Below are positions 1 through 64,000 of a stretch of 64,000 nt of DNA, one piece after another; position 1 is the stretch's first letter, and the number at the start of each line of letters is the position of its first letter. This DNA comes from Ruminococcus sp. (GTDB lineage Bacteria; Bacillota; Clostridia; Oscillospirales; Acutalibacteraceae). The translations under genes were made by a program, and so were the position numbers. Below the pieces are notes generated by a model, which was not told where the DNA came from, searched no databases, and was given only the letters and a program-made list of their open reading frames with translations. Location: the NCBI GenBank assembly GCA_017457155.1, contig JAFTHZ010000034.1, positions 1 through 64,000 of the forward strand. Direction: 5' to 3'.

Positions 1-262
1 TATGAATTCCTTTCTTGAGCCAAAATTAAATAAAATAAATGAAATGATTAAATTATAACAGTAGTAATTAGTAGAGAAGAAGAAAATGTTGAAAAGTCTA
101 ATTTTTCCAGTAATAATCAGAAAAATCATTAAAAAATCATCCTGATGAAAAAATATGACTTTTAAACAAATTGATTTCCGAGGAAATCATGAATAATGAA
201 ATGTTTAAAACACAGATGTTAAAAACTAAAAAAATGTTAAAAACTTAATATAAAAAGAACGT
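1..262. other. AT-rich region downstream of dnaA, probably the dnaA-dnaN intergenic part of the origin
   Basis: No gene is visible here. The stretch is very AT-rich and holds a short direct repeat, the 12-mer atgttaaaaact at about 215-226 and 232-243, with a related atgttgaaaagt near 84-95. In many Firmicutes the dnaA-dnaN gap carries the unwinding element and DnaA boxes. I found no perfect TTATCCACA box on either strand here. An origin role is inferred from position only. Confidence 0.35.
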
Positions 263-1582
263 TTAGTTATTATCTCTTATATTTTTTATGATATCCTCAA
301 CGGTCTCTTTGAGTTTACTGTCTGTCTGCATTTTTTCTTCCATCTTCTTCATTGTGTATACTATGGTTGAGTGATGAAGATCCTGGAATATCTTTCCAAT
401 CTCAGTGTAATGTATTCCGGTCAACTCTCTGATTATGTATATAGCCACCTGGCGGGGTTTTTTGATGGAAGTCTGACGGCTTTTGTTTCCTCTTAAATCA
501 TCTGCAGATACGCCGAAGGTGCGGGCAACTTCTTCGATAACCTTATTGACAGTATGTTCGGGAGAAGAATCATTGTTGAGAATCTCAGAGATAACCTCGC
601 TGACAACTGTCTGGGTTATTTTCTCATTATTAAGAAGATATCTTGCGTTGAGTTTCTTGACAACCCCCTCAAGCTGACGGACATTAGCCTTTATCTTATG
701 GGCTATATATTCTGTCAGCTCATCAGATATGGGGACATTGAGAGAATTTGCTTTTTTCTTGATAATAGCAATTCTTGTCTCAATATCCGGAGGCTGAAGA
801 TCAGCCAGTAGTCCTGATTCAAAGCGTGAGCGGAGTCTGTCATCCAGAACTTTCATATCTTTTGGAGGACGATCAGATATAAGAACAATTTGCTTGTGAT
901 CCTCATAGAGGGCGTTGAATGTATGGAAAAATTCTTCCTGAGTTCTGTCTTTTCCTGCAATAAACTGAACATCATCCACCAGCAGAACATCAGACTGTCT
1001 GTACTTTTGTCTGAACTGCTCTGTTGTAGCATTTCCTATTGCATTGACCAGCTCGTTAATAAATTCGTCTCCCTTAACATAGCAGATTTTCATTTCAGGA
1101 TTATTCTTCTTGATTTCATTACCGATAGCGTAAAGAAGATGGGTTTTGCCCAGTCCTGAACTGCCGTATATCATAAGAGGGTTGTATATTGTGGCGGGCT
1201 TTGCAGCAACTGCTACCGCAGCAGCATGAGCAAAAGTGTTTGATGAACCGACAATGAAATTTGAGAATGTGTATTCATAGATGGAATCTGTATCTATATT
1301 GCTATCCTCTGCAGTTTTATTTTCTTTTTCCTCAGGTGTAATAAAGCATATCTCAAATGTTGTGCCGAAAACAGTCTCAAAAGCTTCATTGAGAAGTACG
1401 CTGTAACATCTTTCCAGAGTATCTTTATGAAAATCACTGGGTACTATCAGAGTGGTCTGACCCTTGTCAAAATCCAGTGATACAGGCTCTATACGATTTA
1501 TCCACATATTATAAGCAACTTCGGTTATCTTACTCTTGCAGTACTCGCAGATAACACCCCAGGCTTCGCTGAAAGAATCCAT
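263..1582 (-). CDS. dnaA: Chromosomal replication initiator protein DnaA
   Basis: DnaA binds DnaA boxes at oriC, melts the origin and loads the replicative helicase. At 439 aa it has the usual length and all four domains: an N-terminal DnaB/DnaD-interaction domain (about 1-90), a short linker, the AAA+ ATPase (about 105-320) with Walker A GSSGLGKTH and Walker B LLVDDVQF, and a C-terminal helix-turn-helix containing the box-recognition signature (LTGIHYTEIGKIF, then DLHHSTI). The ATG at 1582 follows an AGGAGG site. It is divergent from rpmH-rnpA, the standard Firmicute origin arrangement, and dnaN would be expected beyond the left edge. A perfect TTATCCACA lies inside the 5' coding part (1498-1506). 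Confidence 0.98.
   Translation of the reverse strand: MDSFSEAWGVICEYCKSKITEVAYNMWINRIEPVSLDFDKGQTTLIVPSDFHKDTLERCYSVLLNEAFETVFGTTFEICFITPEEKENKTAEDSNIDTDSIYEYTFSNFIVGSSNTFAHAAAVAVAAKPATIYNPLMIYGSSGLGKTHLLYAIGNEIKKNNPEMKICYVKGDEFINELVNAIGNATTEQFRQKYRQSDVLLVDDVQFIAGKDRTQEEFFHTFNALYEDHKQIVLISDRPPKDMKVLDDRLRSRFESGLLADLQPPDIETRIAIIKKKANSLNVPISDELTEYIAHKIKANVRQLEGVVKKLNARYLLNNEKITQTVVSEVISEILNNDSSPEHTVNKVIEEVARTFGVSADDLRGNKSRQTSIKKPRQVAIYIIRELTGIHYTEIGKIFQDLHHSTIVYTMKKMEEKMQTDSKLKETVEDIIKNIRDNN
1498..1506 (+). promoter_or_regulatory. Perfect DnaA-box match inside the dnaA coding region
   Basis: TTATCCACA on the plus strand, equal to the consensus DnaA box, lying in the first 30 codons of dnaA. It is the only perfect match I saw in the first 2 kb. 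It could autoregulate dnaA or be chance, since the bases also encode a Trp-Ile-Asn stretch of the protein. Confidence 0.35.
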
Positions 1583-1606
1583 TTTTATACCTCCTGTTTA
1601 CGTAGA

Positions 1607-1634
1607 ATTTTATCTTAATTTCATACAAAGACAA
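1607..1634 (-). promoter_or_regulatory. Probable sigma-A promoter of dnaA
   Basis: On the minus strand TTGTCT (1629-1634) and TAAAAT (1607-1612) are separated by 16 bases, just upstream of the dnaA ribosome binding site. Confidence 0.55.
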
Positions 1635-1867
1635 TCTTTCACATTTACCATTTTATTTTATCAAAAACAAGAGTAAAAAGCAATCCTTTTTTCGCATTAT
1701 TATAGGTTTTTATTACTATATTTATATGTGCTTTTTTTACATGATTTTTTATTCTGTAAATTGTGTCTCAAAATCTGCATAAATACAAGATATTGTGGCA
1801 TTGAAATAAAGTGATTTTTGAAAATAAAAAAATTCAAAAGAAATACGGATTTCCTTGAAAATTTTTA

Positions 1868-1896
1868 TTGACTCTTGAGAAAAATTAGGTTATAAT
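1868..1896 (+). promoter_or_regulatory. Sigma-A promoter of rpmH operon
   Basis: TTGACT (1868-1873), a 17-base spacer and TATAAT (1891-1896), about 40 bases before the rpmH start. Near-consensus, as expected for a highly expressed ribosomal protein gene. Confidence 0.85.
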
Positions 1897-1935
1897 GCTA
1901 AATTGCAAGGTTATGTATCCGAAAGGAGGATTAAT

Positions 1936-2070
1936 ATGCTTAGAACATATCAACCCAAGAAGCTCCACAGAAAGAAGGAGCATGGCTTCAGAAAGAGAAT
2001 GTCCGACAGAAACGGACGTAAGGTTCTTGCTCGAAGAAGAGCAAAAGGCAGAAAGAGACTTTCTTACTAA
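1936..2070 (+). CDS. rpmH: 50S ribosomal protein L34
   Basis: A component of the large ribosomal subunit. The 44-residue product starts [14 protein letters not shown] and is dense in Arg and Lys; the family is usually 44-46 aa, so it is full length. AAAGGAGG lies just upstream of the ATG. It is the first gene of the origin operon, just before rnpA, as in nearly all Firmicutes, with a near-consensus promoter 40 bases upstream and a hairpin terminator right after the stop that probably reduces transcription into rnpA. Confidence 0.97.
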
Positions 2071-2077
2071 AAGTGAG

Positions 2078-2119
2078 GACCACATTTTTTGTGAAAGAAG
2101 AATGTGGTCTTTCTTTTTA
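2078..2119 (+). terminator. Intrinsic terminator after rpmH
   Basis: Arms GACCACATT (2078-2086) and AATGTGGTC (2101-2109) are followed by a T-rich tract. It separates rpmH from rnpA, probably letting only part of the transcripts read through. Confidence 0.75.
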
Positions 2120-2181
2120 TTTTCAGGAAGTCTTTGATTTGTCAGCTTTGCTGAACTGATTTTTTGGATTCAGGTGGTTTA

Positions 2182-2526
2182 ATGAGTGATATCATCACTT
2201 TGAAAGAGAATCGGGAATTCCGTCGTGCGTACACTCGCGGTCGCTCGTATGTTTCTCCTGACCTCGTAACTTACATCATCAAAAATAATACAAATAACCT
2301 TCGGATCGGTATCACCACCGGAAAGAAAATCGGAAAAGCAGTAGAGCGCAATCGTTCCAAACGAATTATCAGAGCAGCATATTCAAGTTTGTGTGCGGAT
2401 ATCCGTCCAGGATATGACCTGGTATTTGTAGCCAGGGCAAAAACTCCGTACAGAAAGAGCAAGGATATCTATCGCAGTATGAAAAAGCACTTGACAGATG
2501 CAAAAATACTGGAGAAAAGAATATGA
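2182..2526 (+). CDS. rnpA: Ribonuclease P protein component
   Basis: The protein cofactor of RNase P, which removes tRNA 5' leaders together with the RNA subunit. The 114-aa product carries the family features: an N-terminal [16 protein letters not shown] stretch and the RNR-type signature around [17 protein letters not shown]. The open frame extends six codons upstream, but the ATG at 2182 has an AGGTGG four bases away and matches the usual N terminus. It overlaps yidD by 4 bases (ATGA), implying translational coupling. Full length for the family. Confidence 0.96.
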
Positions 2527-2762
2527 AAAAACTGCTTTTATCTTTTATTCGTTTCTACAAAAAGCACATCTCCATACATACGCCTGCTTCGTGTAAATAT
2601 TATCCGACCTGTTCTCAGTACGGATATGAGGCGATAGAGAGATTCGGTGCCTTTAAGGGTACCGCTATGACTATATGGAGAATCTTGCGGTGTAACCCTT
2701 TTTCAAAGGGTGGGTATGACCCTGTACCGCAAAAAAAACAAAAGACCCGAAAGAAAGGTTAA
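2523..2762 (+). CDS. yidD: Membrane protein insertion efficiency factor YidD
   Basis: A small inner-face membrane-associated protein that helps YidC-dependent insertion. The 79-aa product has the conserved Cys-rich core [15 protein letters not shown] and the [14 protein letters not shown] segment of the family, with a basic tail. It starts inside the rnpA stop (4-base overlap) and is followed at once by yidC. Normal length. Confidence 0.95.
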
Positions 2763-2766
2763 GCTT

Positions 2767-3678
2767 ATGAATTTTATCGGAGGCATTTTCGGTTATATAC
2801 TTTGGCTCTGCTATGAGCTGGTTCGTAACTATGGCCTTGCTATCTTCATTTTTACTATTATCGCAAAGCTCATCCTCTTCCCCAGTTCCATCAAACAGCA
2901 GAAGACTATGGCAGGTAATGCCCGTCTTCAGGCAAAAATGACAGAGCTTCGTGAAAAATACGGAAACAACAGAGAAAAGCTTAACGAAGAAACCCAGAAA
3001 TTATATGCAAAAGAGGGTGTCAGCCCCTATAGCGGCTGTCTTTCTACTTTACTTCCGATGTTTATTATGATCGGAGTTTTCTATGCAGTTGCTTACCCTC
3101 TCACAAATACTCTGCATCTGGACAAGGCAATGGTCACAGAGGCACAGAAAGCACTGGTTGCAATTCCCGGAATCAATGTGAGTCCCTCTGCTATGTATGG
3201 CGGAGAGATTGATATTCTCAGATATTTCAGCAGCTTTGAGTCTATACAGGCTTGCTTTGAAGGCGCAAGACTCTCTGTAGCAGAAATAAAGGATTTTGCA
3301 ACATCATTTAATTTTACAGGATTGAATCTGCTTGAAATTCCTTCACAAAAAGGTTTTTCACTCTATCTTCTCTTCCCTGTTCTGTGCTTTGTAACTTCTG
3401 TTGCATCACAGTATTTTATGCAGAAATTAAACGGTACAGCAAACTCTCAGCAGGGATGTATGAAGGCAATGATTCTGTTCCTTCCCCTTTTCTCTGCTTA
3501 TCTTGCATATACAGTTCCCGCAGCTGTTGGTTTTTATTGGATCTGCAGCACAGTACTGGGTTTTGTACAGTCCGTAATTATGTTCAAGTATTTCGGACCC
3601 GGAATGATGGTTGCCCGTTCAGAGGCAGCCCGAGTTGCACTGCTTGAGAAGCAGGAGGCAGGAGTTAAGCACCTTTGA
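2767..3678 (+). CDS. yidC: Membrane protein insertase YidC/OxaA
   Basis: Inserts and folds membrane proteins, alone or with SecYEG. About 303 aa, the Gram-positive short form. Visible are a first hydrophobic helix, the cytoplasmic basic hairpin (about 50-90), the conserved helix beginning YSGCLSTLLPMF, and two late hydrophobic segments ending in FYWICSTVLG. No lipobox Cys is seen in the N-terminal region, unlike Bacillus SpoIIIJ. The open frame extends 19 codons upstream into yidD, but the ATG at 2767 places the first membrane segment at the N terminus. A second, divergent YidC domain occurs at 23.2-25.4 kb in a fusion protein. Confidence 0.94.
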   Translation: MNFIGGIFGYILWLCYELVRNYGLAIFIFTIIAKLILFPSSIKQQKTMAGNARLQAKMTELREKYGNNREKLNEETQKLYAKEGVSPYSGCLSTLLPMFIMIGVFYAVAYPLTNTLHLDKAMVTEAQKALVAIPGINVSPSAMYGGEIDILRYFSSFESIQACFEGARLSVAEIKDFATSFNFTGLNLLEIPSQKGFSLYLLFPVLCFVTSVASQYFMQKLNGTANSQQGCMKAMILFLPLFSAYLAYTVPAAVGFYWICSTVLGFVQSVIMFKYFGPGMMVARSEAARVALLEKQEAGVKHL

Positions 3679-3747
3679 TGCAACTCATTTTATTTCTATA
3701 GAAAATAACTACTACACATATAAATTATGATCTAAGAAGGTGACATT

Positions 3748-4539
3748 TTGATTAAAGAAGCAATCGGTATCGGAGAAACCGAGGTTCTTGCCCAGGAGGA
3801 TGCTTGCAGACAGCTGGGAGTTGAGACCTATGAGGCAGAATTCGAGCTTCTTCAGAGAGCAGAGAAAAAGGTTCTCGGTCTGTTTGGCGGTTGTCCCGCT
3901 AAGGTCAGAGCTTTTATCAAGGCTTCCCCTGCAGATGCTGCAGAGGAGTTTCTCAGAGATGTTCTGGGTGCAATGGGCCTGGAGAATATCACTCTTGAAG
4001 TTAAAGAAAACGAAGAAGGCGGAGTCATCATCAACCTTGAGGGTGAGGATGTTGGCTTTGTAATCGGCAGACGTGGTGAGACACTGGATGCACTCCAGTA
4101 TCTGACAGGTCTGGTTGCAAACCACGTAGACAACGCTTATTATAAAGTTACTATCAATACAGGAGACTACAGAGAGAAGAGAGAGAAGACTCTCGAGATC
4201 CTCGGTAGAAAGCTTGCATTCAAGGCAGTCAAGACAGGTTATAAGACAAGTCTGGAGCCTATGAATCCTTATGAGAGAAGAATCATCCACACAGCTGTTC
4301 AGAAAGTGAACGGAGCTACATCATGGAGTGAGGGTGAAAATCTCAACCGTCACGTTGTTATCGGTCCTGATCCTAAGGTATCAAGACCTCGCGGCGGCAG
4401 AGGTCGTGGCGGCAGAGGCGGTTATGACAGACGTCCCAGACGTAACAATAACACAGCTGCAGATCTTGCAGACAAGCCCCAGCGCGCTCCTATCAACGAG
4501 GGCGAGGGTACTGCACTCTACGGCAGAATAGACAAGTAA
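3748..4539 (+). CDS. jag: RNA-binding protein Jag/KhpB (SpoIIIJ-associated)
   Basis: A cytoplasmic RNA-binding protein linked to cell elongation and envelope homeostasis. Domains: Jag N-terminal domain (about 1-50), type II KH domain (about 75-150) with the GxxG loop as IGRRGE, and R3H domain (about 155-220) around PYERRIIHTAV. A C-terminal RGG-rich tail (GGRGRGGRGGYDRR) adds extra RNA-binding potential. The start is TTG at 3748 with AGAAGGTG upstream. It follows yidC, its usual neighbour, and a strong terminator closes the unit. Confidence 0.93.
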   Translation: MIKEAIGIGETEVLAQEDACRQLGVETYEAEFELLQRAEKKVLGLFGGCPAKVRAFIKASPADAAEEFLRDVLGAMGLENITLEVKENEEGGVIINLEGEDVGFVIGRRGETLDALQYLTGLVANHVDNAYYKVTINTGDYREKREKTLEILGRKLAFKAVKTGYKTSLEPMNPYERRIIHTAVQKVNGATSWSEGENLNRHVVIGPDPKVSRPRGGRGRGGRGGYDRRPRRNNNTAADLADKPQRAPINEGEGTALYGRIDK

Positions 4540-4570
4540 ACAGACGACGAGGATTTCACCCGTCGATAGT

Positions 4571-4602
4571 CAGGGCGGCGGTTAGCCGCCCTGTTTTTTT
4601 TT
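4571..4602 (+). terminator. Intrinsic terminator after jag
   Basis: A perfect 9-bp stem CAGGGCGGC / GCCGCCCTG with a 5-base loop, followed by nine T. Confidence 0.9.
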
Positions 4603-4647
4603 AATAAAACTTTTTACATATATCATAATATATCAAAAGGTGACAGT

Positions 4648-6015
4648 ATGAGCGAAAAAACCATTGCCGCCATCAGTACGGCACAGGGCCAGGGCGGAAT
4701 AGGAATTATCAGAATATCTGGAGAAGACGCTATTAAAATTGGAGACAGAGTTTTTTGTGCTGTAAGCGGAAAAACTCTTTCCGAATCCCAAGGATATCGT
4801 GCTCACTACGGAAAGGTAGTGGAAGACGGCGAGATGCTGGATGAGGTCGTGGCTGTTGTTTATCGTGCTCCTCACAGCTATACCGGAGAAGACGTTGTAG
4901 AGCTGTGCTGTCACGGAGGACTTTATATTACCCGACAAATTCTGCGTACGGTGCTCTCACAGGGGGCTGTGCTGGCAGAACCGGGTGAGTTCACCAAGAG
5001 AGCTTTTCTTAACGAAAAAATGGACCTGACAGAAGCTCAGGCTGTCATGGATATTATCTCTGCACAGAGCAGACAGGCTGCCCGTGCGGCAATCAGCACA
5101 AGGACAGGTGCCCTCAGCAGAAGAATAGAATCAATAGTTGACGAGCTTGTCACCCTTGTTGCTCATTTTGTTGCCTGGGCAGATTATCCTGAGGAAGATA
5201 TCCCGGAGATAACAGACGAGGCGCTGACCCGTACATTTTCAAGCGTAAAAGAGCGCATAAACGAACTTCTCAGAGATTATGAGAAGGGGCAGGCAATAAT
5301 CAGAGGAATTGATACGGTTATTGCAGGCAGACCAAATGTTGGAAAATCAACCCTCATGAATCTGCTGTCAGGATATGACAAGAGCATAGTCACAGAGATC
5401 CCCGGTACTACAAGAGATGTGGTTGAAGAAACGGTTATCGTTGGAGATGTGACGTTGAGGTTATCCGATACAGCGGGACTGCGAGATACGGATAATATTG
5501 TTGAGAAGATCGGCGTTGACCGCACAAGAGAGAGACTTTCTTCCTGTGCGCTTGTATTGGCTGTGTTTGATTTCAGTCAGGAGCTGACAGATGAGGACAT
5601 AGAGCTTCTTGGCAGTGTTGGCGATGTTCCTGTTATTGCTATAATTAATAAGACGGATCTGACTCAAAAATTAGATTATAAATATATAGAAGATAAGATA
5701 AAACACGTTGTATATATCAGCGCAAAGAACGGCAGCGGAAAAGACCAGCTGGAAGAGATAATAGCTACTGTCAGCGGAACAAAGGATTTCGATCCTTCTG
5801 TGGGAATTCTTTCAGGAGAGAGACAGAGACAGGCTGCAAGCAAAGCCCTATCTTCAGTAATTGACGCGGAGAATGCACTTCTGTCAGGGTTTTCTTATGA
5901 TGCGGTTACTGTTTGTGTTGAGGATGCCATAGATCATCTGCTGAGCCTTACAGGAGAAAATTCATCTGATGTAGTGCTGGATGAGATGTTCCATACATTC
6001 TGTGTTGGTAAATGA
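4648..6015 (+). CDS. mnmE: tRNA uridine-5-carboxymethylaminomethyl modification GTPase MnmE
   Basis: With MnmG it forms the complex that modifies U34 of certain tRNAs (cmnm5U). The 455-aa protein has the N-terminal tetrahydrofolate-binding domain (about 1-118), helical domain, inserted G domain with P-loop GRPNVGKST near residue 230, switch GTTRD, DTAGL and NKTD, and the C-terminal catalytic Cys motif FCVGK (canonical FC[IV]GK). AAAGGTGA precedes the ATG. A parS site sits in the gap to mnmG, so the modification pair and the segregation system share this locus. Confidence 0.97.
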   Translation: MSEKTIAAISTAQGQGGIGIIRISGEDAIKIGDRVFCAVSGKTLSESQGYRAHYGKVVEDGEMLDEVVAVVYRAPHSYTGEDVVELCCHGGLYITRQILRTVLSQGAVLAEPGEFTKRAFLNEKMDLTEAQAVMDIISAQSRQAARAAISTRTGALSRRIESIVDELVTLVAHFVAWADYPEEDIPEITDEALTRTFSSVKERINELLRDYEKGQAIIRGIDTVIAGRPNVGKSTLMNLLSGYDKSIVTEIPGTTRDVVEETVIVGDVTLRLSDTAGLRDTDNIVEKIGVDRTRERLSSCALVLAVFDFSQELTDEDIELLGSVGDVPVIAIINKTDLTQKLDYKYIEDKIKHVVYISAKNGSGKDQLEEIIATVSGTKDFDPSVGILSGERQRQAASKALSSVIDAENALLSGFSYDAVTVCVEDAIDHLLSLTGENSSDVVLDEMFHTFCVGK

Positions 6016-6031
6016 TGTTTCACGTGAAACA
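6016..6031. promoter_or_regulatory. parS centromere site 1
   Basis: The 16-base palindrome TGTTTCACGTGAAACA exactly matches the ParB binding consensus TGTTNCACGTGAAACA. It lies between mnmE and mnmG. Confidence 0.95.
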
Positions 6032-6065
6032 TCAAAAGTAAATGAAAATCAAAAGGATTTGTAAT

Positions 6066-7970
6066 ATGAGAACTTATCAGGCTGATAAATTTGATATTGC
6101 TGTAATTGGTGCAGGCCATGCAGGTATTGAGGCTGCACTTGCAGGTGCAAGACTGGGCTGCAGTACCGCTATATTCACCATTAATATGGACGCTGTGGGT
6201 AACTGCCCTTGTAATCCTTCTATCGGCGGCACTGCGAAGGGTCACCTCGTAAGGGAGATTGACGCCCTGGGAGGAGAAATGGGCAAAACTGCAGATGAGA
6301 GTTTTCTGCAGATGCGAATGCTCAATCGTGGAAAAGGCCCTGCTGTACACTCTCTGCGTGCACAGATTGACAGACTGAAGTACGCTTCAATCATGAAGCA
6401 TAAGCTGGAGCTTCAGGAGAACCTTCAGCTTCGTCAGGCAGAAATTACAAGCATTGTGCAGACAGACAACGAGGAGTATCCTTGGGAGATCACTACCCGT
6501 ATGGGTGCAGTGCATCAGGTGAAGAAGGTCATTATTGCCACAGGTACATATCTTGGCGGACGGATATTCGTCGGTGAGGTTAGTTATGAGGGCGGACCTG
6601 ACGGAACTTTTGCGGCTACACAACTGGGAGAAAGTCTCAAGAATCTGGGACTTCCTCTGAGAAGATTCAAGACAGGAACCCCTGCGCGAGTACTTCGTTC
6701 CAGTATAGATTTCTCTGAGCTGTCAGAACAGACAGGTGACGAACCTCCCGAGCCTTTCTCTTTTGAGACAGATAACATGGGCGAAAACTCTGTTGTATGT
6801 CATATCAGTTGGACAAACGAAAATACAAAGAAGGTAATACAGGATAACATCCATCGCAGTCCTCTCTACGGAGGAATGATCGAGGGCGTAGGGCCAAGAT
6901 ATTGTCCCAGCCTTGAAGATAAAATTGTGAGGTTCCCTGACAAAGAACGTCATCAGCTGTTTATAGAACCTTGTGGTCTGGATACAGAGGAAATGTATCT
7001 GCAGGGAATGTCATCGTCACTCCCTGAGGAGGTCCAGCTTGAGTTCTATCATACCATCAAGGGTCTGGAGAAAGCAGTGATTATGCGACCTGCCTATGCT
7101 ATTGAGTACGACTGTGTTGATCCTCTTGCGATGACAGCAACGTTAGAGTTCAAGGATTTCAAGGGACTTTACGGTGCAGGACAGTTCAACGGAAGCAGCG
7201 GATACGAAGAGGCGGCTGCTCAGGGACTTGTGGCAGGAGTCAATGCGGCATTAAGTATCAAGGGTGAAGAGCCTCTGATTCTGGAACGTTCTGGCTCATA
7301 TATCGGTACCCTGATTGATGATCTTATCACCAAAGGCACAGCGGAGCCCTACAGAATGATGACATCCCGAAGCGAGTACAGACTTGTGCTCAGACAGGAT
7401 AACGCAGACAAAAGGCTTACTCCCATCGGCAGAAAGATAGGACTTGTGACCGATGCCCGCTGGGAGAGATTCAAGAATAAGCAGGAAGCCATCAAGAATG
7501 AGCTTCATCGTGTCAGAAAGACCACTCTGTCTCCTACAGATGAGCTGAACGCTATTCTTGTTTCACGTGAAACATCTCCTGTCACAACGGGAGTGACCCT
7601 TGGGGACCTGCTTCGTCGACCTCAGATATCTTACGCTGACCTGGAGTCGGTGGATATAAATCGTCCGAATCTCAGTCGGTCTGTTATGGAGCAGGTTGAA
7701 ATAGAGATTAAGTACGAGGGATATATCAAAAAGCAGATGGACAGAGTTGAGCAGATGCAAAGAATGCAGAAGAAAACTCTCCCCGAGAATATAGACTACA
7801 CACAGATATCAGGGCTGAGACTGGAAGCGCAGGAAAAGCTCCAGAAAATCAGACCCCGCGATATCTCTCAGGCATCCAGAATATCAGGAGTATCTCCTGC
7901 GGATGTGAGTGTGCTGATTATCTGGCTCACTCGACACAACAGAGGCAAGACAGAAGGTGATGCAAGGTGA
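6066..7970 (+). CDS. mnmG: tRNA uridine-5-carboxymethylaminomethyl modification enzyme MnmG (GidA)
   Basis: FAD-dependent partner of MnmE in wobble-uridine modification. About 634 aa, normal length. It has the N-terminal dinucleotide fold DIAVIGAGHAGIEAAL, the CNPSIGG motif with the catalytic Cys, a second FAD-site region GLYGAGQFNGSSGYEEA and the C-terminal helical MnmE-binding domain. An ATG also occurs at 6042 but it abuts the parS site and lacks a Shine-Dalgarno; the ATG at 6066 has AAAGGA eight bases upstream. A second parS site is embedded in the coding sequence at 7559-7574, and the stop overlaps the rsmG start. Confidence 0.96.
   Translation: MRTYQADKFDIAVIGAGHAGIEAALAGARLGCSTAIFTINMDAVGNCPCNPSIGGTAKGHLVREIDALGGEMGKTADESFLQMRMLNRGKGPAVHSLRAQIDRLKYASIMKHKLELQENLQLRQAEITSIVQTDNEEYPWEITTRMGAVHQVKKVIIATGTYLGGRIFVGEVSYEGGPDGTFAATQLGESLKNLGLPLRRFKTGTPARVLRSSIDFSELSEQTGDEPPEPFSFETDNMGENSVVCHISWTNENTKKVIQDNIHRSPLYGGMIEGVGPRYCPSLEDKIVRFPDKERHQLFIEPCGLDTEEMYLQGMSSSLPEEVQLEFYHTIKGLEKAVIMRPAYAIEYDCVDPLAMTATLEFKDFKGLYGAGQFNGSSGYEEAAAQGLVAGVNAALSIKGEEPLILERSGSYIGTLIDDLITKGTAEPYRMMTSRSEYRLVLRQDNADKRLTPIGRKIGLVTDARWERFKNKQEAIKNELHRVRKTTLSPTDELNAILVSRETSPVTTGVTLGDLLRRPQISYADLESVDINRPNLSRSVMEQVEIEIKYEGYIKKQMDRVEQMQRMQKKTLPENIDYTQISGLRLEAQEKLQKIRPRDISQASRISGVSPADVSVLIIWLTRHNRGKTEGDAR
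7559..7574. promoter_or_regulatory. parS centromere site 2 (inside mnmG)
   Basis: TGTTTCACGTGAAACA, a perfect match to the consensus, within the mnmG coding region, where it encodes part of LVSRETS. The protein tolerates the site, as in other parS sites embedded in genes. Confidence 0.95.
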
Positions 7971-8677
7971 ATTTTAAGGAAAAACTATCATACGAGGCAG
8001 GGCTTATAGGAATTGAGCTTGACGAGACAGCTCTGGACAAGTTTCAGACATATTATGATATGCTCATAAGCTACAACGAAAAAATGAATCTCACCGCCAT
8101 CACAGCTGAGGACGAGGTTATTGTCAAGCATTTTTGTGATAGCATGTATCTGCTGACAAAGTATGATATAAAGAAAGAGAGCTCCCTGATAGATGTGGGC
8201 ACAGGAGCAGGCTTTCCGGGAATTCCTATGCTGATAGCAAGACCTGATCTGAAGCTTACTTTGCTTGATGGTCTGAACAAAAGACTCACCTTCCTTTCTG
8301 ATGTGCTCCATAAGCTTGGATTTACGGCAGAGCTTGTGCACAGCCGTGCAGAAGAAGCTGCCATGGATACGGATTACAGAGAGAAGTTCGATGTTGTGAC
8401 CTCAAGGGCAGTAGCAAGGCTCAACACCCTCTGCGAGTATTGTCTGCCCTATGTGAAGAAGGGCGGAGTGTTCCTCGCTATGAAGGGTCCCGCAGCCAAA
8501 GAAGAGTTGTCAGAAGCAAAGAACGCTATCGGAATTCTCGGGGGAAAAGTTGTCAGCGCACAGGAATACTCCTTGTCAGACAAAAGCAGCAGAACCTTGG
8601 TTATCATCGAAAAAATCAAGAAAACCCCTGATAAATACCCGAGACACAACTCACAGATAAAAAAGAAACCCTTATAA
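7967..8677 (+). CDS. rsmG: 16S rRNA (guanine-N7)-methyltransferase RsmG (GidB)
   Basis: Methylates G527 of 16S rRNA with SAM. The 236-aa protein shows the Rossmann SAM motif DVGTGAGFPGIP, then LLDGLNKR and VTSRAVA, all typical of the family. The start is GTG at 7967, overlapping the mnmG stop by 4 bases, with AGAAGGTGA upstream. The last 15 residues are basic and extend slightly past the usual end. It lies between mnmG and noc as in Bacillus. Confidence 0.95.
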   Translation: MNFKEKLSYEAGLIGIELDETALDKFQTYYDMLISYNEKMNLTAITAEDEVIVKHFCDSMYLLTKYDIKKESSLIDVGTGAGFPGIPMLIARPDLKLTLLDGLNKRLTFLSDVLHKLGFTAELVHSRAEEAAMDTDYREKFDVVTSRAVARLNTLCEYCLPYVKKGGVFLAMKGPAAKEELSEAKNAIGILGGKVVSAQEYSLSDKSSRTLVIIEKIKKTPDKYPRHNSQIKKKPL

Positions 8678-8682
8678 TAACA

Positions 8683-8722
8683 GAAAAAGCTTCTCTGTAA
8701 TGCAGAGGAGCTTCTTTTTTTC
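8683..8722 (+). terminator. Intrinsic terminator after rsmG
   Basis: The stem AGCTTCTCTG / CAGAGGAGCT (one wobble) has a short loop and is followed by a run of T. It ends the mnmE-mnmG-rsmG unit. Confidence 0.75.
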
Positions 8723-8862
8723 TTCGACATACAATGCCACAGATATTGAGAATAATCAAAAATAATCGCTCAGAACACGACAATATTCTGATATACGGCG
8801 TGTTAGAATATAATCACAGTCAAGGCCACACAGAAACGATCTGAAAATCAGGGGGTGCTCCC

Positions 8863-9708
8863 ATGGGCTTTCTGTCAAAAGAAGAGAATAAAGTCATTGA
8901 GGTGCCTACTATTCAGATCAGACCAAACAAAACTCAGCCCAGAAAGGTCTTTGACGAGGACGAGCTGAGGATGCTGGCTCAGTCTATATCCACAAACGGC
9001 ATCCTTCAGCCCCTGACGGTGCGAAGGTTATCTCAGTCAGAGTTCGAGTTGGTTGCAGGAGAAAGACGTCTGAGGGCCGCAGTATTAGCGGGACTTAGCA
9101 AGGTTCCTTGTGTGCTGATCAAATGCACAGACAAGGAGTCGGCTATATTTGCACTGCTTGAGAATCTTCAGCGCAGCGACCTGAATATGTTTGAGGAAGC
9201 CAGAGGAATCTCCCGACTTATCAGAAAATACGGGATAACTCAGGAAGAAGCAGCCATCCGACTTGGAAAAAAACAGTCAACGATTGCCAACAAGCTCCGC
9301 CTGCTGAAGCTGTCGCTGGAAGATCAGGACTGGATAATCCAGGCAGGACTATCTGAGCGGCATGCCCGCGCTTTGCTGAGAATTGACAGCGACGAATTGC
9401 GCAAGGAGATGCTTAGCCGAATTGTGGCAGAAGGCCTGTCCGCAAAAGATACAGAGGATCAGGTTATGAAACTACTGTGTCGGGCGACTATCACCCAATC
9501 TCCCAAGCAGGAGAAAAGATTTGTAATCCGTGACGTTAGAATTTTTGTGAATACCATTAATAAAGCGGTAGATACCATGAGGCTTTCGGGAATCAACGCT
9601 GTCAGCAAAAAGCTGGAGACCGAAGAGTTTATCGAATATACTGTAAAAATCCCAAAGGCCGAAGCAGTAGAGACTCAGAAGAAAAAGTCCCGTACCAGGA
9701 CGGCCTGA
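8863..9708 (+). CDS. noc: ParB-like nucleoid occlusion protein Noc
   Basis: A ParB paralogue that in Bacillus binds its own sites and blocks division over the nucleoid. The 281-aa product has a ParB N-terminal CTPase domain (about 15-105) with the GERRLRAA motif and NLQRSDLN box, a central helix-turn-helix (about 110-200, containing ITQEEAAIRLGKKQSTI) and a C-terminal dimerisation domain. A short N-terminal MGFLSKEEN could act as a reduced membrane anchor. The rsmG-noc-parA-parB order is the same as in Bacillus subtilis, which favours Noc over a second ParB. No Noc-type site (ATTTCCCGGGAAAT) was seen in the window. Confidence 0.85.
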   Translation: MGFLSKEENKVIEVPTIQIRPNKTQPRKVFDEDELRMLAQSISTNGILQPLTVRRLSQSEFELVAGERRLRAAVLAGLSKVPCVLIKCTDKESAIFALLENLQRSDLNMFEEARGISRLIRKYGITQEEAAIRLGKKQSTIANKLRLLKLSLEDQDWIIQAGLSERHARALLRIDSDELRKEMLSRIVAEGLSAKDTEDQVMKLLCRATITQSPKQEKRFVIRDVRIFVNTINKAVDTMRLSGINAVSKKLETEEFIEYTVKIPKAEAVETQKKKSRTRTA

Positions 9709-9820
9709 GGACTCAGAAAAAGACATAAACAATTGATAACTGAAAAAATGCTTTCTACTTAGGGTGCGAAAGCACCCGTCCACTCATACCCATTTCCTTA
9801 TCTGAACCCCTTGCCTCAAG

Positions 9821-9857
9821 GCGCATAGTGCTTGCACTGTGCGTCTTTTGGCGTTTT
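9821..9857 (+). terminator. Probable terminator between noc and parA
   Basis: The hairpin GCGCATAGTG / CACTGTGCGT (two wobble pairs) is followed by a T-rich tract. A separate small hairpin without T-run (gggtgc/gcaccc) lies at about 9760-9776. Confidence 0.55.
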
Positions 9858-9868
9858 TGAAGGATAAA

Positions 9869-9884
9869 TGTTCCACGTGAAACA
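9869..9884. promoter_or_regulatory. parS centromere site 3
   Basis: TGTTCCACGTGAAACA matches TGTTNCACGTGAAACA with C at the variable position. It lies in the noc-parA gap about 120 bases before parA. Confidence 0.93.
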
Positions 9885-10001
9885 TTATGATGAGGAGTTT
9901 TTCAGAATAATGAAGAATTTTGAGATAAAATACTTTTCATTTAGTGCCAAGTATGATAAAATAAAGCTTAGATTTTACTATTATGCGAAAAGGTGATTTT
10001 C

Positions 10002-10769
10002 TTGGCAAAGATATTTGCGGTTTCAAACCAGAAGGGCGGTGTTGGCAAAACCACCAGCGCCGTGAATCTGGCGGCGGCATTCGGAGCTATGGGCAAGCGG
10101 GTGCTGTTGATAGATGTTGACCCTCAGGGCAACGCCACCAGCGGAGTAGGAGTTGACCGCCGAAAGGTAAAGTACTCCTCATATGATGTGCTTGTGGACG
10201 AGCACCCTCTGCAGGACTGTATAATCAAGACAGAATTCAAGAATCTGTCGGTTGTTCCCTCCAGCCTGGATCTGGCAGCAGCAGAGCTGGAGATTGCAGA
10301 CAAAGAGAAGCGAGAGGCAATCCTCAAGAATGCCTTGCTTCCCGTAAAGTCCGATTACGACTATGTTTTTATAGATTGTCCTCCGTCGCTGGGTCTTGTG
10401 ACTGTTAATGCGCTCACCTGTACGGATACGGTTCTCATTCCCATTCAGTGCGAGTATTATGCGCTGGAGGGTCTGGCACAGCTTATGAATACTGTCCGCA
10501 GAGTCAAGCGTGTATACAATCCCCATCTGGATATAGAGGGAGTTATCCTCACTATGTATGATGGCAGACTCAACCTGACTCAGCAGGTAGTCAACGAGGT
10601 CAAGAAGTATTTCCCCCGCAGGGTGTATTCCACACCAATTCCCAGAGGTGTGCGAATCTCCGAGGCACCGAGCTTCGGCCAGCCTGTTATATACTATGAT
10701 CACTCCTGCAAAGGGTCAAAGGCCTACATGGACCTTGCAAAAGAGATTATAAAGAAGGAGAGAGGATAA
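10002..10769 (+). CDS. parA: Chromosome partitioning ATPase ParA (Soj)
   Basis: A deviant-Walker ATPase that, with ParB and parS, segregates origins and in Bacillus also regulates DnaA. 255 aa. The motifs are the deviant Walker A QKGGVGKTTSAVNLA at the very N terminus, LIDVDPQGNATSG and FIDCPPSLGLVT. A frame extension starts at GTG 9993, but that codon lies within the AGGTGA ribosome binding site, so the TTG at 10002 is preferred and puts the Walker A at the normal position. It overlaps parB by one base. Confidence 0.95.
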   Translation: MAKIFAVSNQKGGVGKTTSAVNLAAAFGAMGKRVLLIDVDPQGNATSGVGVDRRKVKYSSYDVLVDEHPLQDCIIKTEFKNLSVVPSSLDLAAAELEIADKEKREAILKNALLPVKSDYDYVFIDCPPSLGLVTVNALTCTDTVLIPIQCEYYALEGLAQLMNTVRRVKRVYNPHLDIEGVILTMYDGRLNLTQQVVNEVKKYFPRRVYSTPIPRGVRISEAPSFGQPVIYYDHSCKGSKAYMDLAKEIIKKERG

Positions 10770-11623
10770 TGGCAAAGAGCAAACGCGGCATGGGCAAAGG
10801 CCTGGGAGATATTATCTCCGAGAACGAATATGAGAGCAGCGAAACCATAGTTGTGCTCAGTATTGCGGATATCGAGCCTAACAGAGAGCAGCCCCGAACA
10901 GAGTTTGACGACGAAGCCCTGTTTCAGCTCTCCGAGAGCATAAAGGAGCATGGTGTGCTTCAGCCGATTCTGGTACGTCCTATCTTCAGCGGAGGATACC
11001 AGATAATCGCAGGAGAACGCAGATACAGAGCGTGCATCATGGCAGGAGTCACTCAGGTGCCCGCAATAATCAGAAATTTTGATGACCTGAAGACCATGGA
11101 GATTGCTCTTATTGAGAATCTTCAGCGAGAGAACCTGAATCCTGTGGAAGAAGCCAGAGGATACAAGGTTCTGATGGAGACACACGGACTCACTCAGGAG
11201 GAGGTTGCAACTTCTGTGGGTAAATCAAGACCTGCAGTTGCAAATGCACTCCGTCTGCTCAAGCTTCCCGAATATGTGCTGGCGCTTGTGTCAGAGGGAA
11301 AGCTCTCCGCAGGACATGCCAGAGTGCTGGTGTCTATTGAGGATCCCGACAGAATTTGTGAGCTTGCAGAGGAGATCGTGGAGAAGGGTCTGTCGGTAAG
11401 ATTCACCGAAGAAGCTGCAAAAGCCAAGAAATCATCAAAGAACACATCAACAAGAACCATCAAACCCCACTACTACAGCGAGGTTGAGATGGCCATGACA
11501 GAGAACCTGGGCAGAAAGGTCACCGTCAGCAAGTCAAAGTCAGGCAAAGGAGGCGTCCTCACCATCGAGTTCTACTCGGACGAGGAGCTGACAAGCCTTG
11601 CAAACAGACTGGAAGAAAACTGA
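10769..11623 (+). CDS. parB: Chromosome partitioning protein ParB (Spo0J)
   Basis: Binds parS and spreads as a CTP-dependent clamp, recruiting SMC and stimulating ParA. The 284-aa protein starts with a basic RGMGKGLG segment (the ParA-activating tail), followed by the CTP-binding domain with GERRYRAC and ENLQRENLNP, a helix-turn-helix around LTQEEVATSVGKSRPAVANAL and a C-terminal dimer domain. It is coupled to parA (overlap TAATG). Three parS sites lie within 5 kb upstream. Confidence 0.96.
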   Translation: MAKSKRGMGKGLGDIISENEYESSETIVVLSIADIEPNREQPRTEFDDEALFQLSESIKEHGVLQPILVRPIFSGGYQIIAGERRYRACIMAGVTQVPAIIRNFDDLKTMEIALIENLQRENLNPVEEARGYKVLMETHGLTQEEVATSVGKSRPAVANALRLLKLPEYVLALVSEGKLSAGHARVLVSIEDPDRICELAEEIVEKGLSVRFTEEAAKAKKSSKNTSTRTIKPHYYSEVEMAMTENLGRKVTVSKSKSGKGGVLTIEFYSDEELTSLANRLEEN

Positions 11624-11659
11624 TAATAATCATACATATAAATTCAAGGAGACAGAAAA

Positions 11660-12949
11660 ATGTTAGATATTAGATTTCTCAGAGAAAACCCCGATATAGT
11701 AAAAGAGAACATCAAAAAGAAGTTTCAGGACAGCAAGCTTCCTCTGGTTGACCAGGTTATCGAGCTTGACAAAGAGAGCCGTGCCGTCAAGAAAGAGGCA
11801 GACGACCTGAGAGCACAGAGAAACAAGCATTCCAAGATGATCGGAGCTCTTATGGGTCAGGGCAAGCGTGACGAGGCCGATCAGATGAAGGCTCTGGTTA
11901 CATCTCAGGGTGAGCGCCTGGCTGAGCTTGAGAAGCAGGAGACAGAGCTTTCCGAGAAGGTCAAGACCATCATGATGACCATCCCCAACATTATCGACGA
12001 GTCCGTTCCCATCGGCAAGGATGACAGCGAGAACGTTGAGGTTCAGCGTTATGGAGAGGCATATACTCCCGATTTTGAGATTCCCTATCATACCGATATT
12101 ATGGAGAGATTCTGCGGAATCGATCTGGAGAGTGCCAGAAAGGTTGCAGGAAACGGCTTCTACTACCTGATGGGAGATATTGCTCGCCTGCACTCTGCGG
12201 TTATCTCCTATGCACGTGACTTTATGATCGACAGAGGCTTTACCTACTGTGTGCCTCCCTTTATGATTCGCTCCGACGTTGTTACAGGTGTTATGAGTTT
12301 TGCAGAGATGGACTCCATGATGTACAAAATCGAGGGAGAGGATCTTTATCTCATCGGTACCAGCGAGCACTCCATGATCGGAAAATTCATTGATACAATG
12401 AACAAAGAGGAGTCTCTGCCCTATACCCTCACCAGCTACAGCCCTTGCTTCCGTAAGGAGAAGGGTGCCCACGGCATTGAGGAGCGCGGAGTATATCGTA
12501 TCCATCAGTTTGAGAAGCAGGAGATGATCGTTGTCTGCAAGCCTGAGGATTCTATGATGTGGTTCGACAAGCTGTGGCAGAACACAGTTGACCTGTTCCG
12601 CAGCCTGGATATTCCCGTACGTACTCTGGAGTGCTGCTCAGGTGATCTGGCAGACCTGAAGGTCAAGTCTATCGACGTTGAGGCATGGTCTCCCAGACAG
12701 CAGAAGTACTTTGAGGTTGGCAGCTGCTCAAATCTGGGCGATGCACAGGCTCGTCGCCTGAGAATCCGCGTAAACTCCAAGGAGAACGGCAAGTACTTTG
12801 CTCATACCCTGAACAATACAGTTGTAGCTCCTCCCAGAATGCTTATCGCATTCCTTGAGAACAACCTTAACGCTGACGGATCAGTAAACATTCCTCAGGC
12901 ACTTCGCCCCTATATGGGCGGCATAGAGAAAATTGTGCCTAAGGACTAA
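11660..12949 (+). CDS. serS: Seryl-tRNA synthetase
   Basis: A class II synthetase charging tRNA-Ser. The 429-aa protein has the N-terminal coiled-coil arm (about 1-110, rich in Lys, Glu and Arg) that contacts the tRNA long arm, then the catalytic core with motif 2 in SPCFRKEKGAHG and motif 3 in NNTVVAPPRML. AAGGAGA precedes the ATG. Only 36 bases separate it from parB, and no T-box leader fits there, so it is probably co-transcribed with parAB. Confidence 0.97.
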   Translation: MLDIRFLRENPDIVKENIKKKFQDSKLPLVDQVIELDKESRAVKKEADDLRAQRNKHSKMIGALMGQGKRDEADQMKALVTSQGERLAELEKQETELSEKVKTIMMTIPNIIDESVPIGKDDSENVEVQRYGEAYTPDFEIPYHTDIMERFCGIDLESARKVAGNGFYYLMGDIARLHSAVISYARDFMIDRGFTYCVPPFMIRSDVVTGVMSFAEMDSMMYKIEGEDLYLIGTSEHSMIGKFIDTMNKEESLPYTLTSYSPCFRKEKGAHGIEERGVYRIHQFEKQEMIVVCKPEDSMMWFDKLWQNTVDLFRSLDIPVRTLECCSGDLADLKVKSIDVEAWSPRQQKYFEVGSCSNLGDAQARRLRIRVNSKENGKYFAHTLNNTVVAPPRMLIAFLENNLNADGSVNIPQALRPYMGGIEKIVPKD

Positions 12950-12990
12950 TAATTACTGATAATCAATAAGTAAATAACAAAAAACAACAA

Positions 12991-13024
12991 ACCGCACTCG
13001 GATAAATACCGGGTGCGGTTTTTA
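12991..13024. terminator. Intrinsic terminator after serS, possibly bidirectional
   Basis: An 11-bp stem ACCGCACTCGG / CCGGGTGCGGT (one wobble) is followed by T5 on plus; A-rich sequence on the other side could also serve the convergent PAP2 gene. Confidence 0.85.
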
Positions 13025-13045
13025 GATTCTGCATATAAATTTGTG

Positions 13046-13585
13046 TCAGGCTAAATACTGAGCCAGAAGATTGAAGATGCCCACAGAGGAGAATCCGCAG
13101 ATGATTCCCAACAGACAGCCTACTGCAACATCAGAGAAGTAATGAACACGGAGATACAGTCGGCTGAAGCCAATGAGGGTCGCGAGAACAAATACGGGAA
13201 TATAGATAGCAGGACCGCACCAGTAGATGGTGACCGCGACTACCGAGAAGGAGGAAGCGGTGTGGCCAGAGGGGAAGGAATAGTACTTGGGGCGTTTGAT
13301 AATCTGTTCCTCATCAGGAATCTGCTCGCTGGGTCGGACTCTGCCCACTATACGCTTGATGGTTATCTCTCCTACAAGCCAGGTAATAAATAGAGATAGC
13401 AGAATGTTGAGCCCTGCTACCCTCATTTTGGCTGTGGCAATCATAGGAATAGTCATAGCAAACCAGACAAGTCCGCCGGTACCCAGGGTAGTGATACCTG
13501 CCATTATTCTGTTGTTAGCCTTGGAATGAATGCGCTTGATTCCGTCAAGGATTCTTTCATCCATTCTCTTGATTTTATCTAACAT
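13046..13585 (-). CDS. PAP2-family membrane phosphatase
   Basis: A probable lipid phosphatase of the undecaprenyl-pyrophosphate or phosphatidic acid phosphatase type, acting at the outer face of the membrane. All three signature blocks are present: KRIVGRVRP, SFPSGHT and SRLYLRVHYFSD. About five hydrophobic segments. Length about 179 aa from the ATG at 13585, which has GAGGA upstream; an earlier ATG four codons before has no spacing for a ribosome binding site. Undecaprenyl-PP recycling would fit the many wall-polymer genes nearby, but the substrate is not determined by the sequence. Confidence 0.88.
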   Translation of the reverse strand: MLDKIKRMDERILDGIKRIHSKANNRIMAGITTLGTGGLVWFAMTIPMIATAKMRVAGLNILLSLFITWLVGEITIKRIVGRVRPSEQIPDEEQIIKRPKYYSFPSGHTASSFSVVAVTIYWCGPAIYIPVFVLATLIGFSRLYLRVHYFSDVAVGCLLGIICGFSSVGIFNLLAQYLA

Positions 13586-13687
13586 ACATATCCTCATACA
13601 AAAAAGAAATATTTCCTATAATAATATAATATCACAAAAATTATTGTTTGAAAATACTTTTCAGAGACTTTTTGCGGGATAATTATT

Positions 13688-14698
13688 TCATATGGAAATT
13701 TCTACCAGATGAGCAATGCAGGGAATACTCAGCCCTTGCTGAGAAGAGGTGGAGCTCATGAGTGCGCCTGTGGCGATGAATAGGATTTTTTTCAGCTTTC
13801 CTGCTGCCATTGATGGTAGAATGTGTCCGCACAGAACAGAGGCGGCACATCCGCAGCCTGAGCCTCCTGCGTGGACATCCTGTTTCTGCCTGTCATATAT
13901 GAGCAGACCGCAATCGCTGTGGTTCTGTCTCAGGTCATGACCTTGCTCTTTGCAGAGAGTATATAGGATATCAGAGCCCACAAGTCCCAGGTCCCCGGTG
14001 AATATTCTGTCATAGTCGAGAACGCTTTGTCCGCTGTCTGAGAGAAAGTCACACAGAGTCTGTGCCGCCGCAGGCGCCATGGCGGCTCCCATGTTGGCAG
14101 AGTCCTTGACCCCTGCGTCCAGTATCCGTCCGACGCAGGCGCGGGTGATACAGGGCGCAGGATGCTTTGCATATCCCAGAAGACAGCTTCCTGCTCCTGT
14201 GACCGTCCACTGGGCGGTGGGGGTCCGCTGTCCTCCGTATTCAAGAGGAAACCTGTACTGTCTCTCAGCAGAGCAGAAATGAGAGGAGGTCACACATCCG
14301 CACAATCGGCCGACCCCTGACTCAAGAGTAATGGCTCCCATAATCAAGCTCTGTGCCATGGTGGAGCATGCTCCGTACTGTCCCAGATAGGGTATGGAAA
14401 AGTCCTTCAGTCCATAGCTTGAGGAGATACACTGATTAAGCAGATCTCCCGCAAAGATAAAGTCAAGGTCCTCTCCCTTCGCTTCTGCTTTTTTTATGGC
14501 GAGAGAAAGGGCCTCTTTCTGAAATTCGCTTTCTGCCTGTTCCCAGGAATTCATCAGAACCTTAGGATCATAGAATATCTTGTCAAAACATTCCCCCAGA
14601 GGACCTTCTGATTCCTTTGGCCCGGCAACTGCGGCGAAGGATAGAATCTTCGGGTGGCTGTCAAAGGTGAAAGTGTACCGACCTGTGCGTTTTGTCAT
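13688..14698 (-). CDS. spoVAD: SpoVAD-like stage V sporulation protein
   Basis: In spore formers SpoVAD is a thiolase-fold protein that binds dipicolinic acid and works with SpoVAC and SpoVAE in loading it into the spore. The 336-aa product matches the family from its start (GRYTFTFDSHPKILSFAAVAGP) through GQYGACSTMAQSL and SSHFCSAERQYRFPLEYG to the C terminus. No spoVAC, spoVAE or other spoVA gene is nearby. The ATG at 14698 follows a GGGAG ribosome binding site that lies inside an 11-bp hairpin arm directly followed by seven T, so translation or transcription is likely controlled there. Confidence 0.9.
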   Translation of the reverse strand: MTKRTGRYTFTFDSHPKILSFAAVAGPKESEGPLGECFDKIFYDPKVLMNSWEQAESEFQKEALSLAIKKAEAKGEDLDFIFAGDLLNQCISSSYGLKDFSIPYLGQYGACSTMAQSLIMGAITLESGVGRLCGCVTSSHFCSAERQYRFPLEYGGQRTPTAQWTVTGAGSCLLGYAKHPAPCITRACVGRILDAGVKDSANMGAAMAPAAAQTLCDFLSDSGQSVLDYDRIFTGDLGLVGSDILYTLCKEQGHDLRQNHSDCGLLIYDRQKQDVHAGGSGCGCAASVLCGHILPSMAAGKLKKILFIATGALMSSTSSQQGLSIPCIAHLVEISI

Positions 14699-14744
14699 AA
14701 AAAAACTCCCTTTTGCGCTTTTTAGTAGCATTTGCAAAAGGGAG
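14699..14744 (-). terminator. Terminator-like hairpin overlapping the spoVAD ribosome binding site
   Basis: On the minus strand CTCCCTTTTGC (14734-14744) pairs perfectly with GCAAAAGGGAG (14706-14716) across a 17-base loop, followed by seven T and then the spoVAD ATG. The 3' arm is the Shine-Dalgarno of spoVAD. It works as a terminator for the upstream VanW gene and would hide the ribosome binding site. Confidence 0.8.
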
Positions 14745-14781
14745 CTGTAAATTCATTATATTGTCTGCTTGTCCGCTGTGG

Positions 14782-16347
14782 TCAGGGAGCGTTGTTCTGA
14801 GCCTCGGGTGCGACTGTGGGATCCACAGGCGGTGCGGGAGGATCGGTTACAACAGGAACCACCGGTGTGGGAGGATCCGTTACAGCGGGGGTTGTGGGCT
14901 TAGCAGCAGGTTTGGTTGCAGCGGGTTTTGTTGCTGCAGGCTTGGTTGCTGCGGGCTTGGTTGCCGCTGTTGACGGTGCTGTTGTTTCGTCAGTTTTGCT
15001 GCTGGGATAGGAGTATGTAGAGGAGGGCAGGTTTTCTCTGCGGACCTCGACTCCGTTCTTGTAGAAAATACGGACAGCAGATGCGCCGTAAGTGCTGTCG
15101 TTGGAATAGGTCTGCCAGGAAGAAATCTTGATTGTATCAAAGGAAGGATCCTGCCAGCCGTAGAATGTAGCGGTCAGTGTGCCGCCTGACATTGAGCTGT
15201 TGAGATAGATGGGATAATCTGTGTCGTTTCTCAGCTTAAGGTCCAGGATAGGATATGCAATGGTAGCATCCTGTCCGATGGGAACATAAGAGGAGGGGTA
15301 ACGATGATTGTATCGCTCAACGATGGTCAGGTTAGCACGAAGGGCTGCGCCGTAGATTGTGGTACAAGCCTGACAAACACCGCCGCCGATGCCCTGAGTG
15401 TACTCTCCGTTAGAGATAACGGTAGCTGCACGGTAGCCGTTCTCGGTGGAGTTGGTGTTGCCAGCACAGCCTGAGAAGGACCAGGTCTCGCCGGGCTCGA
15501 TAACAGAGCCGTTGCAAAGGTTCATAGCGGTCTTCATGTTGTGCTTTGCGTTCTCGGTGCTGTATGTAGTGGTAGAGAATGTGGACAGAAGCTTGATGTT
15601 ACCGCTCAGGTCAGAGGAAACAACGTCGGGCTGAACCTCGTTGATAGTGGCAACCAGCTCGTCGGTTTCTTTCTCGCCCTTTGCAAGGGAGAGAAGAGAC
15701 TCTGTCATAGCGGTGACAAGTGCCTCCTGATCCAGCTCGTATCCAACCTTCTCCTGTGTGAAGGATACCTTGCTGCCTGATGCAGTGGAGATGGTTGAGT
15801 TCTGAGCCTCAACGTCAACCTCAGCGGCAATCTCGGATACAACTGTCTCTACAGATTCCTTGTTAGCCTCGAAAGTAATATTGAAGGTCTTTTCTTCTGT
15901 GCTGTTTTCCTCGAGAGCGTCATTGAATTCAGCGGCTTCCTTCAGGATATCCTCGATGTTGTTGTCCCAGGTAAAGCTGGTTTTTGTGTAGTCGAAGGAT
16001 TTGTCGTCAGCCTTGACAGTAAGCGTAAAATCGTGTATCATACTGTCACATTCTGCGAGCGCCAGCTCTCTTGCCTTAGCATAGGTCTGTCCGCCCAGAG
16101 ATATGCTGTCTATGTAGATTCCGTCGGAGAATACATAGGCATTCTCATCAAGCACGGGACCTGTGGATGCGGCCTCGTCCCCTGTGGCAGCAGTGCCGGG
16201 AGCGGGTGTGGTCTGTGAGCAGCCGGAGCATCCACTGAAGCAAGCAACAAAGATTGCACACACCAGCAGGAATGCCACGATAGCGTGAATTGATGCACGA
16301 CGGGATCTCTCAGGAGAGAAAGCTCCGTTGTCTGTTGTTCTATTCAT
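14782..16347 (-). CDS. VanW-family surface lipoprotein with peptidoglycan-binding-like domain
   Basis: A 521-aa exported protein: charged N-terminal tail, hydrophobic segment (about 20-40) ending in a lipobox-like FSGC, two putative PG_binding_4-type regions (about 70-270) and a VanW domain (about 275-410) recognisable by GETWSFSGCAG, GIGGGVCQACTTIYGAAL and HRYPSSYVPIGQDATIAYP. The C-terminal about 75 residues are a low-complexity linker with three KPAAT copies and Pro/Thr runs. The biochemical role of VanW is unknown; the layout suggests a wall-associated protein. It lies directly upstream of spoVAD, separated by a terminator-like hairpin. Confidence 0.88.
   Translation of the reverse strand: MNRTTDNGAFSPERSRRASIHAIVAFLLVCAIFVACFSGCSGCSQTTPAPGTAATGDEAASTGPVLDENAYVFSDGIYIDSISLGGQTYAKARELALAECDSMIHDFTLTVKADDKSFDYTKTSFTWDNNIEDILKEAAEFNDALEENSTEEKTFNITFEANKESVETVVSEIAAEVDVEAQNSTISTASGSKVSFTQEKVGYELDQEALVTAMTESLLSLAKGEKETDELVATINEVQPDVVSSDLSGNIKLLSTFSTTTYSTENAKHNMKTAMNLCNGSVIEPGETWSFSGCAGNTNSTENGYRAATVISNGEYTQGIGGGVCQACTTIYGAALRANLTIVERYNHRYPSSYVPIGQDATIAYPILDLKLRNDTDYPIYLNSSMSGGTLTATFYGWQDPSFDTIKISSWQTYSNDSTYGASAVRIFYKNGVEVRRENLPSSTYSYPSSKTDETTAPSTAATKPAATKPAATKPAATKPAAKPTTPAVTDPPTPVVPVVTDPPAPPVDPTVAPEAQNNAP
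14901..14968 (-). repeat. 15-bp tandem repeats encoding KPAAT units
   Basis: About four imperfect 15-base units in the C-terminal linker of the VanW protein, each encoding Lys-Pro-Ala-Ala-Thr. Copy number may vary between strains, as is common for such wall-spanning linkers. Confidence 0.7.
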
Positions 16348-16580
16348 ATTATGACCCCTTTATAAAAGTGATATAGTATTCACACAATAAACAGATTCAT
16401 GTTATATAATACAATAAAATAAATCAAAAATAAAGATAAAAAACAGAAATTTATTATGGCGAAAGCTCCAAACTTAAGGGTAAACCTTAGTCTTTTTTTG
16501 GGATTTGTTTCTATAAAAGACTTAAGACGGATAAATTATTGCCAGAATAGCCAAATATTGCAGTGAGCACGGAGGTCAAA
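16348..16580. promoter_or_regulatory. Divergent intergenic region, VanW gene and serpin gene
   Basis: An AT-rich gap expected to hold outward promoters for both genes. I could not pick a convincing -35/-10 pair for either. A weak hairpin, ttaagg/ccttag followed by seven T, lies at about 16475-16498 and may limit reading into the serpin gene. Confidence 0.3.
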
Positions 16581-17849
16581 ATGAAACGATATTTATGTTT
16601 TGTGATTGCAGGGATAATGCTTCTGTCCCTGTGGGGATGCAAGGAGAGCACCCTCATCAGCGACGAGGAGAATCTGCTGACGGACTACGTCAGGTCGGAC
16701 GCTGTGCCTGTGTATGACTTTACATCGGGAGAGGTCATAATGCCCGAGACCTACTCAGCCTATACCGAGGCTGTGACAGAATTCTCTCTGAGACTGCTTG
16801 CAAACAGTATTGCCGAGGGAGAAAACACCCTGATAGCTCCTGCGGCTGTGGTGAGCGACCTGTCTCTGTGTGCAAACGGTGCAGGTTCGGCGGCTCTCAA
16901 CCAGCTTAATTCTACTCTGGCAGGCGGAGAGGGTCTTGCTTCGCTGAATACAAACACTCATTATCTCAACAGTCGTCTGCGCACTCTCAATACAGAGCAG
17001 ACAGGCTACACCGGTACCAACGCTCTATGGTTCAACGATAAGTTCGACGTAAAGGCAGCATTCCTGCAGAGTGCAAAGAACTACTACGATGCCGGAGTTT
17101 TCAGACTTGACTTCTCACAGGAGAGTACAAAGGATAAGATTATCGGCTGGACTGCGGAAGCTTCGCAGAACAAGGTAACAAATGTAGTGGACAATGTGGG
17201 GGCCGAGGAGATGGCGCTGATGCTCAGCACTGTCAGGCTCTCTGATGGCTGGACAACAAACTATACTACCGACCGATTGACAGAGGGAACCTTCCACGGA
17301 GCAAATGGCGATACACAGGTTACGTTTATGGAGGGCGAGGAGTTCTACATAAGCTCAGCCTACGGTGAGGGTATTATCAAGAGTTTCGCAAACACTCCCC
17401 TGCGCTTTGGAGCCATACTCCCCTCGGAGGGTACAAGTGTGGAGGAGCTGGTAACAAACCTGACCTATAACCGCTATGCGGAGCTTCTGTCATCCCAGAC
17501 AGCAGTCAACAGATGTGCGGCAAAGCTGCCTGAGTTTTCTGCTTTTTTCAACGGAGACCTGAAGCAGGCTGTGTCAGATGCAGGGCTTGACAAGTGCTTT
17601 GGCGCTCAGGGCGAGTTCACGGCACTAAGCAACACAAGCTCCGTCAGCTTTGACAGAATAATTCAGGACGCATCTCTGTATATCGGACCTTTTGGAACGG
17701 TTGAGGCAGAGACTATGACAGACCTGGGCAGCGGTCCTGTGTCTGAGGAGCTTGAGAAGCTGACCTTTGACAGACCCTTCCTTTACTTTATCTTTGACAA
17801 CGAGTCAAACATCCCTGTATTCATGGGAGTTGTAAGCAATATTGAGTGA
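16581..17849 (+). CDS. Serpin-family lipoprotein (serine protease inhibitor)
   Basis: Serpins trap serine or cysteine proteases through a reactive-centre loop. The 422-aa product has a lipoprotein signal (SLWGC, Cys at about residue 20) and a full serpin fold: TEFSLRLL near the start of helix A, the breach segment TNALWFN, and the C-terminal signature FDRPFLYFIFDNESNIPVFMG. The predicted reactive loop runs between IGPFGTVEAETM and LTFDRPF; its hinge has Thr-Val-Glu-Ala-Glu in place of the usual small-residue run, so inhibition is uncertain. The ATG at 16581 has GGAGG five bases upstream, better than the GTG 18 bases earlier. Possible role: protection of surface enzymes from proteases. Confidence 0.9.
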   Translation: MKRYLCFVIAGIMLLSLWGCKESTLISDEENLLTDYVRSDAVPVYDFTSGEVIMPETYSAYTEAVTEFSLRLLANSIAEGENTLIAPAAVVSDLSLCANGAGSAALNQLNSTLAGGEGLASLNTNTHYLNSRLRTLNTEQTGYTGTNALWFNDKFDVKAAFLQSAKNYYDAGVFRLDFSQESTKDKIIGWTAEASQNKVTNVVDNVGAEEMALMLSTVRLSDGWTTNYTTDRLTEGTFHGANGDTQVTFMEGEEFYISSAYGEGIIKSFANTPLRFGAILPSEGTSVEELVTNLTYNRYAELLSSQTAVNRCAAKLPEFSAFFNGDLKQAVSDAGLDKCFGAQGEFTALSNTSSVSFDRIIQDASLYIGPFGTVEAETMTDLGSGPVSEELEKLTFDRPFLYFIFDNESNIPVFMGVVSNIE

Positions 17850-17858
17850 TAAACAGAA

Positions 17859-17896
17859 AGAGCAGACAGGCTACACAGTCCGTCTGCTCTCTTTTT
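17859..17896. terminator. Terminator between convergent serpin and aspS
   Basis: A 9-bp stem AGAGCAGAC / GTCTGCTCT followed on plus by CTTTTT. The A-rich 5' flank on the other strand is weaker, so it mainly serves the serpin gene. Confidence 0.8.
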
Positions 17897-17912
17897 ATAT
17901 TATTGGAATTGT

Positions 17913-19694
17913 TTATTCTTCCTCTGTAACAACAGCAAGGCCGAGAACATCCAGATTCTCCTTCTCAACAGGAGAAGGACACTGTGACATCAGCTCGGAT
18001 GCGTTCTGTACCTTGGGGAAGGCGGTTACGTCACGCAGTGAATCCGCACCGCAGATGATCATTGTGATACGATCAAGGCCAATACCCATACCGCCATGAG
18101 GAGGAGCGCCATATTTGTATGCGTCCACAAGGAATCCAAATTTAGCCTCGATCTCCTCGTCGGTCATCTTCAGAGCTCTGAACATCTTCTGCTGAAGCTC
18201 GGGGTCAGAGATACGGATAGAACCTGAGCTGAGCTCCACACCATTAAGGGTCAGGTCGTATGCCTTGGCAATAACCTTGGAGGGGTCAGTGTCCAGATAC
18301 TCCAGACATTCCTCTCTGGGCATGGTGAAGGGATGGTGCATAGCAACCCACTCGCCGCTCTCCTCGTCTTTCTCGAAGAAGGGGAAGTCAACAATCCAAA
18401 GGAACTTGTATGTGTCGGGAATAATATCAAGCTTCTTTGCCACTACGCCTCTCAGTGCGCCCAGAGTAGGCAGGGTGACAGAGTCTTTGTCGGCAACGAT
18501 GAGAACAACGTCTCCGCGCTGTGCGTCAACTCGCTCGAGAATAGCCTCAAGCTCGCCCTCGCCCATGAATTTGGCGAAGGAGCAGGCAGGGGTCTCGTCC
18601 AGCCATCTAACAAAGGCAAGACCCTTTGCGCCGATGCCGCGGACGTACTCGGTGAGCTTGTCGATCTCTTTGCGGGTGAGAGTGTCTGCACAGTTCTTGG
18701 CAACAATTGCGCGGACAGAGCCGCCGCCCTCGATAGCAGAGGAGAATACTCCGAAGCCGCTGTCTTTGACCAGATCAGAGATGTTCTGAATCTCCATGCC
18801 GTAGCGGATGTCGGGCTTGTCTGAGCCGAATCTCTCCATGGCCTCTCTGTAGCTCATACGCTCAAAGGGTGCCTCCAGGTCCTCTTTGAGGACGTCTTTC
18901 CAGATGCGCTTCATGAGCCCCTCGTTGATCTCAAGAATATCCTCAACATCAACAAAGGAAAGCTCCATGTCGATCTGAGTAAACTCAGGCTGACGGTCTG
19001 CACGCAGGTCCTCATCGCGGAAGCAACGAGCAAGCTGGATGTAGCGGTCATATCCTGACAGCATCAGAAGCTGCTTGTAAATCTGGGGGGACTGGGGCAG
19101 TGCATAGAAAGAGCCCTTGTGGATTCTGGAGGGAACCAGATAGTCACGAGCTCCCTCGGGAGTGGACTTCATCATCATGGGAGTCTCAATCTCAATGAAG
19201 CCGTTCTCATAGAAGTAGTCGCGGGTAGCCTTGCATATTTCGTTTCTGATCATCAGATTTTTCTGCAGGGGTCTGCGACGAAGGTCAAGGTATCTGTAGC
19301 GCAGACGGAGCTCTTCGTTGGTGTTCAGCTCGTCAACGATCTCAAAGGGAGTGGTCTCTGCCTTTGAGAGAAGGCGGAGATCCTGAACATCGATCTCGAT
19401 GTTACCTGTGGGAATGTCGGGGTTCTTGGAGCTTCTTTCGCGGACGGTGCCCTTTGCGCATACAACAAACTCGCTGCGAAGCGACTGGGCTTTCTCAAAA
19501 ATTCCTCTGTCGGTATTATCATCAAAGGCAAGCTGTACGATACCTGTGCGGTCACGAAGATCAACAAAAACCAGCTGACCCAGGTCACGCTGCTTCTGTA
19601 CCCAACCGCATACGGTTACTTCCTGGCCGATGTTTGCGTCACGAAGGTCTCCGCAGTAGGTGCTCCTCTTAAGTCCTGTCATAAATTCTGCCAT
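17913..19694 (-). CDS. aspS: Aspartyl-tRNA synthetase
   Basis: A class II synthetase charging tRNA-Asp. 593 aa, the long bacterial form: OB-fold anticodon domain (about 1-110, VCGWVQKQRDLGQLVFVDLRD), catalytic core with motif 2 FRDEDLRADRQPEFTQID, the bacterial GAD insertion (about 290-420) and motif 3 GIGLDRITM. The ATG at 19694 follows AGGAGG. It is downstream of hisS by 36 bases, the usual hisS-aspS operon of Firmicutes. No residue in the sequence shows whether it also charges tRNA-Asn. Confidence 0.97.
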   Translation of the reverse strand: MAEFMTGLKRSTYCGDLRDANIGQEVTVCGWVQKQRDLGQLVFVDLRDRTGIVQLAFDDNTDRGIFEKAQSLRSEFVVCAKGTVRERSSKNPDIPTGNIEIDVQDLRLLSKAETTPFEIVDELNTNEELRLRYRYLDLRRRPLQKNLMIRNEICKATRDYFYENGFIEIETPMMMKSTPEGARDYLVPSRIHKGSFYALPQSPQIYKQLLMLSGYDRYIQLARCFRDEDLRADRQPEFTQIDMELSFVDVEDILEINEGLMKRIWKDVLKEDLEAPFERMSYREAMERFGSDKPDIRYGMEIQNISDLVKDSGFGVFSSAIEGGGSVRAIVAKNCADTLTRKEIDKLTEYVRGIGAKGLAFVRWLDETPACSFAKFMGEGELEAILERVDAQRGDVVLIVADKDSVTLPTLGALRGVVAKKLDIIPDTYKFLWIVDFPFFEKDEESGEWVAMHHPFTMPREECLEYLDTDPSKVIAKAYDLTLNGVELSSGSIRISDPELQQKMFRALKMTDEEIEAKFGFLVDAYKYGAPPHGGMGIGLDRITMIICGADSLRDVTAFPKVQNASELMSQCPSPVEKENLDVLGLAVVTEEE

Positions 19695-19730
19695 ATATAT
19701 TCCTCCTGTCAGATAGGTTTTGAATAAATT

Positions 19731-21032
19731 TTAATCAGAGATAGGATAGTCCATCTCCTCGCTCATGGCGATGTTGATGAAGTCCACGGCGAAGGAATCT
19801 CCCAGAGAGATCTCCTTCTGTTCTCCTGTCTCCATGTTCTTGATGTTGGCCTTGCCTGTTTCGATCTCGTTATCACCCAGAACAATGGAGTAGAGGGATC
19901 CGATCTTGTTGGCATATTTCATCTGTGCCTTGAGGCCTCTGCCTACGATATCTGTGTGAGCGATAAAGCCTGCTTTGCGGACCTCGTTGACAAGGTTCAG
20001 GGCTGTGGCTTTTGCATTGTCGCCCATGGTTGCAATGTAAAGGGAGCTTGTGCCGTCTTTATCGGTGAAAGGCGCCTCTTTCTCAATAACCATCATCAGT
20101 CGCTCAAGACCGATGGCAAATCCAAGGGCAGGGGTGGGATTTCCGCCCAGCTCCTCTATAAGGCCGTTGTATCTGCCGCCGCCGCATACTGTGGACTGGG
20201 CGCCGATGCTGTCAGAGATAAACTCAAAGACGGTGTTGGTGTAGTAGTCCAGACCGCGTACGATGGAGGGGTTAACAGTGAAGTTTACGCCTGATGCTGT
20301 CAGGTACTGCTGAACCTTGCTGAAGTGGTCATCGCAGCTTTCGCACAGGAAGTCTGTGATCTTGGGTGCGCCTGCGGCAATCTCTTTACAAACGGGACTT
20401 TTGCAGTCCAGAATTCGCATGGGGTTCTTCTCAAGTCTTGACATACAGGTAGCACAGAGGGTGTCTGTGAACTGTGAGAAGTACTCCTTGAGCGCGGCGT
20501 GGTACTTCTTTCTGCACTCGGGACAGCCGATGGAGTTTATCTCCAGTCGGATGTTGTGAAGGTTAAGTCTCTCAAAAATGGAGCTTGCTGCGCAGATGAG
20601 CTCTGCATCTGCCAGGGGATCGTCGGCGCCGTAGACCTCCATACCAAACTGATGGAACTCTCTCTGACGACCTGCCTGAGGCTTCTCGTATCTGTAGCAG
20701 GTTGTGAAGTAATATGCTTTTACGGGGAGAGCATCGTTGAAGAGGCCGTGCTCCAGAAATGCTCTGGCGGCTCCTGCGGTACCCTCGGGTCTCAGGGTCA
20801 GGGATTCTCCGCCCTTTGTCTCGAAGGTATACATCTCCTTCTGGACTACATCTGTACCCTCGCCCACTCCTCTCTGGAAGAGCTTTGTCTGCTCAAACAC
20901 AGGAGTGCGTATCTCAGAGAAGCCGTAGGACTTTGCCTCTGTGGAGAGAGCCTTCTCTACGATTTGCCATTTATAGCTGTCACGGGGGAGAATATCCTCC
21001 GTACCTTTGATTTTTTTAGCGATGAGAGCCAA
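19731..21032 (-). CDS. hisS: Histidyl-tRNA synthetase
   Basis: A class II synthetase charging tRNA-His. The 433-aa protein begins with IKGTEDILPRDSYKW, has motif 2 CYRYEKPQAGRQREFHQFG and the His-specific RGLDYYTNTVFEF and GGRYNGLIEELGG blocks, and a C-terminal anticodon domain. The start codon is TTG at 21032 with AAAGGGTGAT upstream. First gene of the hisS-aspS operon. Confidence 0.97.
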   Translation of the reverse strand: MALIAKKIKGTEDILPRDSYKWQIVEKALSTEAKSYGFSEIRTPVFEQTKLFQRGVGEGTDVVQKEMYTFETKGGESLTLRPEGTAGAARAFLEHGLFNDALPVKAYYFTTCYRYEKPQAGRQREFHQFGMEVYGADDPLADAELICAASSIFERLNLHNIRLEINSIGCPECRKKYHAALKEYFSQFTDTLCATCMSRLEKNPMRILDCKSPVCKEIAAGAPKITDFLCESCDDHFSKVQQYLTASGVNFTVNPSIVRGLDYYTNTVFEFISDSIGAQSTVCGGGRYNGLIEELGGNPTPALGFAIGLERLMMVIEKEAPFTDKDGTSSLYIATMGDNAKATALNLVNEVRKAGFIAHTDIVGRGLKAQMKYANKIGSLYSIVLGDNEIETGKANIKNMETGEQKEISLGDSFAVDFINIAMSEEMDYPISD

Positions 21033-21082
21033 CGCTTATCACCCTTTCGTGATTATTGGATTGCAATATTTATACATTGTAC

Positions 21083-21111
21083 ATTGTATCATATTGTGAG
21101 GTTGTTTTCAA
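21083..21111 (-). promoter_or_regulatory. Sigma-A promoter of hisS-aspS
   Basis: On minus: TTGAAA (21106-21111), a 17-base spacer and TACAAT (21083-21088), about 50 bases before hisS. There is no room or consensus for a T-box leader. Confidence 0.7.
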
Positions 21112-21155
21112 CAGAAAAATGCAGAGTTTCAGCGGAATAAACAGGCCTTGGAGAA

Positions 21156-21190
21156 AGATAAAAAAGAAAGCTCCCTGTACAGGGAGCTTT
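21156..21190 (-). terminator. Intrinsic terminator of the ECF S-component gene
   Basis: A perfect palindrome AAAGCTCCCTGTACAGGGAG with CTTT (21167-21190), followed on minus by a T-rich tract. Confidence 0.85.
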
Positions 21191-21210
21191 GAGCAGATAT
21201 GTAAGTTGTG

Positions 21211-21738
21211 TCAGGACAGCTTATCCTTGATTTTTGTAGCTTTAATAAGCTGGATGAGAATTGTGCCGGCAATGATTCCAACCAGACCCTGAACCATATT
21301 GGGCACAACAGAGGCGGCAGCTCCCCATCCGTATCTGAGGACAAGAGCCTCGTATCCGAAGTATCCGCAGACCATTATAATCTCAGCAAGAACTCCCCCT
21401 GCTGTGATAAAGACGAAATAATACTTTTTCTCGGCGAATCTGCGCGAGAGCCAGATCACAGCCCACACAGCCAGAGCCATCATTGCCTTGATGACAAAGG
21501 TGGCGGGAGCATACTGAGCATAGCCCACAAAAATATCAGCCAGAGCACTGCCTACGCCTGCCGCCAGTGCTCCGTACACAGGGGGCAGAAGAAAAGCCCC
21601 GAGAATGACGATGGCATCTCCCAGATTCAGAAAGCCTCCTGTGGGGGTGGGGATCTGGATGACCAGGGTTGCAACACAGCACAGAGCGGCCAAAAGCGCG
21701 CAAAGAACAATGTTAAATAAAGATTTTCCGTGCTTCAT
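21211..21738 (-). CDS. ECF transporter S component (vitamin-type substrate-binding membrane protein)
   Basis: The S subunit captures a vitamin-type substrate and docks on a shared EcfT-EcfA module encoded elsewhere. The 175-aa product from the ATG at 21738 (GGAAGGTG upstream) has about five to six hydrophobic helices and the family stretch PTPTGGFLNLGDAIVILGAFLLPPVYGALAAG. That block fits the riboflavin/pyridoxine/HMP-like S-component group; the actual substrate cannot be read from the sequence. It stands alone between hisS and the wall-polymer block, with its own promoter and terminator, and no riboswitch fits in the short leader. Confidence 0.85.
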   Translation of the reverse strand: MKHGKSLFNIVLCALLAALCCVATLVIQIPTPTGGFLNLGDAIVILGAFLLPPVYGALAAGVGSALADIFVGYAQYAPATFVIKAMMALAVWAVIWLSRRFAEKKYYFVFITAGGVLAEIIMVCGYFGYEALVLRYGWGAAASVVPNMVQGLVGIIAGTILIQLIKATKIKDKLS

Positions 21739-21766
21739 ATAATCACCTTCCAAAAAAATTTTCTTT

Positions 21767-21795
21767 ATTATACTCTTCTCAGTATGAAGATGCAA
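21767..21795 (-). promoter_or_regulatory. Promoter of the ECF S-component gene
   Basis: On minus: TTGCAT (21790-21795), a 17-base spacer and TATAAT (21767-21772). Confidence 0.7.
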
Positions 21796-21803
21796 TAGAA
21801 AGT

Positions 21804-21837
21804 AAAAAGCTTTCCCGAAAAAATCAGGAAAGCTTTT
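21804..21837. terminator. Terminator after the LicC-like gene
   Basis: The stem AAAAGCTTTCC / GGAAAGCTTTT has an 11-base loop, with a T-rich tail on minus. It lies between the LicC-like gene and the S-component promoter. Confidence 0.75.
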
Positions 21838-21847
21838 GTGTTTATTA

Positions 21848-22738
21848 TCAGACGTCGTAGGTCTTGTCCAGCTGTTTCAGCTCGGAATAGGTGTCTATCT
21901 CGATGATATCCTTGAAGGTACACTCACGGACATGAATCTTGTACTCGTCCTTGAAGTACTTCAGAGCGACCTCGTCCCAGTATCTCTCTTTTCCGCCGGG
22001 AGACTGGTATACCTGCTTGATGTGGCCTACCATCTTTGCTCCGTCCTCTTCGCTCCAGTAAGAGATGCCAAACATGTGGTGGCAGTTTGTGCCGCCTACG
22101 AGGAGCTTCTTGATGACACCTGTCTCTGTGGTCTCAAAGCACCAGTCGTCGGTCTTGTCAACAGGAACACCCAGATAGTTGGTGTGGTACTGGTACTTGG
22201 TAATGAGAGCAGGGTTGTAGAGCACAAGGTCTGCCTCCAGCACGTATGCGTTCTTCAGCAGGTAGCTGGCACATACTGCAGAGGAGATGTTGTTTGCCTC
22301 GTTGTAGAGGGGGTTTTCAATAAACTTGATCATAGGATAGTCATACAGAAGCTGGTCGAACTGCTCTGCAAGATATCCTCTGACTATGTAAATCTCGGTG
22401 ATACCAGCAGCGATAACTGCATCGATAAGGGTTGTGATGATTCTCTTGCCGTTGACACGGATGAGGGGTTTGGGAGTGTTGAGTGTGACAGGAACCATAC
22501 GTGAGCCGAAGCCTGCAGCAATGAAGATAGCACGCTTGACTCTGAAGGGCTCCAGAGCGTCAAGACCTCTGGGGGTTATCACACCATCCTCCAGATATCC
22601 CTGAGCGGTCAGATCTGCGATGCACTTGTTGGCGGTACCCACAGACATCTTTGTGGCAGTAGCGATCTCTCTCTGGGGACGGGAATCCTTCTTGTCAGAA
22701 AGATATACCAGAACATCAAACTGTTTTTTACTAATCAT
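21848..22738 (-). CDS. LicC-like cytidylyltransferase with N-terminal winged helix
   Basis: A probable CTP:phosphocholine cytidylyltransferase that makes an activated head group for a wall polymer. 296 aa: a winged-helix segment at about 1-70 (QREIATATKMSVGTANKCIADL) and a nucleotidyltransferase domain at about 70-290 with the nucleotide loop FIAAGFGSRMVPVTLNTPKPLI, then EADLVLYNP and ISYWSEEDGAKM. The fused winged helix is a known variant, probably binding DNA or effectors. It is followed by a terminator and is downstream of the YidC-glycerophosphotransferase fusion, which suggests a shared polymer. Choline specificity is inferred, not shown. Confidence 0.8.
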   Translation of the reverse strand: MISKKQFDVLVYLSDKKDSRPQREIATATKMSVGTANKCIADLTAQGYLEDGVITPRGLDALEPFRVKRAIFIAAGFGSRMVPVTLNTPKPLIRVNGKRIITTLIDAVIAAGITEIYIVRGYLAEQFDQLLYDYPMIKFIENPLYNEANNISSAVCASYLLKNAYVLEADLVLYNPALITKYQYHTNYLGVPVDKTDDWCFETTETGVIKKLLVGGTNCHHMFGISYWSEEDGAKMVGHIKQVYQSPGGKERYWDEVALKYFKDEYKIHVRECTFKDIIEIDTYSELKQLDKTYDV

Positions 22739-22818
22739 AATATCACCTTTCAGTTCTCAGAATCAGCAGAAGATTCTGAACAGGAACTCGAGATTAAGCT
22801 CGGTTTTTCGGGTATAAG

Positions 22819-22852
22819 AAACCCTCTGTGAGGGGTAATTTACAGAGGGTTT
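22819..22852 (-). terminator. Hairpin between the small membrane protein gene and the LicC-like gene
   Basis: The 11-bp stem AAACCCTCTGT / ACAGAGGGTTT has a 12-base loop. The T-run on minus is short (TTTCTTAT), so this may be a weak terminator that only reduces expression of the LicC-like gene. Confidence 0.5.
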
Positions 22853-22891
22853 GCTACGACTTGATTTTTGAACAAATGAGAGAGTAGAGAA

Positions 22892-23098
22892 TTACTGATC
22901 CTCGCCGAAGCTGCCTGTTACGTCAGCCTCAACCTCTTTGTTCTGGTTTTCGTCAATGCCCAGCTTGTCGCTGATGGACTTCTTTGCACGACGGAAGTAA
23001 ACTGCTACAACGGTACCGATAGTAACAGCAACACCTGCTACGGCTGCGAATACCATAGAAACGCTTGCTGCGTCGATATAAGCTGTAATAATCTGCAT
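22892..23098 (-). CDS. Small single-pass membrane protein
   Basis: 68 aa: a short outside segment, one hydrophobic helix (about 13-36, SMVFAAVAGVAVTIGTVVAV), a basic stop FRRAKK and a charged cytoplasmic tail ending GSFGEDQ. No known family recognised. It is likely a real gene: AGGAGG lies ahead of the ATG and a near-consensus promoter lies 40 bases upstream. It sits between the YidC-glycerophosphotransferase fusion and the LicC-like gene, in the same direction, so it may be an accessory subunit of that machinery; this is inference from position. Confidence 0.7.
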   Translation of the reverse strand: MQIITAYIDAASVSMVFAAVAGVAVTIGTVVAVYFRRAKKSISDKLGIDENQNKEVEADVTGSFGEDQ

Positions 23099-23137
23099 TG
23101 TAATTCCTCCAAATTAATCATTTTTCATACACAATGT

Positions 23138-23166
23138 ATTATAGTGTAGAAAGCTGTAAAAGTCAA
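23138..23166 (-). promoter_or_regulatory. Promoter of the small membrane protein gene
   Basis: On minus: TTGACT (23161-23166), a 17-base spacer and TATAAT (23138-23143). Confidence 0.8.
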
Positions 23167-23229
23167 CATATTTGCTATATTGAGATAATTTGTATTTTTC
23201 TGCAGAAATAAGGGCAAGAACCGGATTTA

Positions 23230-25356
23230 TTATTTGTTCTGTGCCTTCTGCTCTTTCTGCTTCTGGATAATGCGGGAGTAGATGTATTTTGCACCTGCTG
23301 TGCCGCTGTCACCAACATTGAAGATGTTGCGGTTGAGTGCTTCGGTGATCTGCTTCTCGTACTTTTCGGGATTGCCAAGAAGCTCTTCGACAACAGAGGC
23401 TGTGGTAGAAAGCTCCTCTTTGTCCAGAGACACACCCACCTGCTCCTTCCAGGAGATCTCTGTGGGTACCAGGGGAATCTTTGTGTAGTTGGGGTTGAGG
23501 ACCTTCATGGGGGTGTTGATGAAGAGAGAAGGCTTCTTGGTTGCATATGAGAACTCGTATGCAATACCTGACCAGTCGGTAATCAGCAGGTCGGATTCCC
23601 AGATGGTACGGTTGGAGGAGAAGTCGGTCTCAATGATGAAGTCCTCTCCGTCACAACCCTCGTACTTTCTGATGATAGCGTCCATCTTTGCGGGGAAACG
23701 CTTGATGTACTCGGGGTGAGGACGAAGGATAACTTTGTTGCCCTTGTGCAAGAGTCCCTCCATAAGCTCGTCCAGACAATACTCAAGGATGTTGTCCTCC
23801 TGCCATGACGGTGCCAGGAGAATCTGCTTTTTGTCCTTCTGGACCTTCTCCATAGAGTCGTACATCTTGCACAGGTTGTCAATAAGGCCGAATCCCACGG
23901 GGATGAGGGTCTTCTCGGGGAGCTCGTAGAGCTTCTCGGTAGCGCGGATCTCATCAATCTGATGCTGACCAACACAGAAAATGGTGTCAAAGTGGTCGTA
24001 TGCACCCTCGCGGACACACATGGTGGTGGAGGTGGGACCATGGAAGGTGTAGATGTACTCAACGTCCTTTCTGACGTAGGAACGTTTGATGTAGTACTTC
24101 TCCAGGTCAGGAGTTGTCATCAGAACAATGTCCGCATCCATTCTCATCATAAAGGTGATGATCTTTTTGGGTCCGATATAGTAGGGCTTGATGCGGGGCT
24201 GATCCTTTGCTTTCTCAAAGATAGCGTCCTTGGGATCGTTTGTAACATAGTGTATTGTGATGTTGGTGTTCTTCAGCAGGGATTCGATGATGTTCTCGAA
24301 GTACTTGTAGAATCCGCTTTTCTCTGAATAAATAACCAGCTTTTTGTTTGCGATTTTGTAGAAGCGCTTGTAGTCTGCTTTCTCGCGCTTTGCGTTTTCG
24401 TCACGCTTAAACAGGCCCTTCTTCTTTGTGCCTGCGTCAAGTGCCTCGATGGCTGCCAGCTCCTTGCGGCTATCCTCGAGAGCCTCGTAGTCAACGAACT
24501 TCTTGGGAGAGATGATGGCGTTGAGCAGAAGAAGCTGAAGGACAGCGATGATGTTGCTGACTACCCAGTACAGAGCGATGCCTGCAGGAACAAAGAATCC
24601 GAGATACAGGGAAAGTCCCACAGAAAATGCCATGGTGCCATACTTGTTGCCCTTGCCCTGCTCTGCCTGAAGAACGTTGCTCTTGTTCTGTACAAAGCAC
24701 AAAAACCAGGAAGAGAAGCCTGCGATAATGGGAGCAAGCACATATATCCAGTTGTCAGCCACAGTCTGGCTGGGGGTTGCAGAAAGGTCAAAGCCGAAGA
24801 AGTCCAGGTCGAAGTCGTGGGCATTCTGAATTGCCTTTTTGCCGTCCTCTGTGGCAGCAATCTCAGCAAAAGCCTCGGGATGCTCCTTGATGGCGTGGAT
24901 GGCGCTGATCTCAACGGAGTTGGACTCAAGGTCGATCTCCTCTACCTGAGCGGCAGTGTCGATAACCTGATCGATAACAGCGTCGGGAGTGTTGAAGATG
25001 TATGTGAAAGGCTGATAGATAACAGCAACTACGCCCAGCAGCAGGATGATCTGCACAGCAAGAGGCAGCAAGCTTGCAAAGGGATTGTATTTCTGCTCCT
25101 TGTAAAGCTTGGTCTGTTCCTCACCGATTCGCTCGGTGTCGCCGTAGTACTTAGCCTTCAGTCGATTGATGGCAGGCTGAATCTTGACGATTTTGATGGC
25201 GTTGAGGTGTACCCAGATGCCAACGGGCAGGATGATTATCTTTGTCATGAGAGTGAACAGAGAGATAACCAGACCGTAATCAGCAAGCAGTGAGTGACAC
25301 AGCTGCATGAGAAAACCCAAGGGGGTAGCAATCCAGGAGATTATCATATCGTACAT
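23230..25356 (-). CDS. YidC-like domain fused to CDP-glycerol glycerophosphotransferase (TagF-like)
   Basis: 708 aa. Residues about 1-285 form a YidC/Oxa1-like membrane domain: N-terminal hydrophobic helix, cytoplasmic basic hairpin (IKIVKIQPAINRLKAKYYGD), the YNPFASLLPLAVQ helix, an insertion of about 70 residues and late helices ending IALYWVVSNIIAVLQ. A charged linker (about 285-340) leads to a GT-B glycerophosphotransferase domain (about 340-700) with IYTFHGPTST near 442, RPHPEY near 549 and LLITDWSGIAYEFSY near 595. That domain normally builds teichoic acid-type poly(glycerol phosphate) from CDP-glycerol at the inner membrane face. The YidC part may anchor or position the enzyme. I found no frameshift or internal start that would split it. 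Confidence 0.85.
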   Translation of the reverse strand: MYDMIISWIATPLGFLMQLCHSLLADYGLVISLFTLMTKIIILPVGIWVHLNAIKIVKIQPAINRLKAKYYGDTERIGEEQTKLYKEQKYNPFASLLPLAVQIILLLGVVAVIYQPFTYIFNTPDAVIDQVIDTAAQVEEIDLESNSVEISAIHAIKEHPEAFAEIAATEDGKKAIQNAHDFDLDFFGFDLSATPSQTVADNWIYVLAPIIAGFSSWFLCFVQNKSNVLQAEQGKGNKYGTMAFSVGLSLYLGFFVPAGIALYWVVSNIIAVLQLLLLNAIISPKKFVDYEALEDSRKELAAIEALDAGTKKKGLFKRDENAKREKADYKRFYKIANKKLVIYSEKSGFYKYFENIIESLLKNTNITIHYVTNDPKDAIFEKAKDQPRIKPYYIGPKKIITFMMRMDADIVLMTTPDLEKYYIKRSYVRKDVEYIYTFHGPTSTTMCVREGAYDHFDTIFCVGQHQIDEIRATEKLYELPEKTLIPVGFGLIDNLCKMYDSMEKVQKDKKQILLAPSWQEDNILEYCLDELMEGLLHKGNKVILRPHPEYIKRFPAKMDAIIRKYEGCDGEDFIIETDFSSNRTIWESDLLITDWSGIAYEFSYATKKPSLFINTPMKVLNPNYTKIPLVPTEISWKEQVGVSLDKEELSTTASVVEELLGNPEKYEKQITEALNRNIFNVGDSGTAGAKYIYSRIIQKQKEQKAQNK

Positions 25357-25408
25357 AATGCTCTTTCCTCCGATTTGTTTTGGGATGACCCATATTTCTT
25401 CATTCTAC

Positions 25409-25437
25409 ATTATACTCCTTAGGAGAATCCTTGTCAA
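25409..25437 (-). promoter_or_regulatory. Consensus promoter of the YidC-TagF fusion gene, palindrome in spacer
   Basis: On minus: TTGACA (25432-25437), a 17-base spacer and TATAAT (25409-25414), a full consensus. The spacer holds the palindrome CTCCTAAGGAG, a candidate operator. Confidence 0.85.
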
Positions 25438-25494
25438 TTGTACAAAATATAGAGAAAAACAGGAAAAAAACCTTGTTTTGTAACCTTTGTGTAG

Positions 25495-25523
25495 TTGAAT
25501 TGAGGCGTATGATATGAGATAAT
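25495..25523 (+). promoter_or_regulatory. Probable promoter of the CapA-like gene
   Basis: TTGAAT (25495-25500), a 17-base spacer and GATAAT (25518-25523), about 95 bases before the chosen start. Confidence 0.55.
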
Positions 25524-25619
25524 GTGACAGAAAAAGCGAAAACAGGATTTTCTCCGACAAAACGTCGGTGGCAGACATAAACCGCAGGAGTGCATCTGTG
25601 GAGAAAGGTGGTGGGCCTT

Positions 25620-26894
25620 GTGAGGAACAGGATCAATAAAATTATAGGAGGTATACTCGGGGTTGCGGTTGCAGCGGCAATGGTGTTTGTGGCGGTTGAC
25701 CCGGGCAGCGTTCCCGAGAAACAGGGCACCACTGCTCCTGTGGAGGAGACAGTACCTGTGACTGCACCCTTACCGGGGGATGTTCCTGTTGCATCGGCGC
25801 CTCCGGGTTCGGTTCTGCTTTCCTTTGTAGGAGACTGCACCCTTGCGTCCGACCTGGGCGAGGTGAAGGAGCCGAATCTGCTGTGGATGGCACAGAACAA
25901 ACCTCACGAATACTTCTTTGAGGGCGTGTATGATGTTCTTTCTAAGGATGATCTGACCTTTGCAAATTGCGAGAATGTGTTTACCGACAGATATCTTTCC
26001 AAGCGCCCCAAGTCAGGCACGGCTTTCTGGTTTACCTCTCCTGCGTCCAACGCGGACATACTGAAGCTTGGTTCGGTGGAGGTTGCGGGTGTTGCAAACA
26101 ACCATACCTACGACTATCGGGAGGACGGTCTGCTTGATACAGTGTCGGCGCTGGAGGCTCAGGGCATCGTGGCAGGACAGGACTGTGTCCCCGTGTATGT
26201 GCAGGCAAAGGATATGACTATCGGAGTGGTGTTCTGTACTATGTGGTCCAGCGGACAGCGCACCGCTATCGAAAATGCCCTGACCAATATGCAGGATAAT
26301 TGTGATTATAGCATTGTTTACTTTCACGGAGGATCAGAGGGCAGACACTATCCCGACAATTATGTGATAGATGTGTGTCGCGGTCTGGCAAACTCAGGAT
26401 TGTGTGACCTGATCGTCGGGTCTCACTCCCATGTGCTTCAGCCTATGGAGGTGGTAAACAACGTTCCTATAGCTTACTCGCTGGGAAACTTCTGTTTTGG
26501 CGGAAACGCCCATCCCGAGAATATGACGGCGATTATGCAGGTTGTGCTTACCGAGACGGACGGGGGCATCACAACAGAGACCTCCTTTGTGCCCTGCTAT
26601 GTACATACAGGCAGCAGGAACAACTACCAGCCTGCGCTGATGACAGATTCAGCGGATAAGGCGGAGGTTATGGCACTGCTCACAGCGAAGGTGGAGAAAC
26701 GTGCCGAGGAGCCGAAGGCATCCTCTTCTACTGCACCCACAGAGCCCACCGCTGCCACACAGCCGTCCACACAGGTGCCTGTTGTCACCGACCCTGTGGC
26801 GACAGATCCTCCACAGCCTGAAACCACCCTCAGTGACCTGCCTGTTCAGGACCAGGTTACTGAAGAGAATGATGACGGATATAATTACTGGTAA
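25620..26894 (+). CDS. CapA-family protein (poly-gamma-glutamate capsule type, metallophosphatase fold)
   Basis: A secreted or membrane-anchored protein of the CapA/PgsA group, which has a calcineurin-like fold; many members have no known function. 424 aa from the GTG at 25620 (AGGTGG eight bases upstream); a GTG ten codons earlier has no spacing for a ribosome binding site. One hydrophobic segment (about 8-28), a Pro/Thr/Val linker, then the CapA domain (about 60-320) with SFVGDCTLASD, VANNHTYDY, IVYFHGGSE and HSHVLQPME. The tail is a Thr/Pro/Asp linker ending near NDDGYNYW. No pgsBC genes accompany it, so capsule synthesis is doubtful; a wall-associated phosphatase-like role fits the region. 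Confidence 0.83.
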   Translation: MRNRINKIIGGILGVAVAAAMVFVAVDPGSVPEKQGTTAPVEETVPVTAPLPGDVPVASAPPGSVLLSFVGDCTLASDLGEVKEPNLLWMAQNKPHEYFFEGVYDVLSKDDLTFANCENVFTDRYLSKRPKSGTAFWFTSPASNADILKLGSVEVAGVANNHTYDYREDGLLDTVSALEAQGIVAGQDCVPVYVQAKDMTIGVVFCTMWSSGQRTAIENALTNMQDNCDYSIVYFHGGSEGRHYPDNYVIDVCRGLANSGLCDLIVGSHSHVLQPMEVVNNVPIAYSLGNFCFGGNAHPENMTAIMQVVLTETDGGITTETSFVPCYVHTGSRNNYQPALMTDSADKAEVMALLTAKVEKRAEEPKASSSTAPTEPTAATQPSTQVPVVTDPVATDPPQPETTLSDLPVQDQVTEENDDGYNYW

Positions 26895-26898
26895 AAAG

Positions 26899-26935
26899 GA
26901 GGGAGTGATTGATGATCGCTCCCTCTGTGTATTTT
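26899..26935 (+). terminator. Hairpin after the CapA-like gene
   Basis: An 11-bp stem GAGGGAGTGAT / ATCGCTCCCTC with one wobble and a 5-base loop, followed by GTGTATTTT. Confidence 0.6.
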
Positions 26936-26997
26936 CTCCCGTAAAAGAAAGGAAATCCCCCAAAAAAGCTCCTCAAAAAAATTTTTGAAAAAAGATA

Positions 26998-27026
26998 TTG
27001 AAATCCTGAGAAGTTTATGATATTAT
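26998..27026 (+). promoter_or_regulatory. Promoter of tRNA-Thr
   Basis: TTGAAA (26998-27003), a 17-base spacer and TATTAT (27021-27026), 25 bases before the tRNA. Confidence 0.75.
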
Positions 27027-27050
27027 AGTCGGGTAGCAAAAATCGAATAT

Positions 27051-27126
<76 letters not shown>

Positions 27127-27127
27127 C

Positions 27128-27161
27128 AAAAAGAGGATTCCTTTTTGGGAATCCTCTTTTT
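27128..27161 (+). terminator. Intrinsic terminator after tRNA-Thr
   Basis: A 14-bp stem AAAAAGAGGATTCC / GGAATCCTCTTTTT with a short loop; the 3' arm ends in a T-run. Confidence 0.9.
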
Positions 27162-27244
27162 GCGATGTATAGTAGATTTGCGTTTGTTGAGGGCCATAAA
27201 ATCTGAGGTTTTTCTATAATTACCGGGTTTTCTTACATTTGTTG

Positions 27245-27273
27245 TTGACGGCATATATATGGGATGATACAAT
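27245..27273 (+). promoter_or_regulatory. Promoter of the dockerin gene
   Basis: TTGACG (27245-27250), a 17-base spacer and TACAAT (27268-27273), about 30 bases before the start codon. Confidence 0.75.
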
Positions 27274-27304
27274 GAAATTGAAGATAAAATGCGGAGGCGA
27301 TTTT

Positions 27305-28360
27305 ATGAAAAAATTCATGTCATTGTTCCTTGCGATTATTATTGTTACAGGTGCGGTCTTCATGGTTTCATTCACAGCTTACGCAGAAGAGGCTGACACC
27401 TCCCCCGTAGCTTATGAAGAGCCAATGCAAAACGTCCTTCTGGATGTGAGCGCTTTGGCTACAGACGACGAAAGCTTCGCTGCCTATATTTGGACCGACA
27501 ACGGTGACGACAGATGGGAGGCTGCCCAGGCAAGCGAAACAGGCTACCATGTTCTCAAAATGCACATGGGCGAGAATGCGGTGTTTGCCCTGATGAATGG
27601 TGACGGAGAGCTTGACTGGTTCTCGGTGAAAAGTCAGACAGAAGACACTCGGTACACAGGAGAATACAACTGTGCAGTCCTCAGCTACTCTGATACTGAG
27701 GGCAGAATGAATGTTGAGTGGACATCTGTTGTGGACAAAACAGACCTGGTTCAGCTATTAGGGGAAGCAGAAGTATATTTGTTTGATGAGGCAAGCAAGT
27801 ATACCTATGAGTCAGTGTTTGAGCTGCAGTGTGCCTATTATGACGCATTGCATCTTCTCAAAGGAAACCCCAAGCAGGCAGGAGTCGATATGGCCACAGA
27901 CAGACTCACAAAAGCAATCCGCGGTCTGATCACAAAGGAAGAGGCGGGCATAGTCGATAAGAGTGATCTGGAGCTTGCTATCAGCACTGCAGTATCCTAC
28001 CAGATGTCTCTTGAAAACTTCACGGCTTCTTCATGGAACTATATGATGCTCAAGCTGGATGAAGCTTACGCAGTTGACATGGATGAGAACGCCAGTCAGA
28101 AAGAAGTGGACTTTGCAGCGCAGGAGCTTTTCGATGCCATTGAGGCACTGGAGAGCGAGGACGAGCAGGTCGGCGATGTGGACGGTGACGGACTTATCAG
28201 CGTCAGAGATGCCACAGAGATTCAGTACTATCTGGCACGACTTGTATATATAGCCCCGAACAGATATGACGATGCGGATGTGAACAGGGACGGAGTGGTC
28301 TCTGTTAAGGACGCCACCATGATTCAGAAGTTCCTTGCAGGCATAATTCCTTCCCTGTAA
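27305..28360 (+). CDS. Secreted dockerin protein with FIVAR-like repeats
   Basis: 351 aa from the ATG at 27305 (GGAGG seven bases upstream). A classic signal peptide ends TAYAEE (cleavage about 26-28). Then comes a beta-rich unknown segment (about 30-150), two FIVAR-like helical repeats (about 155-290) and a type I dockerin with two Ca-binding half-repeats, DVDGDGLISVRDATEIQYYL and DVNRDGVVSVKDATMIQKFL. Dockerins plug into cohesins of a cellulosome scaffold or of a surface protein; no scaffold is in this window. No catalytic domain is recognisable, so it is an attached non-enzymatic component or adhesin. Confidence 0.9.
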   Translation: MKKFMSLFLAIIIVTGAVFMVSFTAYAEEADTSPVAYEEPMQNVLLDVSALATDDESFAAYIWTDNGDDRWEAAQASETGYHVLKMHMGENAVFALMNGDGELDWFSVKSQTEDTRYTGEYNCAVLSYSDTEGRMNVEWTSVVDKTDLVQLLGEAEVYLFDEASKYTYESVFELQCAYYDALHLLKGNPKQAGVDMATDRLTKAIRGLITKEEAGIVDKSDLELAISTAVSYQMSLENFTASSWNYMMLKLDEAYAVDMDENASQKEVDFAAQELFDAIEALESEDEQVGDVDGDGLISVRDATEIQYYLARLVYIAPNRYDDADVNRDGVVSVKDATMIQKFLAGIIPSL

Positions 28361-28370
28361 AATATGAAGC

Positions 28371-28410
28371 AAAAGCTGTACCCTGAACAGGATACAGCTT
28401 TTCTGTTTGT
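28371..28410 (+). terminator. Terminator after the dockerin gene
   Basis: The stem AAAAGCTGTA / TACAGCTTTT with extra pairs CCTG/AGG inside is followed by T-rich sequence. Confidence 0.8.
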
Positions 28411-28431
28411 CGGAAAAATTCCTGAGAAAAG

Positions 28432-28460
28432 TTGCTCGCGGAGGCTGAGGATGATATACT
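28432..28460 (+). promoter_or_regulatory. Probable promoter of the macro-domain gene
   Basis: TTGCTC (28432-28437), a 17-base spacer and TATACT (28455-28460). Confidence 0.5.
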
Positions 28461-28494
28461 GTGAGTATCAAATAATTCCAAGGGAGGGGATTCT

Positions 28495-29541
28495 ATGCCC
28501 CTGCAGATAATCAGGCAAGATATTACAAAAATAAGCTGTGACGCTATCGTCAATCCTACGAGCGAGACCCTCACCCCCACAGGCGGAGTGGACCTTGCGG
28601 TGCACAAGGCGGCGGGTAAAAAGCTCCTTGAGGCAGTAAGATCCATAGGTTACGTAAATACAGGTGAGGCAGTCATTACCCCTGCCTTCAGGCTTAAGTC
28701 GGAATATGTCATTCATACCGCCGGCCCTGTGTGGCAGGGCGGAGACCATAACGAAGAAGCGCTGCTTGAGGCTTGCTACAAAAACTCCCTGAATCTTGCA
28801 AAAGAGAACAAATGTCAGAGTGTGGCGATCCCCCTGATTTCTTCGGGAGAATACGGATTCCCCAAGGACAGGGTTCTGAGGGTTGCGCTGGGTGCTATCA
28901 GCGACTTCCTGTTTACCGGCGAGATGATGGTATATCTTGTGGTCTTTGACAGGGACTCTTACTCTTTGGGAGAGAGGCTGCTCGGTCATATCAGGAGTTT
29001 CATCGATGACAATTATGTTAAGATGAACTTTGTCGATCGCCCTCGCTGTGCCGCCTTCCCTCTCCGTCGGGAGAAGCTGAGCGCCCCGCCTATGCCTATG
29101 GCGGCCCGCGTCTGTGCCGTTCCCAAAAATGAACCTCAGGACAAGGACTGTATATGCGAGTCAAAGCCCCCTGATATAGACGACTTCATAAAGCTGGACG
29201 AGGGCTTTGCGCTCAAGCTCCTGAGGTTGATTGACCTGAAGGGGATGGATGATGTTGAGTGCTACAAAAAAGCCAACGTCAGCAAGCAGACCTGGTACAA
29301 AATAATGAACGACAAACACTACAAGCCTAACAAAAAAACCGCAATCTCTTTTGCGGTGGCGCTGGGTCTGAGTCTGACAGAAACTCAGGAGTTGCTGGAG
29401 TCGGTGGGCTTTGTGCTGTCCCACAGCTCCCTGTTTGATGTTATCATTATGTACTGCCTGAGCAACGGCATATACGATGTCTGTGAGATCGATGCCATCC
29501 TGTTCAGTTATGATCAGGAAACTCTGTACTCCAAGCTCTGA
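28495..29541 (+). CDS. Macro-domain protein with C-terminal helix-turn-helix-like domain
   Basis: 348 aa with two parts. Residues about 1-170 are a macro domain (ADP-ribose binding or hydrolysis): CDAIVNPTSETLTPTGGVD, VIHTAGPVW and IPLISSGEYGFP. The middle (about 180-215) is a Pro/Arg linker. Residues about 225-348 are a helical domain with a helix-turn-helix look: YKKANVSKQTWYKIMND, then KKTAISFAVALGLSLTETQELLE. This suggests regulation that senses ADP-ribose or a derivative. GGGAGGGG lies ahead of the ATG. It is flanked by strong hairpins on both sides, so it is a single-gene unit. Confidence 0.85.
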   Translation: MPLQIIRQDITKISCDAIVNPTSETLTPTGGVDLAVHKAAGKKLLEAVRSIGYVNTGEAVITPAFRLKSEYVIHTAGPVWQGGDHNEEALLEACYKNSLNLAKENKCQSVAIPLISSGEYGFPKDRVLRVALGAISDFLFTGEMMVYLVVFDRDSYSLGERLLGHIRSFIDDNYVKMNFVDRPRCAAFPLRREKLSAPPMPMAARVCAVPKNEPQDKDCICESKPPDIDDFIKLDEGFALKLLRLIDLKGMDDVECYKKANVSKQTWYKIMNDKHYKPNKKTAISFAVALGLSLTETQELLESVGFVLSHSSLFDVIIMYCLSNGIYDVCEIDAILFSYDQETLYSKL

Positions 29542-29543
29542 AT

Positions 29544-29587
29544 AAAAAAACACAGGGTGTCTCTTTTTTGAGGCCCTGTGTTTTTTT
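29544..29587. terminator. Bidirectional terminator between the macro gene and the ICMT-like gene
   Basis: The long stem AAAAACACAGGG / CCCTGTGTTTTTTT, with A-run on one side and T-run on the other, serves both convergent genes. Confidence 0.9.
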
Positions 29588-29611
29588 GTGAGTATTATTA
29601 TGTAATAGGCT

Positions 29612-30283
29612 TTACCAGACAAAGGGTATCAATCGGTATTTTACCTTTTGCTTGTACTGTGAGTAACCGCTGAGTTCTTTCTCAAGAAAAGCTTCTTCGC
29701 CTTTGATCCTTTTTGCGATGATAAAGGGATAGGATAGAAAAATGACAAAAGAAAATACTGACCCCAGCACAACGGGGATGGATAGAAAGAGCAGAAGGGT
29801 TACGCTGTACATTGGATGCCTGACCACAGAGTACAGGCCTGTGTCAATGACCTTCTGATTGTCCTGAACTTCGATGGTGCGGCTCAGGTAGGTGTTCTCC
29901 CTGAGGACCTCTGCGTAGAGAGCGTATGCAACAAGGAACACCACAGCTCCGCCTATGGAGACCCCTGCGGGCAGGCGGTACCAGTCAAACCTCACTCCCA
30001 GACCTGCCACCACAAAACCCAGAATAAACATAAGTCCGCTGAGTTTTACAACCAGACTCTGGTCCTTCTGTTTTTCTTTTGCACTGAGTCTGCTTCTGAG
30101 CAGCTGAGGATTCCTCAGCATCATAAAGATTCCTCCGATGAACATGGGCACAAACAGTATGCCCATGAGCAGATGTCCGCCCGTATATGAAAGGGTGCCT
30201 GCAGGCAGAAATATAAGTACACCCACCAGTACAACACCTAAGGTGAATTTGATAATTGCCTGAAGAAAAAGTTTGAAAGTCAT
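29612..30283 (-). CDS. Isoprenylcysteine carboxyl methyltransferase (ICMT)-like membrane protein
   Basis: A 223-aa membrane protein with about five hydrophobic helices and the C-terminal signature GLYSVVRHPMYSV followed by KRIKGEEAFLEKELSGYSQY, characteristic of the ICMT/PEMT methyltransferase superfamily. Bacterial members are annotated as isoprenylcysteine carboxyl methyltransferases but true substrates are mostly unknown, probably lipids. Start ATG at 30283 with CAGGAG upstream. It converges on the macro-domain gene. Confidence 0.85.
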   Translation of the reverse strand: MTFKLFLQAIIKFTLGVVLVGVLIFLPAGTLSYTGGHLLMGILFVPMFIGGIFMMLRNPQLLRSRLSAKEKQKDQSLVVKLSGLMFILGFVVAGLGVRFDWYRLPAGVSIGGAVVFLVAYALYAEVLRENTYLSRTIEVQDNQKVIDTGLYSVVRHPMYSVTLLLFLSIPVVLGSVFSFVIFLSYPFIIAKRIKGEEAFLEKELSGYSQYKQKVKYRLIPFVW

Positions 30284-30418
30284 AGCTTGCTCCTGTAAAA
30301 AACTTTTTGATAGCTGATTACAGCATACCTCAAAAAATCAGAATAATCAATACAAAAAAACAAGTACCGCAGGTAAATCTCCCATTGACCAAAAGAGAAA
30401 ATGAAAAAGCTATAATAG

Positions 30419-30442
30419 GGTTGTAAGGTAAAACTTACGACC
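30419..30442 (+). promoter_or_regulatory. Palindrome downstream of the VWA gene -10 box
   Basis: GGTTGTAAG and CTTACGACC (one mismatch) flank a 6-base centre, directly after a TATAAT at 30411-30416. A TTGACC at 30385 has a 20-base spacer, longer than normal. Candidate operator or 5' mRNA hairpin. Confidence 0.45.
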
Positions 30443-30484
30443 GATTTTTGTTTCACAAATATTTTTTTCAGAGGAGAGATTGAT

Positions 30485-31135
30485 ATGAAAAATAACGTTA
30501 CAGAACTGGTTTTTATCCTTGACCGCAGCGGCTCAATGGCAGGCCTTGAGAGCGATACCATCGGAGGGTTTAACGCTATGATCGAAAAGCAGCGCAAGCT
30601 CAGCGGTGATTGCTACGTCTCTACGGTGCTGTTTGATAACGACAGCACTACTCTTCACGACAGAGTGAAGCTGGAGGAAGTAAAGCTCATGACGGACAAT
30701 GACTATACCGTAGGTGGATGCACAGCGCTCATTGATGCTATCGGAGGAGCTATACAGCATATCGGAAATATTCATAAGTACGCCCGCCCTGAGGATGTTC
30801 CCGAGCATACAATGTTCGTTATCACTACCGATGGCTACGAGAACGCAAGCCGAAGCTTCACAAGCAATCAGGTGAAGCAGATGATTGAGCGCAAAAAGTC
30901 AGAGCAGGGCTGGGAGTTTCTTTTCATCGGCGCCAACATCGACGCGGTTGAGACCGCCCGGACCTTCGGTATCGACGAGAACAGAGCCGTCAACTACAAG
31001 GCTGACAAAAAAGGCACCAAGGTGGTCTATGAGTCCGTGGCAAAGGCGGTGGGCAGTATCCGCAAGTGCCGTCCCCTGCAGGCGGATTGGAGCGCCGACA
31101 TCAGCAGGGATTACTCCGACCGCAAAGCAGAGTAA
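30485..31135 (+). CDS. von Willebrand factor A domain protein
   Basis: A 216-aa, purely VWA-type protein: the first residues contain the MIDAS motif DRSGSMAG, with the further metal residues in GGCTALIDAIG and TTDGYEN. The rest (QVKQMIERKKSEQGWEFLFIGANIDAVETA) is the typical second half of this stand-alone family. No signal peptide, so it is cytoplasmic. Cytoplasmic VWA proteins of this type act as scaffolds, sometimes with MoxR ATPases or in stress systems; none is nearby. AGGAGAG lies ahead of the ATG, and a palindrome precedes it. Confidence 0.85.
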   Translation: MKNNVTELVFILDRSGSMAGLESDTIGGFNAMIEKQRKLSGDCYVSTVLFDNDSTTLHDRVKLEEVKLMTDNDYTVGGCTALIDAIGGAIQHIGNIHKYARPEDVPEHTMFVITTDGYENASRSFTSNQVKQMIERKKSEQGWEFLFIGANIDAVETARTFGIDENRAVNYKADKKGTKVVYESVAKAVGSIRKCRPLQADWSADISRDYSDRKAE

Positions 31136-31156
31136 ACAAAAGAATAATCAAAAGAA

Positions 31157-31193
31157 ACAGGACACACCAAGAGGATGTGTCCTGTTGTTTTTA
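31157..31193 (+). terminator. Terminator after the VWA gene
   Basis: The 10-bp perfect stem ACAGGACACA / TGTGTCCTGT, 9-base loop, followed by TGTTTTT. Confidence 0.85.
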
Positions 31194-31205
31194 TATATAT
31201 GTTGC

Positions 31206-31859
31206 TCAGTCTCCGTTGAGGAAAGAGACGTAGTCAAAGTCATCCAGATAACGTTTTTGGCTGAACTTGCTTTTGTAGCGGAGGATCTTGCCCCAGAAGA
31301 ACTTGTCGTCATAAAGGTCGGATTTTACGATTTCGCTGTTGGTGAATCCTACGGGGTTTGTGATCATACGCTTGTTTTTATATTTAACGTTCTTGAAATT
31401 CTTGTATGCTTCGTCGGTTTCTCTCAGCTCCTCGGGATACTCCACAACAACAAAGATGTTGTCATAGTCTATCCGCTTGCCTCGCTCCTGCCATTTGCTC
31501 ACGGCTTCGTCAAAGGTTTTGTAGTGCATAAAGTCAACGCGGATGGTGCGTCCGTCCTTTGAGAATTCGCCGATGGGATACTTCTTGCCCTCCTCGTACA
31601 CCTGAGTAGGGGTCTGTGATACAAAGTATTCGATGTCATCCACAAAGGCAAAGAAGTCTGCAGACTTGGGGAAGAACAGGTTTATGGTGGGAGATGTGAA
31701 CCTGAGTCCAAGGTCATGATACATAACTCCGCCCACGCAGTTGTTGGCGATTATGGTGGGAGCGTGGTTGCGGTTTCTCCTGCGCTTTTTTGCGAGATAT
31801 GAGGCTCGCCTTCTTTCGACTATGTCAGTGGCAAGATTCTTGAGTTTTGAGATTCCCAT
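31206..31859 (-). CDS. DUF1919-family protein (exopolysaccharide biosynthesis type)
   Basis: 217 aa. The N-terminal part is basic (SYLAKKRRRNRN), then the family core begins at PTIIANNCVGGVMYHDLGLRF, with SPTINLFFP, DFMHYKTFDEAVSKW and IFVVVEYPEELRET. DUF1919 proteins occur in capsule and exopolysaccharide clusters; biochemical activity is unknown. AGGAGTG precedes the ATG. It stands as a single gene with its own promoter. Confidence 0.83.
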   Translation of the reverse strand: MGISKLKNLATDIVERRRASYLAKKRRRNRNHAPTIIANNCVGGVMYHDLGLRFTSPTINLFFPKSADFFAFVDDIEYFVSQTPTQVYEEGKKYPIGEFSKDGRTIRVDFMHYKTFDEAVSKWQERGKRIDYDNIFVVVEYPEELRETDEAYKNFKNVKYKNKRMITNPVGFTNSEIVKSDLYDDKFFWGKILRYKSKFSQKRYLDDFDYVSFLNGD

Positions 31860-31881
31860 GTAAGATCACTCCTTTGTTTAT

Positions 31882-31910
31882 ATGATATATGAAACCTCTG
31901 TGTATGTCAA
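31882..31910 (-). promoter_or_regulatory. Promoter of the DUF1919 gene
   Basis: On minus: TTGACA (31905-31910), a 17-base spacer and TATCAT (31882-31887). Confidence 0.8.
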
Positions 31911-31917
31911 ACAAAAT

Positions 31918-31958
31918 CCACCCGCTGAGTGGTCTTACGTCCTCAGGGGCGGATGGTG
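31918..31958 (-). terminator. Terminator after the lipoprotein gene
   Basis: On minus an imperfect stem of about 12 bp, CCATCCGCCCCTGAG against CTCAGCGGGTGG, is followed by ATTTTG. Confidence 0.6.
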
Positions 31959-31975
31959 ATAAAAATCTTTGATTC

Positions 31976-32668
31976 TCAGCTGAACATTGCCTCGAATTCT
32001 TCGGGAGAATCGGAGTCTGATGTGCAGACAACAAAGTTGACATAATCTCCTATGGAGCGACAGTAGCAGTGCTGATACATAACAGGCTCCATGGACTCCA
32101 GCTTGTAGCTGCAGCGCAGGTACTCGTAGCCGCTGAGGGTGACGCTCTTCTCTTCCAGCGCCTCGGCACCCATGAGATTTATGTATGCATCGGTGAAAAC
32201 ATCAATATATTCATCTGCGGTAATGGGGGCTCCGTTGGTGATTTTTGTGTTTTCGTAGCCAATGTTGATATTAAGGATGCCATCAGGACTGAAGGCCTGC
32301 ATATCATACACAGATGCAGTCTCGTCCAGCGTCCGTGAGAAGTTCTCTTCGGACAGGTCCTCTACTGCAAATCCGTAGATTCCCGCCAACTCCTCGTCGG
32401 TGGCAAAGGTCCAGTCCCCGGGTTTTGTAAACTCAAGTCCTGTGAAGCTGCTGCTGTAAACATCGCCTGCGAGTACACCTTTGGTTACCTTCTGGGAGAT
32501 GTCGCTTTGGTCTTCCGGCACAGTTGTGGGAGGAACGATTTGTGTGGGAGCCTCGGTTGAGACAGCGGCTGTGGGATCTGCCTCGGAGTCCTCCTTGTTG
32601 CTGGTGTCACAGCCAAAGAGACTCAGAAGCAGTAGCAATACAAGAATAAGTGAAAGTGCGTTTTTCAT
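31976..32668 (-). CDS. Lipoprotein of unknown function
   Basis: 230 aa: lipoprotein signal with lipobox SLFGC (Cys about residue 20), a Thr/Pro/Glu-rich linker (about 22-55) and a compact domain (about 60-230) with Trp/Phe-rich strands (TKPGDWTFATDEELAGIYGF). The domain resembles small PsbP/DUF4367-type lipoprotein folds in layout, but I cannot assign a family. A consensus promoter lies upstream, so it is well expressed. Location: outer leaflet of the membrane. Confidence 0.78.
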   Translation of the reverse strand: MKNALSLILVLLLLLSLFGCDTSNKEDSEADPTAAVSTEAPTQIVPPTTVPEDQSDISQKVTKGVLAGDVYSSSFTGLEFTKPGDWTFATDEELAGIYGFAVEDLSEENFSRTLDETASVYDMQAFSPDGILNINIGYENTKITNGAPITADEYIDVFTDAYINLMGAEALEEKSVTLSGYEYLRCSYKLESMEPVMYQHCYCRSIGDYVNFVVCTSDSDSPEEFEAMFS

Positions 32669-32710
32669 ATGTTTTTTTCTCCTTGCAAAGAGATTTTTAT
32701 GTCAAGAAAA

Positions 32711-32739
32711 ATTATACCTTCCACCCCATGGGTTGTCAA
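32711..32739 (-). promoter_or_regulatory. Consensus promoter of the lipoprotein gene
   Basis: On minus: TTGACA (32734-32739), a 17-base spacer and TATAAT (32711-32716), about 45 bases before the ATG. Confidence 0.85.
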
Positions 32740-32868
32740 TGAAAATCCTTTGAATATACTATGACTCTATAACAGCAACAGCTCCTTCGGCACAGGGTGT
32801 CAAGCGATTCGCACAAAGTCTGTCGGGCGGTTTTGTGTCATATGCCAAAAAGTGTTTCAACCCGTAGA

Positions 32869-33022
32869 ATTTTCTGGTATGTTGTTTATTTGAGTCTTCT
32901 GAATATGGTATCATAACATAAACAACCACAAGGAGGAGACCTTCCTCCACGGCACCACCGATTTGGATGTGTATGACAGACTTGTGGTACACTCTGACCT
33001 GTTCACTTGTACAAAGGAATAA
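32869..33022 (+). pseudogene. Decayed C-terminal fragment of a CHAP/GH25-type surface protein gene
   Basis: Frame 32936-33022 reads ETFLHGTTDLDVYDRLVV then HSDLFTCTKE and a stop. This matches the last residues of the 1,533-aa lysin at 36946-41547, ETFYHGTTDSSVYDRLVV and YSDLFEATKD with stop, except that about 33 codons are missing between the two blocks. Upstream bases (about 32869-32935) still resemble the lysin DNA (GGTATcAT, ACCTaCAAGG-like stretches) but in shifted frames. There is no start codon or open frame of meaningful length. It is on plus, the lysin gene on minus. It therefore derives from another copy of the same C-terminal module, deleted and frameshifted. Confidence 0.75.
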
Positions 33023-33032
33023 CAAAAGAACA

Positions 33033-33065
33033 ACCGCCTTCGGTTTTTCGAGGGCGGTGATTTTG
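33033..33065 (+). terminator. Terminator downstream of the gene fragment
   Basis: The stem ACCGCC / GGCGGT with further weak pairs, then GATTTTGTTTG. It fits a left-over terminator of the decayed gene. Confidence 0.65.
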
Positions 33066-33083
33066 TTTGTGTGGGGGGATGAT

Positions 33084-33185
33084 ATGGATAATTCTGTATA
33101 CAGATTCCAAAAAAATCCGACAAAAGACTCTGAATCTCAAAAACTTCTCCCTGTAAGGGGCTGTATCTTTCAAAAAAACTATTGA
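33084..33185 (+). CDS. Possible small ORF, 33 aa
   Basis: An ATG preceded by GGGGGGATGAT opens a 33-codon frame starting MDNSVYRFQKNP. No family recognised and no clear promoter. The good ribosome binding site is the only support. It lies between the decayed surface-protein fragment and the promoter of the Fe-S scaffold gene. Confidence 0.25.
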   Translation: MDNSVYRFQKNPTKDSESQKLLPVRGCIFQKNY

Positions 33186-33210
33186 AATATCTCAAAAAAA
33201 GTCCTATAAT
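33182..33210 (+). promoter_or_regulatory. Promoter of the Fe-S scaffold / GGGtGRT operon
   Basis: TTGAAA (33182-33187), a 17-base spacer and TATAAT (33205-33210), 54 bases before the ATG. Confidence 0.85.
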
Positions 33211-33264
33211 GTTTCTGTATGAGTTATCTCAATTTTTTAAATTCAGAAAGGAGTAGCAACAAAA

Positions 33265-33957
33265 ATGAACTATTCTCATGAAGTACAGAAAATGTGCGTT
33301 GTTGCAAAAGGACCCAAGCACGGTCCCGCACCTATTCCCGAAGAGGGCAAGTGGGTAAAATCCTATCAGATTTCCGACATTTCCGGTCTTTCTCACGGAG
33401 TCGGCTGGTGTGCACCTCAGCAGGGTACATGTAAGCTCACACTCAACGTCAAGAACGGTATCGTCGAGGAGGCTCTGGTTGAGACTCTCGGATGCTCCGG
33501 TATGACTCACTCCGCAGCTATGGCTGCTGAGATTCTTCCCGGCAAGACTCTCCTTGAGTGTCTGAACACAGACCTTGTTTGCGATGCTATCAACACAGCT
33601 ATGAGAAACATCTTCGAGCAGCTGGCATACGGCAGAAGCCAGACAGCATTCTCCGAGGACGGTCTGCCCATCGGCGCAGGTCTGGAGGATCTGGGCAAGG
33701 GTCTCCGCTCTCAGGTAGGTACCATGTTCTCCACAAAGGACAAGGGCGTACGTTACATGGAGATGGCAGAGGGCTATGTCCTCAAGACAGCTCTGGACGA
33801 GAACAATGAGGTTATCGGCTATCAGTTCGTTAAGCTCGGCAAGATGATGGAGGATATCCGTCACGGCATGAGCCCCGACGAGGCATATAAGAACAACATC
33901 GGTCAGTACGGTCGCTTTGATGGCGCAGCCAAGTACATTGACCCTCGTGAAGAATAA
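33265..33957 (+). CDS. NifU-like iron-sulfur cluster assembly scaffold protein
   Basis: 230 aa, related to NifU/IscU-type scaffolds but longer and divergent. Conserved-looking cysteines: GVGWCAPQQGTCKL (about 50-57), LGCSGMTHSAA (about 77-86) and a late Cys near TDLVC. The first pair could bind the cluster. AAAGGAG precedes the ATG. Codon use is strongly biased to the favoured set, implying high expression. It is 19 bases upstream of the GGGtGRT gene; as I recall from annotations of related Clostridia, the two are a conserved pair, so they likely act together. Function of the pair is not established. Confidence 0.75.
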   Translation: MNYSHEVQKMCVVAKGPKHGPAPIPEEGKWVKSYQISDISGLSHGVGWCAPQQGTCKLTLNVKNGIVEEALVETLGCSGMTHSAAMAAEILPGKTLLECLNTDLVCDAINTAMRNIFEQLAYGRSQTAFSEDGLPIGAGLEDLGKGLRSQVGTMFSTKDKGVRYMEMAEGYVLKTALDENNEVIGYQFVKLGKMMEDIRHGMSPDEAYKNNIGQYGRFDGAAKYIDPREE

Positions 33958-33976
33958 TTAAGGGAGGTTAATAGAA

Positions 33977-34978
33977 ATGGCTGTTACATTTGAGAGTATG
34001 GACAGAAGAATGCCTAAGATCAATGCTTGCATGGCTGCGTACGGCATCAAGGATCTTGAGGAGGCACGTCAGATCTGTCTTGACAAGGGCTTTGACCCCG
34101 ACGAGATCGTCAAGGGCGTTCAGCCCATCGCATTTGAGAACGCATCCTGGGCATACACCCTGGGCTGTGCAGTAGCTATCAAGAAGGGCTGCACAACTGC
34201 TGCTGACGCTGCAGAGGCAATCGGTGTAGGTCTGGAGGCATTCTGTATCCCCGGCTCTGTTGCAGAGCAGAGAAACGTTGGTCTCGGCCACGGAAACCTG
34301 GGTGCAATGCTCCTCAGAGATGAGACAAAGTGCTTTGCATTCCTGGCAGGCCACGAGTCCTTCGCTGCTGCAGAGGGCGCAATCGGTATCGCAAGAAATG
34401 CTAACAAGGCTCGTAAGGAGCCCCTGAGAGTTATCCTCAACGGCCTCGGCAAGGACGCTGCATACATCATCTCCAGAATCAACGGCTTCACATACGTTGA
34501 GACCGAGTTCGACTACTTCACAGGCGAGCTGAAGATCCTGGAGGAGAAGGCATTCTCCGACGGCGAGAGAGCAGCAGTTCGTTGCTACGGCGCAGACGAC
34601 GTTCGTGAGGGCGTTGCAATCATGCAGTTCGAGAACGTTGGTGTTTCCATCACAGGTAACTCCACCAACCCCACAAGATTCCAGCACCTGGTTGCAGGAA
34701 CATACAAGAAGTGGGCTATCGAGAACGGCGTTCAGTACTTCTCCGTTGCATCCGGCGGCGGCACAGGCCGTACACTCCACCCCGATAACATGGGCGCAGG
34801 TCCTGCTTCCTATGGTCTCACAGACTCCATGGGACGTATGCACGGCGACGCTCAGTTTGCAGGTTCTTCTTCTGTTCCTGCTCACGTTGAGATGATGGGC
34901 CTTATCGGTATGGGTAACAACCCCATGGTTGGTGCTACAGTTGCTTGCGCAGTTGCAGTTTACAACGCAATGAAATAA
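33977..34978 (+). CDS. GGGtGRT protein
   Basis: 333 aa; carries the family-naming motif in VASGGGTGRTLHPDN (about 258-272), then GAGPASYGLTDSMGRMHGD. Other recognisable blocks: FENASWAYTLGCAVA, EQRNVGLGHGNLGAMLLRDETKCF and VGVSITGNSTNPTRFQHL. AGGGAGG precedes the ATG. Very favoured codon use suggests abundant protein. It is always seen, as far as I know, next to the NifU-like partner in gut Clostridia, and its activity is unknown. Single intrinsic terminator follows. Confidence 0.85.
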   Translation: MAVTFESMDRRMPKINACMAAYGIKDLEEARQICLDKGFDPDEIVKGVQPIAFENASWAYTLGCAVAIKKGCTTAADAAEAIGVGLEAFCIPGSVAEQRNVGLGHGNLGAMLLRDETKCFAFLAGHESFAAAEGAIGIARNANKARKEPLRVILNGLGKDAAYIISRINGFTYVETEFDYFTGELKILEEKAFSDGERAAVRCYGADDVREGVAIMQFENVGVSITGNSTNPTRFQHLVAGTYKKWAIENGVQYFSVASGGGTGRTLHPDNMGAGPASYGLTDSMGRMHGDAQFAGSSSVPAHVEMMGLIGMGNNPMVGATVACAVAVYNAMK

Positions 34979-35001
34979 TTTTATCTTTGGTAAATATAAT
35001 G

Positions 35002-35036
35002 ATCCCCTGTTCGTTATGGACAGGGGATTTCTTTTT
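35002..35036 (+). terminator. Terminator after the GGGtGRT gene
   Basis: The stem ATCCCCTGT / ACAGGGGAT is perfect, with a 9-base loop, followed by TTCTTTTT. Confidence 0.88.
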
Positions 35037-35122
35037 GCACGGGGAAGAGTATTGATCGGTTTGCAGGGAGTTTTTGTTACAAAAGGCAGCGCTCCACCCT
35101 CTGTGTACAGCAGAAAACAAAA

Positions 35123-35150
35123 ACAGCAGAACCGAAGTTCTGCTGTGATT
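35123..35150 (-). terminator. Terminator of the PP-loop gene, copy A of a repeated hairpin
   Basis: On minus: ACAGCAGAAC, loop TTCG, GTTCTGCTGT, then TTTTGTTTT. The stable UUCG tetraloop and 10-bp stem are almost identical to the hairpin at 36571-36597. Confidence 0.85.
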
Positions 35151-35212
35151 CTGAAGGTTTTGTACAGCTAAAGTACAGAAAGAGCGAAAACTCACCGACG
35201 CAAAGGGTGGCG

Positions 35213-36451
35213 TCAGATATCGTTGTGGCGAACACCGAATTCCTGATTCTTTTTTTTGTGCCACCATCTTTTCAGGGTCTTGCTTTTTCTAGCTGTTGCA
35301 ATAGCGATAAACTTTATTTTCAGAGGGATTGCAATGAAATAAGAGGAGAAGGGGATTCTGAGTTTGTTCTCTCTTATTTTGTTGATGATGTTCTTAAAAT
35401 ACAGAGCCTCAACGGTGCCGTCTGCGGACTTTGACATAACAAAAGCCATGTTATATGCAAGATGTTTTCTGAAATACTCCACATCAAACACTTCGGAATA
35501 TTTGTCAAGCATATTGATAGAGTAAAGCTCAGACATGGTTCTTATGCATTTTTCGCAGGTGCGACAGTTAAAGCTGTTTTTGTTGCATACGTTAAGAAGC
35601 TTGTAGGTCTCCTCATGCTGAGAGATGAACTGAACTTTTTCCAGTCTTGTAGCCACGGCGCCTGTAACATAGAAAGAGATGCTCTCTGTAGAGAAGCACT
35701 GCATATTAAGCAGATCGTAGAAGGCGCTGCTGTATGGGTTGAAAGAAAACATATTCAGAGGGAATCCTGCAGAATAATAGTATTTGCCAAACAGCTTCTG
35801 CAGAGCCAACGCAGCGGAAGCTGAGCGGTATGTATGAGTAAAGTTAAAGCTCATCATAAGAACTTCAGAGAGATTGGAGTTAACCTTTACAAACTGCAGA
35901 CCAAATTTCTCTACAAGGGGCTGATACTGCTCTGTTCTTTCTTTGAAGGTTTTCTCGGCGCTCTCTCCGCCGTAGGAGCCGCAAGCGCCAACGTTGAAGA
36001 AGGTCAGGTGGGTAAGGTTGAAGCCCTTGGTCTTCTCGTTAGTGTTTCGGAGCAGAGTGTCAAAGGAGTCTACTCCTGCAGAAAAGCCTGAGCCCACGCC
36101 CTTTGCATCAAAGGTCATATCTGTGACTTCTGAGCTGAGTTCGATTCTTCTGTAATAATTGGTAAATTTTGCGAGAGCAGGGAGGAAGGTCTGGTTCATG
36201 TTCCAATACAGCTTCTCTGATATGGGACAACCCTCAACGGTAATGTTGTGACCGAAAGCCATTGCAAAGGGCAGAATACCAACAACAAAAGCGTCCGCTT
36301 TCTCGTAGCAAAGGTATTCTGAGTAAGCCTCTTCAACTTCGTACCATACAAGTTCCTCTTTGTCGTCAACATAAATTTTGCTGCACAGTCTGACATAGTT
36401 CATATCCGAGGAGCTTCGTTTCTCCAGATAAGGGGCTGTGATTTTAATCAT
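35213..36451 (-). CDS. PP-loop ATP pyrophosphatase-like protein
   Basis: 412 aa from the ATG at 36451 (AGAGGTGG upstream; a GTG three codons earlier is part of that site). The PP-loop motif SGFSAGVDSFDT lies at about 118-130, matching the SxGxDS signature of N-type ATP pyrophosphatases (QueC, asparagine synthetase, TilS). Four cysteines in NSFNCRTCEKCIRTM (about 290-302) suggest a metal or cluster site. The C terminus is basic (KSKTLKRWWHKKK). No clear family could be named. A small peptide gene lies upstream in the same direction. Possible roles: nucleotide-dependent amide or thio-transfer, or surface sugar/peptide modification; these are guesses. Confidence 0.72.
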   Translation of the reverse strand: MIKITAPYLEKRSSSDMNYVRLCSKIYVDDKEELVWYEVEEAYSEYLCYEKADAFVVGILPFAMAFGHNITVEGCPISEKLYWNMNQTFLPALAKFTNYYRRIELSSEVTDMTFDAKGVGSGFSAGVDSFDTLLRNTNEKTKGFNLTHLTFFNVGACGSYGGESAEKTFKERTEQYQPLVEKFGLQFVKVNSNLSEVLMMSFNFTHTYRSASAALALQKLFGKYYYSAGFPLNMFSFNPYSSAFYDLLNMQCFSTESISFYVTGAVATRLEKVQFISQHEETYKLLNVCNKNSFNCRTCEKCIRTMSELYSINMLDKYSEVFDVEYFRKHLAYNMAFVMSKSADGTVEALYFKNIINKIRENKLRIPFSSYFIAIPLKIKFIAIATARKSKTLKRWWHKKKNQEFGVRHNDI

Positions 36452-36483
36452 GGAATCCACCTCTTAGCAAAAATCTTTTTTTC

Positions 36484-36512
36484 ATTGTAACATAAGTTTT
36501 ATAAAAAGTCTA
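36484..36512 (-). promoter_or_regulatory. Promoter of the PP-loop gene
   Basis: On minus: TAGACT (36507-36512), a 17-base spacer and TACAAT (36484-36489). Confidence 0.65.
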
Positions 36513-36570
36513 TAAGAGCAGGGATAATGATTGGGACAGGGAGAGGGTTTCTGACAGATAGCAAGAAAAA

Positions 36571-36597
36571 ACAGCAGAACCGAAGTTCTGCTGTGAA
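36571..36597 (-). terminator. Terminator of the 57-aa peptide gene, copy B of a repeated hairpin
   Basis: On minus: ACAGCAGAAC, loop TTCG, GTTCTGCTGT, then TTTTTTC. Same stem and loop as the hairpin at 35123-35150. Confidence 0.85.
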
Positions 36598-36617
36598 ATG
36601 TGCGTTTGTGGATTTGA

Positions 36618-36791
36618 TTACCAGACAAAGTCAGAAGCGCTGCCCTTGGCATCGCCGACTACATCCTCAGCCAGAGTGATGGGAGGAGCAACGGTTGTAG
36701 TTGTGGGGATATATTCTGTAGAAGCTCTGATGCAATCAGGAGCAGCAAACATAAAGACGTTGATTGTGGGTTCGCTGTAAATCTTCTTCAT
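36618..36791 (-). CDS. Small 57-residue protein, possible peptide precursor
   Basis: 57 aa: MKKIYSEPTINVFMF, then AAPDCIRASTEYIP, a TTTT run and a tail ending DAKGSASDFVW. The MKK-Y-x-x-P start is common among short uncharacterised peptides of gut Clostridia, some of which are suspected RiPP precursors. Support for a real gene: consensus promoter TTGACA-17-TAGAAT at 36828-36856, AGGTG before the ATG and a strong terminator just after the stop. There is a single Cys and no leader or cleavage motif that I recognise. No radical SAM, YcaO or lanthipeptide gene is in the window; the neighbouring PP-loop gene is the only candidate partner. Confidence 0.7.
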   Translation of the reverse strand: MKKIYSEPTINVFMFAAPDCIRASTEYIPTTTTVAPPITLAEDVVGDAKGSASDFVW

Positions 36792-36827
36792 ATATCACAC
36801 CTACTTTCTCTTATAAATAACATAAAA

Positions 36828-36856
36828 ATTCTAGCACATTATATTTTAGGTGTCAA
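36828..36856 (-). promoter_or_regulatory. Promoter of the 57-aa peptide gene
   Basis: On minus: TTGACA (36851-36856), a 17-base spacer and TAGAAT (36828-36833). Confidence 0.82.
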
Positions 36857-36885
36857 GGGTTTCTGATGATTTTCTGAAAATTTGT

Positions 36886-36925
36886 GAAAAAAAAGACAGC
36901 CTCTCCGAAAATGGAGGGGCTGTCT
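36886..36925 (-). terminator. Terminator of the CHAP/GH25 lysin gene
   Basis: On minus: AGACAGCCCCTCC / GGAGAGGCTGTCT (one wobble), a 6-base loop, then seven or more T. Confidence 0.88.
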
Positions 36926-36945
36926 GTGTGTTTTGTGATGTTGAC

Positions 36946-39900
36946 TTAGTCTTTGGTGGCCTCGAACAGGTCAGAGTATACGGTGTACAGCTGGCCTGAG
37001 GCATCTGTGTACTGTACCCATGCTCTTGCCATCCAGGTCTCGCCTGAGGCGACGGGTCCGATATAGAATGCGGAGCCGATTGCCTGATCGTCAACCACGA
37101 GTCTGTCGTATACGCTGGAGTCTGTGGTGCCGTGATAGAAGGTTTCTGCCTTGTAGGTGTTTTTATTTGTTGCGATCATACCTGCGCCTACAAACTGCAG
37201 ATTATTCTGATCCTCAGGTACGCACCAGCTGAAGTTCCACTGGCCGTACTCTGTTGCGAGGAAGTTGGTGATTGCAACCAGTACCTGGTAGTCGATCTCG
37301 TCGTCCTCGCCGATAAACACAGCCGCAAGACTCATATCCTCTGAGGGATAGAAGTCATAGACGGTTTCATAGGAGAGAATCTTTTTACCGTCGGTCCAAT
37401 ATGCAAACTTCATTCCCTCCTCGGGAGCGTTTGCGGTGACGGTGGTCTTGCTGTTTGCAAGGTACATGCCGTCCTTGGCGGTGCCGAAGGTTATCTCTCC
37501 GCCTGTGACGGTCAGATTGCAGTAGACCTCCTGTCTCTGCCATACCGGCATAACGGTCACATCTTCTCCAGCTGCAACCTTCTGTGCAATTTCTTCGGCT
37601 GTGTAGTTCCAGCCCATAAAGTCGAATCCTGCTCGCATGGGGTCGAGTGCGGGGAATACAATCTCGTCACCTGCGGCGTAGTACTGGATATCCCAGTACT
37701 GGTCTGCTACGTCATAGTAGAAGTTGACAATGCTCAGTCCCTCAATATCGGTTTTGTACATAGCCTTCAGGTAATCGTTGCCTGAGGTGTAGAAGGTGTA
37801 GGAAAGATCTGTTGAGAGGATCTTATCGTTGGAGGTGTTCAGCCAGCCAAGGAATGGGTTATCGTTAGTGGTGAAAGCGGTGACAGTAACCTTGACACCT
37901 GTCTTTATGTTGGTGTTTTTGTAGGAAGTGCCCTGAGTACGAGCAGCGCCTCCGTCGATGGAGATTCTGAAGCCTGTTCCGCCCGCAACGTCAACCTTCA
38001 GGCTGCCTGTGATAGGAGCTGTTGCTACAGGCTCTGTCACTGCAGGTTCTGTTACTGCAGGCTCTGTTACTGCAGGTTCTGTTACTGCAGGTTCTGTCAC
38101 TGTGGGGTCTGTCACTTCTGGCTCGGATGCAAGGAGAACGCCGTTTTCGTCGAAGGTGTAAGTTTCACCATCGATGACTTGTTCACCTGTGACCATTCTG
38201 CCTTTGTATGTTTCGTCTGTGGGATGGAAGTAGTATGTGTTGCCGTCGATTTCCTTCCAGCCTGTGACCATCTTGCCGTCCTCGGCGGTGTAGTATTTGT
38301 ATCCGGAGGAGGAGTTAGTAATCCAGCCTGTGAGCATCTGGCCGTAGTGATTCTCCATATTGTCCTCAAAGAAGTACCACTCGCCATCAAGTTCTGCCCA
38401 GCCTGTGGTCATCTCTCCTTCCTGGTCAAAGTAGTAGATATAGCCTGTTTTTGGGGATGTAAACCAGCCTGTAACCATAGTGCCGTCGGCGGTGTCAAAG
38501 TAATACCACTTGCTGTCAAAGGTCACGAAGCCTGTCTGTATGGCTCCTGTGGATTCGTCAAAGTAGAAGTACTCTCCGTCCACATACTGGAATCCCTTGA
38601 GAATTTCGCCGTCAGATGCGGTACGGTATACGATTCCGTCAACAGTGATCCAGCCGGTTCTGTGAAGAGCTCTGGAATCTGGGTAGAAATAGTACAGGGA
38701 GCCGTCGATTGTCTGGAAGCCGCTTACTGCGTAACCATTGGCATCCAGATAATATCTTGCACCGGAGAGGGGCTCGTCAATCCATCCTGAATATACAAAT
38801 GTACCATCGCCCATCTGATACTTGAAGCCGTTTTCATCCTGATACCACATACCATTGGTAACAAGTGCACCACTTGAGTCAAAGTAATACCACTTGTTGT
38901 CAATATATCTGTGGCCTGTGAGCATAGCGTTGGTGTTGGGGTCAAGGTAGTAGGTCTTGCCGTTGTCCTCAACCCAACCGCTGACTGCATAGCCGTTTGC
39001 GTCAAGATAGTACCATGCGCTGTTGGCGCTGTCCCAAAGCCAGCCTGCACCTGCAAATGTGCCGTCGGAATACTGATATTTGAGGCCGTAGTCATCCATT
39101 ACCCAGGATGCGCTCAGATTACCTGAGGAGCTTGCAGAGTAACCGTTGAAGCCATAGGTCTTGACGATGGTGGGATAATCCTTATAGCATACATTTGCGT
39201 CAAATGTGCCTGCGTTTGCGATTACATATTCAAAGGTATACTGATACATACCGTACTTCTGGCTGAACTGCGCATCGTATTTGGTGTGGTCCTGGCTGGT
39301 TAAGGGATATGTTACCCAACCTTCGTATTTGCTGCTGATGCCGGAGGAATCTACCCAACCCTGCTCAAACCAGCTTTTGTATGTATACATTCCTGTCAGA
39401 TATCCGCCGGATGCTACTGTGTCAAGGAACGCTGTGCAAATCTGAGCAGAAAGCGTACTTCCTATTCCCTCTTGTGTGGGGTCTTCAAAATCCATGTAGA
39501 TGGGGTATTCAAATTGTTTGCCTGCAATATAACTCAGGCACTTCTGTGCATCGCTTACTGCGCTTGCAGCGTCGAGAGCATAGGAGTAGAAGTATGCTCC
39601 TACATCCAGACCCAGTCGCTTACACTCGTCGTAATACATATCAAACATGGGATCCTCGCCCTTGTTGGTGGATCCGCAACGGATAATTACAAAGTCGATG
39701 CCTGCGGCTTTTACTGCTGCAAGATTAAGTTTAAGGGTGGTCCAGTCGTCTCCGTTGTTCCACTTAGAGATATCAATACCATGAGCCTGAACCACGCCTG
39801 TGCCATCAGCAGGCATTCCGCCCTGATAGCTTGAATATCCTCCACCTACATTAGGCGTTTGTGTATCTTCGATAACAGAGCCTTCTACAAGCACACCATT

Positions 39901-41547
39901 TTTATCAAAGGTACAAGTAGAACCGTTAATATCCACTGTGGTATTCTCTACTCTTGCACCGCTTGAGTCAAAATAGAAATAGTGTCCGTCTTCCTCTACC
40001 CAACCGGTCTGCATAGCACCGCTTGAGTCGGTATAATACCATTTATTGTCAATATTGAGCCATCCTGACAGCAATGCACCACTGTTTGGATCGAAGTAAT
40101 ACCAAGCGTCACCGATCTTCTGCCAGCCTCTTGCAGAGTATCCGTTTGCATCAAGATAATATCTTACATAATTGTTTGTTGCATCATCAAGCCAACAGTT
40201 TGCACCGTAGGTGCCATCTACATAGCGATATCTGTAGCCTGTTCCGTCATATTCCCAAGTACCATCACACAGGTAACCATCGTTATTGAAGTAATACCAT
40301 CTGCCGTCAATATATCTGTGTCCTGTGAGCATTGCGTTGGAGTTGGGATCCAGATAGAAGGTGCCGGTGTCAAGATACAGCCAGCCGTTCTGAGCGTATC
40401 CGTTGGCTCCGATGTAGTACCATGCGTTGTTGTCGGGATCCTGGAGCCAACCCTGAGAAGCATAGGTTCCGTCAGACCACTTATACTTGTAGCCGGTTCC
40501 GTCATATTCCCATGCACCTGAGAGGGCACCGCTTGAATAGAACTGAATGATTCGGCTTGAGTTGTTTTCGACCCAACCGTTAACGGTGCTGCCGTTAACA
40601 TCGGTGAAGGTTCCGTAAAGTCTGTTGTTTGCACCAACCTTGGTGATCTCAAAGACAGAGAATCTGGGGATGGTGGTAGTAGCTGATGTTGCGTATTCGG
40701 AGCTGTAGATATACTTTGCTGCATTTGCAACATAGAGTCCGGGGGTGGGGTTGGCACCGCTGTAATCTACTTTATCTACAGAGCTGTCGGAGATATAGGG
40801 CAGTCTGCCGTATCCGTAGAGATAGGAGCTGGAGAGAGAGTAGCTCTTGAAGTAAACACCGCCGCCGTTGGTCTCAAGACCGGATGCGTCACTTGTGTTG
40901 CCCTCAACTGTGTAGAGCACTCCGTCCTTAACGTACAGGCAGATACCGATATGAGAGGGAGAGGATGAACTCTTGAAGAATACAAGGTCACCGTACTGGG
41001 GGGTATAGGAGCCGCCCATGCCTGCACTGTAGGAGAAGTAGCCTGCGCCCTTGAGCTGGTTTACCCACATTGCACAGCTGATCTCTTTCCATATGTAGTT
41101 ATAATCACCTGAGTGATTACGGCAGAGAGAGCTGTAAGTGGCGTGATTTGTACACCTGGACTGATACAGACACCAGGATACGAAAGATGCACACCAGGGA
41201 TAATCTGAGCCGCCGTAGCCAAGACCCAGGTCACCCATGTTGTAGCTCATCTCAACATAGTTTGCGCTTCCGGAAATTTCACCGGAAAAATAGCCGTTAG
41301 CAGCACCTTCCTGATAGCCAAGCTGGGATAGAGCTATGGCAATGAGGTCAGTCCTGTTGTCGCCTGTGATGGGAACCTGCTGGTAATTGCGGTAGTATCT
41401 TCCCGCGGCGTAGGAGGCAGAAGGGCCTGACTGGGCGCCGTTTCTGTAGACGGCAGCTGAGGCTGGGATAGTGCTCACCGCAAGAGCCGACACTATCATC
41501 AGAAGCGCCAGTATTGCCGCCAGTGTTCTTGTCAGTCTGTTTTTCAC
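36946..41547 (-). CDS. Secreted CHAP + GH25 cell-wall hydrolase with CW-type (choline-binding-like) repeats
   Basis: 1,533 aa, exported: signal peptide about 1-32 (ending IPASAAV). Order: CHAP amidase/endopeptidase domain (about 60-250; catalytic Cys in DYPWCASFVSW, His in PSHIGIC), SH3-like segment (about 270-335), first block of CW repeats (about 345-560; WYYF and GWxxD units), GH25 muramidase (about 585-800; GIDISKWNN and YPIYMDFEDP), second CW block (about 815-1140), a TEPAV linker, and C-terminal Ig/flap-type repeats ending in a domain with ETFYHGTTDSSVYDRLVV. Start GTG at 41547 after AGGAGA. It should cut both the peptide and the glycan of peptidoglycan and hold the wall through its repeats. 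Confidence 0.9.
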   Translation of the reverse strand: MKNRLTRTLAAILALLMIVSALAVSTIPASAAVYRNGAQSGPSASYAAGRYYRNYQQVPITGDNRTDLIAIALSQLGYQEGAANGYFSGEISGSANYVEMSYNMGDLGLGYGGSDYPWCASFVSWCLYQSRCTNHATYSSLCRNHSGDYNYIWKEISCAMWVNQLKGAGYFSYSAGMGGSYTPQYGDLVFFKSSSSPSHIGICLYVKDGVLYTVEGNTSDASGLETNGGGVYFKSYSLSSSYLYGYGRLPYISDSSVDKVDYSGANPTPGLYVANAAKYIYSSEYATSATTTIPRFSVFEITKVGANNRLYGTFTDVNGSTVNGWVENNSSRIIQFYSSGALSGAWEYDGTGYKYKWSDGTYASQGWLQDPDNNAWYYIGANGYAQNGWLYLDTGTFYLDPNSNAMLTGHRYIDGRWYYFNNDGYLCDGTWEYDGTGYRYRYVDGTYGANCWLDDATNNYVRYYLDANGYSARGWQKIGDAWYYFDPNSGALLSGWLNIDNKWYYTDSSGAMQTGWVEEDGHYFYFDSSGARVENTTVDINGSTCTFDKNGVLVEGSVIEDTQTPNVGGGYSSYQGGMPADGTGVVQAHGIDISKWNNGDDWTTLKLNLAAVKAAGIDFVIIRCGSTNKGEDPMFDMYYDECKRLGLDVGAYFYSYALDAASAVSDAQKCLSYIAGKQFEYPIYMDFEDPTQEGIGSTLSAQICTAFLDTVASGGYLTGMYTYKSWFEQGWVDSSGISSKYEGWVTYPLTSQDHTKYDAQFSQKYGMYQYTFEYVIANAGTFDANVCYKDYPTIVKTYGFNGYSASSSGNLSASWVMDDYGLKYQYSDGTFAGAGWLWDSANSAWYYLDANGYAVSGWVEDNGKTYYLDPNTNAMLTGHRYIDNKWYYFDSSGALVTNGMWYQDENGFKYQMGDGTFVYSGWIDEPLSGARYYLDANGYAVSGFQTIDGSLYYFYPDSRALHRTGWITVDGIVYRTASDGEILKGFQYVDGEYFYFDESTGAIQTGFVTFDSKWYYFDTADGTMVTGWFTSPKTGYIYYFDQEGEMTTGWAELDGEWYFFEDNMENHYGQMLTGWITNSSSGYKYYTAEDGKMVTGWKEIDGNTYYFHPTDETYKGRMVTGEQVIDGETYTFDENGVLLASEPEVTDPTVTEPAVTEPAVTEPAVTEPAVTEPVATAPITGSLKVDVAGGTGFRISIDGGAARTQGTSYKNTNIKTGVKVTVTAFTTNDNPFLGWLNTSNDKILSTDLSYTFYTSGNDYLKAMYKTDIEGLSIVNFYYDVADQYWDIQYYAAGDEIVFPALDPMRAGFDFMGWNYTAEEIAQKVAAGEDVTVMPVWQRQEVYCNLTVTGGEITFGTAKDGMYLANSKTTVTANAPEEGMKFAYWTDGKKILSYETVYDFYPSEDMSLAAVFIGEDDEIDYQVLVAITNFLATEYGQWNFSWCVPEDQNNLQFVGAGMIATNKNTYKAETFYHGTTDSSVYDRLVVDDQAIGSAFYIGPVASGETWMARAWVQYTDASGQLYTVYSDLFEATKD
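38023..38115 (-). repeat. 15-bp tandem repeats encoding TEPAV units
   Basis: About five to six near-identical 15-base units on minus encoding Thr-Glu-Pro-Ala-Val in the linker between the second CW block and the C-terminal domains of the lysin. Likely prone to copy-number change. Confidence 0.8.
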
Positions 41548-41838
41548 AGCATATCATCTCCTGAATATAGAATTCTGGGTATCATACATAATTTATATTA
41601 ACATAATTTCCATAATTCGTAAAGTTGTTTACAAATAATTGTTAACTTTTTCTAAACTTTTTCTGTTTTTCACAATTTGAAACGACCGATTCTGTTGGTA
41701 TTAACAAGGGACTTGTATCAAATGATTGCGGCTACACTATAGATAGTATAAGAAAATAAGAACAGCGGCACATTTCCCTGCATAGGAAATGCGCCGCTGT
41801 GGTACTATTCAGTTATCTGTGGGGCTTTACTGCGCGGA
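41548..41838 (-). promoter_or_regulatory. Intergenic region upstream of the lysin gene
   Basis: A 291-base AT-rich gap. It includes the terminator of the giant protein gene (41755-41800). The lysin promoter must lie in 41560-41750; I could not choose between several TAxxxT boxes. No other gene is visible. Confidence 0.3.
41755..41800 (-). terminator. Terminator of the metallophosphoesterase/fibro-slime gene
   Basis: On minus ACAGCGGCGCATTTCC pairs with GGAAATGTGCCGCTGT (one wobble), followed by a T-rich tail. Confidence 0.85.
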
Positions 41839-44800
41839 TTACTCTTCTGCACTCAGATTGTAATCTACGTAGTTGTCGCTGACCACCCACTGACTCTGGC
41901 CATTCTCAACAACTCTCATTGCTGCGAAAGCAAAGAGTCTAAGATTCTCCAGCTGTTTCTTCTCGAAGGTTGTAGTGAACTGAACACGATTCTTGGTTGT
42001 GAGGTAAACCTGATTTGTGTTGTTGCCTGCATCTTCCTTGGTAACAACCTGATACTTGAATCCGTTGGCGATGAGGGTGATATTCTCGCTTGTAACAGAG
42101 AGCTGCTCACTGTCATCGGTGGTCTTTTCGATAGTTACCTCAATCTGCTGGCCGGCTGTGACACCGTAGTTCTGTGCATTCTGGACGATTGTCTGAACGC
42201 CCTCGCGAAGCTGTTCCAGCTGTGCTGCTGTCAAGTTGTCAACATCGAAGCTGTTATTCTTGACATTTACATAGACAATGGCAACATCTTTAATGCCATC
42301 ACCTGATAAAGTAGTATTGCCGCCAATATGGAAGTTATCAGCGTAGCCATATGGATTCATAACAGTGTTGAGACGAACATACTCAATAGGCTTGCCGTTA
42401 GCGCCTGCCTCTGAGTAGTAGTCATACTGGTTACGGCTTACTGTCAGACCCTTGTCGGGCTCACCGATGCCGTATACAGCATAGATTGTCTCATTGCCTG
42501 AAATACGATACATATAGTTGATGTCGGTGGAAGCTATCTGAGTTCCTTCCTCATCAAATGCCCAGTACTGGAAGGTGAGGGTTGTTCCGTCAGACAGGAT
42601 AGCTGTCTTGTCGGTATTTGGTCTGGTGCCTGTGTAGCCGCTCAGGCCGTAGTTTGAGAGGTAAGAGGTATCCTCGTTTACACCTTCGTTTACATTGTTG
42701 TCATCCAGAAGCTCCTCGCCCAGACGCTGGTTGTAGTAGCCTGTGATGATGTTGAAGGTGCCGGTTGCAACATACTTGTCAGTATTGCCGACCTGAGTCA
42801 GAGTGCTTGTGTCTCCATCGGTGAGTCCGTAGACGCTCATAGTGTACTGCTTGGGACAGTTGAACATCCAGGATGTAATGGTCTTGCCGTCGTCGGAGAT
42901 TTCTACCCAGTTCTCGCCGGATTCCTGTACATTACCATACTGGTCGGTATGGTAGGGTGTCTCCTCATACTTCTCTCCTGTGTGGGTGTTGATGAGGTTC
43001 TGCATTCCGGTGACTGCCTGATCCTGACTGAGCCACAGGTAGTAGTCGTCAAGCAGGTTGTTTACCTGACTGGATTTACCGCTCTGCAGAGCCATACCTG
43101 CCTCTGCAATCATACTCTCTGTGTCGTATGCAGTGTGCTCTTCATCGGTGAAGATAATGTCTGAGCCGTAGAAACCGTATGCAAAAGTCTTGGGTTCATC
43201 ACCCATATCAGCGGGAAGTCCGCTGATGACCTCACGGTCGTAGTACTTGATGTTTACAGTTACATATTCGATGGTGTTGACAAATGTAATATTGGTGGTG
43301 TCATTTTCCAGAACAGGGATGTAGGTGCCTGCGGTACAGGAGATCAAATGTTCCTGCTGTGTTGCCATATTTTCTATCTCAGTATCGTTAAGGTAGGTAC
43401 GGATGCCCTTAACCGTGCAGGGATCCGCAATCTCTGTGACTGTGTATTGGGTGGCAACATCCAGATCCTTGAAGAGAGCCTTCTGGCCGCCCTTAATGGT
43501 GAAGGTGTTACCCTGCTTGACGGTCTGGTTGGATGCAACTACTGCGCCTGTGATGATGTCAACGACATCGTAGGTGTAGATACCGCTTGTGAGGACATCG
43601 CCATCCTCGGTGTAGCCTACAATGGAGAAGGTGTAGTCGGAGTTATCCTCTGCGGATAAGTCGTTACCCTCTGAATCCACTACCTGCTTCTCAACCTCAA
43701 ATCCTGAGGAAGGCAGAGTCTCCATGTTGAAGTAGATATCGTTAAATGAACGTGAGCCACCGCGCTCCAGGTAGAAGAACTTGAGTGTGTGACGTGTGCC
43801 GTTTGCGAAGGTGTTGCCCTCGAACATATCCTCGTTGAGGGTTGTGCCTGCAAGGATACTGTTGCTGCCCTCCTGTGCTGCCTCAGCATAAGCTGTCTCG
43901 AATTTCTCTCTGATTGTGGAGGACTCGGAGGTATCGATACCAACCTGGGGATAGCAGGATTCATCAGTGGGATGGGCTACGTTACCTGTTGCAAAGTTGA
44001 TGGTAGCCATCTGTGCGCCGTGAGTACCTGCAACGTTGAGCACCAGAACGTTATCGATATAAACAAGCACGTCGTCGTCACCGGTGAAGTTGAACACCAT
44101 GTCATGAAGATCGCCGTTCATATCGTAAACCTGACCATTGTTTGCAATCTCAAAGTCAAACTCCATGGTCATACCGAACCAGGTGTTTGTCTCCTGGCTG
44201 TTGGGATGATCGGTGCCGGTAGTGTCTGCGTATACATCATTGTAGTATGCAGGGAGATTCGGTGTATCCTGCTGAGAAGATGTGTAACCGGTTCTCTGCT
44301 TTGTGTCGGTCTCATCAGGCCAAACAGGATCAACAAATGAGCCCGTTGTGCTGGCTGTTGTGTAGTCACCGGTCAGATAATCGCTGGTGATGTTGTGACC
44401 GTAGTTAAAGGGCAGGAAGTTTCTGTTGTAGGAGTTGTAGTCACGCAGAGACTTTCTCAGATATCTGTTGTTAAAGAGAGAGTCTTCGCCAAAGGTATCA
44501 AGACGGGTGCTCTTAATAAGAGAATTATAAATATCATGGTAGGTAACGCCTGTCTGAGAATCAGTAAAGCTTGTGTTCTCGTCGTAGTAGTAGTGGTAGT
44601 AAGGTCGGATTACATAGTCATACAGCTGGAAGCGCTGACCCTTGACGGGCTGATAGATGCCTGAGGTGTAGTACTCGGAAGTGTCGAAGTATGCAGCGTT
44701 CATATATGAGCTGTATACCATACCGCCTGTGGATGCTTCCTTGAACATACCTGTGCCGTATGCATCACCTACGTCGTAGCGTACACTCTGGTAGTAACCA

Positions 44801-47800
44801 TCTGCGTAGTTCTCTGCAGTGAGCTCTTCGTTTGAGTCGCCTGTGACATAGGTCATCTCCTGGTCAAACAGGTACTTAAGGCTTCCTGAGTCGGAGCCAA
44901 AGGCGGGACTGTTGTCAAAGTCACCGTATCGGCGGTCCCAATCGTGGTAGGTTACGTTGTTGACAAAGGGATAACCGGTTGAATCAAGAGAGTTGAGCAT
45001 CAGAGGTGTGGAGTCATACTGGCTGGGATTACCGATGTTATCAACTGTGATGTCGTCAGAATCCTTCAGTGATTCCTCCAAGGTTGCAACACCGTCAACT
45101 ACGTATTCGGGGTTCCAAGCATCCTGGTTGAACCACAGAATGTTGTCGTTTGCGTTTGCATCGAAGGAGCTGACGCCGTTTTCACGGAACTTTCTTGCTT
45201 CTCTGGCGATGTAGCTGTTGTTGTTGATGTATTTACCATAGTCAAACAGGGACATCTTGATATTGTCGTTGCTTGCAATTCGGTCAAGGAACAAAGCAGA
45301 ATCTGTCATCTGTTCCTCGTTGAACATCTTGCCCATCTGACCGAAGTAGTGGGAATATACATCGTCAAGAATTGAGAGAACAAAGCCTGTGTGTTTATTC
45401 TTCAGATAGTAGTTGCCTTCGTTATCCTGATAAATAAACCAACGGTAGTAGTTAGTGTACTCGCCGGTCTCTTCTGTGTAGGAAGGCTGGTTGAAGTAGA
45501 ACCTTGTGGCTACCAGTCCGTTGTCAACGTCGTTCTCCTCTACGGGCATGGTGTCCTTGTAGTAGCTGTAGGAGCCGCCGTCCAGAGCGTAGGAGGCCTT
45601 GGCGTCGGACTTGTTGTGAGTAGCGTTGGTCCATGTGTTGAAGATCATGTAGGAACCATCTTCCTGACGTTCGAAATCCCAGAACTGACGAACTGAGAAC
45701 ACTGCATTGTTCTTCTCAATGAACTCAGGGTAGTAGATGGTTTCTTCAGAGACGCCGGTGACTTGAGTCTGGAATCCCTGTGAGGTTGTGTAGATCGAAG
45801 AGTTTCTGTCGAATGTGATATCATCGCTGGGGATTGTCAGGTAGTACTCGTTACCGTCTTTGCTGTAGCCGATGTATGCGCTGAAGTCGTCTCCCAGATT
45901 CAGAGGATCTCCCAGCTCTTCCTTGATATCCTCGGAGATAGACTCATTGGTAACGGTTATAGCAATCTTATCTCTTGTGACAACTTCGGAGTTAGAGGGA
46001 GCGGCAACAATGGTCACAAAGGCTGTGCCTATACCTGTAGCTGTTAGAGTGCCGTTTTCGTCTACCTGAACTATATTTTTATCGGAAGTTGAGAATGTGA
46101 GGGATCTGTTTTTTATGTTTGTCAGATACTCTGATGCGGACATTACATCATCTACGTTCATGGTCAGTGAGCTTGCGCTGACATCCTCGTTGTAGATAAC
46201 ATAGCATGCAGAGGGGATCCATTTCTGATTGACGAAATCTCTGCCCAGGAATACAACCTTGTCCTCATAGACTCTTACATAGAAGCCCTGAGAGCCCTCG
46301 ATCCACTCGCCGCCGGCAACACCTGAGTAGTCAGACCAGAGGTAGCCGACTGATGCTGTGTTGATTGCAACGGGAAGGTCTGCAGAGCCGGGGAACATGT
46401 TGTTGGGAGAGTTGATTTCCCAGTGGCTGTGTCCGCCAAGAAGGATTACGTTGTTGTATTTATTAAGGATAGCTTTGAAATCATCAATGTTTACAACGCC
46501 GTCCCAATCCTGTCCGTCAAAGCTACCTGCAACTGTGTTTGCAATTGCCTGGTGAAGCATAACGAATACAGGCTTGCCACCGTTTGCCTCGTTCTCAGCA
46601 AGCTCGGCGTCCAGCCACTGGAGCTGAGTAGTGGACAGCTCTGCATCGTTGCTGTTGGGGTTTGCGCTGTAAAGGCCGTAGTAATCATCGTTGTCGCCTG
46701 CAAGGAAGATGTACTTGTAGCCGTTGATGTCCTTTGAATAGTAGGGAGCGTCTGTGGTGATGCCTGCGCCCAGAGTGTTTGCATAGTTGACAAACTCAGT
46801 AATGTCTCCGGGGTAAGAGTCGTGGTTACCCAGAGATACGTACATCTGAGGCAGGGTGCCGTCAGCAGCTTCGTAGAGGGAGTTGACCTGGTCAAACTCA
46901 ACCTTGAGACCGTTGTTGGCGATATCACCATTTACGAAAATACCTGAGCTATCGGGACTGTTGCGGGCGATATCTTTGAGCATCATCTCGAAATGCTCGT
47001 TGTCGTTTACGTGGTAATACTGATCAATGAGATTTCCGCCATCTACGGATGTGGCCTTGTCGGATGTGATATGAAGGTCAGATACCATCTGGAACTCAGA
47101 GAGGATATTTTTGTCCAGTCCGCTGTATGTAACGGTACCTGTGGGCAGGGGGATAAAATAGCCCTCTTTGCCTTCTGTACCCTTATATGAGATGTATGCC
47201 ACCAGAGCCTCGGCTTCTTCGGGAATGAAGGTGTGGCTGTACATATCGAATACAACAATATTGCTGTTTATCTTTGTTTTTGCCAGAGCGGTGTAGTCGG
47301 CGAGAGGCTTTCCTTCGATATCTGCCCAGTAGAGAGCAGTATCTGTGTTGCCGATAGCTCCTACGGAGTCAGGGGAAATCTCCAGAGCGACAGAGCCGTT
47401 TGCAAAGCCGTCATTCAGGTCATCAACTCTGTATGCACCGTTTGAGAAGCTTGTATTCACAGAGTCCTCAACAGTGATGGTCTTGTAGTCCTGGATATCG
47501 GAATAACCGCTGTCCCCGAACAGATAGAGAATGTACTCTCCTGCCTCAAGGTCTTTGAGGGGGGTGCCATTTGCATCAGCTGCCAGATCCTGAAGCACCA
47601 CAGAGCGACCTGAGTGTGCACTCAGGTAATACCATGAACGGGAGGGGATTGTGCTGCCGGGAGCATTGTTGCCCAGCTCGGACTTCTTGTAGATACCGAC
47701 CCATGCACTGCTTGCTTCGGTGCAGGAGGCTGCAGTAACAATGATGTCCTCGCCAAGACCATAGTTGCTTTTGTCTGTCTCAACGGTGCCGCCTACGATA

Positions 47801-48639
47801 GATATGGTGGTCTGTGCCTGAATCTGGCTGTAGCCTGAATCACCGAAGAGGTAAACGTCGTACTCACCGGGTGACAACGCTTTGTTGGCGTTGTCGGTGG
47901 ATGCGCCGTACAGGCTCAAAGAGGCACCCTGCCAGTTGCGACCTTTGGAGGTTGACACCAGATAGTACCAGTGTAGAGCGGGAACAGAGCTGGAGGGAAC
48001 GTCTCCCTTGTTGTAAACACCGACCCAAGCCTGGTCAGAGGCGTTGTTTGAGGACTTTGCAGTTACAACAACGGTCTCACCATAGTAGTAGTCGTGTTTG
48101 TTAGTGGTGATGTAGTTGTTTGCGTTGTCTGTATCGCCGTTTGCATCGGTTACATTGAAGGTAACGGATGCAACAGGGGATGAAGCGTCAGCAGAACTAA
48201 ACAGAACAGCAGTGTAGGGACCCACAAAGAGAGAGGGTGAAATACCCAGGGGGTTGTCTGCGTTGTAGACGCCTGTTCTGATGTCAACAGCTTCGCCTTC
48301 GTTGCCGGATACATAGTACCAGAAGATCGATTTGGTGTTAGCATAGTCTGTCTGGTCTGCACGGTAAAGGCCCACCCAGTTGCCGTTGTTAGCAGTGATG
48401 TAGATAGGCTCACCTACTGTGTAGTTATCCTTGTTGGACTCGATGGATGCGGATGTATCCTCTACCTTCTCAAAGAGTGTGGCGTCACCAGAGGTGCCGC
48501 TCACTGCAGAGTAGGTGTTTGCAGATACACTTGGCATGACGGGTGCGTCTTCTGACATAAATGTTGCCATGGGCAGATATGCAATGAGCATAAGCGCCGA
48601 AAGAACAATAGCCAGAGAACGCTTTGTGATGTTCTTCAT
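41839..48639 (-). CDS. Giant secreted protein: metallophosphoesterase, Ig-like, fibro-slime and collagen-binding-type domains
   Basis: 2,266 aa from the ATG at 48639 (TAGGAG upstream; the open frame reaches 48717). Signal peptide about 1-30. Order: three tandem repeats of about 100 aa (about 60-385; units contain AWVGxY, WYYL and GEYxxYLFGDSGYS), a calcineurin-like metallophosphoesterase (about 515-760; VSDLHIT, NGDIANNG, LGNHDS, LLGGHSHWE), a Big2-like domain (about 810-870), a long unknown region, a fibro-slime/PA14-type domain (about 1480-1630; NFTGDDDVLVYIDNVLV), an SpaA/Cna-B-like domain (about 1645-1770) and C-terminal repeats. No LPxTG, CW repeat or dockerin is seen at the end, so the anchor is unknown. 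Likely a surface adhesin with phosphatase or nucleotidase activity. Confidence 0.85.
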   Translation of the reverse strand: MKNITKRSLAIVLSALMLIAYLPMATFMSEDAPVMPSVSANTYSAVSGTSGDATLFEKVEDTSASIESNKDNYTVGEPIYITANNGNWVGLYRADQTDYANTKSIFWYYVSGNEGEAVDIRTGVYNADNPLGISPSLFVGPYTAVLFSSADASSPVASVTFNVTDANGDTDNANNYITTNKHDYYYGETVVVTAKSSNNASDQAWVGVYNKGDVPSSSVPALHWYYLVSTSKGRNWQGASLSLYGASTDNANKALSPGEYDVYLFGDSGYSQIQAQTTISIVGGTVETDKSNYGLGEDIIVTAASCTEASSAWVGIYKKSELGNNAPGSTIPSRSWYYLSAHSGRSVVLQDLAADANGTPLKDLEAGEYILYLFGDSGYSDIQDYKTITVEDSVNTSFSNGAYRVDDLNDGFANGSVALEISPDSVGAIGNTDTALYWADIEGKPLADYTALAKTKINSNIVVFDMYSHTFIPEEAEALVAYISYKGTEGKEGYFIPLPTGTVTYSGLDKNILSEFQMVSDLHITSDKATSVDGGNLIDQYYHVNDNEHFEMMLKDIARNSPDSSGIFVNGDIANNGLKVEFDQVNSLYEAADGTLPQMYVSLGNHDSYPGDITEFVNYANTLGAGITTDAPYYSKDINGYKYIFLAGDNDDYYGLYSANPNSNDAELSTTQLQWLDAELAENEANGGKPVFVMLHQAIANTVAGSFDGQDWDGVVNIDDFKAILNKYNNVILLGGHSHWEINSPNNMFPGSADLPVAINTASVGYLWSDYSGVAGGEWIEGSQGFYVRVYEDKVVFLGRDFVNQKWIPSACYVIYNEDVSASSLTMNVDDVMSASEYLTNIKNRSLTFSTSDKNIVQVDENGTLTATGIGTAFVTIVAAPSNSEVVTRDKIAITVTNESISEDIKEELGDPLNLGDDFSAYIGYSKDGNEYYLTIPSDDITFDRNSSIYTTSQGFQTQVTGVSEETIYYPEFIEKNNAVFSVRQFWDFERQEDGSYMIFNTWTNATHNKSDAKASYALDGGSYSYYKDTMPVEENDVDNGLVATRFYFNQPSYTEETGEYTNYYRWFIYQDNEGNYYLKNKHTGFVLSILDDVYSHYFGQMGKMFNEEQMTDSALFLDRIASNDNIKMSLFDYGKYINNNSYIAREARKFRENGVSSFDANANDNILWFNQDAWNPEYVVDGVATLEESLKDSDDITVDNIGNPSQYDSTPLMLNSLDSTGYPFVNNVTYHDWDRRYGDFDNSPAFGSDSGSLKYLFDQEMTYVTGDSNEELTAENYADGYYQSVRYDVGDAYGTGMFKEASTGGMVYSSYMNAAYFDTSEYYTSGIYQPVKGQRFQLYDYVIRPYYHYYYDENTSFTDSQTGVTYHDIYNSLIKSTRLDTFGEDSLFNNRYLRKSLRDYNSYNRNFLPFNYGHNITSDYLTGDYTTASTTGSFVDPVWPDETDTKQRTGYTSSQQDTPNLPAYYNDVYADTTGTDHPNSQETNTWFGMTMEFDFEIANNGQVYDMNGDLHDMVFNFTGDDDVLVYIDNVLVLNVAGTHGAQMATINFATGNVAHPTDESCYPQVGIDTSESSTIREKFETAYAEAAQEGSNSILAGTTLNEDMFEGNTFANGTRHTLKFFYLERGGSRSFNDIYFNMETLPSSGFEVEKQVVDSEGNDLSAEDNSDYTFSIVGYTEDGDVLTSGIYTYDVVDIITGAVVASNQTVKQGNTFTIKGGQKALFKDLDVATQYTVTEIADPCTVKGIRTYLNDTEIENMATQQEHLISCTAGTYIPVLENDTTNITFVNTIEYVTVNIKYYDREVISGLPADMGDEPKTFAYGFYGSDIIFTDEEHTAYDTESMIAEAGMALQSGKSSQVNNLLDDYYLWLSQDQAVTGMQNLINTHTGEKYEETPYHTDQYGNVQESGENWVEISDDGKTITSWMFNCPKQYTMSVYGLTDGDTSTLTQVGNTDKYVATGTFNIITGYYNQRLGEELLDDNNVNEGVNEDTSYLSNYGLSGYTGTRPNTDKTAILSDGTTLTFQYWAFDEEGTQIASTDINYMYRISGNETIYAVYGIGEPDKGLTVSRNQYDYYSEAGANGKPIEYVRLNTVMNPYGYADNFHIGGNTTLSGDGIKDVAIVYVNVKNNSFDVDNLTAAQLEQLREGVQTIVQNAQNYGVTAGQQIEVTIEKTTDDSEQLSVTSENITLIANGFKYQVVTKEDAGNNTNQVYLTTKNRVQFTTTFEKKQLENLRLFAFAAMRVVENGQSQWVVSDNYVDYNLSAEE

Positions 48640-48780
48640 AAAACTCTCAACTCCTAAGAAAAAAGTTATATCTGAAGCAGTCGAATCGTAGGCCCGATAC
48701 GACTGTAGTTTCCGCAAAACTTATTACAGAAAATTATGGGATGGGACATGCACCCAATTATCCCAATTATAATCTATACC

Positions 48781-48809
48781 ATTATAATGCAAAAAAAAGG
48801 ATTTGTCTA
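48781..48809 (-). promoter_or_regulatory. Promoter of the giant surface protein gene
   Basis: On minus: TAGACA (48804-48809), a 17-base spacer and TATAAT (48781-48786), 140 bases before the ATG. A second TATAAT-like box is 12 bases downstream. Confidence 0.65.
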
Positions 48810-48903
48810 TAAAAATTGCCAAAAATTAGTCAAAAAATTAACTTTTTTTCGGGATAATATTTATGCTCTGCTGAAATTGAACACAATACATCAAAACCAT
48901 TGC

Positions 48904-48943
48904 AAAAAATATCGGGACTTCTGTTATGACAACAGAAGTCCCG
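48904..48943 (-). terminator. Terminator of the acyltransferase gene
   Basis: On minus: GGGACTTCTGTT / AACAGAAGTCCC is a perfect 12-bp stem with a 5-base loop, followed by GATATTTTTTG. Confidence 0.88.
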
Positions 48944-48965
48944 GGCAGGGGATATATTGGTAAGT

Positions 48966-50105
48966 TTATTTCTTTCGGCTATTGTCCTCGCTGTAGAGCA
49001 TGTAGTTTATCTTGCCGAAGACCTTGTTCTGAAGGAAGTCGCACAGCTTGTTGATGCCAAGATATTTAAAGCCCAACATCAGCACGGCGGTGGCCAGCCC
49101 GCACAGCACAAAGGCGGTGGCGGCAATGCCGATAACTCCCAGTGCAGACACAAGGGGGCCTTCCTGAGCGATAAGAGCCACCCGTTTCTCAAGTCCAAAG
49201 ATCCAGTACAGATCCTGAGTGTGGAACACAAATATTCCGAAGGTCAGGGAGGATACCCAGCAGATGAACTTTCTGCCAAAGTTGAAGTTCAGATTCACAA
49301 AGAACTCAAAAATACAGATAGCCTCCAGCAGAATCAGGGGAGAAGTGTAGCTGACAAAGATTCTGTGAAACATAGCTTCGCCCTTGAGCTCGGTGGTGAT
49401 GTCTGCCATAATAATCATATATGCCCATGCGGCCAGTCCGCAGGCAAAGTATCCCATAAGCCAGATGTAGCGTTTTGAGGGGGTGGGGACACCGTAGTTG
49501 CGGATGTATGCTCCGATAACGTACATGCAGGCAAGCCACAGGAAGGAGTATCCGGATGTGGTCTGGAACAGGTCTCCCACCTCTGGGATGCAGGTTATCA
49601 CGCTGAAAAGAACAAAGATGAGGGTGAGAAGGTACTTGTGCTGCTTCTGATTGAGGTTTGCTATCATTATGTTCAGGAAGGGTGAGAACAGAGAAAGTGC
49701 AAAGAACGCGGTAAAGTACCAGTTCAGATCGCCCAGTATGGGGAAGAACATATCTCTGTATGCGTGCTCATCCAGGTCTGTGGGAGAGTATTGTCCCAGA
49801 GCTACGGTCATGATTATAAAGATGAAGAATACCTGAAACCACAGGTTCAGAAGTCGGGATAGCTTGAATTTGCTCTTGCAGGAAACATAGCCTGATGTTA
49901 TGGCGAAGATGTTGACCGCACCATAGGAGAGAATCTCAAACAACCACAGCAGGACACCGTTGTCTGTGTATATGCTGAGGATGGGATAGCTTCCCAGAGT
50001 GTGCAGCATGATGACCATAAAGGTGGAGACAATGCGGAGCATCTCTACACCCAGATGTCTGCCTGTTGGTGCACCTGACGGGGGCGCAAGGGTTTTTGTA
50101 CTCAT
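48966..50105 (-). CDS. Acyltransferase-3 family membrane protein
   Basis: 379 aa from the ATG at 50105 (GAGGAG upstream). About ten hydrophobic helices with the family N-terminal signature GVEMLRIVSTFMVIMLH, a conserved Arg in the first helix and the FFALSLFSPFLNIM segment. Such enzymes O-acetylate or succinylate wall polymers, capsules or lipids at the membrane. The last 25 residues are cytoplasmic and basic. It is a single-gene unit downstream of the giant protein gene on the same strand; the wall-polymer context suggests decoration of a surface polysaccharide, but the substrate is unknown. Confidence 0.87.
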   Translation of the reverse strand: MSTKTLAPPSGAPTGRHLGVEMLRIVSTFMVIMLHTLGSYPILSIYTDNGVLLWLFEILSYGAVNIFAITSGYVSCKSKFKLSRLLNLWFQVFFIFIIMTVALGQYSPTDLDEHAYRDMFFPILGDLNWYFTAFFALSLFSPFLNIMIANLNQKQHKYLLTLIFVLFSVITCIPEVGDLFQTTSGYSFLWLACMYVIGAYIRNYGVPTPSKRYIWLMGYFACGLAAWAYMIIMADITTELKGEAMFHRIFVSYTSPLILLEAICIFEFFVNLNFNFGRKFICWVSSLTFGIFVFHTQDLYWIFGLEKRVALIAQEGPLVSALGVIGIAATAFVLCGLATAVLMLGFKYLGINKLCDFLQNKVFGKINYMLYSEDNSRKK

Positions 50106-50287
50106 AGTAATCTCCTCATTTTTGTTATTATACCTGAGCGGCTGGTACCGCAGCGGGGGTATGATAATCAAATGGTATCACGAAATATAGGGAAAAGCAA
50201 GGAATATATGAGAGATACGGGGAGAAAACCGCGAAGAACACAGGGCTTTGTTCAAAAAAAGGGACCGAAGGTTTTTGATGAAAACCC
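50106..50287. other. Intergenic region before the permease promoter
   Basis: No gene. It includes the 5' end of the acyltransferase unit (a TATAAT on minus near 50130) and a T-box-like GGTACCGC near 50145 that is not supported by any other T-box part. Confidence 0.3.
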
Positions 50288-50315
50288 TTGACAGGGATTG
50301 TCAAAATGGTATAAT
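50288..50315 (+). promoter_or_regulatory. Promoter of the APC permease gene with an operator-like palindrome
   Basis: TTGACA (50288-50293), a 16-base spacer and TATAAT (50310-50315). The -35 is the left half of the palindrome TTGACA/TGTCAA (50288-50304, 5-base centre), a plausible repressor site. Confidence 0.75.
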
Positions 50316-50321
50316 AGTCAT

Positions 50322-50462
50322 ACATTGTTCATTTTTCGGCGAAAAAATTGGTTTTTATGGGCAATTACCCCCTGTGTAGTGGGAAAGTCCCTGGTCGTTT
50401 TTTCAGCCGATTTTTCATTTTTTGCAAGAAATGGACGAATTTTGAAAAAAGGAGAAATTCCT
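50322..50462 (+). promoter_or_regulatory. Structured 5' leader of the APC permease gene, candidate riboswitch or attenuator
   Basis: After the promoter a leader of about 140 bases precedes the ATG. TCGGC + GAAAAAA (50336-50347) can pair with TTTTTTC + GCCGA (50398-50410, one bulged A), closing a domain of about 50 bases that contains the hairpin GGGAAAGTCCC and alternative CCCC/GGG pairings; a T-tract (50411-50423) follows. This has the shape of a ligand-controlled terminator. I did not match it to a known riboswitch class. Confidence 0.45.
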
Positions 50463-51914
50463 ATGAGTAAGAAACCTGCTCCTCAGAGCGGAGCAAAGCT
50501 CGAGCGCAGACTCAGCCCCATGAACGTATGGGCACTTGCGTTCGGTTGTATCATCGGTTGGGGTTCATTTGTTAATCCCGGCAAGAAGTTCCTTGCAACC
50601 TCCGGTACTCTGGGTACAGCCATTGCTATGGCAGGCGGTGCGCTGGTAATGATCATCATTGCCTTCAGCTACAGCTATATGGTTCCCAAGTATCCCAAGG
50701 CAGGCGGAGAGTTTACCTTCACAAAGATTTGTTTCGGCAAGGTTCCCGCCTTCATCTGCGGATGGTTCCTGGTTGCGGCATATCTGACCAATGTTCCCAT
50801 GAACTCAACAGCTCTGGGACTTATAGTTAAGGGTATCTTCGGTGACTTTCTTCAGTTTGGATATCTATATACTCTGGCGGATAACCCCATCTATGTTGGA
50901 GAGATTCTTTTTGCCTGTGCTATACTGATATTGTTTGCGGTGTTCTGTGTCTGCGGTGTTAAGGTTGCAGGTGTTATCCAGACAATTCTGGCAGCGACTC
51001 TGGCTATTTGCGTGTTTACCCTGGCAATCTCTGCACTTTTGAGCAGCGAGACATCCTGGGAGAATCTGGTCCCCTACTTCGGATTTGACAAGACCACTGT
51101 GGAACCCAAGACTGACAATCAGTCTATTATCTCAGGCGTTGTTGCTACCTTCGCCATTGCTCCCTGGGCTTTCGTGGGATTTGACACTATCCCCCAGGCA
51201 GCCGAGGAGTTTAACTTCCCTGCAAAGAAAGTTAACTTCATTATGATCATCGCGATCCTCTTCGGCGGATTTGTATATATCTCCAACAACCTGGTAACAG
51301 CTTCCGTATATGCTAACTATCCTGAGGAGATCACAAGAATCAATGCAGAGGGTGGCTGGGCACTGCTTGAGTCCGCGCGAATTCTGCTGGGCAACTTCGG
51401 TGTTGTTCTTGTGGGTGCAGGTGTTCTGTCTGCGGTTCTCACAGGTATGATGGGCTTCTATATGGCATCCTCCAGACTTATGTATTCCATGTCCAAGGAG
51501 GGCTACCTGCCCAAGGCATTCTCCAAGATTTCTCCCAAGTTCAAGACTCCCTATGTGGCACTCATCTTTTGCCTTGTAGTTTCTCTGGTCGGACCTTTCC
51601 TGGGCCGTGAGGCTCTTGGCTGGTGGCTGGAGATGTCAAACATTGGTGCAGCAGTAGGCTTCGGCTTCACAGCACTGGCGACCATTGTCACCCTGAAGAA
51701 GAGTAATGAGAAGAAACCCTTTACCTTTGTTATGGCTATCCTGGGAACTATCTTCTCCATCATCTTTATCATACTTATGCTTATCCCCCTGCCCTTCCTC
51801 CCCGGTGTAAACTTCGTAACTCCCTCTTACATTATGCTGATTGTATGGATTGTACTGGGCGCTCTGTTCTTTGCATTCAAGAACAAGGACATCAAAGCAG
51901 CAGAAAAAGAATAA
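50463..51914 (+). CDS. APC superfamily amino acid permease
   Basis: 483 aa from the ATG at 50463 (AAAGGAG upstream); the open frame extends 55 codons further but that part is the structured leader. About 12 hydrophobic helices. Typical blocks: FGCIIGWGSFVNPGKKFL (helix 1 substrate loop), GGEFTFTKICFGKVPAF and FAIAPWAFVGFDTIPQAAEEF. Import of an amino acid or amine is likely; the specificity is not visible. It has its own promoter and terminator. The neighbouring 2-hydroxyacid dehydrogenase could be metabolically linked. Confidence 0.92.
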   Translation: MSKKPAPQSGAKLERRLSPMNVWALAFGCIIGWGSFVNPGKKFLATSGTLGTAIAMAGGALVMIIIAFSYSYMVPKYPKAGGEFTFTKICFGKVPAFICGWFLVAAYLTNVPMNSTALGLIVKGIFGDFLQFGYLYTLADNPIYVGEILFACAILILFAVFCVCGVKVAGVIQTILAATLAICVFTLAISALLSSETSWENLVPYFGFDKTTVEPKTDNQSIISGVVATFAIAPWAFVGFDTIPQAAEEFNFPAKKVNFIMIIAILFGGFVYISNNLVTASVYANYPEEITRINAEGGWALLESARILLGNFGVVLVGAGVLSAVLTGMMGFYMASSRLMYSMSKEGYLPKAFSKISPKFKTPYVALIFCLVVSLVGPFLGREALGWWLEMSNIGAAVGFGFTALATIVTLKKSNEKKPFTFVMAILGTIFSIIFIILMLIPLPFLPGVNFVTPSYIMLIVWIVLGALFFAFKNKDIKAAEKE

Positions 51915-51934
51915 AATCAGATTTCATATATTTT

Positions 51935-51977
51935 ATCGACGAGAGAATCCGGAGAAGGATTCTCTCGTCGATTTTTC
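51935..51977 (+). terminator. Terminator after the permease gene
   Basis: The 16-bp perfect stem ATCGACGAGAGAATCC / GGATTCTCTCGTCGAT with a 6-base loop, followed by TTTTCTT. Confidence 0.92.
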
Positions 51978-52006
51978 TTGCACATAGATGGCACAGACTA
52001 TATAAT
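51978..52006 (+). promoter_or_regulatory. Promoter of the 2-hydroxyacid dehydrogenase gene
   Basis: TTGCAC (51978-51983), a 17-base spacer and TATAAT (52001-52006), directly after the permease terminator. Confidence 0.7.
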
Positions 52007-52035
52007 AGAGAAAAAGACTATGATGAGGTGCAGTC

Positions 52036-52983
52036 GTGAAAATAGTAGTTCTGGATAAAGATACCTTAGGAAATGACATAGACTTGAGTCCCATATACAG
52101 GCTGGGTGAGTGGGAGGAGTATGCCACTACTCCCTATGAGCAGGTATCACAGCGTGTGAAGGATGCTCAGGTAATAGTGACCAACAAGATAAAGCTGAAT
52201 GAAGAAACCCTCTCGGGAGCGGATAATCTCAGACTTATCTGTGTTGCCGCTACAGGCTATGATAATATTGACACCGAGTACTGCAGAGAGAAGGGAATCG
52301 CCCTATGCAATGTACCCGGTTACTCTACAGACAGCGTGGCACAGGTGACGGTGGCTATGGCGCTGTCTCTGGTGACTCACCTACCTCAGTACAGGGAGTT
52401 TGTCCACTCGGGAGCCTACTCTGTCTCAGGTGTTGCCAACAAGCTGTCTCCTGTATATCACGAGGTGTCCTCTATGACCTGGGGCGTTGTGGGCGGAGGC
52501 GCTATCGGCACTGCAGTTGCAAGGGTGGCACAGGCTTTGGGCTGTAGGGTTATGGTATGTCGCCGCAAGCAGGAGGGAGAATTCCCTCTGGCAGATATAG
52601 ACACCCTGTGTCGTGAGGCGGATATTATCTCTGTGCACCTTCCGCTCAGCGACAGCACAAGGGGAATTATCAGCCGCAGCCGCATCGAGAAAATGAAGAA
52701 GAATGCGGTGGTCATCAACACTGCCCGCGGCGCTGTGTGTGATGAGCGGGCGCTTGCAGATGCTATCCTTGAGGACAGGATCGGGGGGCTGGGGGTGGAT
52801 GTATACTCTACAGAGCCCTTCCCAAAAGAGCATCCATTCTCAGAGATTCTGGACAGAGAGAACGTATGCCTGACTCCTCACATGGGATGGGGTTCAGCGC
52901 AGGCAAGAGCCAGATGTGTGGCTATGATGGCGCAGAATATCACCCGATTCTTCGCGGGAGAGCACCATAACAGAATTGTCTGA
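52036..52983 (+). CDS. D-isomer specific 2-hydroxyacid dehydrogenase
   Basis: An NAD(P)-dependent reductase of 2-keto acids (lactate, glycerate or phosphoglycerate type). 315 aa, full length. NAD-binding motif GVVGGGAIGTAVA (about 153-165), catalytic Arg in INTARGAVCDERAL (about 230), Glu in the following STEPFPKEHPF and His in LTPHMGWGS (about 282). Substrate not readable. GTG start at 52036 with GAGGTG five bases upstream. Has its own promoter, so it is not simply co-transcribed with the permease. Confidence 0.93.
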   Translation: MKIVVLDKDTLGNDIDLSPIYRLGEWEEYATTPYEQVSQRVKDAQVIVTNKIKLNEETLSGADNLRLICVAATGYDNIDTEYCREKGIALCNVPGYSTDSVAQVTVAMALSLVTHLPQYREFVHSGAYSVSGVANKLSPVYHEVSSMTWGVVGGGAIGTAVARVAQALGCRVMVCRRKQEGEFPLADIDTLCREADIISVHLPLSDSTRGIISRSRIEKMKKNAVVINTARGAVCDERALADAILEDRIGGLGVDVYSTEPFPKEHPFSEILDRENVCLTPHMGWGSAQARARCVAMMAQNITRFFAGEHHNRIV

Positions 52984-52991
52984 GGTAATGG

Positions 52992-53021
52992 TTGACACAC
53001 ACCGCTTGATTGGGATATAAT
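52992..53021 (+). promoter_or_regulatory. Promoter of the small XRE regulator gene
   Basis: TTGACA (52992-52997), an 18-base spacer and TATAAT (53016-53021). Confidence 0.8.
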
Positions 53022-53061
53022 GAAATTGTAAAAAACAACAAGGTGAAACGGAGGGATATGC

Positions 53062-53277
53062 ATGGGCGAGAAGATGACTACCTTTGTCAGGGAATACCGC
53101 AAGAAGCTGAAGATGAGTCAGGAGGAGCTGGCAAAGAAGGTTGGTGTCAGACGGGAGACCATCGGTCGACTGGAGAAGGGCAAGTACAACCCATCCCTCA
53201 AACTTGCTATGGATATATCCACCGCCCTCAAGGCCAAGGTGGAGGAGCTGTTTCAGTTTTCTCCCGATATTGCCTGA
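53062..53277 (+). CDS. XRE-family transcriptional regulator
   Basis: A 71-aa single-domain Cro/C1-type DNA-binding protein. The helix-turn-helix runs through MSQEELAKKVGVRRETIGRLEKGKYNPS (about 17-45), followed by a helix and a short acidic end. Such small regulators often repress a neighbouring gene or membrane protein operon; here there is no accompanying DUF2178-type membrane gene. The palindrome over the permease promoter is a possible target, which is only a guess. GGAGGG precedes the ATG. Confidence 0.9.
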   Translation: MGEKMTTFVREYRKKLKMSQEELAKKVGVRRETIGRLEKGKYNPSLKLAMDISTALKAKVEELFQFSPDIA

Positions 53278-53294
53278 GGATATCTGAATATAAA

Positions 53295-53340
53295 AAAAGA
53301 GCCCCAAGGAAGGTGTGTTTCCTTGTGGCTTTTCTTTTTG
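53295..53340 (+). terminator. Terminator after the XRE gene
   Basis: The stem AGCCCCAAGGAA / TTCCTTGTGGCT (one mismatch), followed by TTTCTTTTT. Confidence 0.85.
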
Positions 53341-53351
53341 TCATGAGAATA

Positions 53352-53389
53352 GAAAAAAACAGCCGCAGAGGAAAACTCCTTCTGCGGCT
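53352..53389 (-). terminator. Terminator of the NuoE/NuoF/GltD-like operon
   Basis: On minus: AGCCGCAGA and TCTGCGGCT (perfect 9-bp core), followed by GTTTTTTTC. Confidence 0.88.
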
Positions 53390-53409
53390 TAGTTTATATG
53401 TGCAAAGTT

Positions 53410-55443
53410 TTATTTATCCAGAATACGCAGAGCGCCGGTGGGACATACCAGAGCACACTGTTTGCAGTCCTTACAGCCTTCGATAGCGGAGGGGGTGTTG
53501 AACTCGGGCTTGATAACAGAGTCAAAGCCTCTGCCGATATATCCCAGAAGTCCCTTGCCTGCAACCTCGTCACAGACCCTCACGCACAGACCGCAGAGGA
53601 TACATTTGTCCTGATTGCGCTCGATGGTGACAAGCTTCTGTTCTGTGAAGCAGGGGTGGACGGGACCTGAAAAACGTGCAGGGTTGATGACGTATCTGTT
53701 TGCGTGACGGATGAGAGAGCAGTCCTCGTAGTCGTGGCATCCGCACTCGAGACAGCGCTTTGCCTCTGCACGTGCAACTTCCTCAGAGAAGCCAAGGTTG
53801 ATTTCTTTGAAATCGTGCTTTCTCTCCTCGGCACTTCTGTGGGGCATCTTTGCTCTGGGAGCTTTCTCGTGGGAGGAGAGGTCCTCTGCTGTGACCTGCT
53901 TCTCGGATACAAAAGGAGCGATGTAAGGAACACAGTCGCCCTTGAGGAAACTGTCAATAACACCGGAAGCCTTCTGAGCTTCGCCGATGGCGGCGATAGC
54001 GATGGAAGCACCGCGGTTGGTGGCGTCGCCCACTGCGAAAACATCGGGGAGATTTGTGCGGAAGGTGTACTCGTCTGCAGAGATGATACCGCGGGAGTTA
54101 AGCTCTACCGCCTCAAAGCCTGCGGGGTTCACCTTCTGGCCAATGGCGGCGATGACGGTGTCAACGTCCAGATACTTGAACTCGCCCTCTACAGGAACGG
54201 GGGAGCGTCTGCCCGAGGCGTCTGCCTCGCCCAGCTCCATAACCTGAAGCTTCACCTGCTTTATCTTGCCGTTCTCGCCAATGTACTCGTCGGGATTTGT
54301 CAGGAAGAGGAACTCTACACCCTCCTCCATTGCCTCCTGAATCTCAATATCCTCAGCAGGCATCTCTGCACGTGTACGGCGATAGATGACGTAGACCTTC
54401 TCGGCGCCTACTCTCACAGCGGTACGGCAGGCGTCCATGGCGGTGTTACCTCCGCCCACAACGGCCACAGATTTGCCGATGTTCACTTCTTCGCCCAGCG
54501 CAACCCTGCGCAGGAAGTCGATGCCTCCCAGCACTCCCTCAAGCTCCTCGCCGGGGGTTCTGGTGCTCATTGAGCTCCAGGCGCCGATAGCCACCAGGGT
54601 GGCATCGTGGTTGTCTCTGATAGTATCAAAGGTGATATCCTCACCGATTTTTACGTTGTTCTTCATCTCTACGCCCAGATCCTCAATGAGAGCGATCTCC
54701 TTGTCGAGGATATTCTTGGGCAGACGATACTCGGGGATACCGTAGCGGAGCATACCGCCCATCTTGGGCATTGCGTCGTAGATTGTGACCTTGTGGCCTT
54801 TGGTAGCCAGGAAGTAGGCTGCAGTCAGTCCTGCGGGACCACCGCCGATGATACCTACGGTTTTGCCTGTGCTTTCGCTTATCTGAGGCTTGTAGGGTGA
54901 GTCGCTGTTCAGGTCGTTGTCTGCTGCAAAGTACTTGAGGAATGCAATAGACATAGGCTCCTCTACCAGCGCTCTGCGACAGGCTGTCTCACAGGGGTGG
55001 GGGCAGACTCTGCCGATGGATGCAGGCAGGGGGAGCTTTTCCTTGATGATGCGTACGGCTTCTCTGTCATCTCCCTCGGCGATTTTTTTGATATATCCCT
55101 GACAGTTGGTGCCTGCAGGGCAGTTGAGCACACAGGGTCCCAGACAGTCGCCCTTGTGGTCGCTCATAAGAAGCTCCAGGGAGACTTTTCTGGCTTTGAT
55201 GACTCTGTCTGACTCGGTGTTTACGTTCATACCTTCAGATACAGTGGCAGAGCAGGCGCGCAGGAGCTTGGGGATTCCCTGTGCTTCCACTACGCACAGA
55301 CCGCAGGCGCCGAACACCTTGACACTCTCGTGATGACAGAGGGTGGGGATTTCGATGCCGTTGTCTGAGGCTGCCTTGAGGATGGTGTCACCCTGATTGG
55401 CAGTGATTTCTTTTCCGTTGATTATGAGGTTCACTTTGTTCAT
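53410..55443 (-). CDS. FAD-dependent NAD(P) oxidoreductase with Fe-S clusters (GltD/NfnB-like, N-terminal 2Fe-2S)
   Basis: 677 aa. Order: plant-type [2Fe-2S] domain (about 1-80; HESVKVFGACGLCVVEAQG), a Cys-rich segment (about 95-120; DCLGPCVLNCPAGTNC), GltD-like FAD/NAD(P) fold (about 140-530; GIIGGGPAGLTAAYFLA and VAVVGGGNTAMDACRTA) and a C-terminal two [4Fe-4S] ferredoxin domain (CILCGLCVRVC, CKDCKQCALVC). With the NuoF- and NuoE-like genes just upstream on minus, this matches my memory of the Sporomusa-type Nfn (StnABC), an electron-bifurcating NADH/ferredoxin/NADP transhydrogenase. No [FeFe]-hydrogenase H-cluster motif is present. AAGGAGGTG precedes the ATG. Confidence 0.85.
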   Translation of the reverse strand: MNKVNLIINGKEITANQGDTILKAASDNGIEIPTLCHHESVKVFGACGLCVVEAQGIPKLLRACSATVSEGMNVNTESDRVIKARKVSLELLMSDHKGDCLGPCVLNCPAGTNCQGYIKKIAEGDDREAVRIIKEKLPLPASIGRVCPHPCETACRRALVEEPMSIAFLKYFAADNDLNSDSPYKPQISESTGKTVGIIGGGPAGLTAAYFLATKGHKVTIYDAMPKMGGMLRYGIPEYRLPKNILDKEIALIEDLGVEMKNNVKIGEDITFDTIRDNHDATLVAIGAWSSMSTRTPGEELEGVLGGIDFLRRVALGEEVNIGKSVAVVGGGNTAMDACRTAVRVGAEKVYVIYRRTRAEMPAEDIEIQEAMEEGVEFLFLTNPDEYIGENGKIKQVKLQVMELGEADASGRRSPVPVEGEFKYLDVDTVIAAIGQKVNPAGFEAVELNSRGIISADEYTFRTNLPDVFAVGDATNRGASIAIAAIGEAQKASGVIDSFLKGDCVPYIAPFVSEKQVTAEDLSSHEKAPRAKMPHRSAEERKHDFKEINLGFSEEVARAEAKRCLECGCHDYEDCSLIRHANRYVINPARFSGPVHPCFTEQKLVTIERNQDKCILCGLCVRVCDEVAGKGLLGYIGRGFDSVIKPEFNTPSAIEGCKDCKQCALVCPTGALRILDK

Positions 55444-55455
55444 GGTAACACCTCC

Positions 55456-57207
55456 TTATATAGTTCTGACAGCGCCGAACTTACATACGGTGTGGCACTG
55501 TCCGCATTTGATACACTTGTCCCCGTCGATGGTGTGGGGGTTCTTGAGGGTGCCTGTGATGGCGTTTGCGGGACACTTCTTTGCGCAGAGGGTACATCCG
55601 CGACAGGTGTCTGCGTCTATCTCATAGGTAATGAGGTTTGTGCACTCGTGAGCAGGACACTTTTTCTCGTTAATATGTGCCTCGTACTCGTTTCTGAAGT
55701 AGCGGATAGTGGTGAGAACAGGGTTGGGGGCTGTCTGGCCCAGACCGCACAGAGCGCCGTCCTTGATAGCCTCACACAGCTCCTCAAGAAGCTCTATGTC
55801 GCCCTCTTTGCCCTCTCCGTCGGTGATACGGGTGAGTATCTCCAGCATACGCTTGGTGCCGATACGACAGGGAACACACTTTCCGCAGGATTCTTTGGCT
55901 GTGAAGTCCAGGAAGAACTTTGCCATATTTACCATACAGGTGCTCTCGTCCATAACAACCATACCGCCTGAGCCCATAATGGCGCCTGTGGCAGAGAGAG
56001 CCTTGTAGTCAATGACAGTATCCAGCAGCTCCTTGGGGATACATCCGCCTGAGGGGCCGCCCATCTGGACCGCCTTGAACTGAGCGTCGTTCTTGATTCC
56101 GCCGCCGATGTTATAGATAACTTCTCTCAGGGTCATACCCATGGGGATCTCTACGAGACCGCCTTTTTTGATTTTTCCTGTGAGAGCAAAAACCTTGGTA
56201 CCCTTGCTGTTCTCTGTACCCATAGCGGAGAAAGCCTCGCCGCCGTTGAGGAGTATCCAGGGAACATTGGCAAAGGTCTCAACGTTGTTGATGTTGGAGG
56301 GCTTCTGCCAGTAACCGCACTGTGCAGGGAAGGGAGGCTTCAGTCTGGGCATACCTCTGCTGCCCTCAAGGGATTCGATGAGGGCTGTCTCCTCGCCGCA
56401 GACAAAGGCGCCTGCGCCTGCCTTGATACGCATCTCGCAGGAGAAGTCGGTTCCCAGAATGTTCTTGCCCAGCAGACCCTTCTCCTTTGCCTGTGCTATG
56501 GCGTTCTCAAGACGCTTGATGGCCAGAGGATACTCAGCACGGACATAGACTACAGCCTCTTTTGCGCCGATGGTGTATGCGCCGATGAGCATACCCTCGA
56601 TCAGGTTGTGGGGGTCGCTCTCTATGACAGCTCTGTCCATAAATGCGCCGGGGTCGCCCTCGTCCGCATTACAGATGAGATATTTTTCTTCGCCCTTGGA
56701 CTCTTTTGCGGCGTTCCACTTGAACCATGTGGGGAAGCCTGCGCCTCCTCGTCCTGCCAGACCCGAGGTCTTGATTACCTGGATGACATCGTCGGGAGTC
56801 ATGGTGGTCAGGACCTTCTGAAGAGCCTTGTATCCGTCTTCTTTCATATAGTCATCGATACGGGTGGGGTCGATGATGCCACAATGACGCAGAGCAATTC
56901 GTGTCTGCTGAGTGAGGAAACAGTTGTCATTCTCGGTGATCATCAGATTCTCCACAAGGCTCATATCTCCTGTGGATGCTGCCTGTACGATATTCTCTGC
57001 ATCCTTCTCGGATACGCGGACCAGTCTGGCCGCAAGAGCCTCGCCGTTGTACAGGTCTACGATAGGCTCCAGATAGCACATGCCTATACAGCCTGTGACA
57101 CCCAGAGTGATATTGTTATAGTCTGAAATCAGATTCTCCAGAGCGGAGTAAACCTTGCCTGCGCCTGCGGCGATTCCGCAGGAGCCTGAACCTACAGCGA
57201 TTCTCAT
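55456..57207 (-). CDS. nuoF: NuoF-like NADH-binding subunit (HydB/StnB type)
   Basis: 583 aa. An N-terminal thioredoxin-like [2Fe-2S] domain (about 1-90; SGSCGIAAGA and VTGCIGMC), then the NuoF core: FMN loop GRGGAGFPTWFKW (about 150), NADH-site region ICNADEGDPGAFMDR, the SLBB domain and the [4Fe-4S] site CGKCVPCRIGT, and a C-terminal ferredoxin domain (CRGCTLCAKKC, CIKCGQCHTVC). This subunit oxidises NADH and is the site of bifurcation in related Hyd and Nfn complexes. The ATG directly follows the stop of the NuoE-like gene (GAGGAGGTGG upstream). Confidence 0.93.
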   Translation of the reverse strand: MRIAVGSGSCGIAAGAGKVYSALENLISDYNNITLGVTGCIGMCYLEPIVDLYNGEALAARLVRVSEKDAENIVQAASTGDMSLVENLMITENDNCFLTQQTRIALRHCGIIDPTRIDDYMKEDGYKALQKVLTTMTPDDVIQVIKTSGLAGRGGAGFPTWFKWNAAKESKGEEKYLICNADEGDPGAFMDRAVIESDPHNLIEGMLIGAYTIGAKEAVVYVRAEYPLAIKRLENAIAQAKEKGLLGKNILGTDFSCEMRIKAGAGAFVCGEETALIESLEGSRGMPRLKPPFPAQCGYWQKPSNINNVETFANVPWILLNGGEAFSAMGTENSKGTKVFALTGKIKKGGLVEIPMGMTLREVIYNIGGGIKNDAQFKAVQMGGPSGGCIPKELLDTVIDYKALSATGAIMGSGGMVVMDESTCMVNMAKFFLDFTAKESCGKCVPCRIGTKRMLEILTRITDGEGKEGDIELLEELCEAIKDGALCGLGQTAPNPVLTTIRYFRNEYEAHINEKKCPAHECTNLITYEIDADTCRGCTLCAKKCPANAITGTLKNPHTIDGDKCIKCGQCHTVCKFGAVRTI

Positions 57208-57705
57208 TTACTCCACCTCCTCTTTAGCTCTGAGTTCTCTGAGGATATCCACGGCCTTCTCAGGGGTGAGAGAGCCGTAGGTCTCCTCGTTGATCATCAT
57301 AACGGGAGACAGAGAACAACATCCCAGACAAGCCACACACTTGAGGCTGAAGAGGCCGTCCTCGGTGGTCTCGCCATCGGTGATTCCCAGCTCCTCGGTG
57401 ATCGCTGCCTGAATACGCTTTGAGCCGTTTACATGGCAGGCGGTACCCTGACAGAGCATAATGAGATGCTTGCCAACGGGGCTGAGTCTGAACTGGGTAT
57501 AGAAGGTAGCCACACCCATAACCTTTGCGGGGGTGTTACCTGTTTCTTCTGCTACATGATAGATTACATCTGTGGGCAGGTATCCGTAGATATCCTGTGC
57601 CTTCTGAAGTATTGTGATGAGAGAACCTTTGGTGTCCTTGTACTCGTTGAGGACACTACTGAGCAGGCTCAGGTCACTGGGCTGTTTGTTGCAACAGCAA
57701 TTCAT
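57208..57705 (-). CDS. nuoE: NuoE-like [2Fe-2S] subunit (HydC/StnA type)
   Basis: 165 aa from the ATG at 57705 (GAGGTG seven bases upstream; a GTG three codons earlier sits in that site). A helical N-terminal part with PTDVIYHVAEE, then a thioredoxin-like [2Fe-2S] fold with cysteines in LCQGTACHVNG and KCVACLGCCSLSP. The N terminus has an unusual triple Cys (MNCCC). First gene of the three-gene operon; TTGATT-17-TAAAAT upstream (57792-57820). Confidence 0.93.
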   Translation of the reverse strand: MNCCCNKQPSDLSLLSSVLNEYKDTKGSLITILQKAQDIYGYLPTDVIYHVAEETGNTPAKVMGVATFYTQFRLSPVGKHLIMLCQGTACHVNGSKRIQAAITEELGITDGETTEDGLFSLKCVACLGCCSLSPVMMINEETYGSLTPEKAVDILRELRAKEEVE

Positions 57706-57791
57706 AAAAAACACCTCGTTTGTGCACAGGGGTGAGACCCTACTGTGCAGATTGATTAGTCCTAAAAATAAAGCAATATTTCCTGACTATC

Positions 57792-57820
57792 ATTTTACTC
57801 CAAAAATGCGACAAAATCAA
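57792..57820 (-). promoter_or_regulatory. Probable promoter of the NuoE/NuoF/GltD-like operon
   Basis: On minus: TTGATT (57815-57820), a 17-base spacer and TAAAAT (57792-57797). Confidence 0.5.
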
Positions 57821-57939
57821 TGTTTTATGCCACTTAAAGGAAAGGGATATTTGAAAATAAAAATGGTACTATTGCATAAATTTTGAAGATACGGGAGGAT
57901 TTATCAGAGACAAAGGGGCCTTTCTCTCTGCACAGCCAA

Positions 57940-57975
57940 ACAAAAAAGCCACCCGTGCCCAAAGGCGCGGATGGC
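57940..57975 (-). terminator. Terminator after mgsA
   Basis: On minus: GCCATCCGCGCC / GGCACGGGTGGC (wobble pairs), followed by TTTTTTG. It ends the mre-mrdA-minD-mgsA unit. Confidence 0.83.
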
Positions 57976-58020
57976 ATAGCAATACAAGGTGAAGTTATGT
58001 ACACACAAAAGTGCAGGGGA

Positions 58021-58416
58021 TTATTTGAGGATATCTCTCCAGTCAAGGTCTCCTCTCTCAAGACCATGGATAAGCACCTCGGCGGTGGCGATGTTGGTAG
58101 CAACGGGGATGTTGTACATATCGCACAGGCGCAGAAGGTTCATATCGTTAGCCTCAGAGGGCTTGGGATTGAGAGGGTCACGGAAGAAGAGGAGCATATC
58201 TACCTCGTTGCAGGCGATTCTTGCGGCAATCTGCTGGCCTCCGCCCTGGGATCCGCCCAAGAAGGTTGAGATTTCCAGACCTGTTGCCTCTGAGACCATC
58301 TTGCCTGTGGTGCCTGTGGCAGTGAGGGTGTGACGACTGAGGATTCCGCAGTAAGCAATACAAAACTGTACCATCAATTCTTTCTTTTCGTCGTGTGCAA
58401 TAAGTGCGATATTCAT
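58021..58416 (-). CDS. mgsA: Methylglyoxal synthase
   Basis: Converts dihydroxyacetone phosphate to methylglyoxal and phosphate, a glycolytic bypass. The 131-aa protein matches the family throughout: IALIAHDEKKELM, ATGTTGKM, SGPQGGGQQIAA-type block (here LGGSQGGGQQIAARI) and the phosphate/catalytic FFRDPLNPKPSEANDM. GGAGG upstream. It is the last gene of the mreB-mreC-mreD-mrdA-minD run, a frequent position in Clostridia. Confidence 0.96.
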   Translation of the reverse strand: MNIALIAHDEKKELMVQFCIAYCGILSRHTLTATGTTGKMVSEATGLEISTFLGGSQGGGQQIAARIACNEVDMLLFFRDPLNPKPSEANDMNLLRLCDMYNIPVATNIATAEVLIHGLERGDLDWRDILK

Positions 58417-58492
58417 ATAGTGCTGGCCTCCATTCGTATGATTTCTAAATTAAGCAGATAAAAATATATAAAACTGAAGTAAGAAGAGGTTT

Positions 58493-59242
58493 CTATATCT
58501 TCAGGATCTTTTTAGCCAGAGGAGGATTTTCTCCTTCCAGTCGGGCGGCAAGGTTACGAAATGCCACCATTGAAGGGACAGTCTTTTGCCCTGTTTCGCC
58601 CCGCTGAGCGATAGCAGCAATCTGAACGTCTTCAGGCACAACAGCAATAAGCTGAGTGCAAGATATGTCGATAAGCTGGTCAAGGTCTTTGTAAAGTCCC
58701 ATTCCCCTGAATCTGTCGGGACAGAAGCGGTTGATGACCAGGCGGGCATCCTCGATTCCCATCTCGGACAGCTTGTGGCGGATGTTGAGGCATCCGCGTA
58801 CGCTGGTAGGCTCGGGGTTGATGACGATGAGAGCGCTATCAGCTCCTGCTGCAGCAGCCTCAAAACCTGAGCCTGTGCCTGCAGGGGAGTCAATGAGGAT
58901 ATAGTCGTAGTCATCCTTTATTTCTGCGATGAGCTGGCGAAGCACAGAAGGGCTCACCTCATCGTCGGCAGACAGAGCCGCAGGCATCATATACAGACCA
59001 AATATGTTCTGGGTCACATAGATGGCAGCTGATTTGTCGCATCCGCCACCAACTGCGTCGGACACATCGTATATCAGCTCCTTCTCAACCCCAAGCATAA
59101 GGTCCACGCCTCTCATGCCGCTGTCGCAGTCAATAAGGAGTACTTTTTTATTAAGTTTTACCAGAGCAACCGCAAGACCCACAGAGACCGTGGATTTGCC
59201 GGTGCCACCCTTGCCGGAGGCAAGAACGATAACTTTACTCAT
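58493..59242 (-). CDS. minD: Septum site-determining ATPase MinD
   Basis: A deviant-Walker ATPase that recruits MinC to the membrane and restricts division to midcell. 249 aa from the ATG at 59242 (GAGGT upstream); the open frame extends 16 codons further without a ribosome binding site. Motifs: LASGKGGTGKSTVSVGLA, LLIDCDSGMRGVDLML and ILIDSPAGTGSGFE. The C terminus NPPLAKKILKI is a short amphipathic helix of the membrane-binding type. No minC is in the preceding 190-base gap, nor between minD and mgsA. Confidence 0.9.
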   Translation of the reverse strand: MSKVIVLASGKGGTGKSTVSVGLAVALVKLNKKVLLIDCDSGMRGVDLMLGVEKELIYDVSDAVGGGCDKSAAIYVTQNIFGLYMMPAALSADDEVSPSVLRQLIAEIKDDYDYILIDSPAGTGSGFEAAAAGADSALIVINPEPTSVRGCLNIRHKLSEMGIEDARLVINRFCPDRFRGMGLYKDLDQLIDISCTQLIAVVPEDVQIAAIAQRGETGQKTVPSMVAFRNLAARLEGENPPLAKKILKI

Positions 59243-59432
59243 AAAACAGTACCTCATATTTATTCTATCACATCGAACTTTTCTGTGCAAGAAACAAGGA
59301 TGTAAAAAAATAATGCTATAAATTGGTCAAAAGTGATAAAAAACACCTTTATTATATATTATAAGTATACGAAAAGACATTGTTATTGCCAAAAATTATG
59401 ATTGAAGTTTGGCTATTGTTCTGGGTGCAGGC

Positions 59433-61574
59433 TTACTGCACAGGTGCGGTAGTTGTAGGTGCGGAGGTTGCAGGTGCGGAGGTTGCGTCGGGTCCTGTGG
59501 GCTCGGGAACACCTGTGTTTTCGCGGATAGTCTGCTCGATGGTCTCGGGGAAGAAGTATGCGTTGAGCATATCCCTTGCAACGCTCATGGAGAACTTACC
59601 CTTGGCGCCATGCTCCAGTACAACTGCCAACGCAATCTGAGGGTCATCGTAGGGTGCATAACAGATGAAGGTTACGTGGTCAGATCCGGGGTTTTCTGCA
59701 GTACCTGTCTTGCAGGCGATGGGAATGCTGTAGTCGCCGAAGATAGAGTGAGCTGTACCTGAGGGATCAGCGGCAACCTGACGCATAGCATTCTGGACGA
59801 TGTCCACGTTGTATGGTGTGAGCTGAAGGTCCTCAACTACCTGAGGTTTCTCGGGGTCATTGTGCAGGACAATTTCCTGTCTGTCATAAGAAGTGATCTT
59901 ACTCACAAGGTGTGTGCGATATCTGACGCCATCGTTGGCTATGGTAGCCGCGAAGGTGGCAAGCTGTACGGGGGTGAAGGTGTTGTCGGACTGGCCGATA
60001 GCAGCCTGAACGGTGTTACCTGCTACCCAGGATGTACTGTCTCGTCCTGCGAGGAAGCCCTGAGACTCTGATATCTCCAGGCCTGTTTTCTCTCCCAGGC
60101 CGAGTTTTTCCATATATAGTGACATGGTGTCGATACCCAGCTGGCGACCCATATCCGCAAAGAAGTAGTTGCAGGATTTGGTGATGGCAGCAGTAACCGT
60201 CAAAGGTCCGTGGGTACCCATGCAGTGAACAATGTTTGTGGGGTAGTAGTCGTATTTCTGTGTGCAGGTGATTGTATCGTAGTCAGAGATTATCCCTTCT
60301 TCCAGCGCACCCAGGGCGGTGGCGGGCTTGACAACAGAGCCGGGAGCAAAGGAGCCCAGAAAGGCTCTGTCATACAGGGGGAGGGTCTCGTCCTCCAGCA
60401 GGGAGGCATAGTAATCTCCGTTGCTGTACTGTGTCAGGTCATAGGTGGGATATGTGGAGGCGGCCAGTACAGAGAAGTCCTTGACGCTGAGCATAACTGC
60501 CGCTCCTGCGATGCAGTCCTCTCCGTGGCCTTTCTCGCCTTTCTGTTGGCTTTCGGCTTTGCCTGCTGCCTGTGCATCCTGAACATATCGTGCCAGAGAG
60601 GCGTTGGTAGCTCGCTGAAGGTTGCTGTCTATGGTGAGGAATATGGAGTTTCCGGGTTTGGCGGGCTCCAGCTCCACAACGTTGATGAGTGTACCATCGG
60701 AATTTTTGGAGATGGTCTTGGTACCGGGCTCTCCCTTGAGATAATCCTCAAAGGCTGCCTCGATGCCGAATTTGCCGATAATATCGTCGTAGGCATAGCC
60801 CTTGTCTTTGTTCTCCTCGTACTCCTCAGCGGTCAGGGAGCCTGTGACTCCCAGGATGTGTGGCATAAGGGTGCCGTCGGTGCACAGACGCTTTGATACG
60901 GGGACTATCTCTATGCAGGGCATAGACTGAGAGAACTCGGCAATAATGGTAGACAGCTCTGTATCAATGTCCTCTGCGAAGGTGTAGGGGTTGGTGTTGG
61001 AGAAGGCTGTCATCTCCATGTTGTATCTGACGGATACCAGATTGCGGCACAGATCGGGCAGGTGGGCATAGTCCTCCAGCTCATACCTCTCTACAAAAGC
61101 ATCCATAAAGTCAGTGGCAGTGGCATATACACCCAGGTCCAGCATCTCTTCGCTTCGCATGCTTTCCAGGGTGGACTCTGCATTTTCGTTGCTGTAGTCA
61201 AACTGATACTTGTTGCTCTCGTCCACAACTATGGGCAGAGGGTCGATCCAGGGGGTGTTACGCTCCTGAAAAATAATGAACAGCTCCATGATAACGTCAT
61301 TGACGGTCATTTCCTGACTAATGTAAAGCTTGTTGATGGTTACGGAATAGGCGGTGGTGTTGGTCTCCAGAGCCACACCGTTAACATCCAGAATCTCTCC
61401 GCGGGTTTCGTCAGATGTCAGACGGTAGTTGGCGGTGGTGGCAACCTCGTCGCGGTAGTAATCCCCCACCACAACCTGCCAGTTGAAGAGTCTCAGCACA
61501 AAGCTGAGCATGATGACCACTACCAGAACAAGGCAGAGGATGGGTCTGTTGTATTGTTTCCAAAAACTTTTCAT
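59433..61574 (-). CDS. mrdA: Penicillin-binding protein 2 (elongation transpeptidase)
   Basis: Class B PBP that crosslinks peptidoglycan in the elongasome. 713 aa: N-terminal membrane helix (about 10-32), dimerisation domain (about 50-330) and transpeptidase domain (about 330-690) with SVVK (in PGSVVKPATALG), SCN (TKSCNYFF) and KTG (ACKTGTAENPG). The last 25 residues are a Thr/Pro/Ala-rich tail on the outer face. It lies downstream of mreD as in many rod-shaped Firmicutes. Confidence 0.95.
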   Translation of the reverse strand: MKSFWKQYNRPILCLVLVVVIMLSFVLRLFNWQVVVGDYYRDEVATTANYRLTSDETRGEILDVNGVALETNTTAYSVTINKLYISQEMTVNDVIMELFIIFQERNTPWIDPLPIVVDESNKYQFDYSNENAESTLESMRSEEMLDLGVYATATDFMDAFVERYELEDYAHLPDLCRNLVSVRYNMEMTAFSNTNPYTFAEDIDTELSTIIAEFSQSMPCIEIVPVSKRLCTDGTLMPHILGVTGSLTAEEYEENKDKGYAYDDIIGKFGIEAAFEDYLKGEPGTKTISKNSDGTLINVVELEPAKPGNSIFLTIDSNLQRATNASLARYVQDAQAAGKAESQQKGEKGHGEDCIAGAAVMLSVKDFSVLAASTYPTYDLTQYSNGDYYASLLEDETLPLYDRAFLGSFAPGSVVKPATALGALEEGIISDYDTITCTQKYDYYPTNIVHCMGTHGPLTVTAAITKSCNYFFADMGRQLGIDTMSLYMEKLGLGEKTGLEISESQGFLAGRDSTSWVAGNTVQAAIGQSDNTFTPVQLATFAATIANDGVRYRTHLVSKITSYDRQEIVLHNDPEKPQVVEDLQLTPYNVDIVQNAMRQVAADPSGTAHSIFGDYSIPIACKTGTAENPGSDHVTFICYAPYDDPQIALAVVLEHGAKGKFSMSVARDMLNAYFFPETIEQTIRENTGVPEPTGPDATSAPATSAPTTTAPVQ

Positions 61575-61660
61575 ACCTTGTCCCTCCTGTCATAGATTTA
61601 TTGAGTAAAGTAGTTGTTTTCAGAATAAAAGTGCTTTGTAAGTGTGAGGCGAGCCTTAGC

Positions 61661-62170
61661 TCATCCCTCTTTCATGGTGGTGTGGAACAGGCGGTTGAAC
61701 CAGTACAGAGGGAAAAGGAAAAGCAGGGTGTAGATGTATCTGATGAGGTATCGTCTGAGAAACATTTCTCTCAGGTCGGGTACCTCGGGAATAACGCAGA
61801 ACACAAAGAAATGCAGTGCAAACAGCGCAGCCAGACAGAACACCCCGATGATAGAGGTGTTGAGAAAGTTGGCAACAAAGAAGTTTGATGCACAGTATCC
61901 CAGCACAAAGCACATGATGGTCAAAGTCAGGGTGTAGAGTCCCAGGTCGGTGCCGCTGCCTATGTCGCACAGGGCTCCGCACAGGGCTCCGTAGAGCATA
62001 GCGGGGACCTCTCCCTCAAAGACCGCGATGGTCAGGGCAACAGGCAGTAGTATGATGGGCTTGACACCCATTATCGAGGGCATAAACCCCGGTGTGCCGG
62101 AGAGCACATACAGCACCAGTATCTCTACGATATAGGCTATGTATCTCAGATATTTCAGCTTTCCTTCCAT
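61661..62170 (-). CDS. mreD: Rod shape-determining protein MreD
   Basis: A 169-aa membrane protein with about five to six hydrophobic helices (VLYVLSGTPGFMPSIMG, GALCGALCDIGSG, LFALHFFVFCVIP), typical of MreD size and layout. With MreC it links MreB filaments to PBP2. Adjacent to mreC with a one-base gap, so translation is coupled. Confidence 0.9.
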   Translation of the reverse strand: MEGKLKYLRYIAYIVEILVLYVLSGTPGFMPSIMGVKPIILLPVALTIAVFEGEVPAMLYGALCGALCDIGSGTDLGLYTLTLTIMCFVLGYCASNFFVANFLNTSIIGVFCLAALFALHFFVFCVIPEVPDLREMFLRRYLIRYIYTLLFLFPLYWFNRLFHTTMKEG

Positions 62171-62171
62171 G

Positions 62172-63092
62172 TTACTGTACTCCTGTGGTGGGCTGTGTGA
62201 CAGTGCTGTGCGGGGGAGCGGTGGTTGTCTGCTGTCCCGGGAGGGTCACAGACTCTATAGGAGACTCGGAAATCTCTCCCTGTCCGTCAAAGGCGGTGAT
62301 AACAACCACATCCATAACGGTGGTGATGTCCTCATAGGGTTTGATCACCGCATATACAGAGGTGTCGTATTCGTCAAAATGAAGCTCTGTGACCTCGCCC
62401 ACGATGATGGATGCAGGGTACAGACCGCTGATACCTGTTGTGATGACAATGTCGCCTGCTTTCATGTTGTGCTGGGCAGAGATTTTTGTCATGGTGGTGA
62501 GGTTCTGATCAGCATAGGAGATGCTACCGCTGACAATTCCGCTGTCACGGGAGACAGAGTCGATAACTCCCACCTTGGCATCGGGAGAGAGGATAGTCTT
62601 GACGTGGCAGGTGGACAGCTCTACGTCTGTTACCCAGCCGACGAGACCGTTCTCTGTGACAACGGGATCTCCCTCTGCAACAGAGTCAAGGGAGCCTTTG
62701 TTCAGGGTGAAGGAGTAGAAGTCATCTCCCGGGTCACGGCGGACAACGGACGCAGGCAGCAGGTCGTATCGGGGATAGTCCTTCTTCAGGTCATAGTACT
62801 TCCACAGTCGGGCATTCTCCTGCTTTACGTCATAGTAGTCAACCAGCTGAGTCCTCAGCTGTGCCAGCTCGCTGCTCATCTGCTGGTTTTCCTCCAGAAG
62901 CTGGTCGTAGGACTTGTTGTTAGCCTTCTCTGACACAGCAGCAGAGACCTCCTGCATACCAAGGGTCATAGAGCTGAGTATGGAGGACACCACAGAGGTG
63001 TCGGACACAACGGATACAAGCATGAGTATCACGATGGTCATAAGCAGAGCTATGAGATTTCTGAAGCTTTTTGATGATAACATTTCTCTCAC
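62172..63092 (-). CDS. mreC: Rod shape-determining protein MreC
   Basis: 306 aa: short cytoplasmic end, one membrane helix (about 13-35), a coiled coil (about 55-90, LLEENQQMSSELAQLRTQL) and the periplasmic-type beta domain (about 110-270; TGISGLYPASIIVGEV). A Pro/Thr tail follows. Activates PBP2. GTG start at 63092 with GGAGG six bases upstream. Confidence 0.93.
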   Translation of the reverse strand: MREMLSSKSFRNLIALLMTIVILMLVSVVSDTSVVSSILSSMTLGMQEVSAAVSEKANNKSYDQLLEENQQMSSELAQLRTQLVDYYDVKQENARLWKYYDLKKDYPRYDLLPASVVRRDPGDDFYSFTLNKGSLDSVAEGDPVVTENGLVGWVTDVELSTCHVKTILSPDAKVGVIDSVSRDSGIVSGSISYADQNLTTMTKISAQHNMKAGDIVITTGISGLYPASIIVGEVTELHFDEYDTSVYAVIKPYEDITTVMDVVVITAFDGQGEISESPIESVTLPGQQTTTAPPHSTVTQPTTGVQ

Positions 63093-63224
63093 GGCGGGCC
63101 TCCGGTGAAATTCGGGGAACGGCGCTCCGTCCCCCGATAGATGTTTTGAGATAAGTGGAAAAATTCTTGCAGTGTTCTGCAGGATGTGTGTGGGCTAAAA
63201 AATTGCCCGAGTTTTAATATAAAA

Positions 63225-63292
63225 ATCTGCCCCTTTACGGCAATTTAGTTGTCGCAAGGGATTTTTCGGGGCTGAGTCTTCTCGGCGCTTCT
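63225..63292. repeat. Dispersed repeat, copy 1 (mreB-mreC gap)
   Basis: About 68 bases starting atctgcccctttacggcaat and nearly identical to the copy at 63378-63444. The element contains an imperfect hairpin (cggcaa/ttgtcg flanked by ccctt/aaggg). Confidence 0.85.
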
Positions 63293-63377
63293 GTGTCACG
63301 CCTCGTTGAGACTTCGCATCTCCCGACAAAATCCACCAGCTCCCCAAAATTGCCTGTGCAGATTTCTGATGAATCAA
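63293..63377. repeat. Spacer between the two repeat copies, part of a larger element
   Basis: 85 bases ending with aaaattgcctgtgcagattt, which forms an imperfect inverted pair with the following aaatctgccctttacggcaa. This suggests that the repeated unit is an element of about 150 bases with inverted ends. Confidence 0.5.
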
Positions 63378-63444
63378 ATCTGCCCTTTACGGCAATTTAG
63401 TTGTCGCAAGGGATTTTTCGGGGCTATGTCTTCTCGGCGCTTCT
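63378..63444. repeat. Dispersed repeat, copy 2, abutting the mreB stop codon
   Basis: About 67 bases, differing from copy 1 by one deleted C and two substitutions. Its end meets the mreB stop codon (63444-63446), so the element is inserted right behind mreB. Confidence 0.85.
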
Positions 63445-64000
63445 TATTTTCTTCTGGAGCGGTAGTACTCGTTGGGCATTGTCAGCTCAAGACGCTTGCC
63501 TGTGCCGTCTACAACACAGTCGAGAGGTCTCTCGGCGATGTGCACGGGCATACCTGTCTGCTGCATAATCAGCAGGTCAAGACCCCTCAGCAGTGCACCG
63601 CCGCCTGTGAGCATAATGCCGTGGTCGATGATGTCTGCGGAAAGCTCGGGGGGAGTCTTCTCCAGGGAGTTGATGATGGCGTCAATGATAACAGACAGAG
63701 GATCTGCCAGAGCGTCTCTGACCTCTGCTGCGGTGATGGTGATGTTCTTGGGCAGGCCGTCCATCAGGTTTCTGCCCTTGATGCTCATTTCGCCCTCATC
63801 CTCGTAGGGATAGGCAGAGCCGATGCCGATTTTGATATCCTCAGCAGTGCGCTCACCAATGAGCAGGCTGTACTTCTTCTTGATATAAGACATGATTGCC
63901 TCGTCAAACTTGTCGCCTGCAACACGGACAGAGCAGGAGGTAACAATATCACCCAGAGAGATGATTGCAACCTCGGATGTGCCGCCGCCGATGTCTACTA
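63444..64000 (-). CDS. mreB: Rod shape-determining protein MreB (C-terminal part; 5' end beyond window)
   Basis: Actin-like filament protein that directs wall synthesis along the cell side. The visible 185 residues begin in the phosphate-2 motif [18 protein letters not shown] and run through [35 protein letters not shown] to the C terminus with [18 protein letters not shown]. The reading frame is open to the right edge, so the gene starts outside. First gene of the mreBCD-mrdA run; followed by a 351-base gap filled with repeats. Confidence 0.95.

What the first reader, a model, noticed from the sequence alone, without database searches (positions are those of the whole stretch)
23230..25356. 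YidC insertase domain fused to a CDP-glycerol glycerophosphotransferase
A full YidC-like membrane domain is followed in the same frame by a TagF-like catalytic domain. Known TagF enzymes bind the membrane through amphipathic helices, not an insertase. The fusion suggests that polymer synthesis is coupled to a membrane insertase fold, perhaps for flipping or anchoring a glycerol-phosphate polymer. The ordinary yidC is present at 2.8 kb.
Basis: partly seen in the sequence, partly recalled or inferred. Interest (0 to 1): 0.8.

Follow-up and report, generated by a model that had tools for sequence, protein, structure and literature searches.

The report
YidC-like domain in phosphonate headgroup transfer
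A gut bacterium carries a protein that joins a membrane-insertase-like domain to a phospho-headgroup transferase, and related bacteria join the same parts in other orders, which suggests an unrecognised machine that moves phosphonate or phosphocholine-like groups across the membrane onto the cell surface.

Summary
The fusion is real: one 708-aa ORF on the minus strand (23230-25356), a five-TM YidC fold plus a TagF-like GT-B domain. It is no error: 82 distinct loci in Clostridia and Bacilli carry it. The CDP-glycerol polymerase reading is not supported. Downstream lie a small TM protein and a LicC/PntC-like cytidylyltransferase; elsewhere the window's genome encodes a complete 2-aminoethylphosphonate (AEP) operon and four LtaS-like "sulfatases". 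In relatives four modules (YidC-like, TagF-like, sulfatase, small YIDP protein) recur in permuted fusions: YidC-TagF, sulfatase-YidC-TagF, small-sulfatase, and YidC-sulfatase with small-TagF. Best reading: the TagF domain loads the AEP group of CMP-AEP (other donors in other species) onto an inner-leaflet lipid, the YidC-like domain lets it cross, and the LtaS-like enzyme passes it to a surface polymer. Modules, permutations and donor pathway are shown by sequence; lipid acceptor, crossing and product are inferred. PMC6697681 calls these later tailoring steps enigmatic, so this makes them testable. Against: one locus lacks YidC, 10 of 19 fusion genomes lack PEP mutase, and nothing is biochemically tested.

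The parts
23230..25356 (-). YidC-TagF fusion gene, 708 aa
24487..25356 (-). YidC-like domain, residues 1-290; 5 predicted TM (24-42, 95-113, 204-222, 244-262, 265-283), acidic loop 114-203, groove Lys39
23251..24354 (-). TagF-like GT-B domain, residues 335-702; H439, RPHP 545-548 and DWS 594-596 invariant in 80 of 80
22892..23098 (-). small membrane protein, 68 aa, one TM, AYID motif; its family is found near 76 of 82 fusions
   Evidence: no Pfam or NCBIfam match
21848..22738 (-). winged-HTH + LicC/PntC-like CTP:phospho(no)amino-alcohol cytidylyltransferase, 296 aa
25409..25437 (-). sigma-70-like promoter TTGACA-17-TATAAT (12 of 12) before the fusion gene
   Evidence: pattern match; 4 sites of 9/12 or better found, 4.3 expected in shuffles
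23138..23166 (-). promoter-like TTGACT-17-TATAAT (11 of 12) before the small gene, so it may be expressed on its own
21805..21837 (-). terminator-like hairpin after the cytidylyltransferase gene
   Evidence: 5 such sites found, 2.8 expected in shuffles

Best explanation
The fusion is the cytoplasm-to-membrane part of a machine that tailors the cell surface with small phospho- or phosphono-headgroups. In this genome PEP becomes phosphonopyruvate (PEP mutase), phosphonoacetaldehyde (decarboxylase) and 2-aminoethylphosphonate (transaminase), all encoded on another contig. The cytidylyltransferase next to the fusion makes CMP-AEP. The TagF-like domain, in the cytoplasm, transfers the AEP group onto a membrane lipid carrier. 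The fused YidC-like domain, with its hydrophilic groove, receives that lipid and lets its polar head cross (lipid scrambling). An LtaS-like transferase (PF00884) outside moves the headgroup from the lipid to a surface polymer through its Thr nucleophile. The small YIDP protein is a structural subunit. Shown by sequence: the modules, their conservation, permuted fusions, gene linkage, catalytic residues, and the AEP pathway. Inferred: CMP-AEP as the donor here, topology, lipid as acceptor, scrambling, hand-over to the LtaS-like enzyme and the final polymer.
For: Permuted fusions of the same four modules: YidC-TagF with separate sulfatase and small gene; sulfatase-YidC-TagF in one 1192-aa ORF (L078); small-sulfatase beside YidC-TagF (L058, L062; L201); YidC-sulfatase (60KD_IMP E 5.8e-22, 3.6e-22, 3.7e-20 in the 3 of 11 scanned; the other 10 are 43-79% identical to the first) with small-TagF (YIDPGTGSMLF at the N-terminus in 12 of 12; 3 more loci). 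Linkage within 6 kb of 82 fusions: small 76, sulfatase 58, an activation gene 49, PEP-mutase-type gene 12, PF00155-type aminotransferase 11, choline kinase 3; in 12 other YidC loci with flanks of up to 6 kb (L089-L100) none of these profiles matched. Window genome: AEP transaminase 468.5 bits (cut-off 360.8), PEP mutase 416.9 (319.55), phosphonopyruvate decarboxylase 468.1 (312.5); only one full-length LicC/PntC match, the one in the window; four sulfatases of this subfamily, E 2.6e-147 or better; no PF01633 choline kinase. The window cytidylyltransferase has Glu where Tde-PntC has Glu104 near the AEP amine; the 7 choline-kinase-linked ones have S, C or V. PEP mutase in 9 of 19 fusion genomes against 19 of 295 of the order sample, 7 of those 19 being fusion genomes; Fisher p 1.7e-6, denominator approximate. 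Sulfatase family: nearest solved chain LtaS (E 4.1e-11); Thr256, Asp219, Asp222, His409, His414, Asp467, His468 invariant in 9 of 9. E. coli YidC scrambles lipids in vitro (PMC10491306).
Against: L200 has TagF-like, two weakly matching sulfatases and a full AEP pathway but no YidC or small protein nearby, so YidC is not always needed. 10 of 19 fusion genomes lack PEP mutase, so AEP is not the general substrate. 33 of 82 fusion loci have no recognised activation gene within 6 kb, and 24 of 82, the window among them, no sulfatase. The groove Lys is equally common in other YidC of relatives (21 of 30, L086 left out), so it is no special signature; in YidC-sulfatase the position is Asn in 11 of 11. 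Specificity residues: the window enzyme has Asp, as LicC, at the second contact (Tde-PntC Glu196), and the NTP-transferase domains fused to PEP mutase have His or Tyr, never Glu, at the first (0 of 10). Only 1 of 12 PEP-mutase genomes without the fusion has the YidC-sulfatase type, so most of them must tailor by other means. No acceptor or product is known.
Confidence: 0.5

Rival explanations
1. The TagF-like domain transfers the headgroup to a lipid-linked oligosaccharide (undecaprenyl-type) in the cytoplasm, and the YidC-like domain only holds or flips that glycolipid; the LtaS-like enzyme acts on something else.
For: TagF-family enzymes act on undecaprenyl-linked acceptors (recalled); some loci hold sugar-metabolism genes by eye, e.g. 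L201.
Against: The physical fusions with the LtaS-like module (L078 triple fusion, YidC-sulfatase) tie both sides into one pathway; LtaS-like enzymes use lipid headgroup donors (recalled).
Confidence: 0.2
2. It is a glycerol-phosphate (teichoic-acid-like) transferase, and the YidC-like domain is just a membrane anchor.
For: PF04464 match above the cut-off; TagF and TarL folds; catalytic His and Asp shared with TagF-family enzymes.
Against: Partner genes are LicC/PntC, PEP mutase, decarboxylase, transaminase or choline kinase; an anchor would not need a YidC fold in two different fusion partners; in a tree of 68 rows (26 of the 82 fusions) the fused TagF domains, with L200 among them, form a set of support 99 apart from other TagF-family proteins.
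Confidence: 0.15
3. The YidC-like domain is a true protein insertase dedicated to one client, such as the small YIDP protein or the LtaS-like enzyme.
For: YidC fold; a small TM protein, a typical kind of YidC client (recalled), is near 76 of 82 fusions.
Against: The small segment is itself fused to TagF or to the sulfatase in relatives, as a subunit would be, and the window's genome has its own yidC.
Confidence: 0.1
4. A chimera or sequencing artefact.
For: Many of the records are metagenome-assembled.
Against: 82 distinct loci, a fused clade of support 100 in a tree of 36 of them, high-confidence model.
Confidence: 0.01

Closest known systems
Pnt / Lic surface tailoring pathway (PntC, LicC; PMC6697681)
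   Same: PEP mutase, decarboxylase, transaminase and LicC/PntC-like activation; complete AEP set in the window genome.
   Different: TagF-like, YidC-like, LtaS-like and small YIDP modules follow the activation step. LicD was not searched for; none of the 8 window proteins scanned matched it, but one ORF in L202 looks like LicD by eye. The paper's main text has 0 mentions of YidC, TagF or sulfatase and its abstract calls the later steps enigmatic.
TagF / TarL (PF04464)
   Same: GT-B fold, catalytic His pair and Asp.
   Different: DWS instead of DYS at the Asp motif, fused YidC domain, different donor genes, separate set in the tree.
YidC / Oxa1 superfamily
   Different: C-terminal transferase domain; paralogue beside the ordinary yidC; own clade, support 100, which also holds the stand-alone L086.
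LtaS / EptA-type phospho-headgroup transferases (PF00884)
   Same: The sulfatase-like partner has LtaS as nearest solved relative and an invariant Thr.
   Different: Distant: the profile match to LtaS (E 4.1e-11) covers only positions 394-507. Linked or fused to YidC and TagF modules.
Caulobacter CPG2 pathway (CpgD; PMC12275187)
   Same: A cytidylyltransferase supplies a CDP-linked headgroup for a lipid (passages read).
   Different: The passages read mention no YidC-like or LtaS-like part.

Membership tests
YidC/Oxa1 superfamily | Sequence profile over curated cut-off | tested here: met
   PF02096 104.6 bits (35); TIGR03592 98.9 (84.3)
YidC/Oxa1 superfamily | Five-TM core fold with a positive groove residue | tested here: met
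YidC/Oxa1 superfamily | Insertase or scramblase activity | not testable with these tools
   needs biochemistry
TagF-like PF04464 | Profile over cut-off and GT-B fold | tested here: met
TagF-like PF04464 | Catalytic His pair and Asp | tested here: met
   80 of 80; same letters in 25, 26 and 26 of 26 other TagF-family rows; that these are catalytic is recalled, with the H444N title of 3l7k as support
TagF glycerophosphotransferase | CDP-glycerol as donor | tested here: inconclusive
   gene context points to CMP-AEP or CDP-choline type donors; no assay
TagF | Amphipathic helices for membrane binding | not tested
   -
PntC/LicC | Full-length match and metal-binding residues | tested here: met
   1jyk E 1e-29; Asp at LicC 107 and Glu at 216 in 26 of 26 of its group
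PntC (AEP-specific) | Glu at both amine-contact positions seen in Tde-PntC | tested here: inconclusive
   Glu at the first, Asp at the second
Pnt (AEP) pathway in the window genome | PEP mutase, decarboxylase, AEP transaminase over curated cut-offs | tested here: met
   contig C14 (L210)
LtaS/EptA-like transferase (partner) | Alkaline-phosphatase-superfamily domain | tested here: met
   PF00884 over the cut-off at 4 places of the window genome, one of them only with its neighbours in the frame
LtaS/EptA-like transferase (partner) | Thr nucleophile | tested here: inconclusive
   Thr256 invariant in 9 of 9, but the LtaS alignment does not cover it

The most novel reading that the evidence does not exclude
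A previously undescribed four-part transmembrane headgroup-transfer machine, in which an insertase-fold (YidC/Oxa1) domain has become a dedicated lipid scramblase or channel between an inner-leaflet headgroup transferase (TagF-like) and an outer-leaflet LtaS-like transferase. It would be the missing transfer step of phosphonate and phosphocholine surface tailoring in these Firmicutes, and an example of the Oxa1 fold used for lipid transport, not protein insertion, in bacteria.
Probability: 0.4. Interest if true: 0.88.

Novelty: new variant of a known kind. Interest (0 to 1): 0.76.

Why it matters
Most bacterial phosphonate biosynthetic capacity goes to cell-surface tailoring, yet the later tailoring steps are called enigmatic (PMC6697681 abstract). 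This gives named candidate enzymes for transfer, membrane crossing and surface attachment, and a concrete system to test whether a YidC fold can serve lipid transport in cells, a property shown for insertases in vitro and in simulation (PMC10491306, passages read).

Tried and rejected
Sequencing error: rejected by conservation. Groove Arg-to-Lys change as a functional switch: rejected, Lys is the commoner residue in other YidC of relatives too. Two separate recruitments of YidC: the tree places the YidC of YidC-sulfatase apart from the fused clade, but an AU test on 34 of the 78 rows does not reject one origin (p 0.256), so I do not claim it. TagF tree: row C_L191 has a very long branch, probably a wrongly chosen frame, and 3 of 71 rows were dropped for length, so sister relations are not claimed. 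Idea that the other PEP-mutase genomes use the YidC-sulfatase type: only 1 of 12 does. Fisher test: 8 of 17 fusion genomes of the order sample against 12 of an assumed 278 (295 minus 17); how many of the 17 were in the 295 is not known (at least one, G392, seems not to be), and relatedness is not corrected for. Small-protein homology to the N-terminus of small-TagF rests on the motif and weak profile hits (2 of 3 loci; none of L131-L142 at the threshold). Sequence profile of small-TagF proteins against PDB and of the whole fusions: no TagF chain at E 0.01; the fold search found it. The local family models were built from the same neighbourhoods that were then counted, so counts describe families first seen there; Pfam, NCBIfam and PDB searches name them independently. 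Flanks differ: 61 of 82 loci have 2 kb or more on both sides; among those small 57, sulfatase 45, activation gene 40. Literature searches: (open-licence library only; seen as listings except the three papers named); no listing shows such a fusion or these modules together.

Full report
OBSERVATION. The ORF at 23230-25356 lies on the minus strand and encodes 708 aa. Pfam finds 60KD_IMP and Glyphos_transf in one frame, both above their cut-offs. The ordinary yidC lies at 2710-3678. A search of 39 genomes (own and relatives) found the same fusion in two more, at 73% and 46% identity. A scan of the 84,980-species collection returned 80 loci, the most a call returns; 66 match both domains (L021-L085 and L088; L029 is cut by its contig end) and 14 match the YidC part only. 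An order-level sample of 394 genomes has 17 with the fusion, the window's included; for three of them the listed match starts inside the YidC part and the full ORF was checked. After removing copies 82 distinct loci remain. In a phylum-level sample it is rare: 2 of 398 genomes, the window's own included, plus one TagF-only relative. Record titles are mostly of gut and rumen Clostridia and Bacilli.

NEIGHBOURS IN THE WINDOW. Downstream on the same strand lie a 68-aa one-TM protein (22892-23098) and a winged-HTH plus LicC-like protein (21848-22738; CTP:phosphocholine cytidylyltransferase 1jyk E 1e-29, the PntC-AEPT protein 6pd1 E 1.6e-12 over residues 67-178; that 6pd1 is the Tde1415 PntC-AEPT of PMC6697681 is recalled). 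The fusion gene and the small gene each have a near-consensus promoter (12 of 12 and 11 of 12 positions). A PGA_cap gene is divergent upstream.

THE FOUR-MODULE SYSTEM. Across 82 fusions, within 6 kb: small protein 76, LtaS-like sulfatase 58, an activation gene 49 (LicC-like 48), PEP-mutase-type gene 12, phosphonopyruvate decarboxylase 7, Fe-alcohol dehydrogenase 9, PF00155-type aminotransferase 11, choline kinase 3. In 12 other YidC loci with flanks of up to 6 kb (L089-L100) none of these profiles matched. The modules also occur fused in other orders: sulfatase-YidC-TagF as a single 1192-aa ORF (L078); small-sulfatase (L058, L062; L201); and a second architecture in which the sulfatase itself starts with a YidC domain (3 of 11 scanned: 60KD_IMP E 5.8e-22, 3.6e-22, 3.7e-20) while the TagF-like protein starts with the small protein's YIDP motif (12 of 12; three more loci). 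Genome G164 holds both architectures (L155, L134). One locus (L200) has TagF and two weakly matching sulfatases with a complete AEP pathway but no YidC and no small protein. The YidC domains of the two architectures fall in separate clades, though one origin is not rejected (AU p 0.256). Groove residue of the second type: Asn 11 of 11.

DONOR. Loci with phosphonate genes above curated cut-offs: L041 PEP mutase 402.1 (cut-off 319.55) and decarboxylase 466.1 (312.5); L200 PEP mutase 402.8 and AEP transaminase 449.1 (360.8). L028, 69% identical to the window protein, has a decarboxylase at 464.9 beside Fe-ADH and PEP mutase-LicC on the opposite strand. Others carry choline kinase (L063, L076, L080) or an NTP transferase fused to a PLP aminotransferase (L056), so the headgroup seems to differ between species. 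In the window's own genome, contig C14 holds AEP transaminase, cytidylyltransferase-PEP mutase and phosphonopyruvate decarboxylase in a row, all three above curated cut-offs, with no LicC match in the 18 kb read; the only full-length LicC/PntC match is the one in the window (next best E 1.7e-8). No PF01633 choline kinase is found. The residue that contacts the AEP amine in Tde-PntC (E104; LicC D105; PMC6697681 section 8) is Glu in the window enzyme. By context it is Glu in 22 of 26 that stand alone (the window's among them), 8 of 8 aminotransferase-fused, 5 of 8 near PEP mutase and 1 of 3 near an aminotransferase gene, but S, C or V in 7 of 7 choline-kinase-linked and His or Tyr in 10 of 10 fused to PEP mutase. 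The second contact (Tde E196, LicC D192) is Asp in the window enzyme, as in LicC. So a primary-amine substrate is suggested, not shown; the PEP-mutase-fused domains do not follow the Glu pattern, perhaps because some make hydroxyethylphosphonate (inference from the Fe-ADH beside several of them). PEP mutase occurs in 9 of 19 fusion genomes and in 19 of 295 genomes of the order, 7 of which are fusion genomes; Fisher p 1.7e-6 with an approximate denominator and no correction for kinship.

OUTSIDE TRANSFERASE. One sulfatase of the window genome was checked and has five TM segments and a long acidic C-terminal part. The nearest solved relative of the family is LtaS (E 4.1e-11, over profile positions 394-507 only). 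One Thr, three Asp and three His at likely active-site positions are invariant in 9 of 9 aligned. The window's genome has four of this subfamily on contigs C31 and C5, none beside the fusion.

MECHANISM. The simplest scheme that uses all four modules: the TagF domain takes the headgroup from CMP-AEP (or CDP-choline-like donors in other species) and places it on a membrane lipid on the inner side; the YidC-like domain lets the headgroup lipid cross; the LtaS-like enzyme transfers the headgroup to a surface polymer; the small protein holds the parts together. E. coli YidC scrambles phospholipids in vitro and Oxa1 members do so in simulation (PMC10491306, a preprint; passages read). Shown here: parts, linkage, permuted fusion, conserved residues, donor pathway. 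Inferred: lipid acceptor, scrambling by this domain, hand-over, product.

COMPARISON AND NOVELTY. It works like the Pnt/Lic tailoring pathway with a new transfer module. PMC6697681 (abstract, sections 6 and 8 and one word search read) describes activation and calls later steps enigmatic; its main text has no mention of YidC, TagF or sulfatase. Full-text searches listed no description of such a fusion in the open-licence library; subscription papers are not covered. I rate it a new variant of a known kind, with a bolder reading given as the novel case.

Noticed in passing
25590-26894 +: PGA_cap (CapA-like, PF09587) gene divergent from the fusion; the same in 8 other fusion loci, 9 of 82 with the window, and none of the 9 has a sulfatase beside the fusion.
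   Followed up: partly
L086:5980-6669: A stand-alone YidC of the fused clade (57% identical in its best segment) without TagF, among genes that look like polysaccharide synthesis by eye; it groups with a fusion YidC in the tree.
   Followed up: partly
L200:3694-12724: Complete AEP pathway with TagF-like protein and two sulfatases but no YidC or small protein; perhaps a minimal version of the system.
   Followed up: partly
L202:6900-7691: An ORF that looks like a LicD phosphotransferase by eye, just before a YidC-sulfatase gene; not scanned against a library.
   Followed up: no
L134 and L155 (genome G164): One genome holds both architectures, YidC-TagF and YidC-sulfatase with small-TagF.
   Followed up: no
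L052:2624-5707: A sulfatase partner fused to an acyltransferase-3 domain (PF01757).
   Followed up: no
L056:4123-5976: LicC-like NTP transferase fused to a PLP aminotransferase (PF00155); could make and activate phosphoethanolamine from phosphoserine (inference).
   Followed up: no
28495-29541 +: Macro domain followed by a helix-turn-helix-like C-terminal region (one search shows only the Macro domain; the rest is by eye).
   Followed up: no
27239-28360 +: Secreted-looking protein with a type I dockerin.
   Followed up: no
36946-48717 -: Two very long ORFs (1533 and 2292 aa) in the same window, not examined.
   Followed up: no
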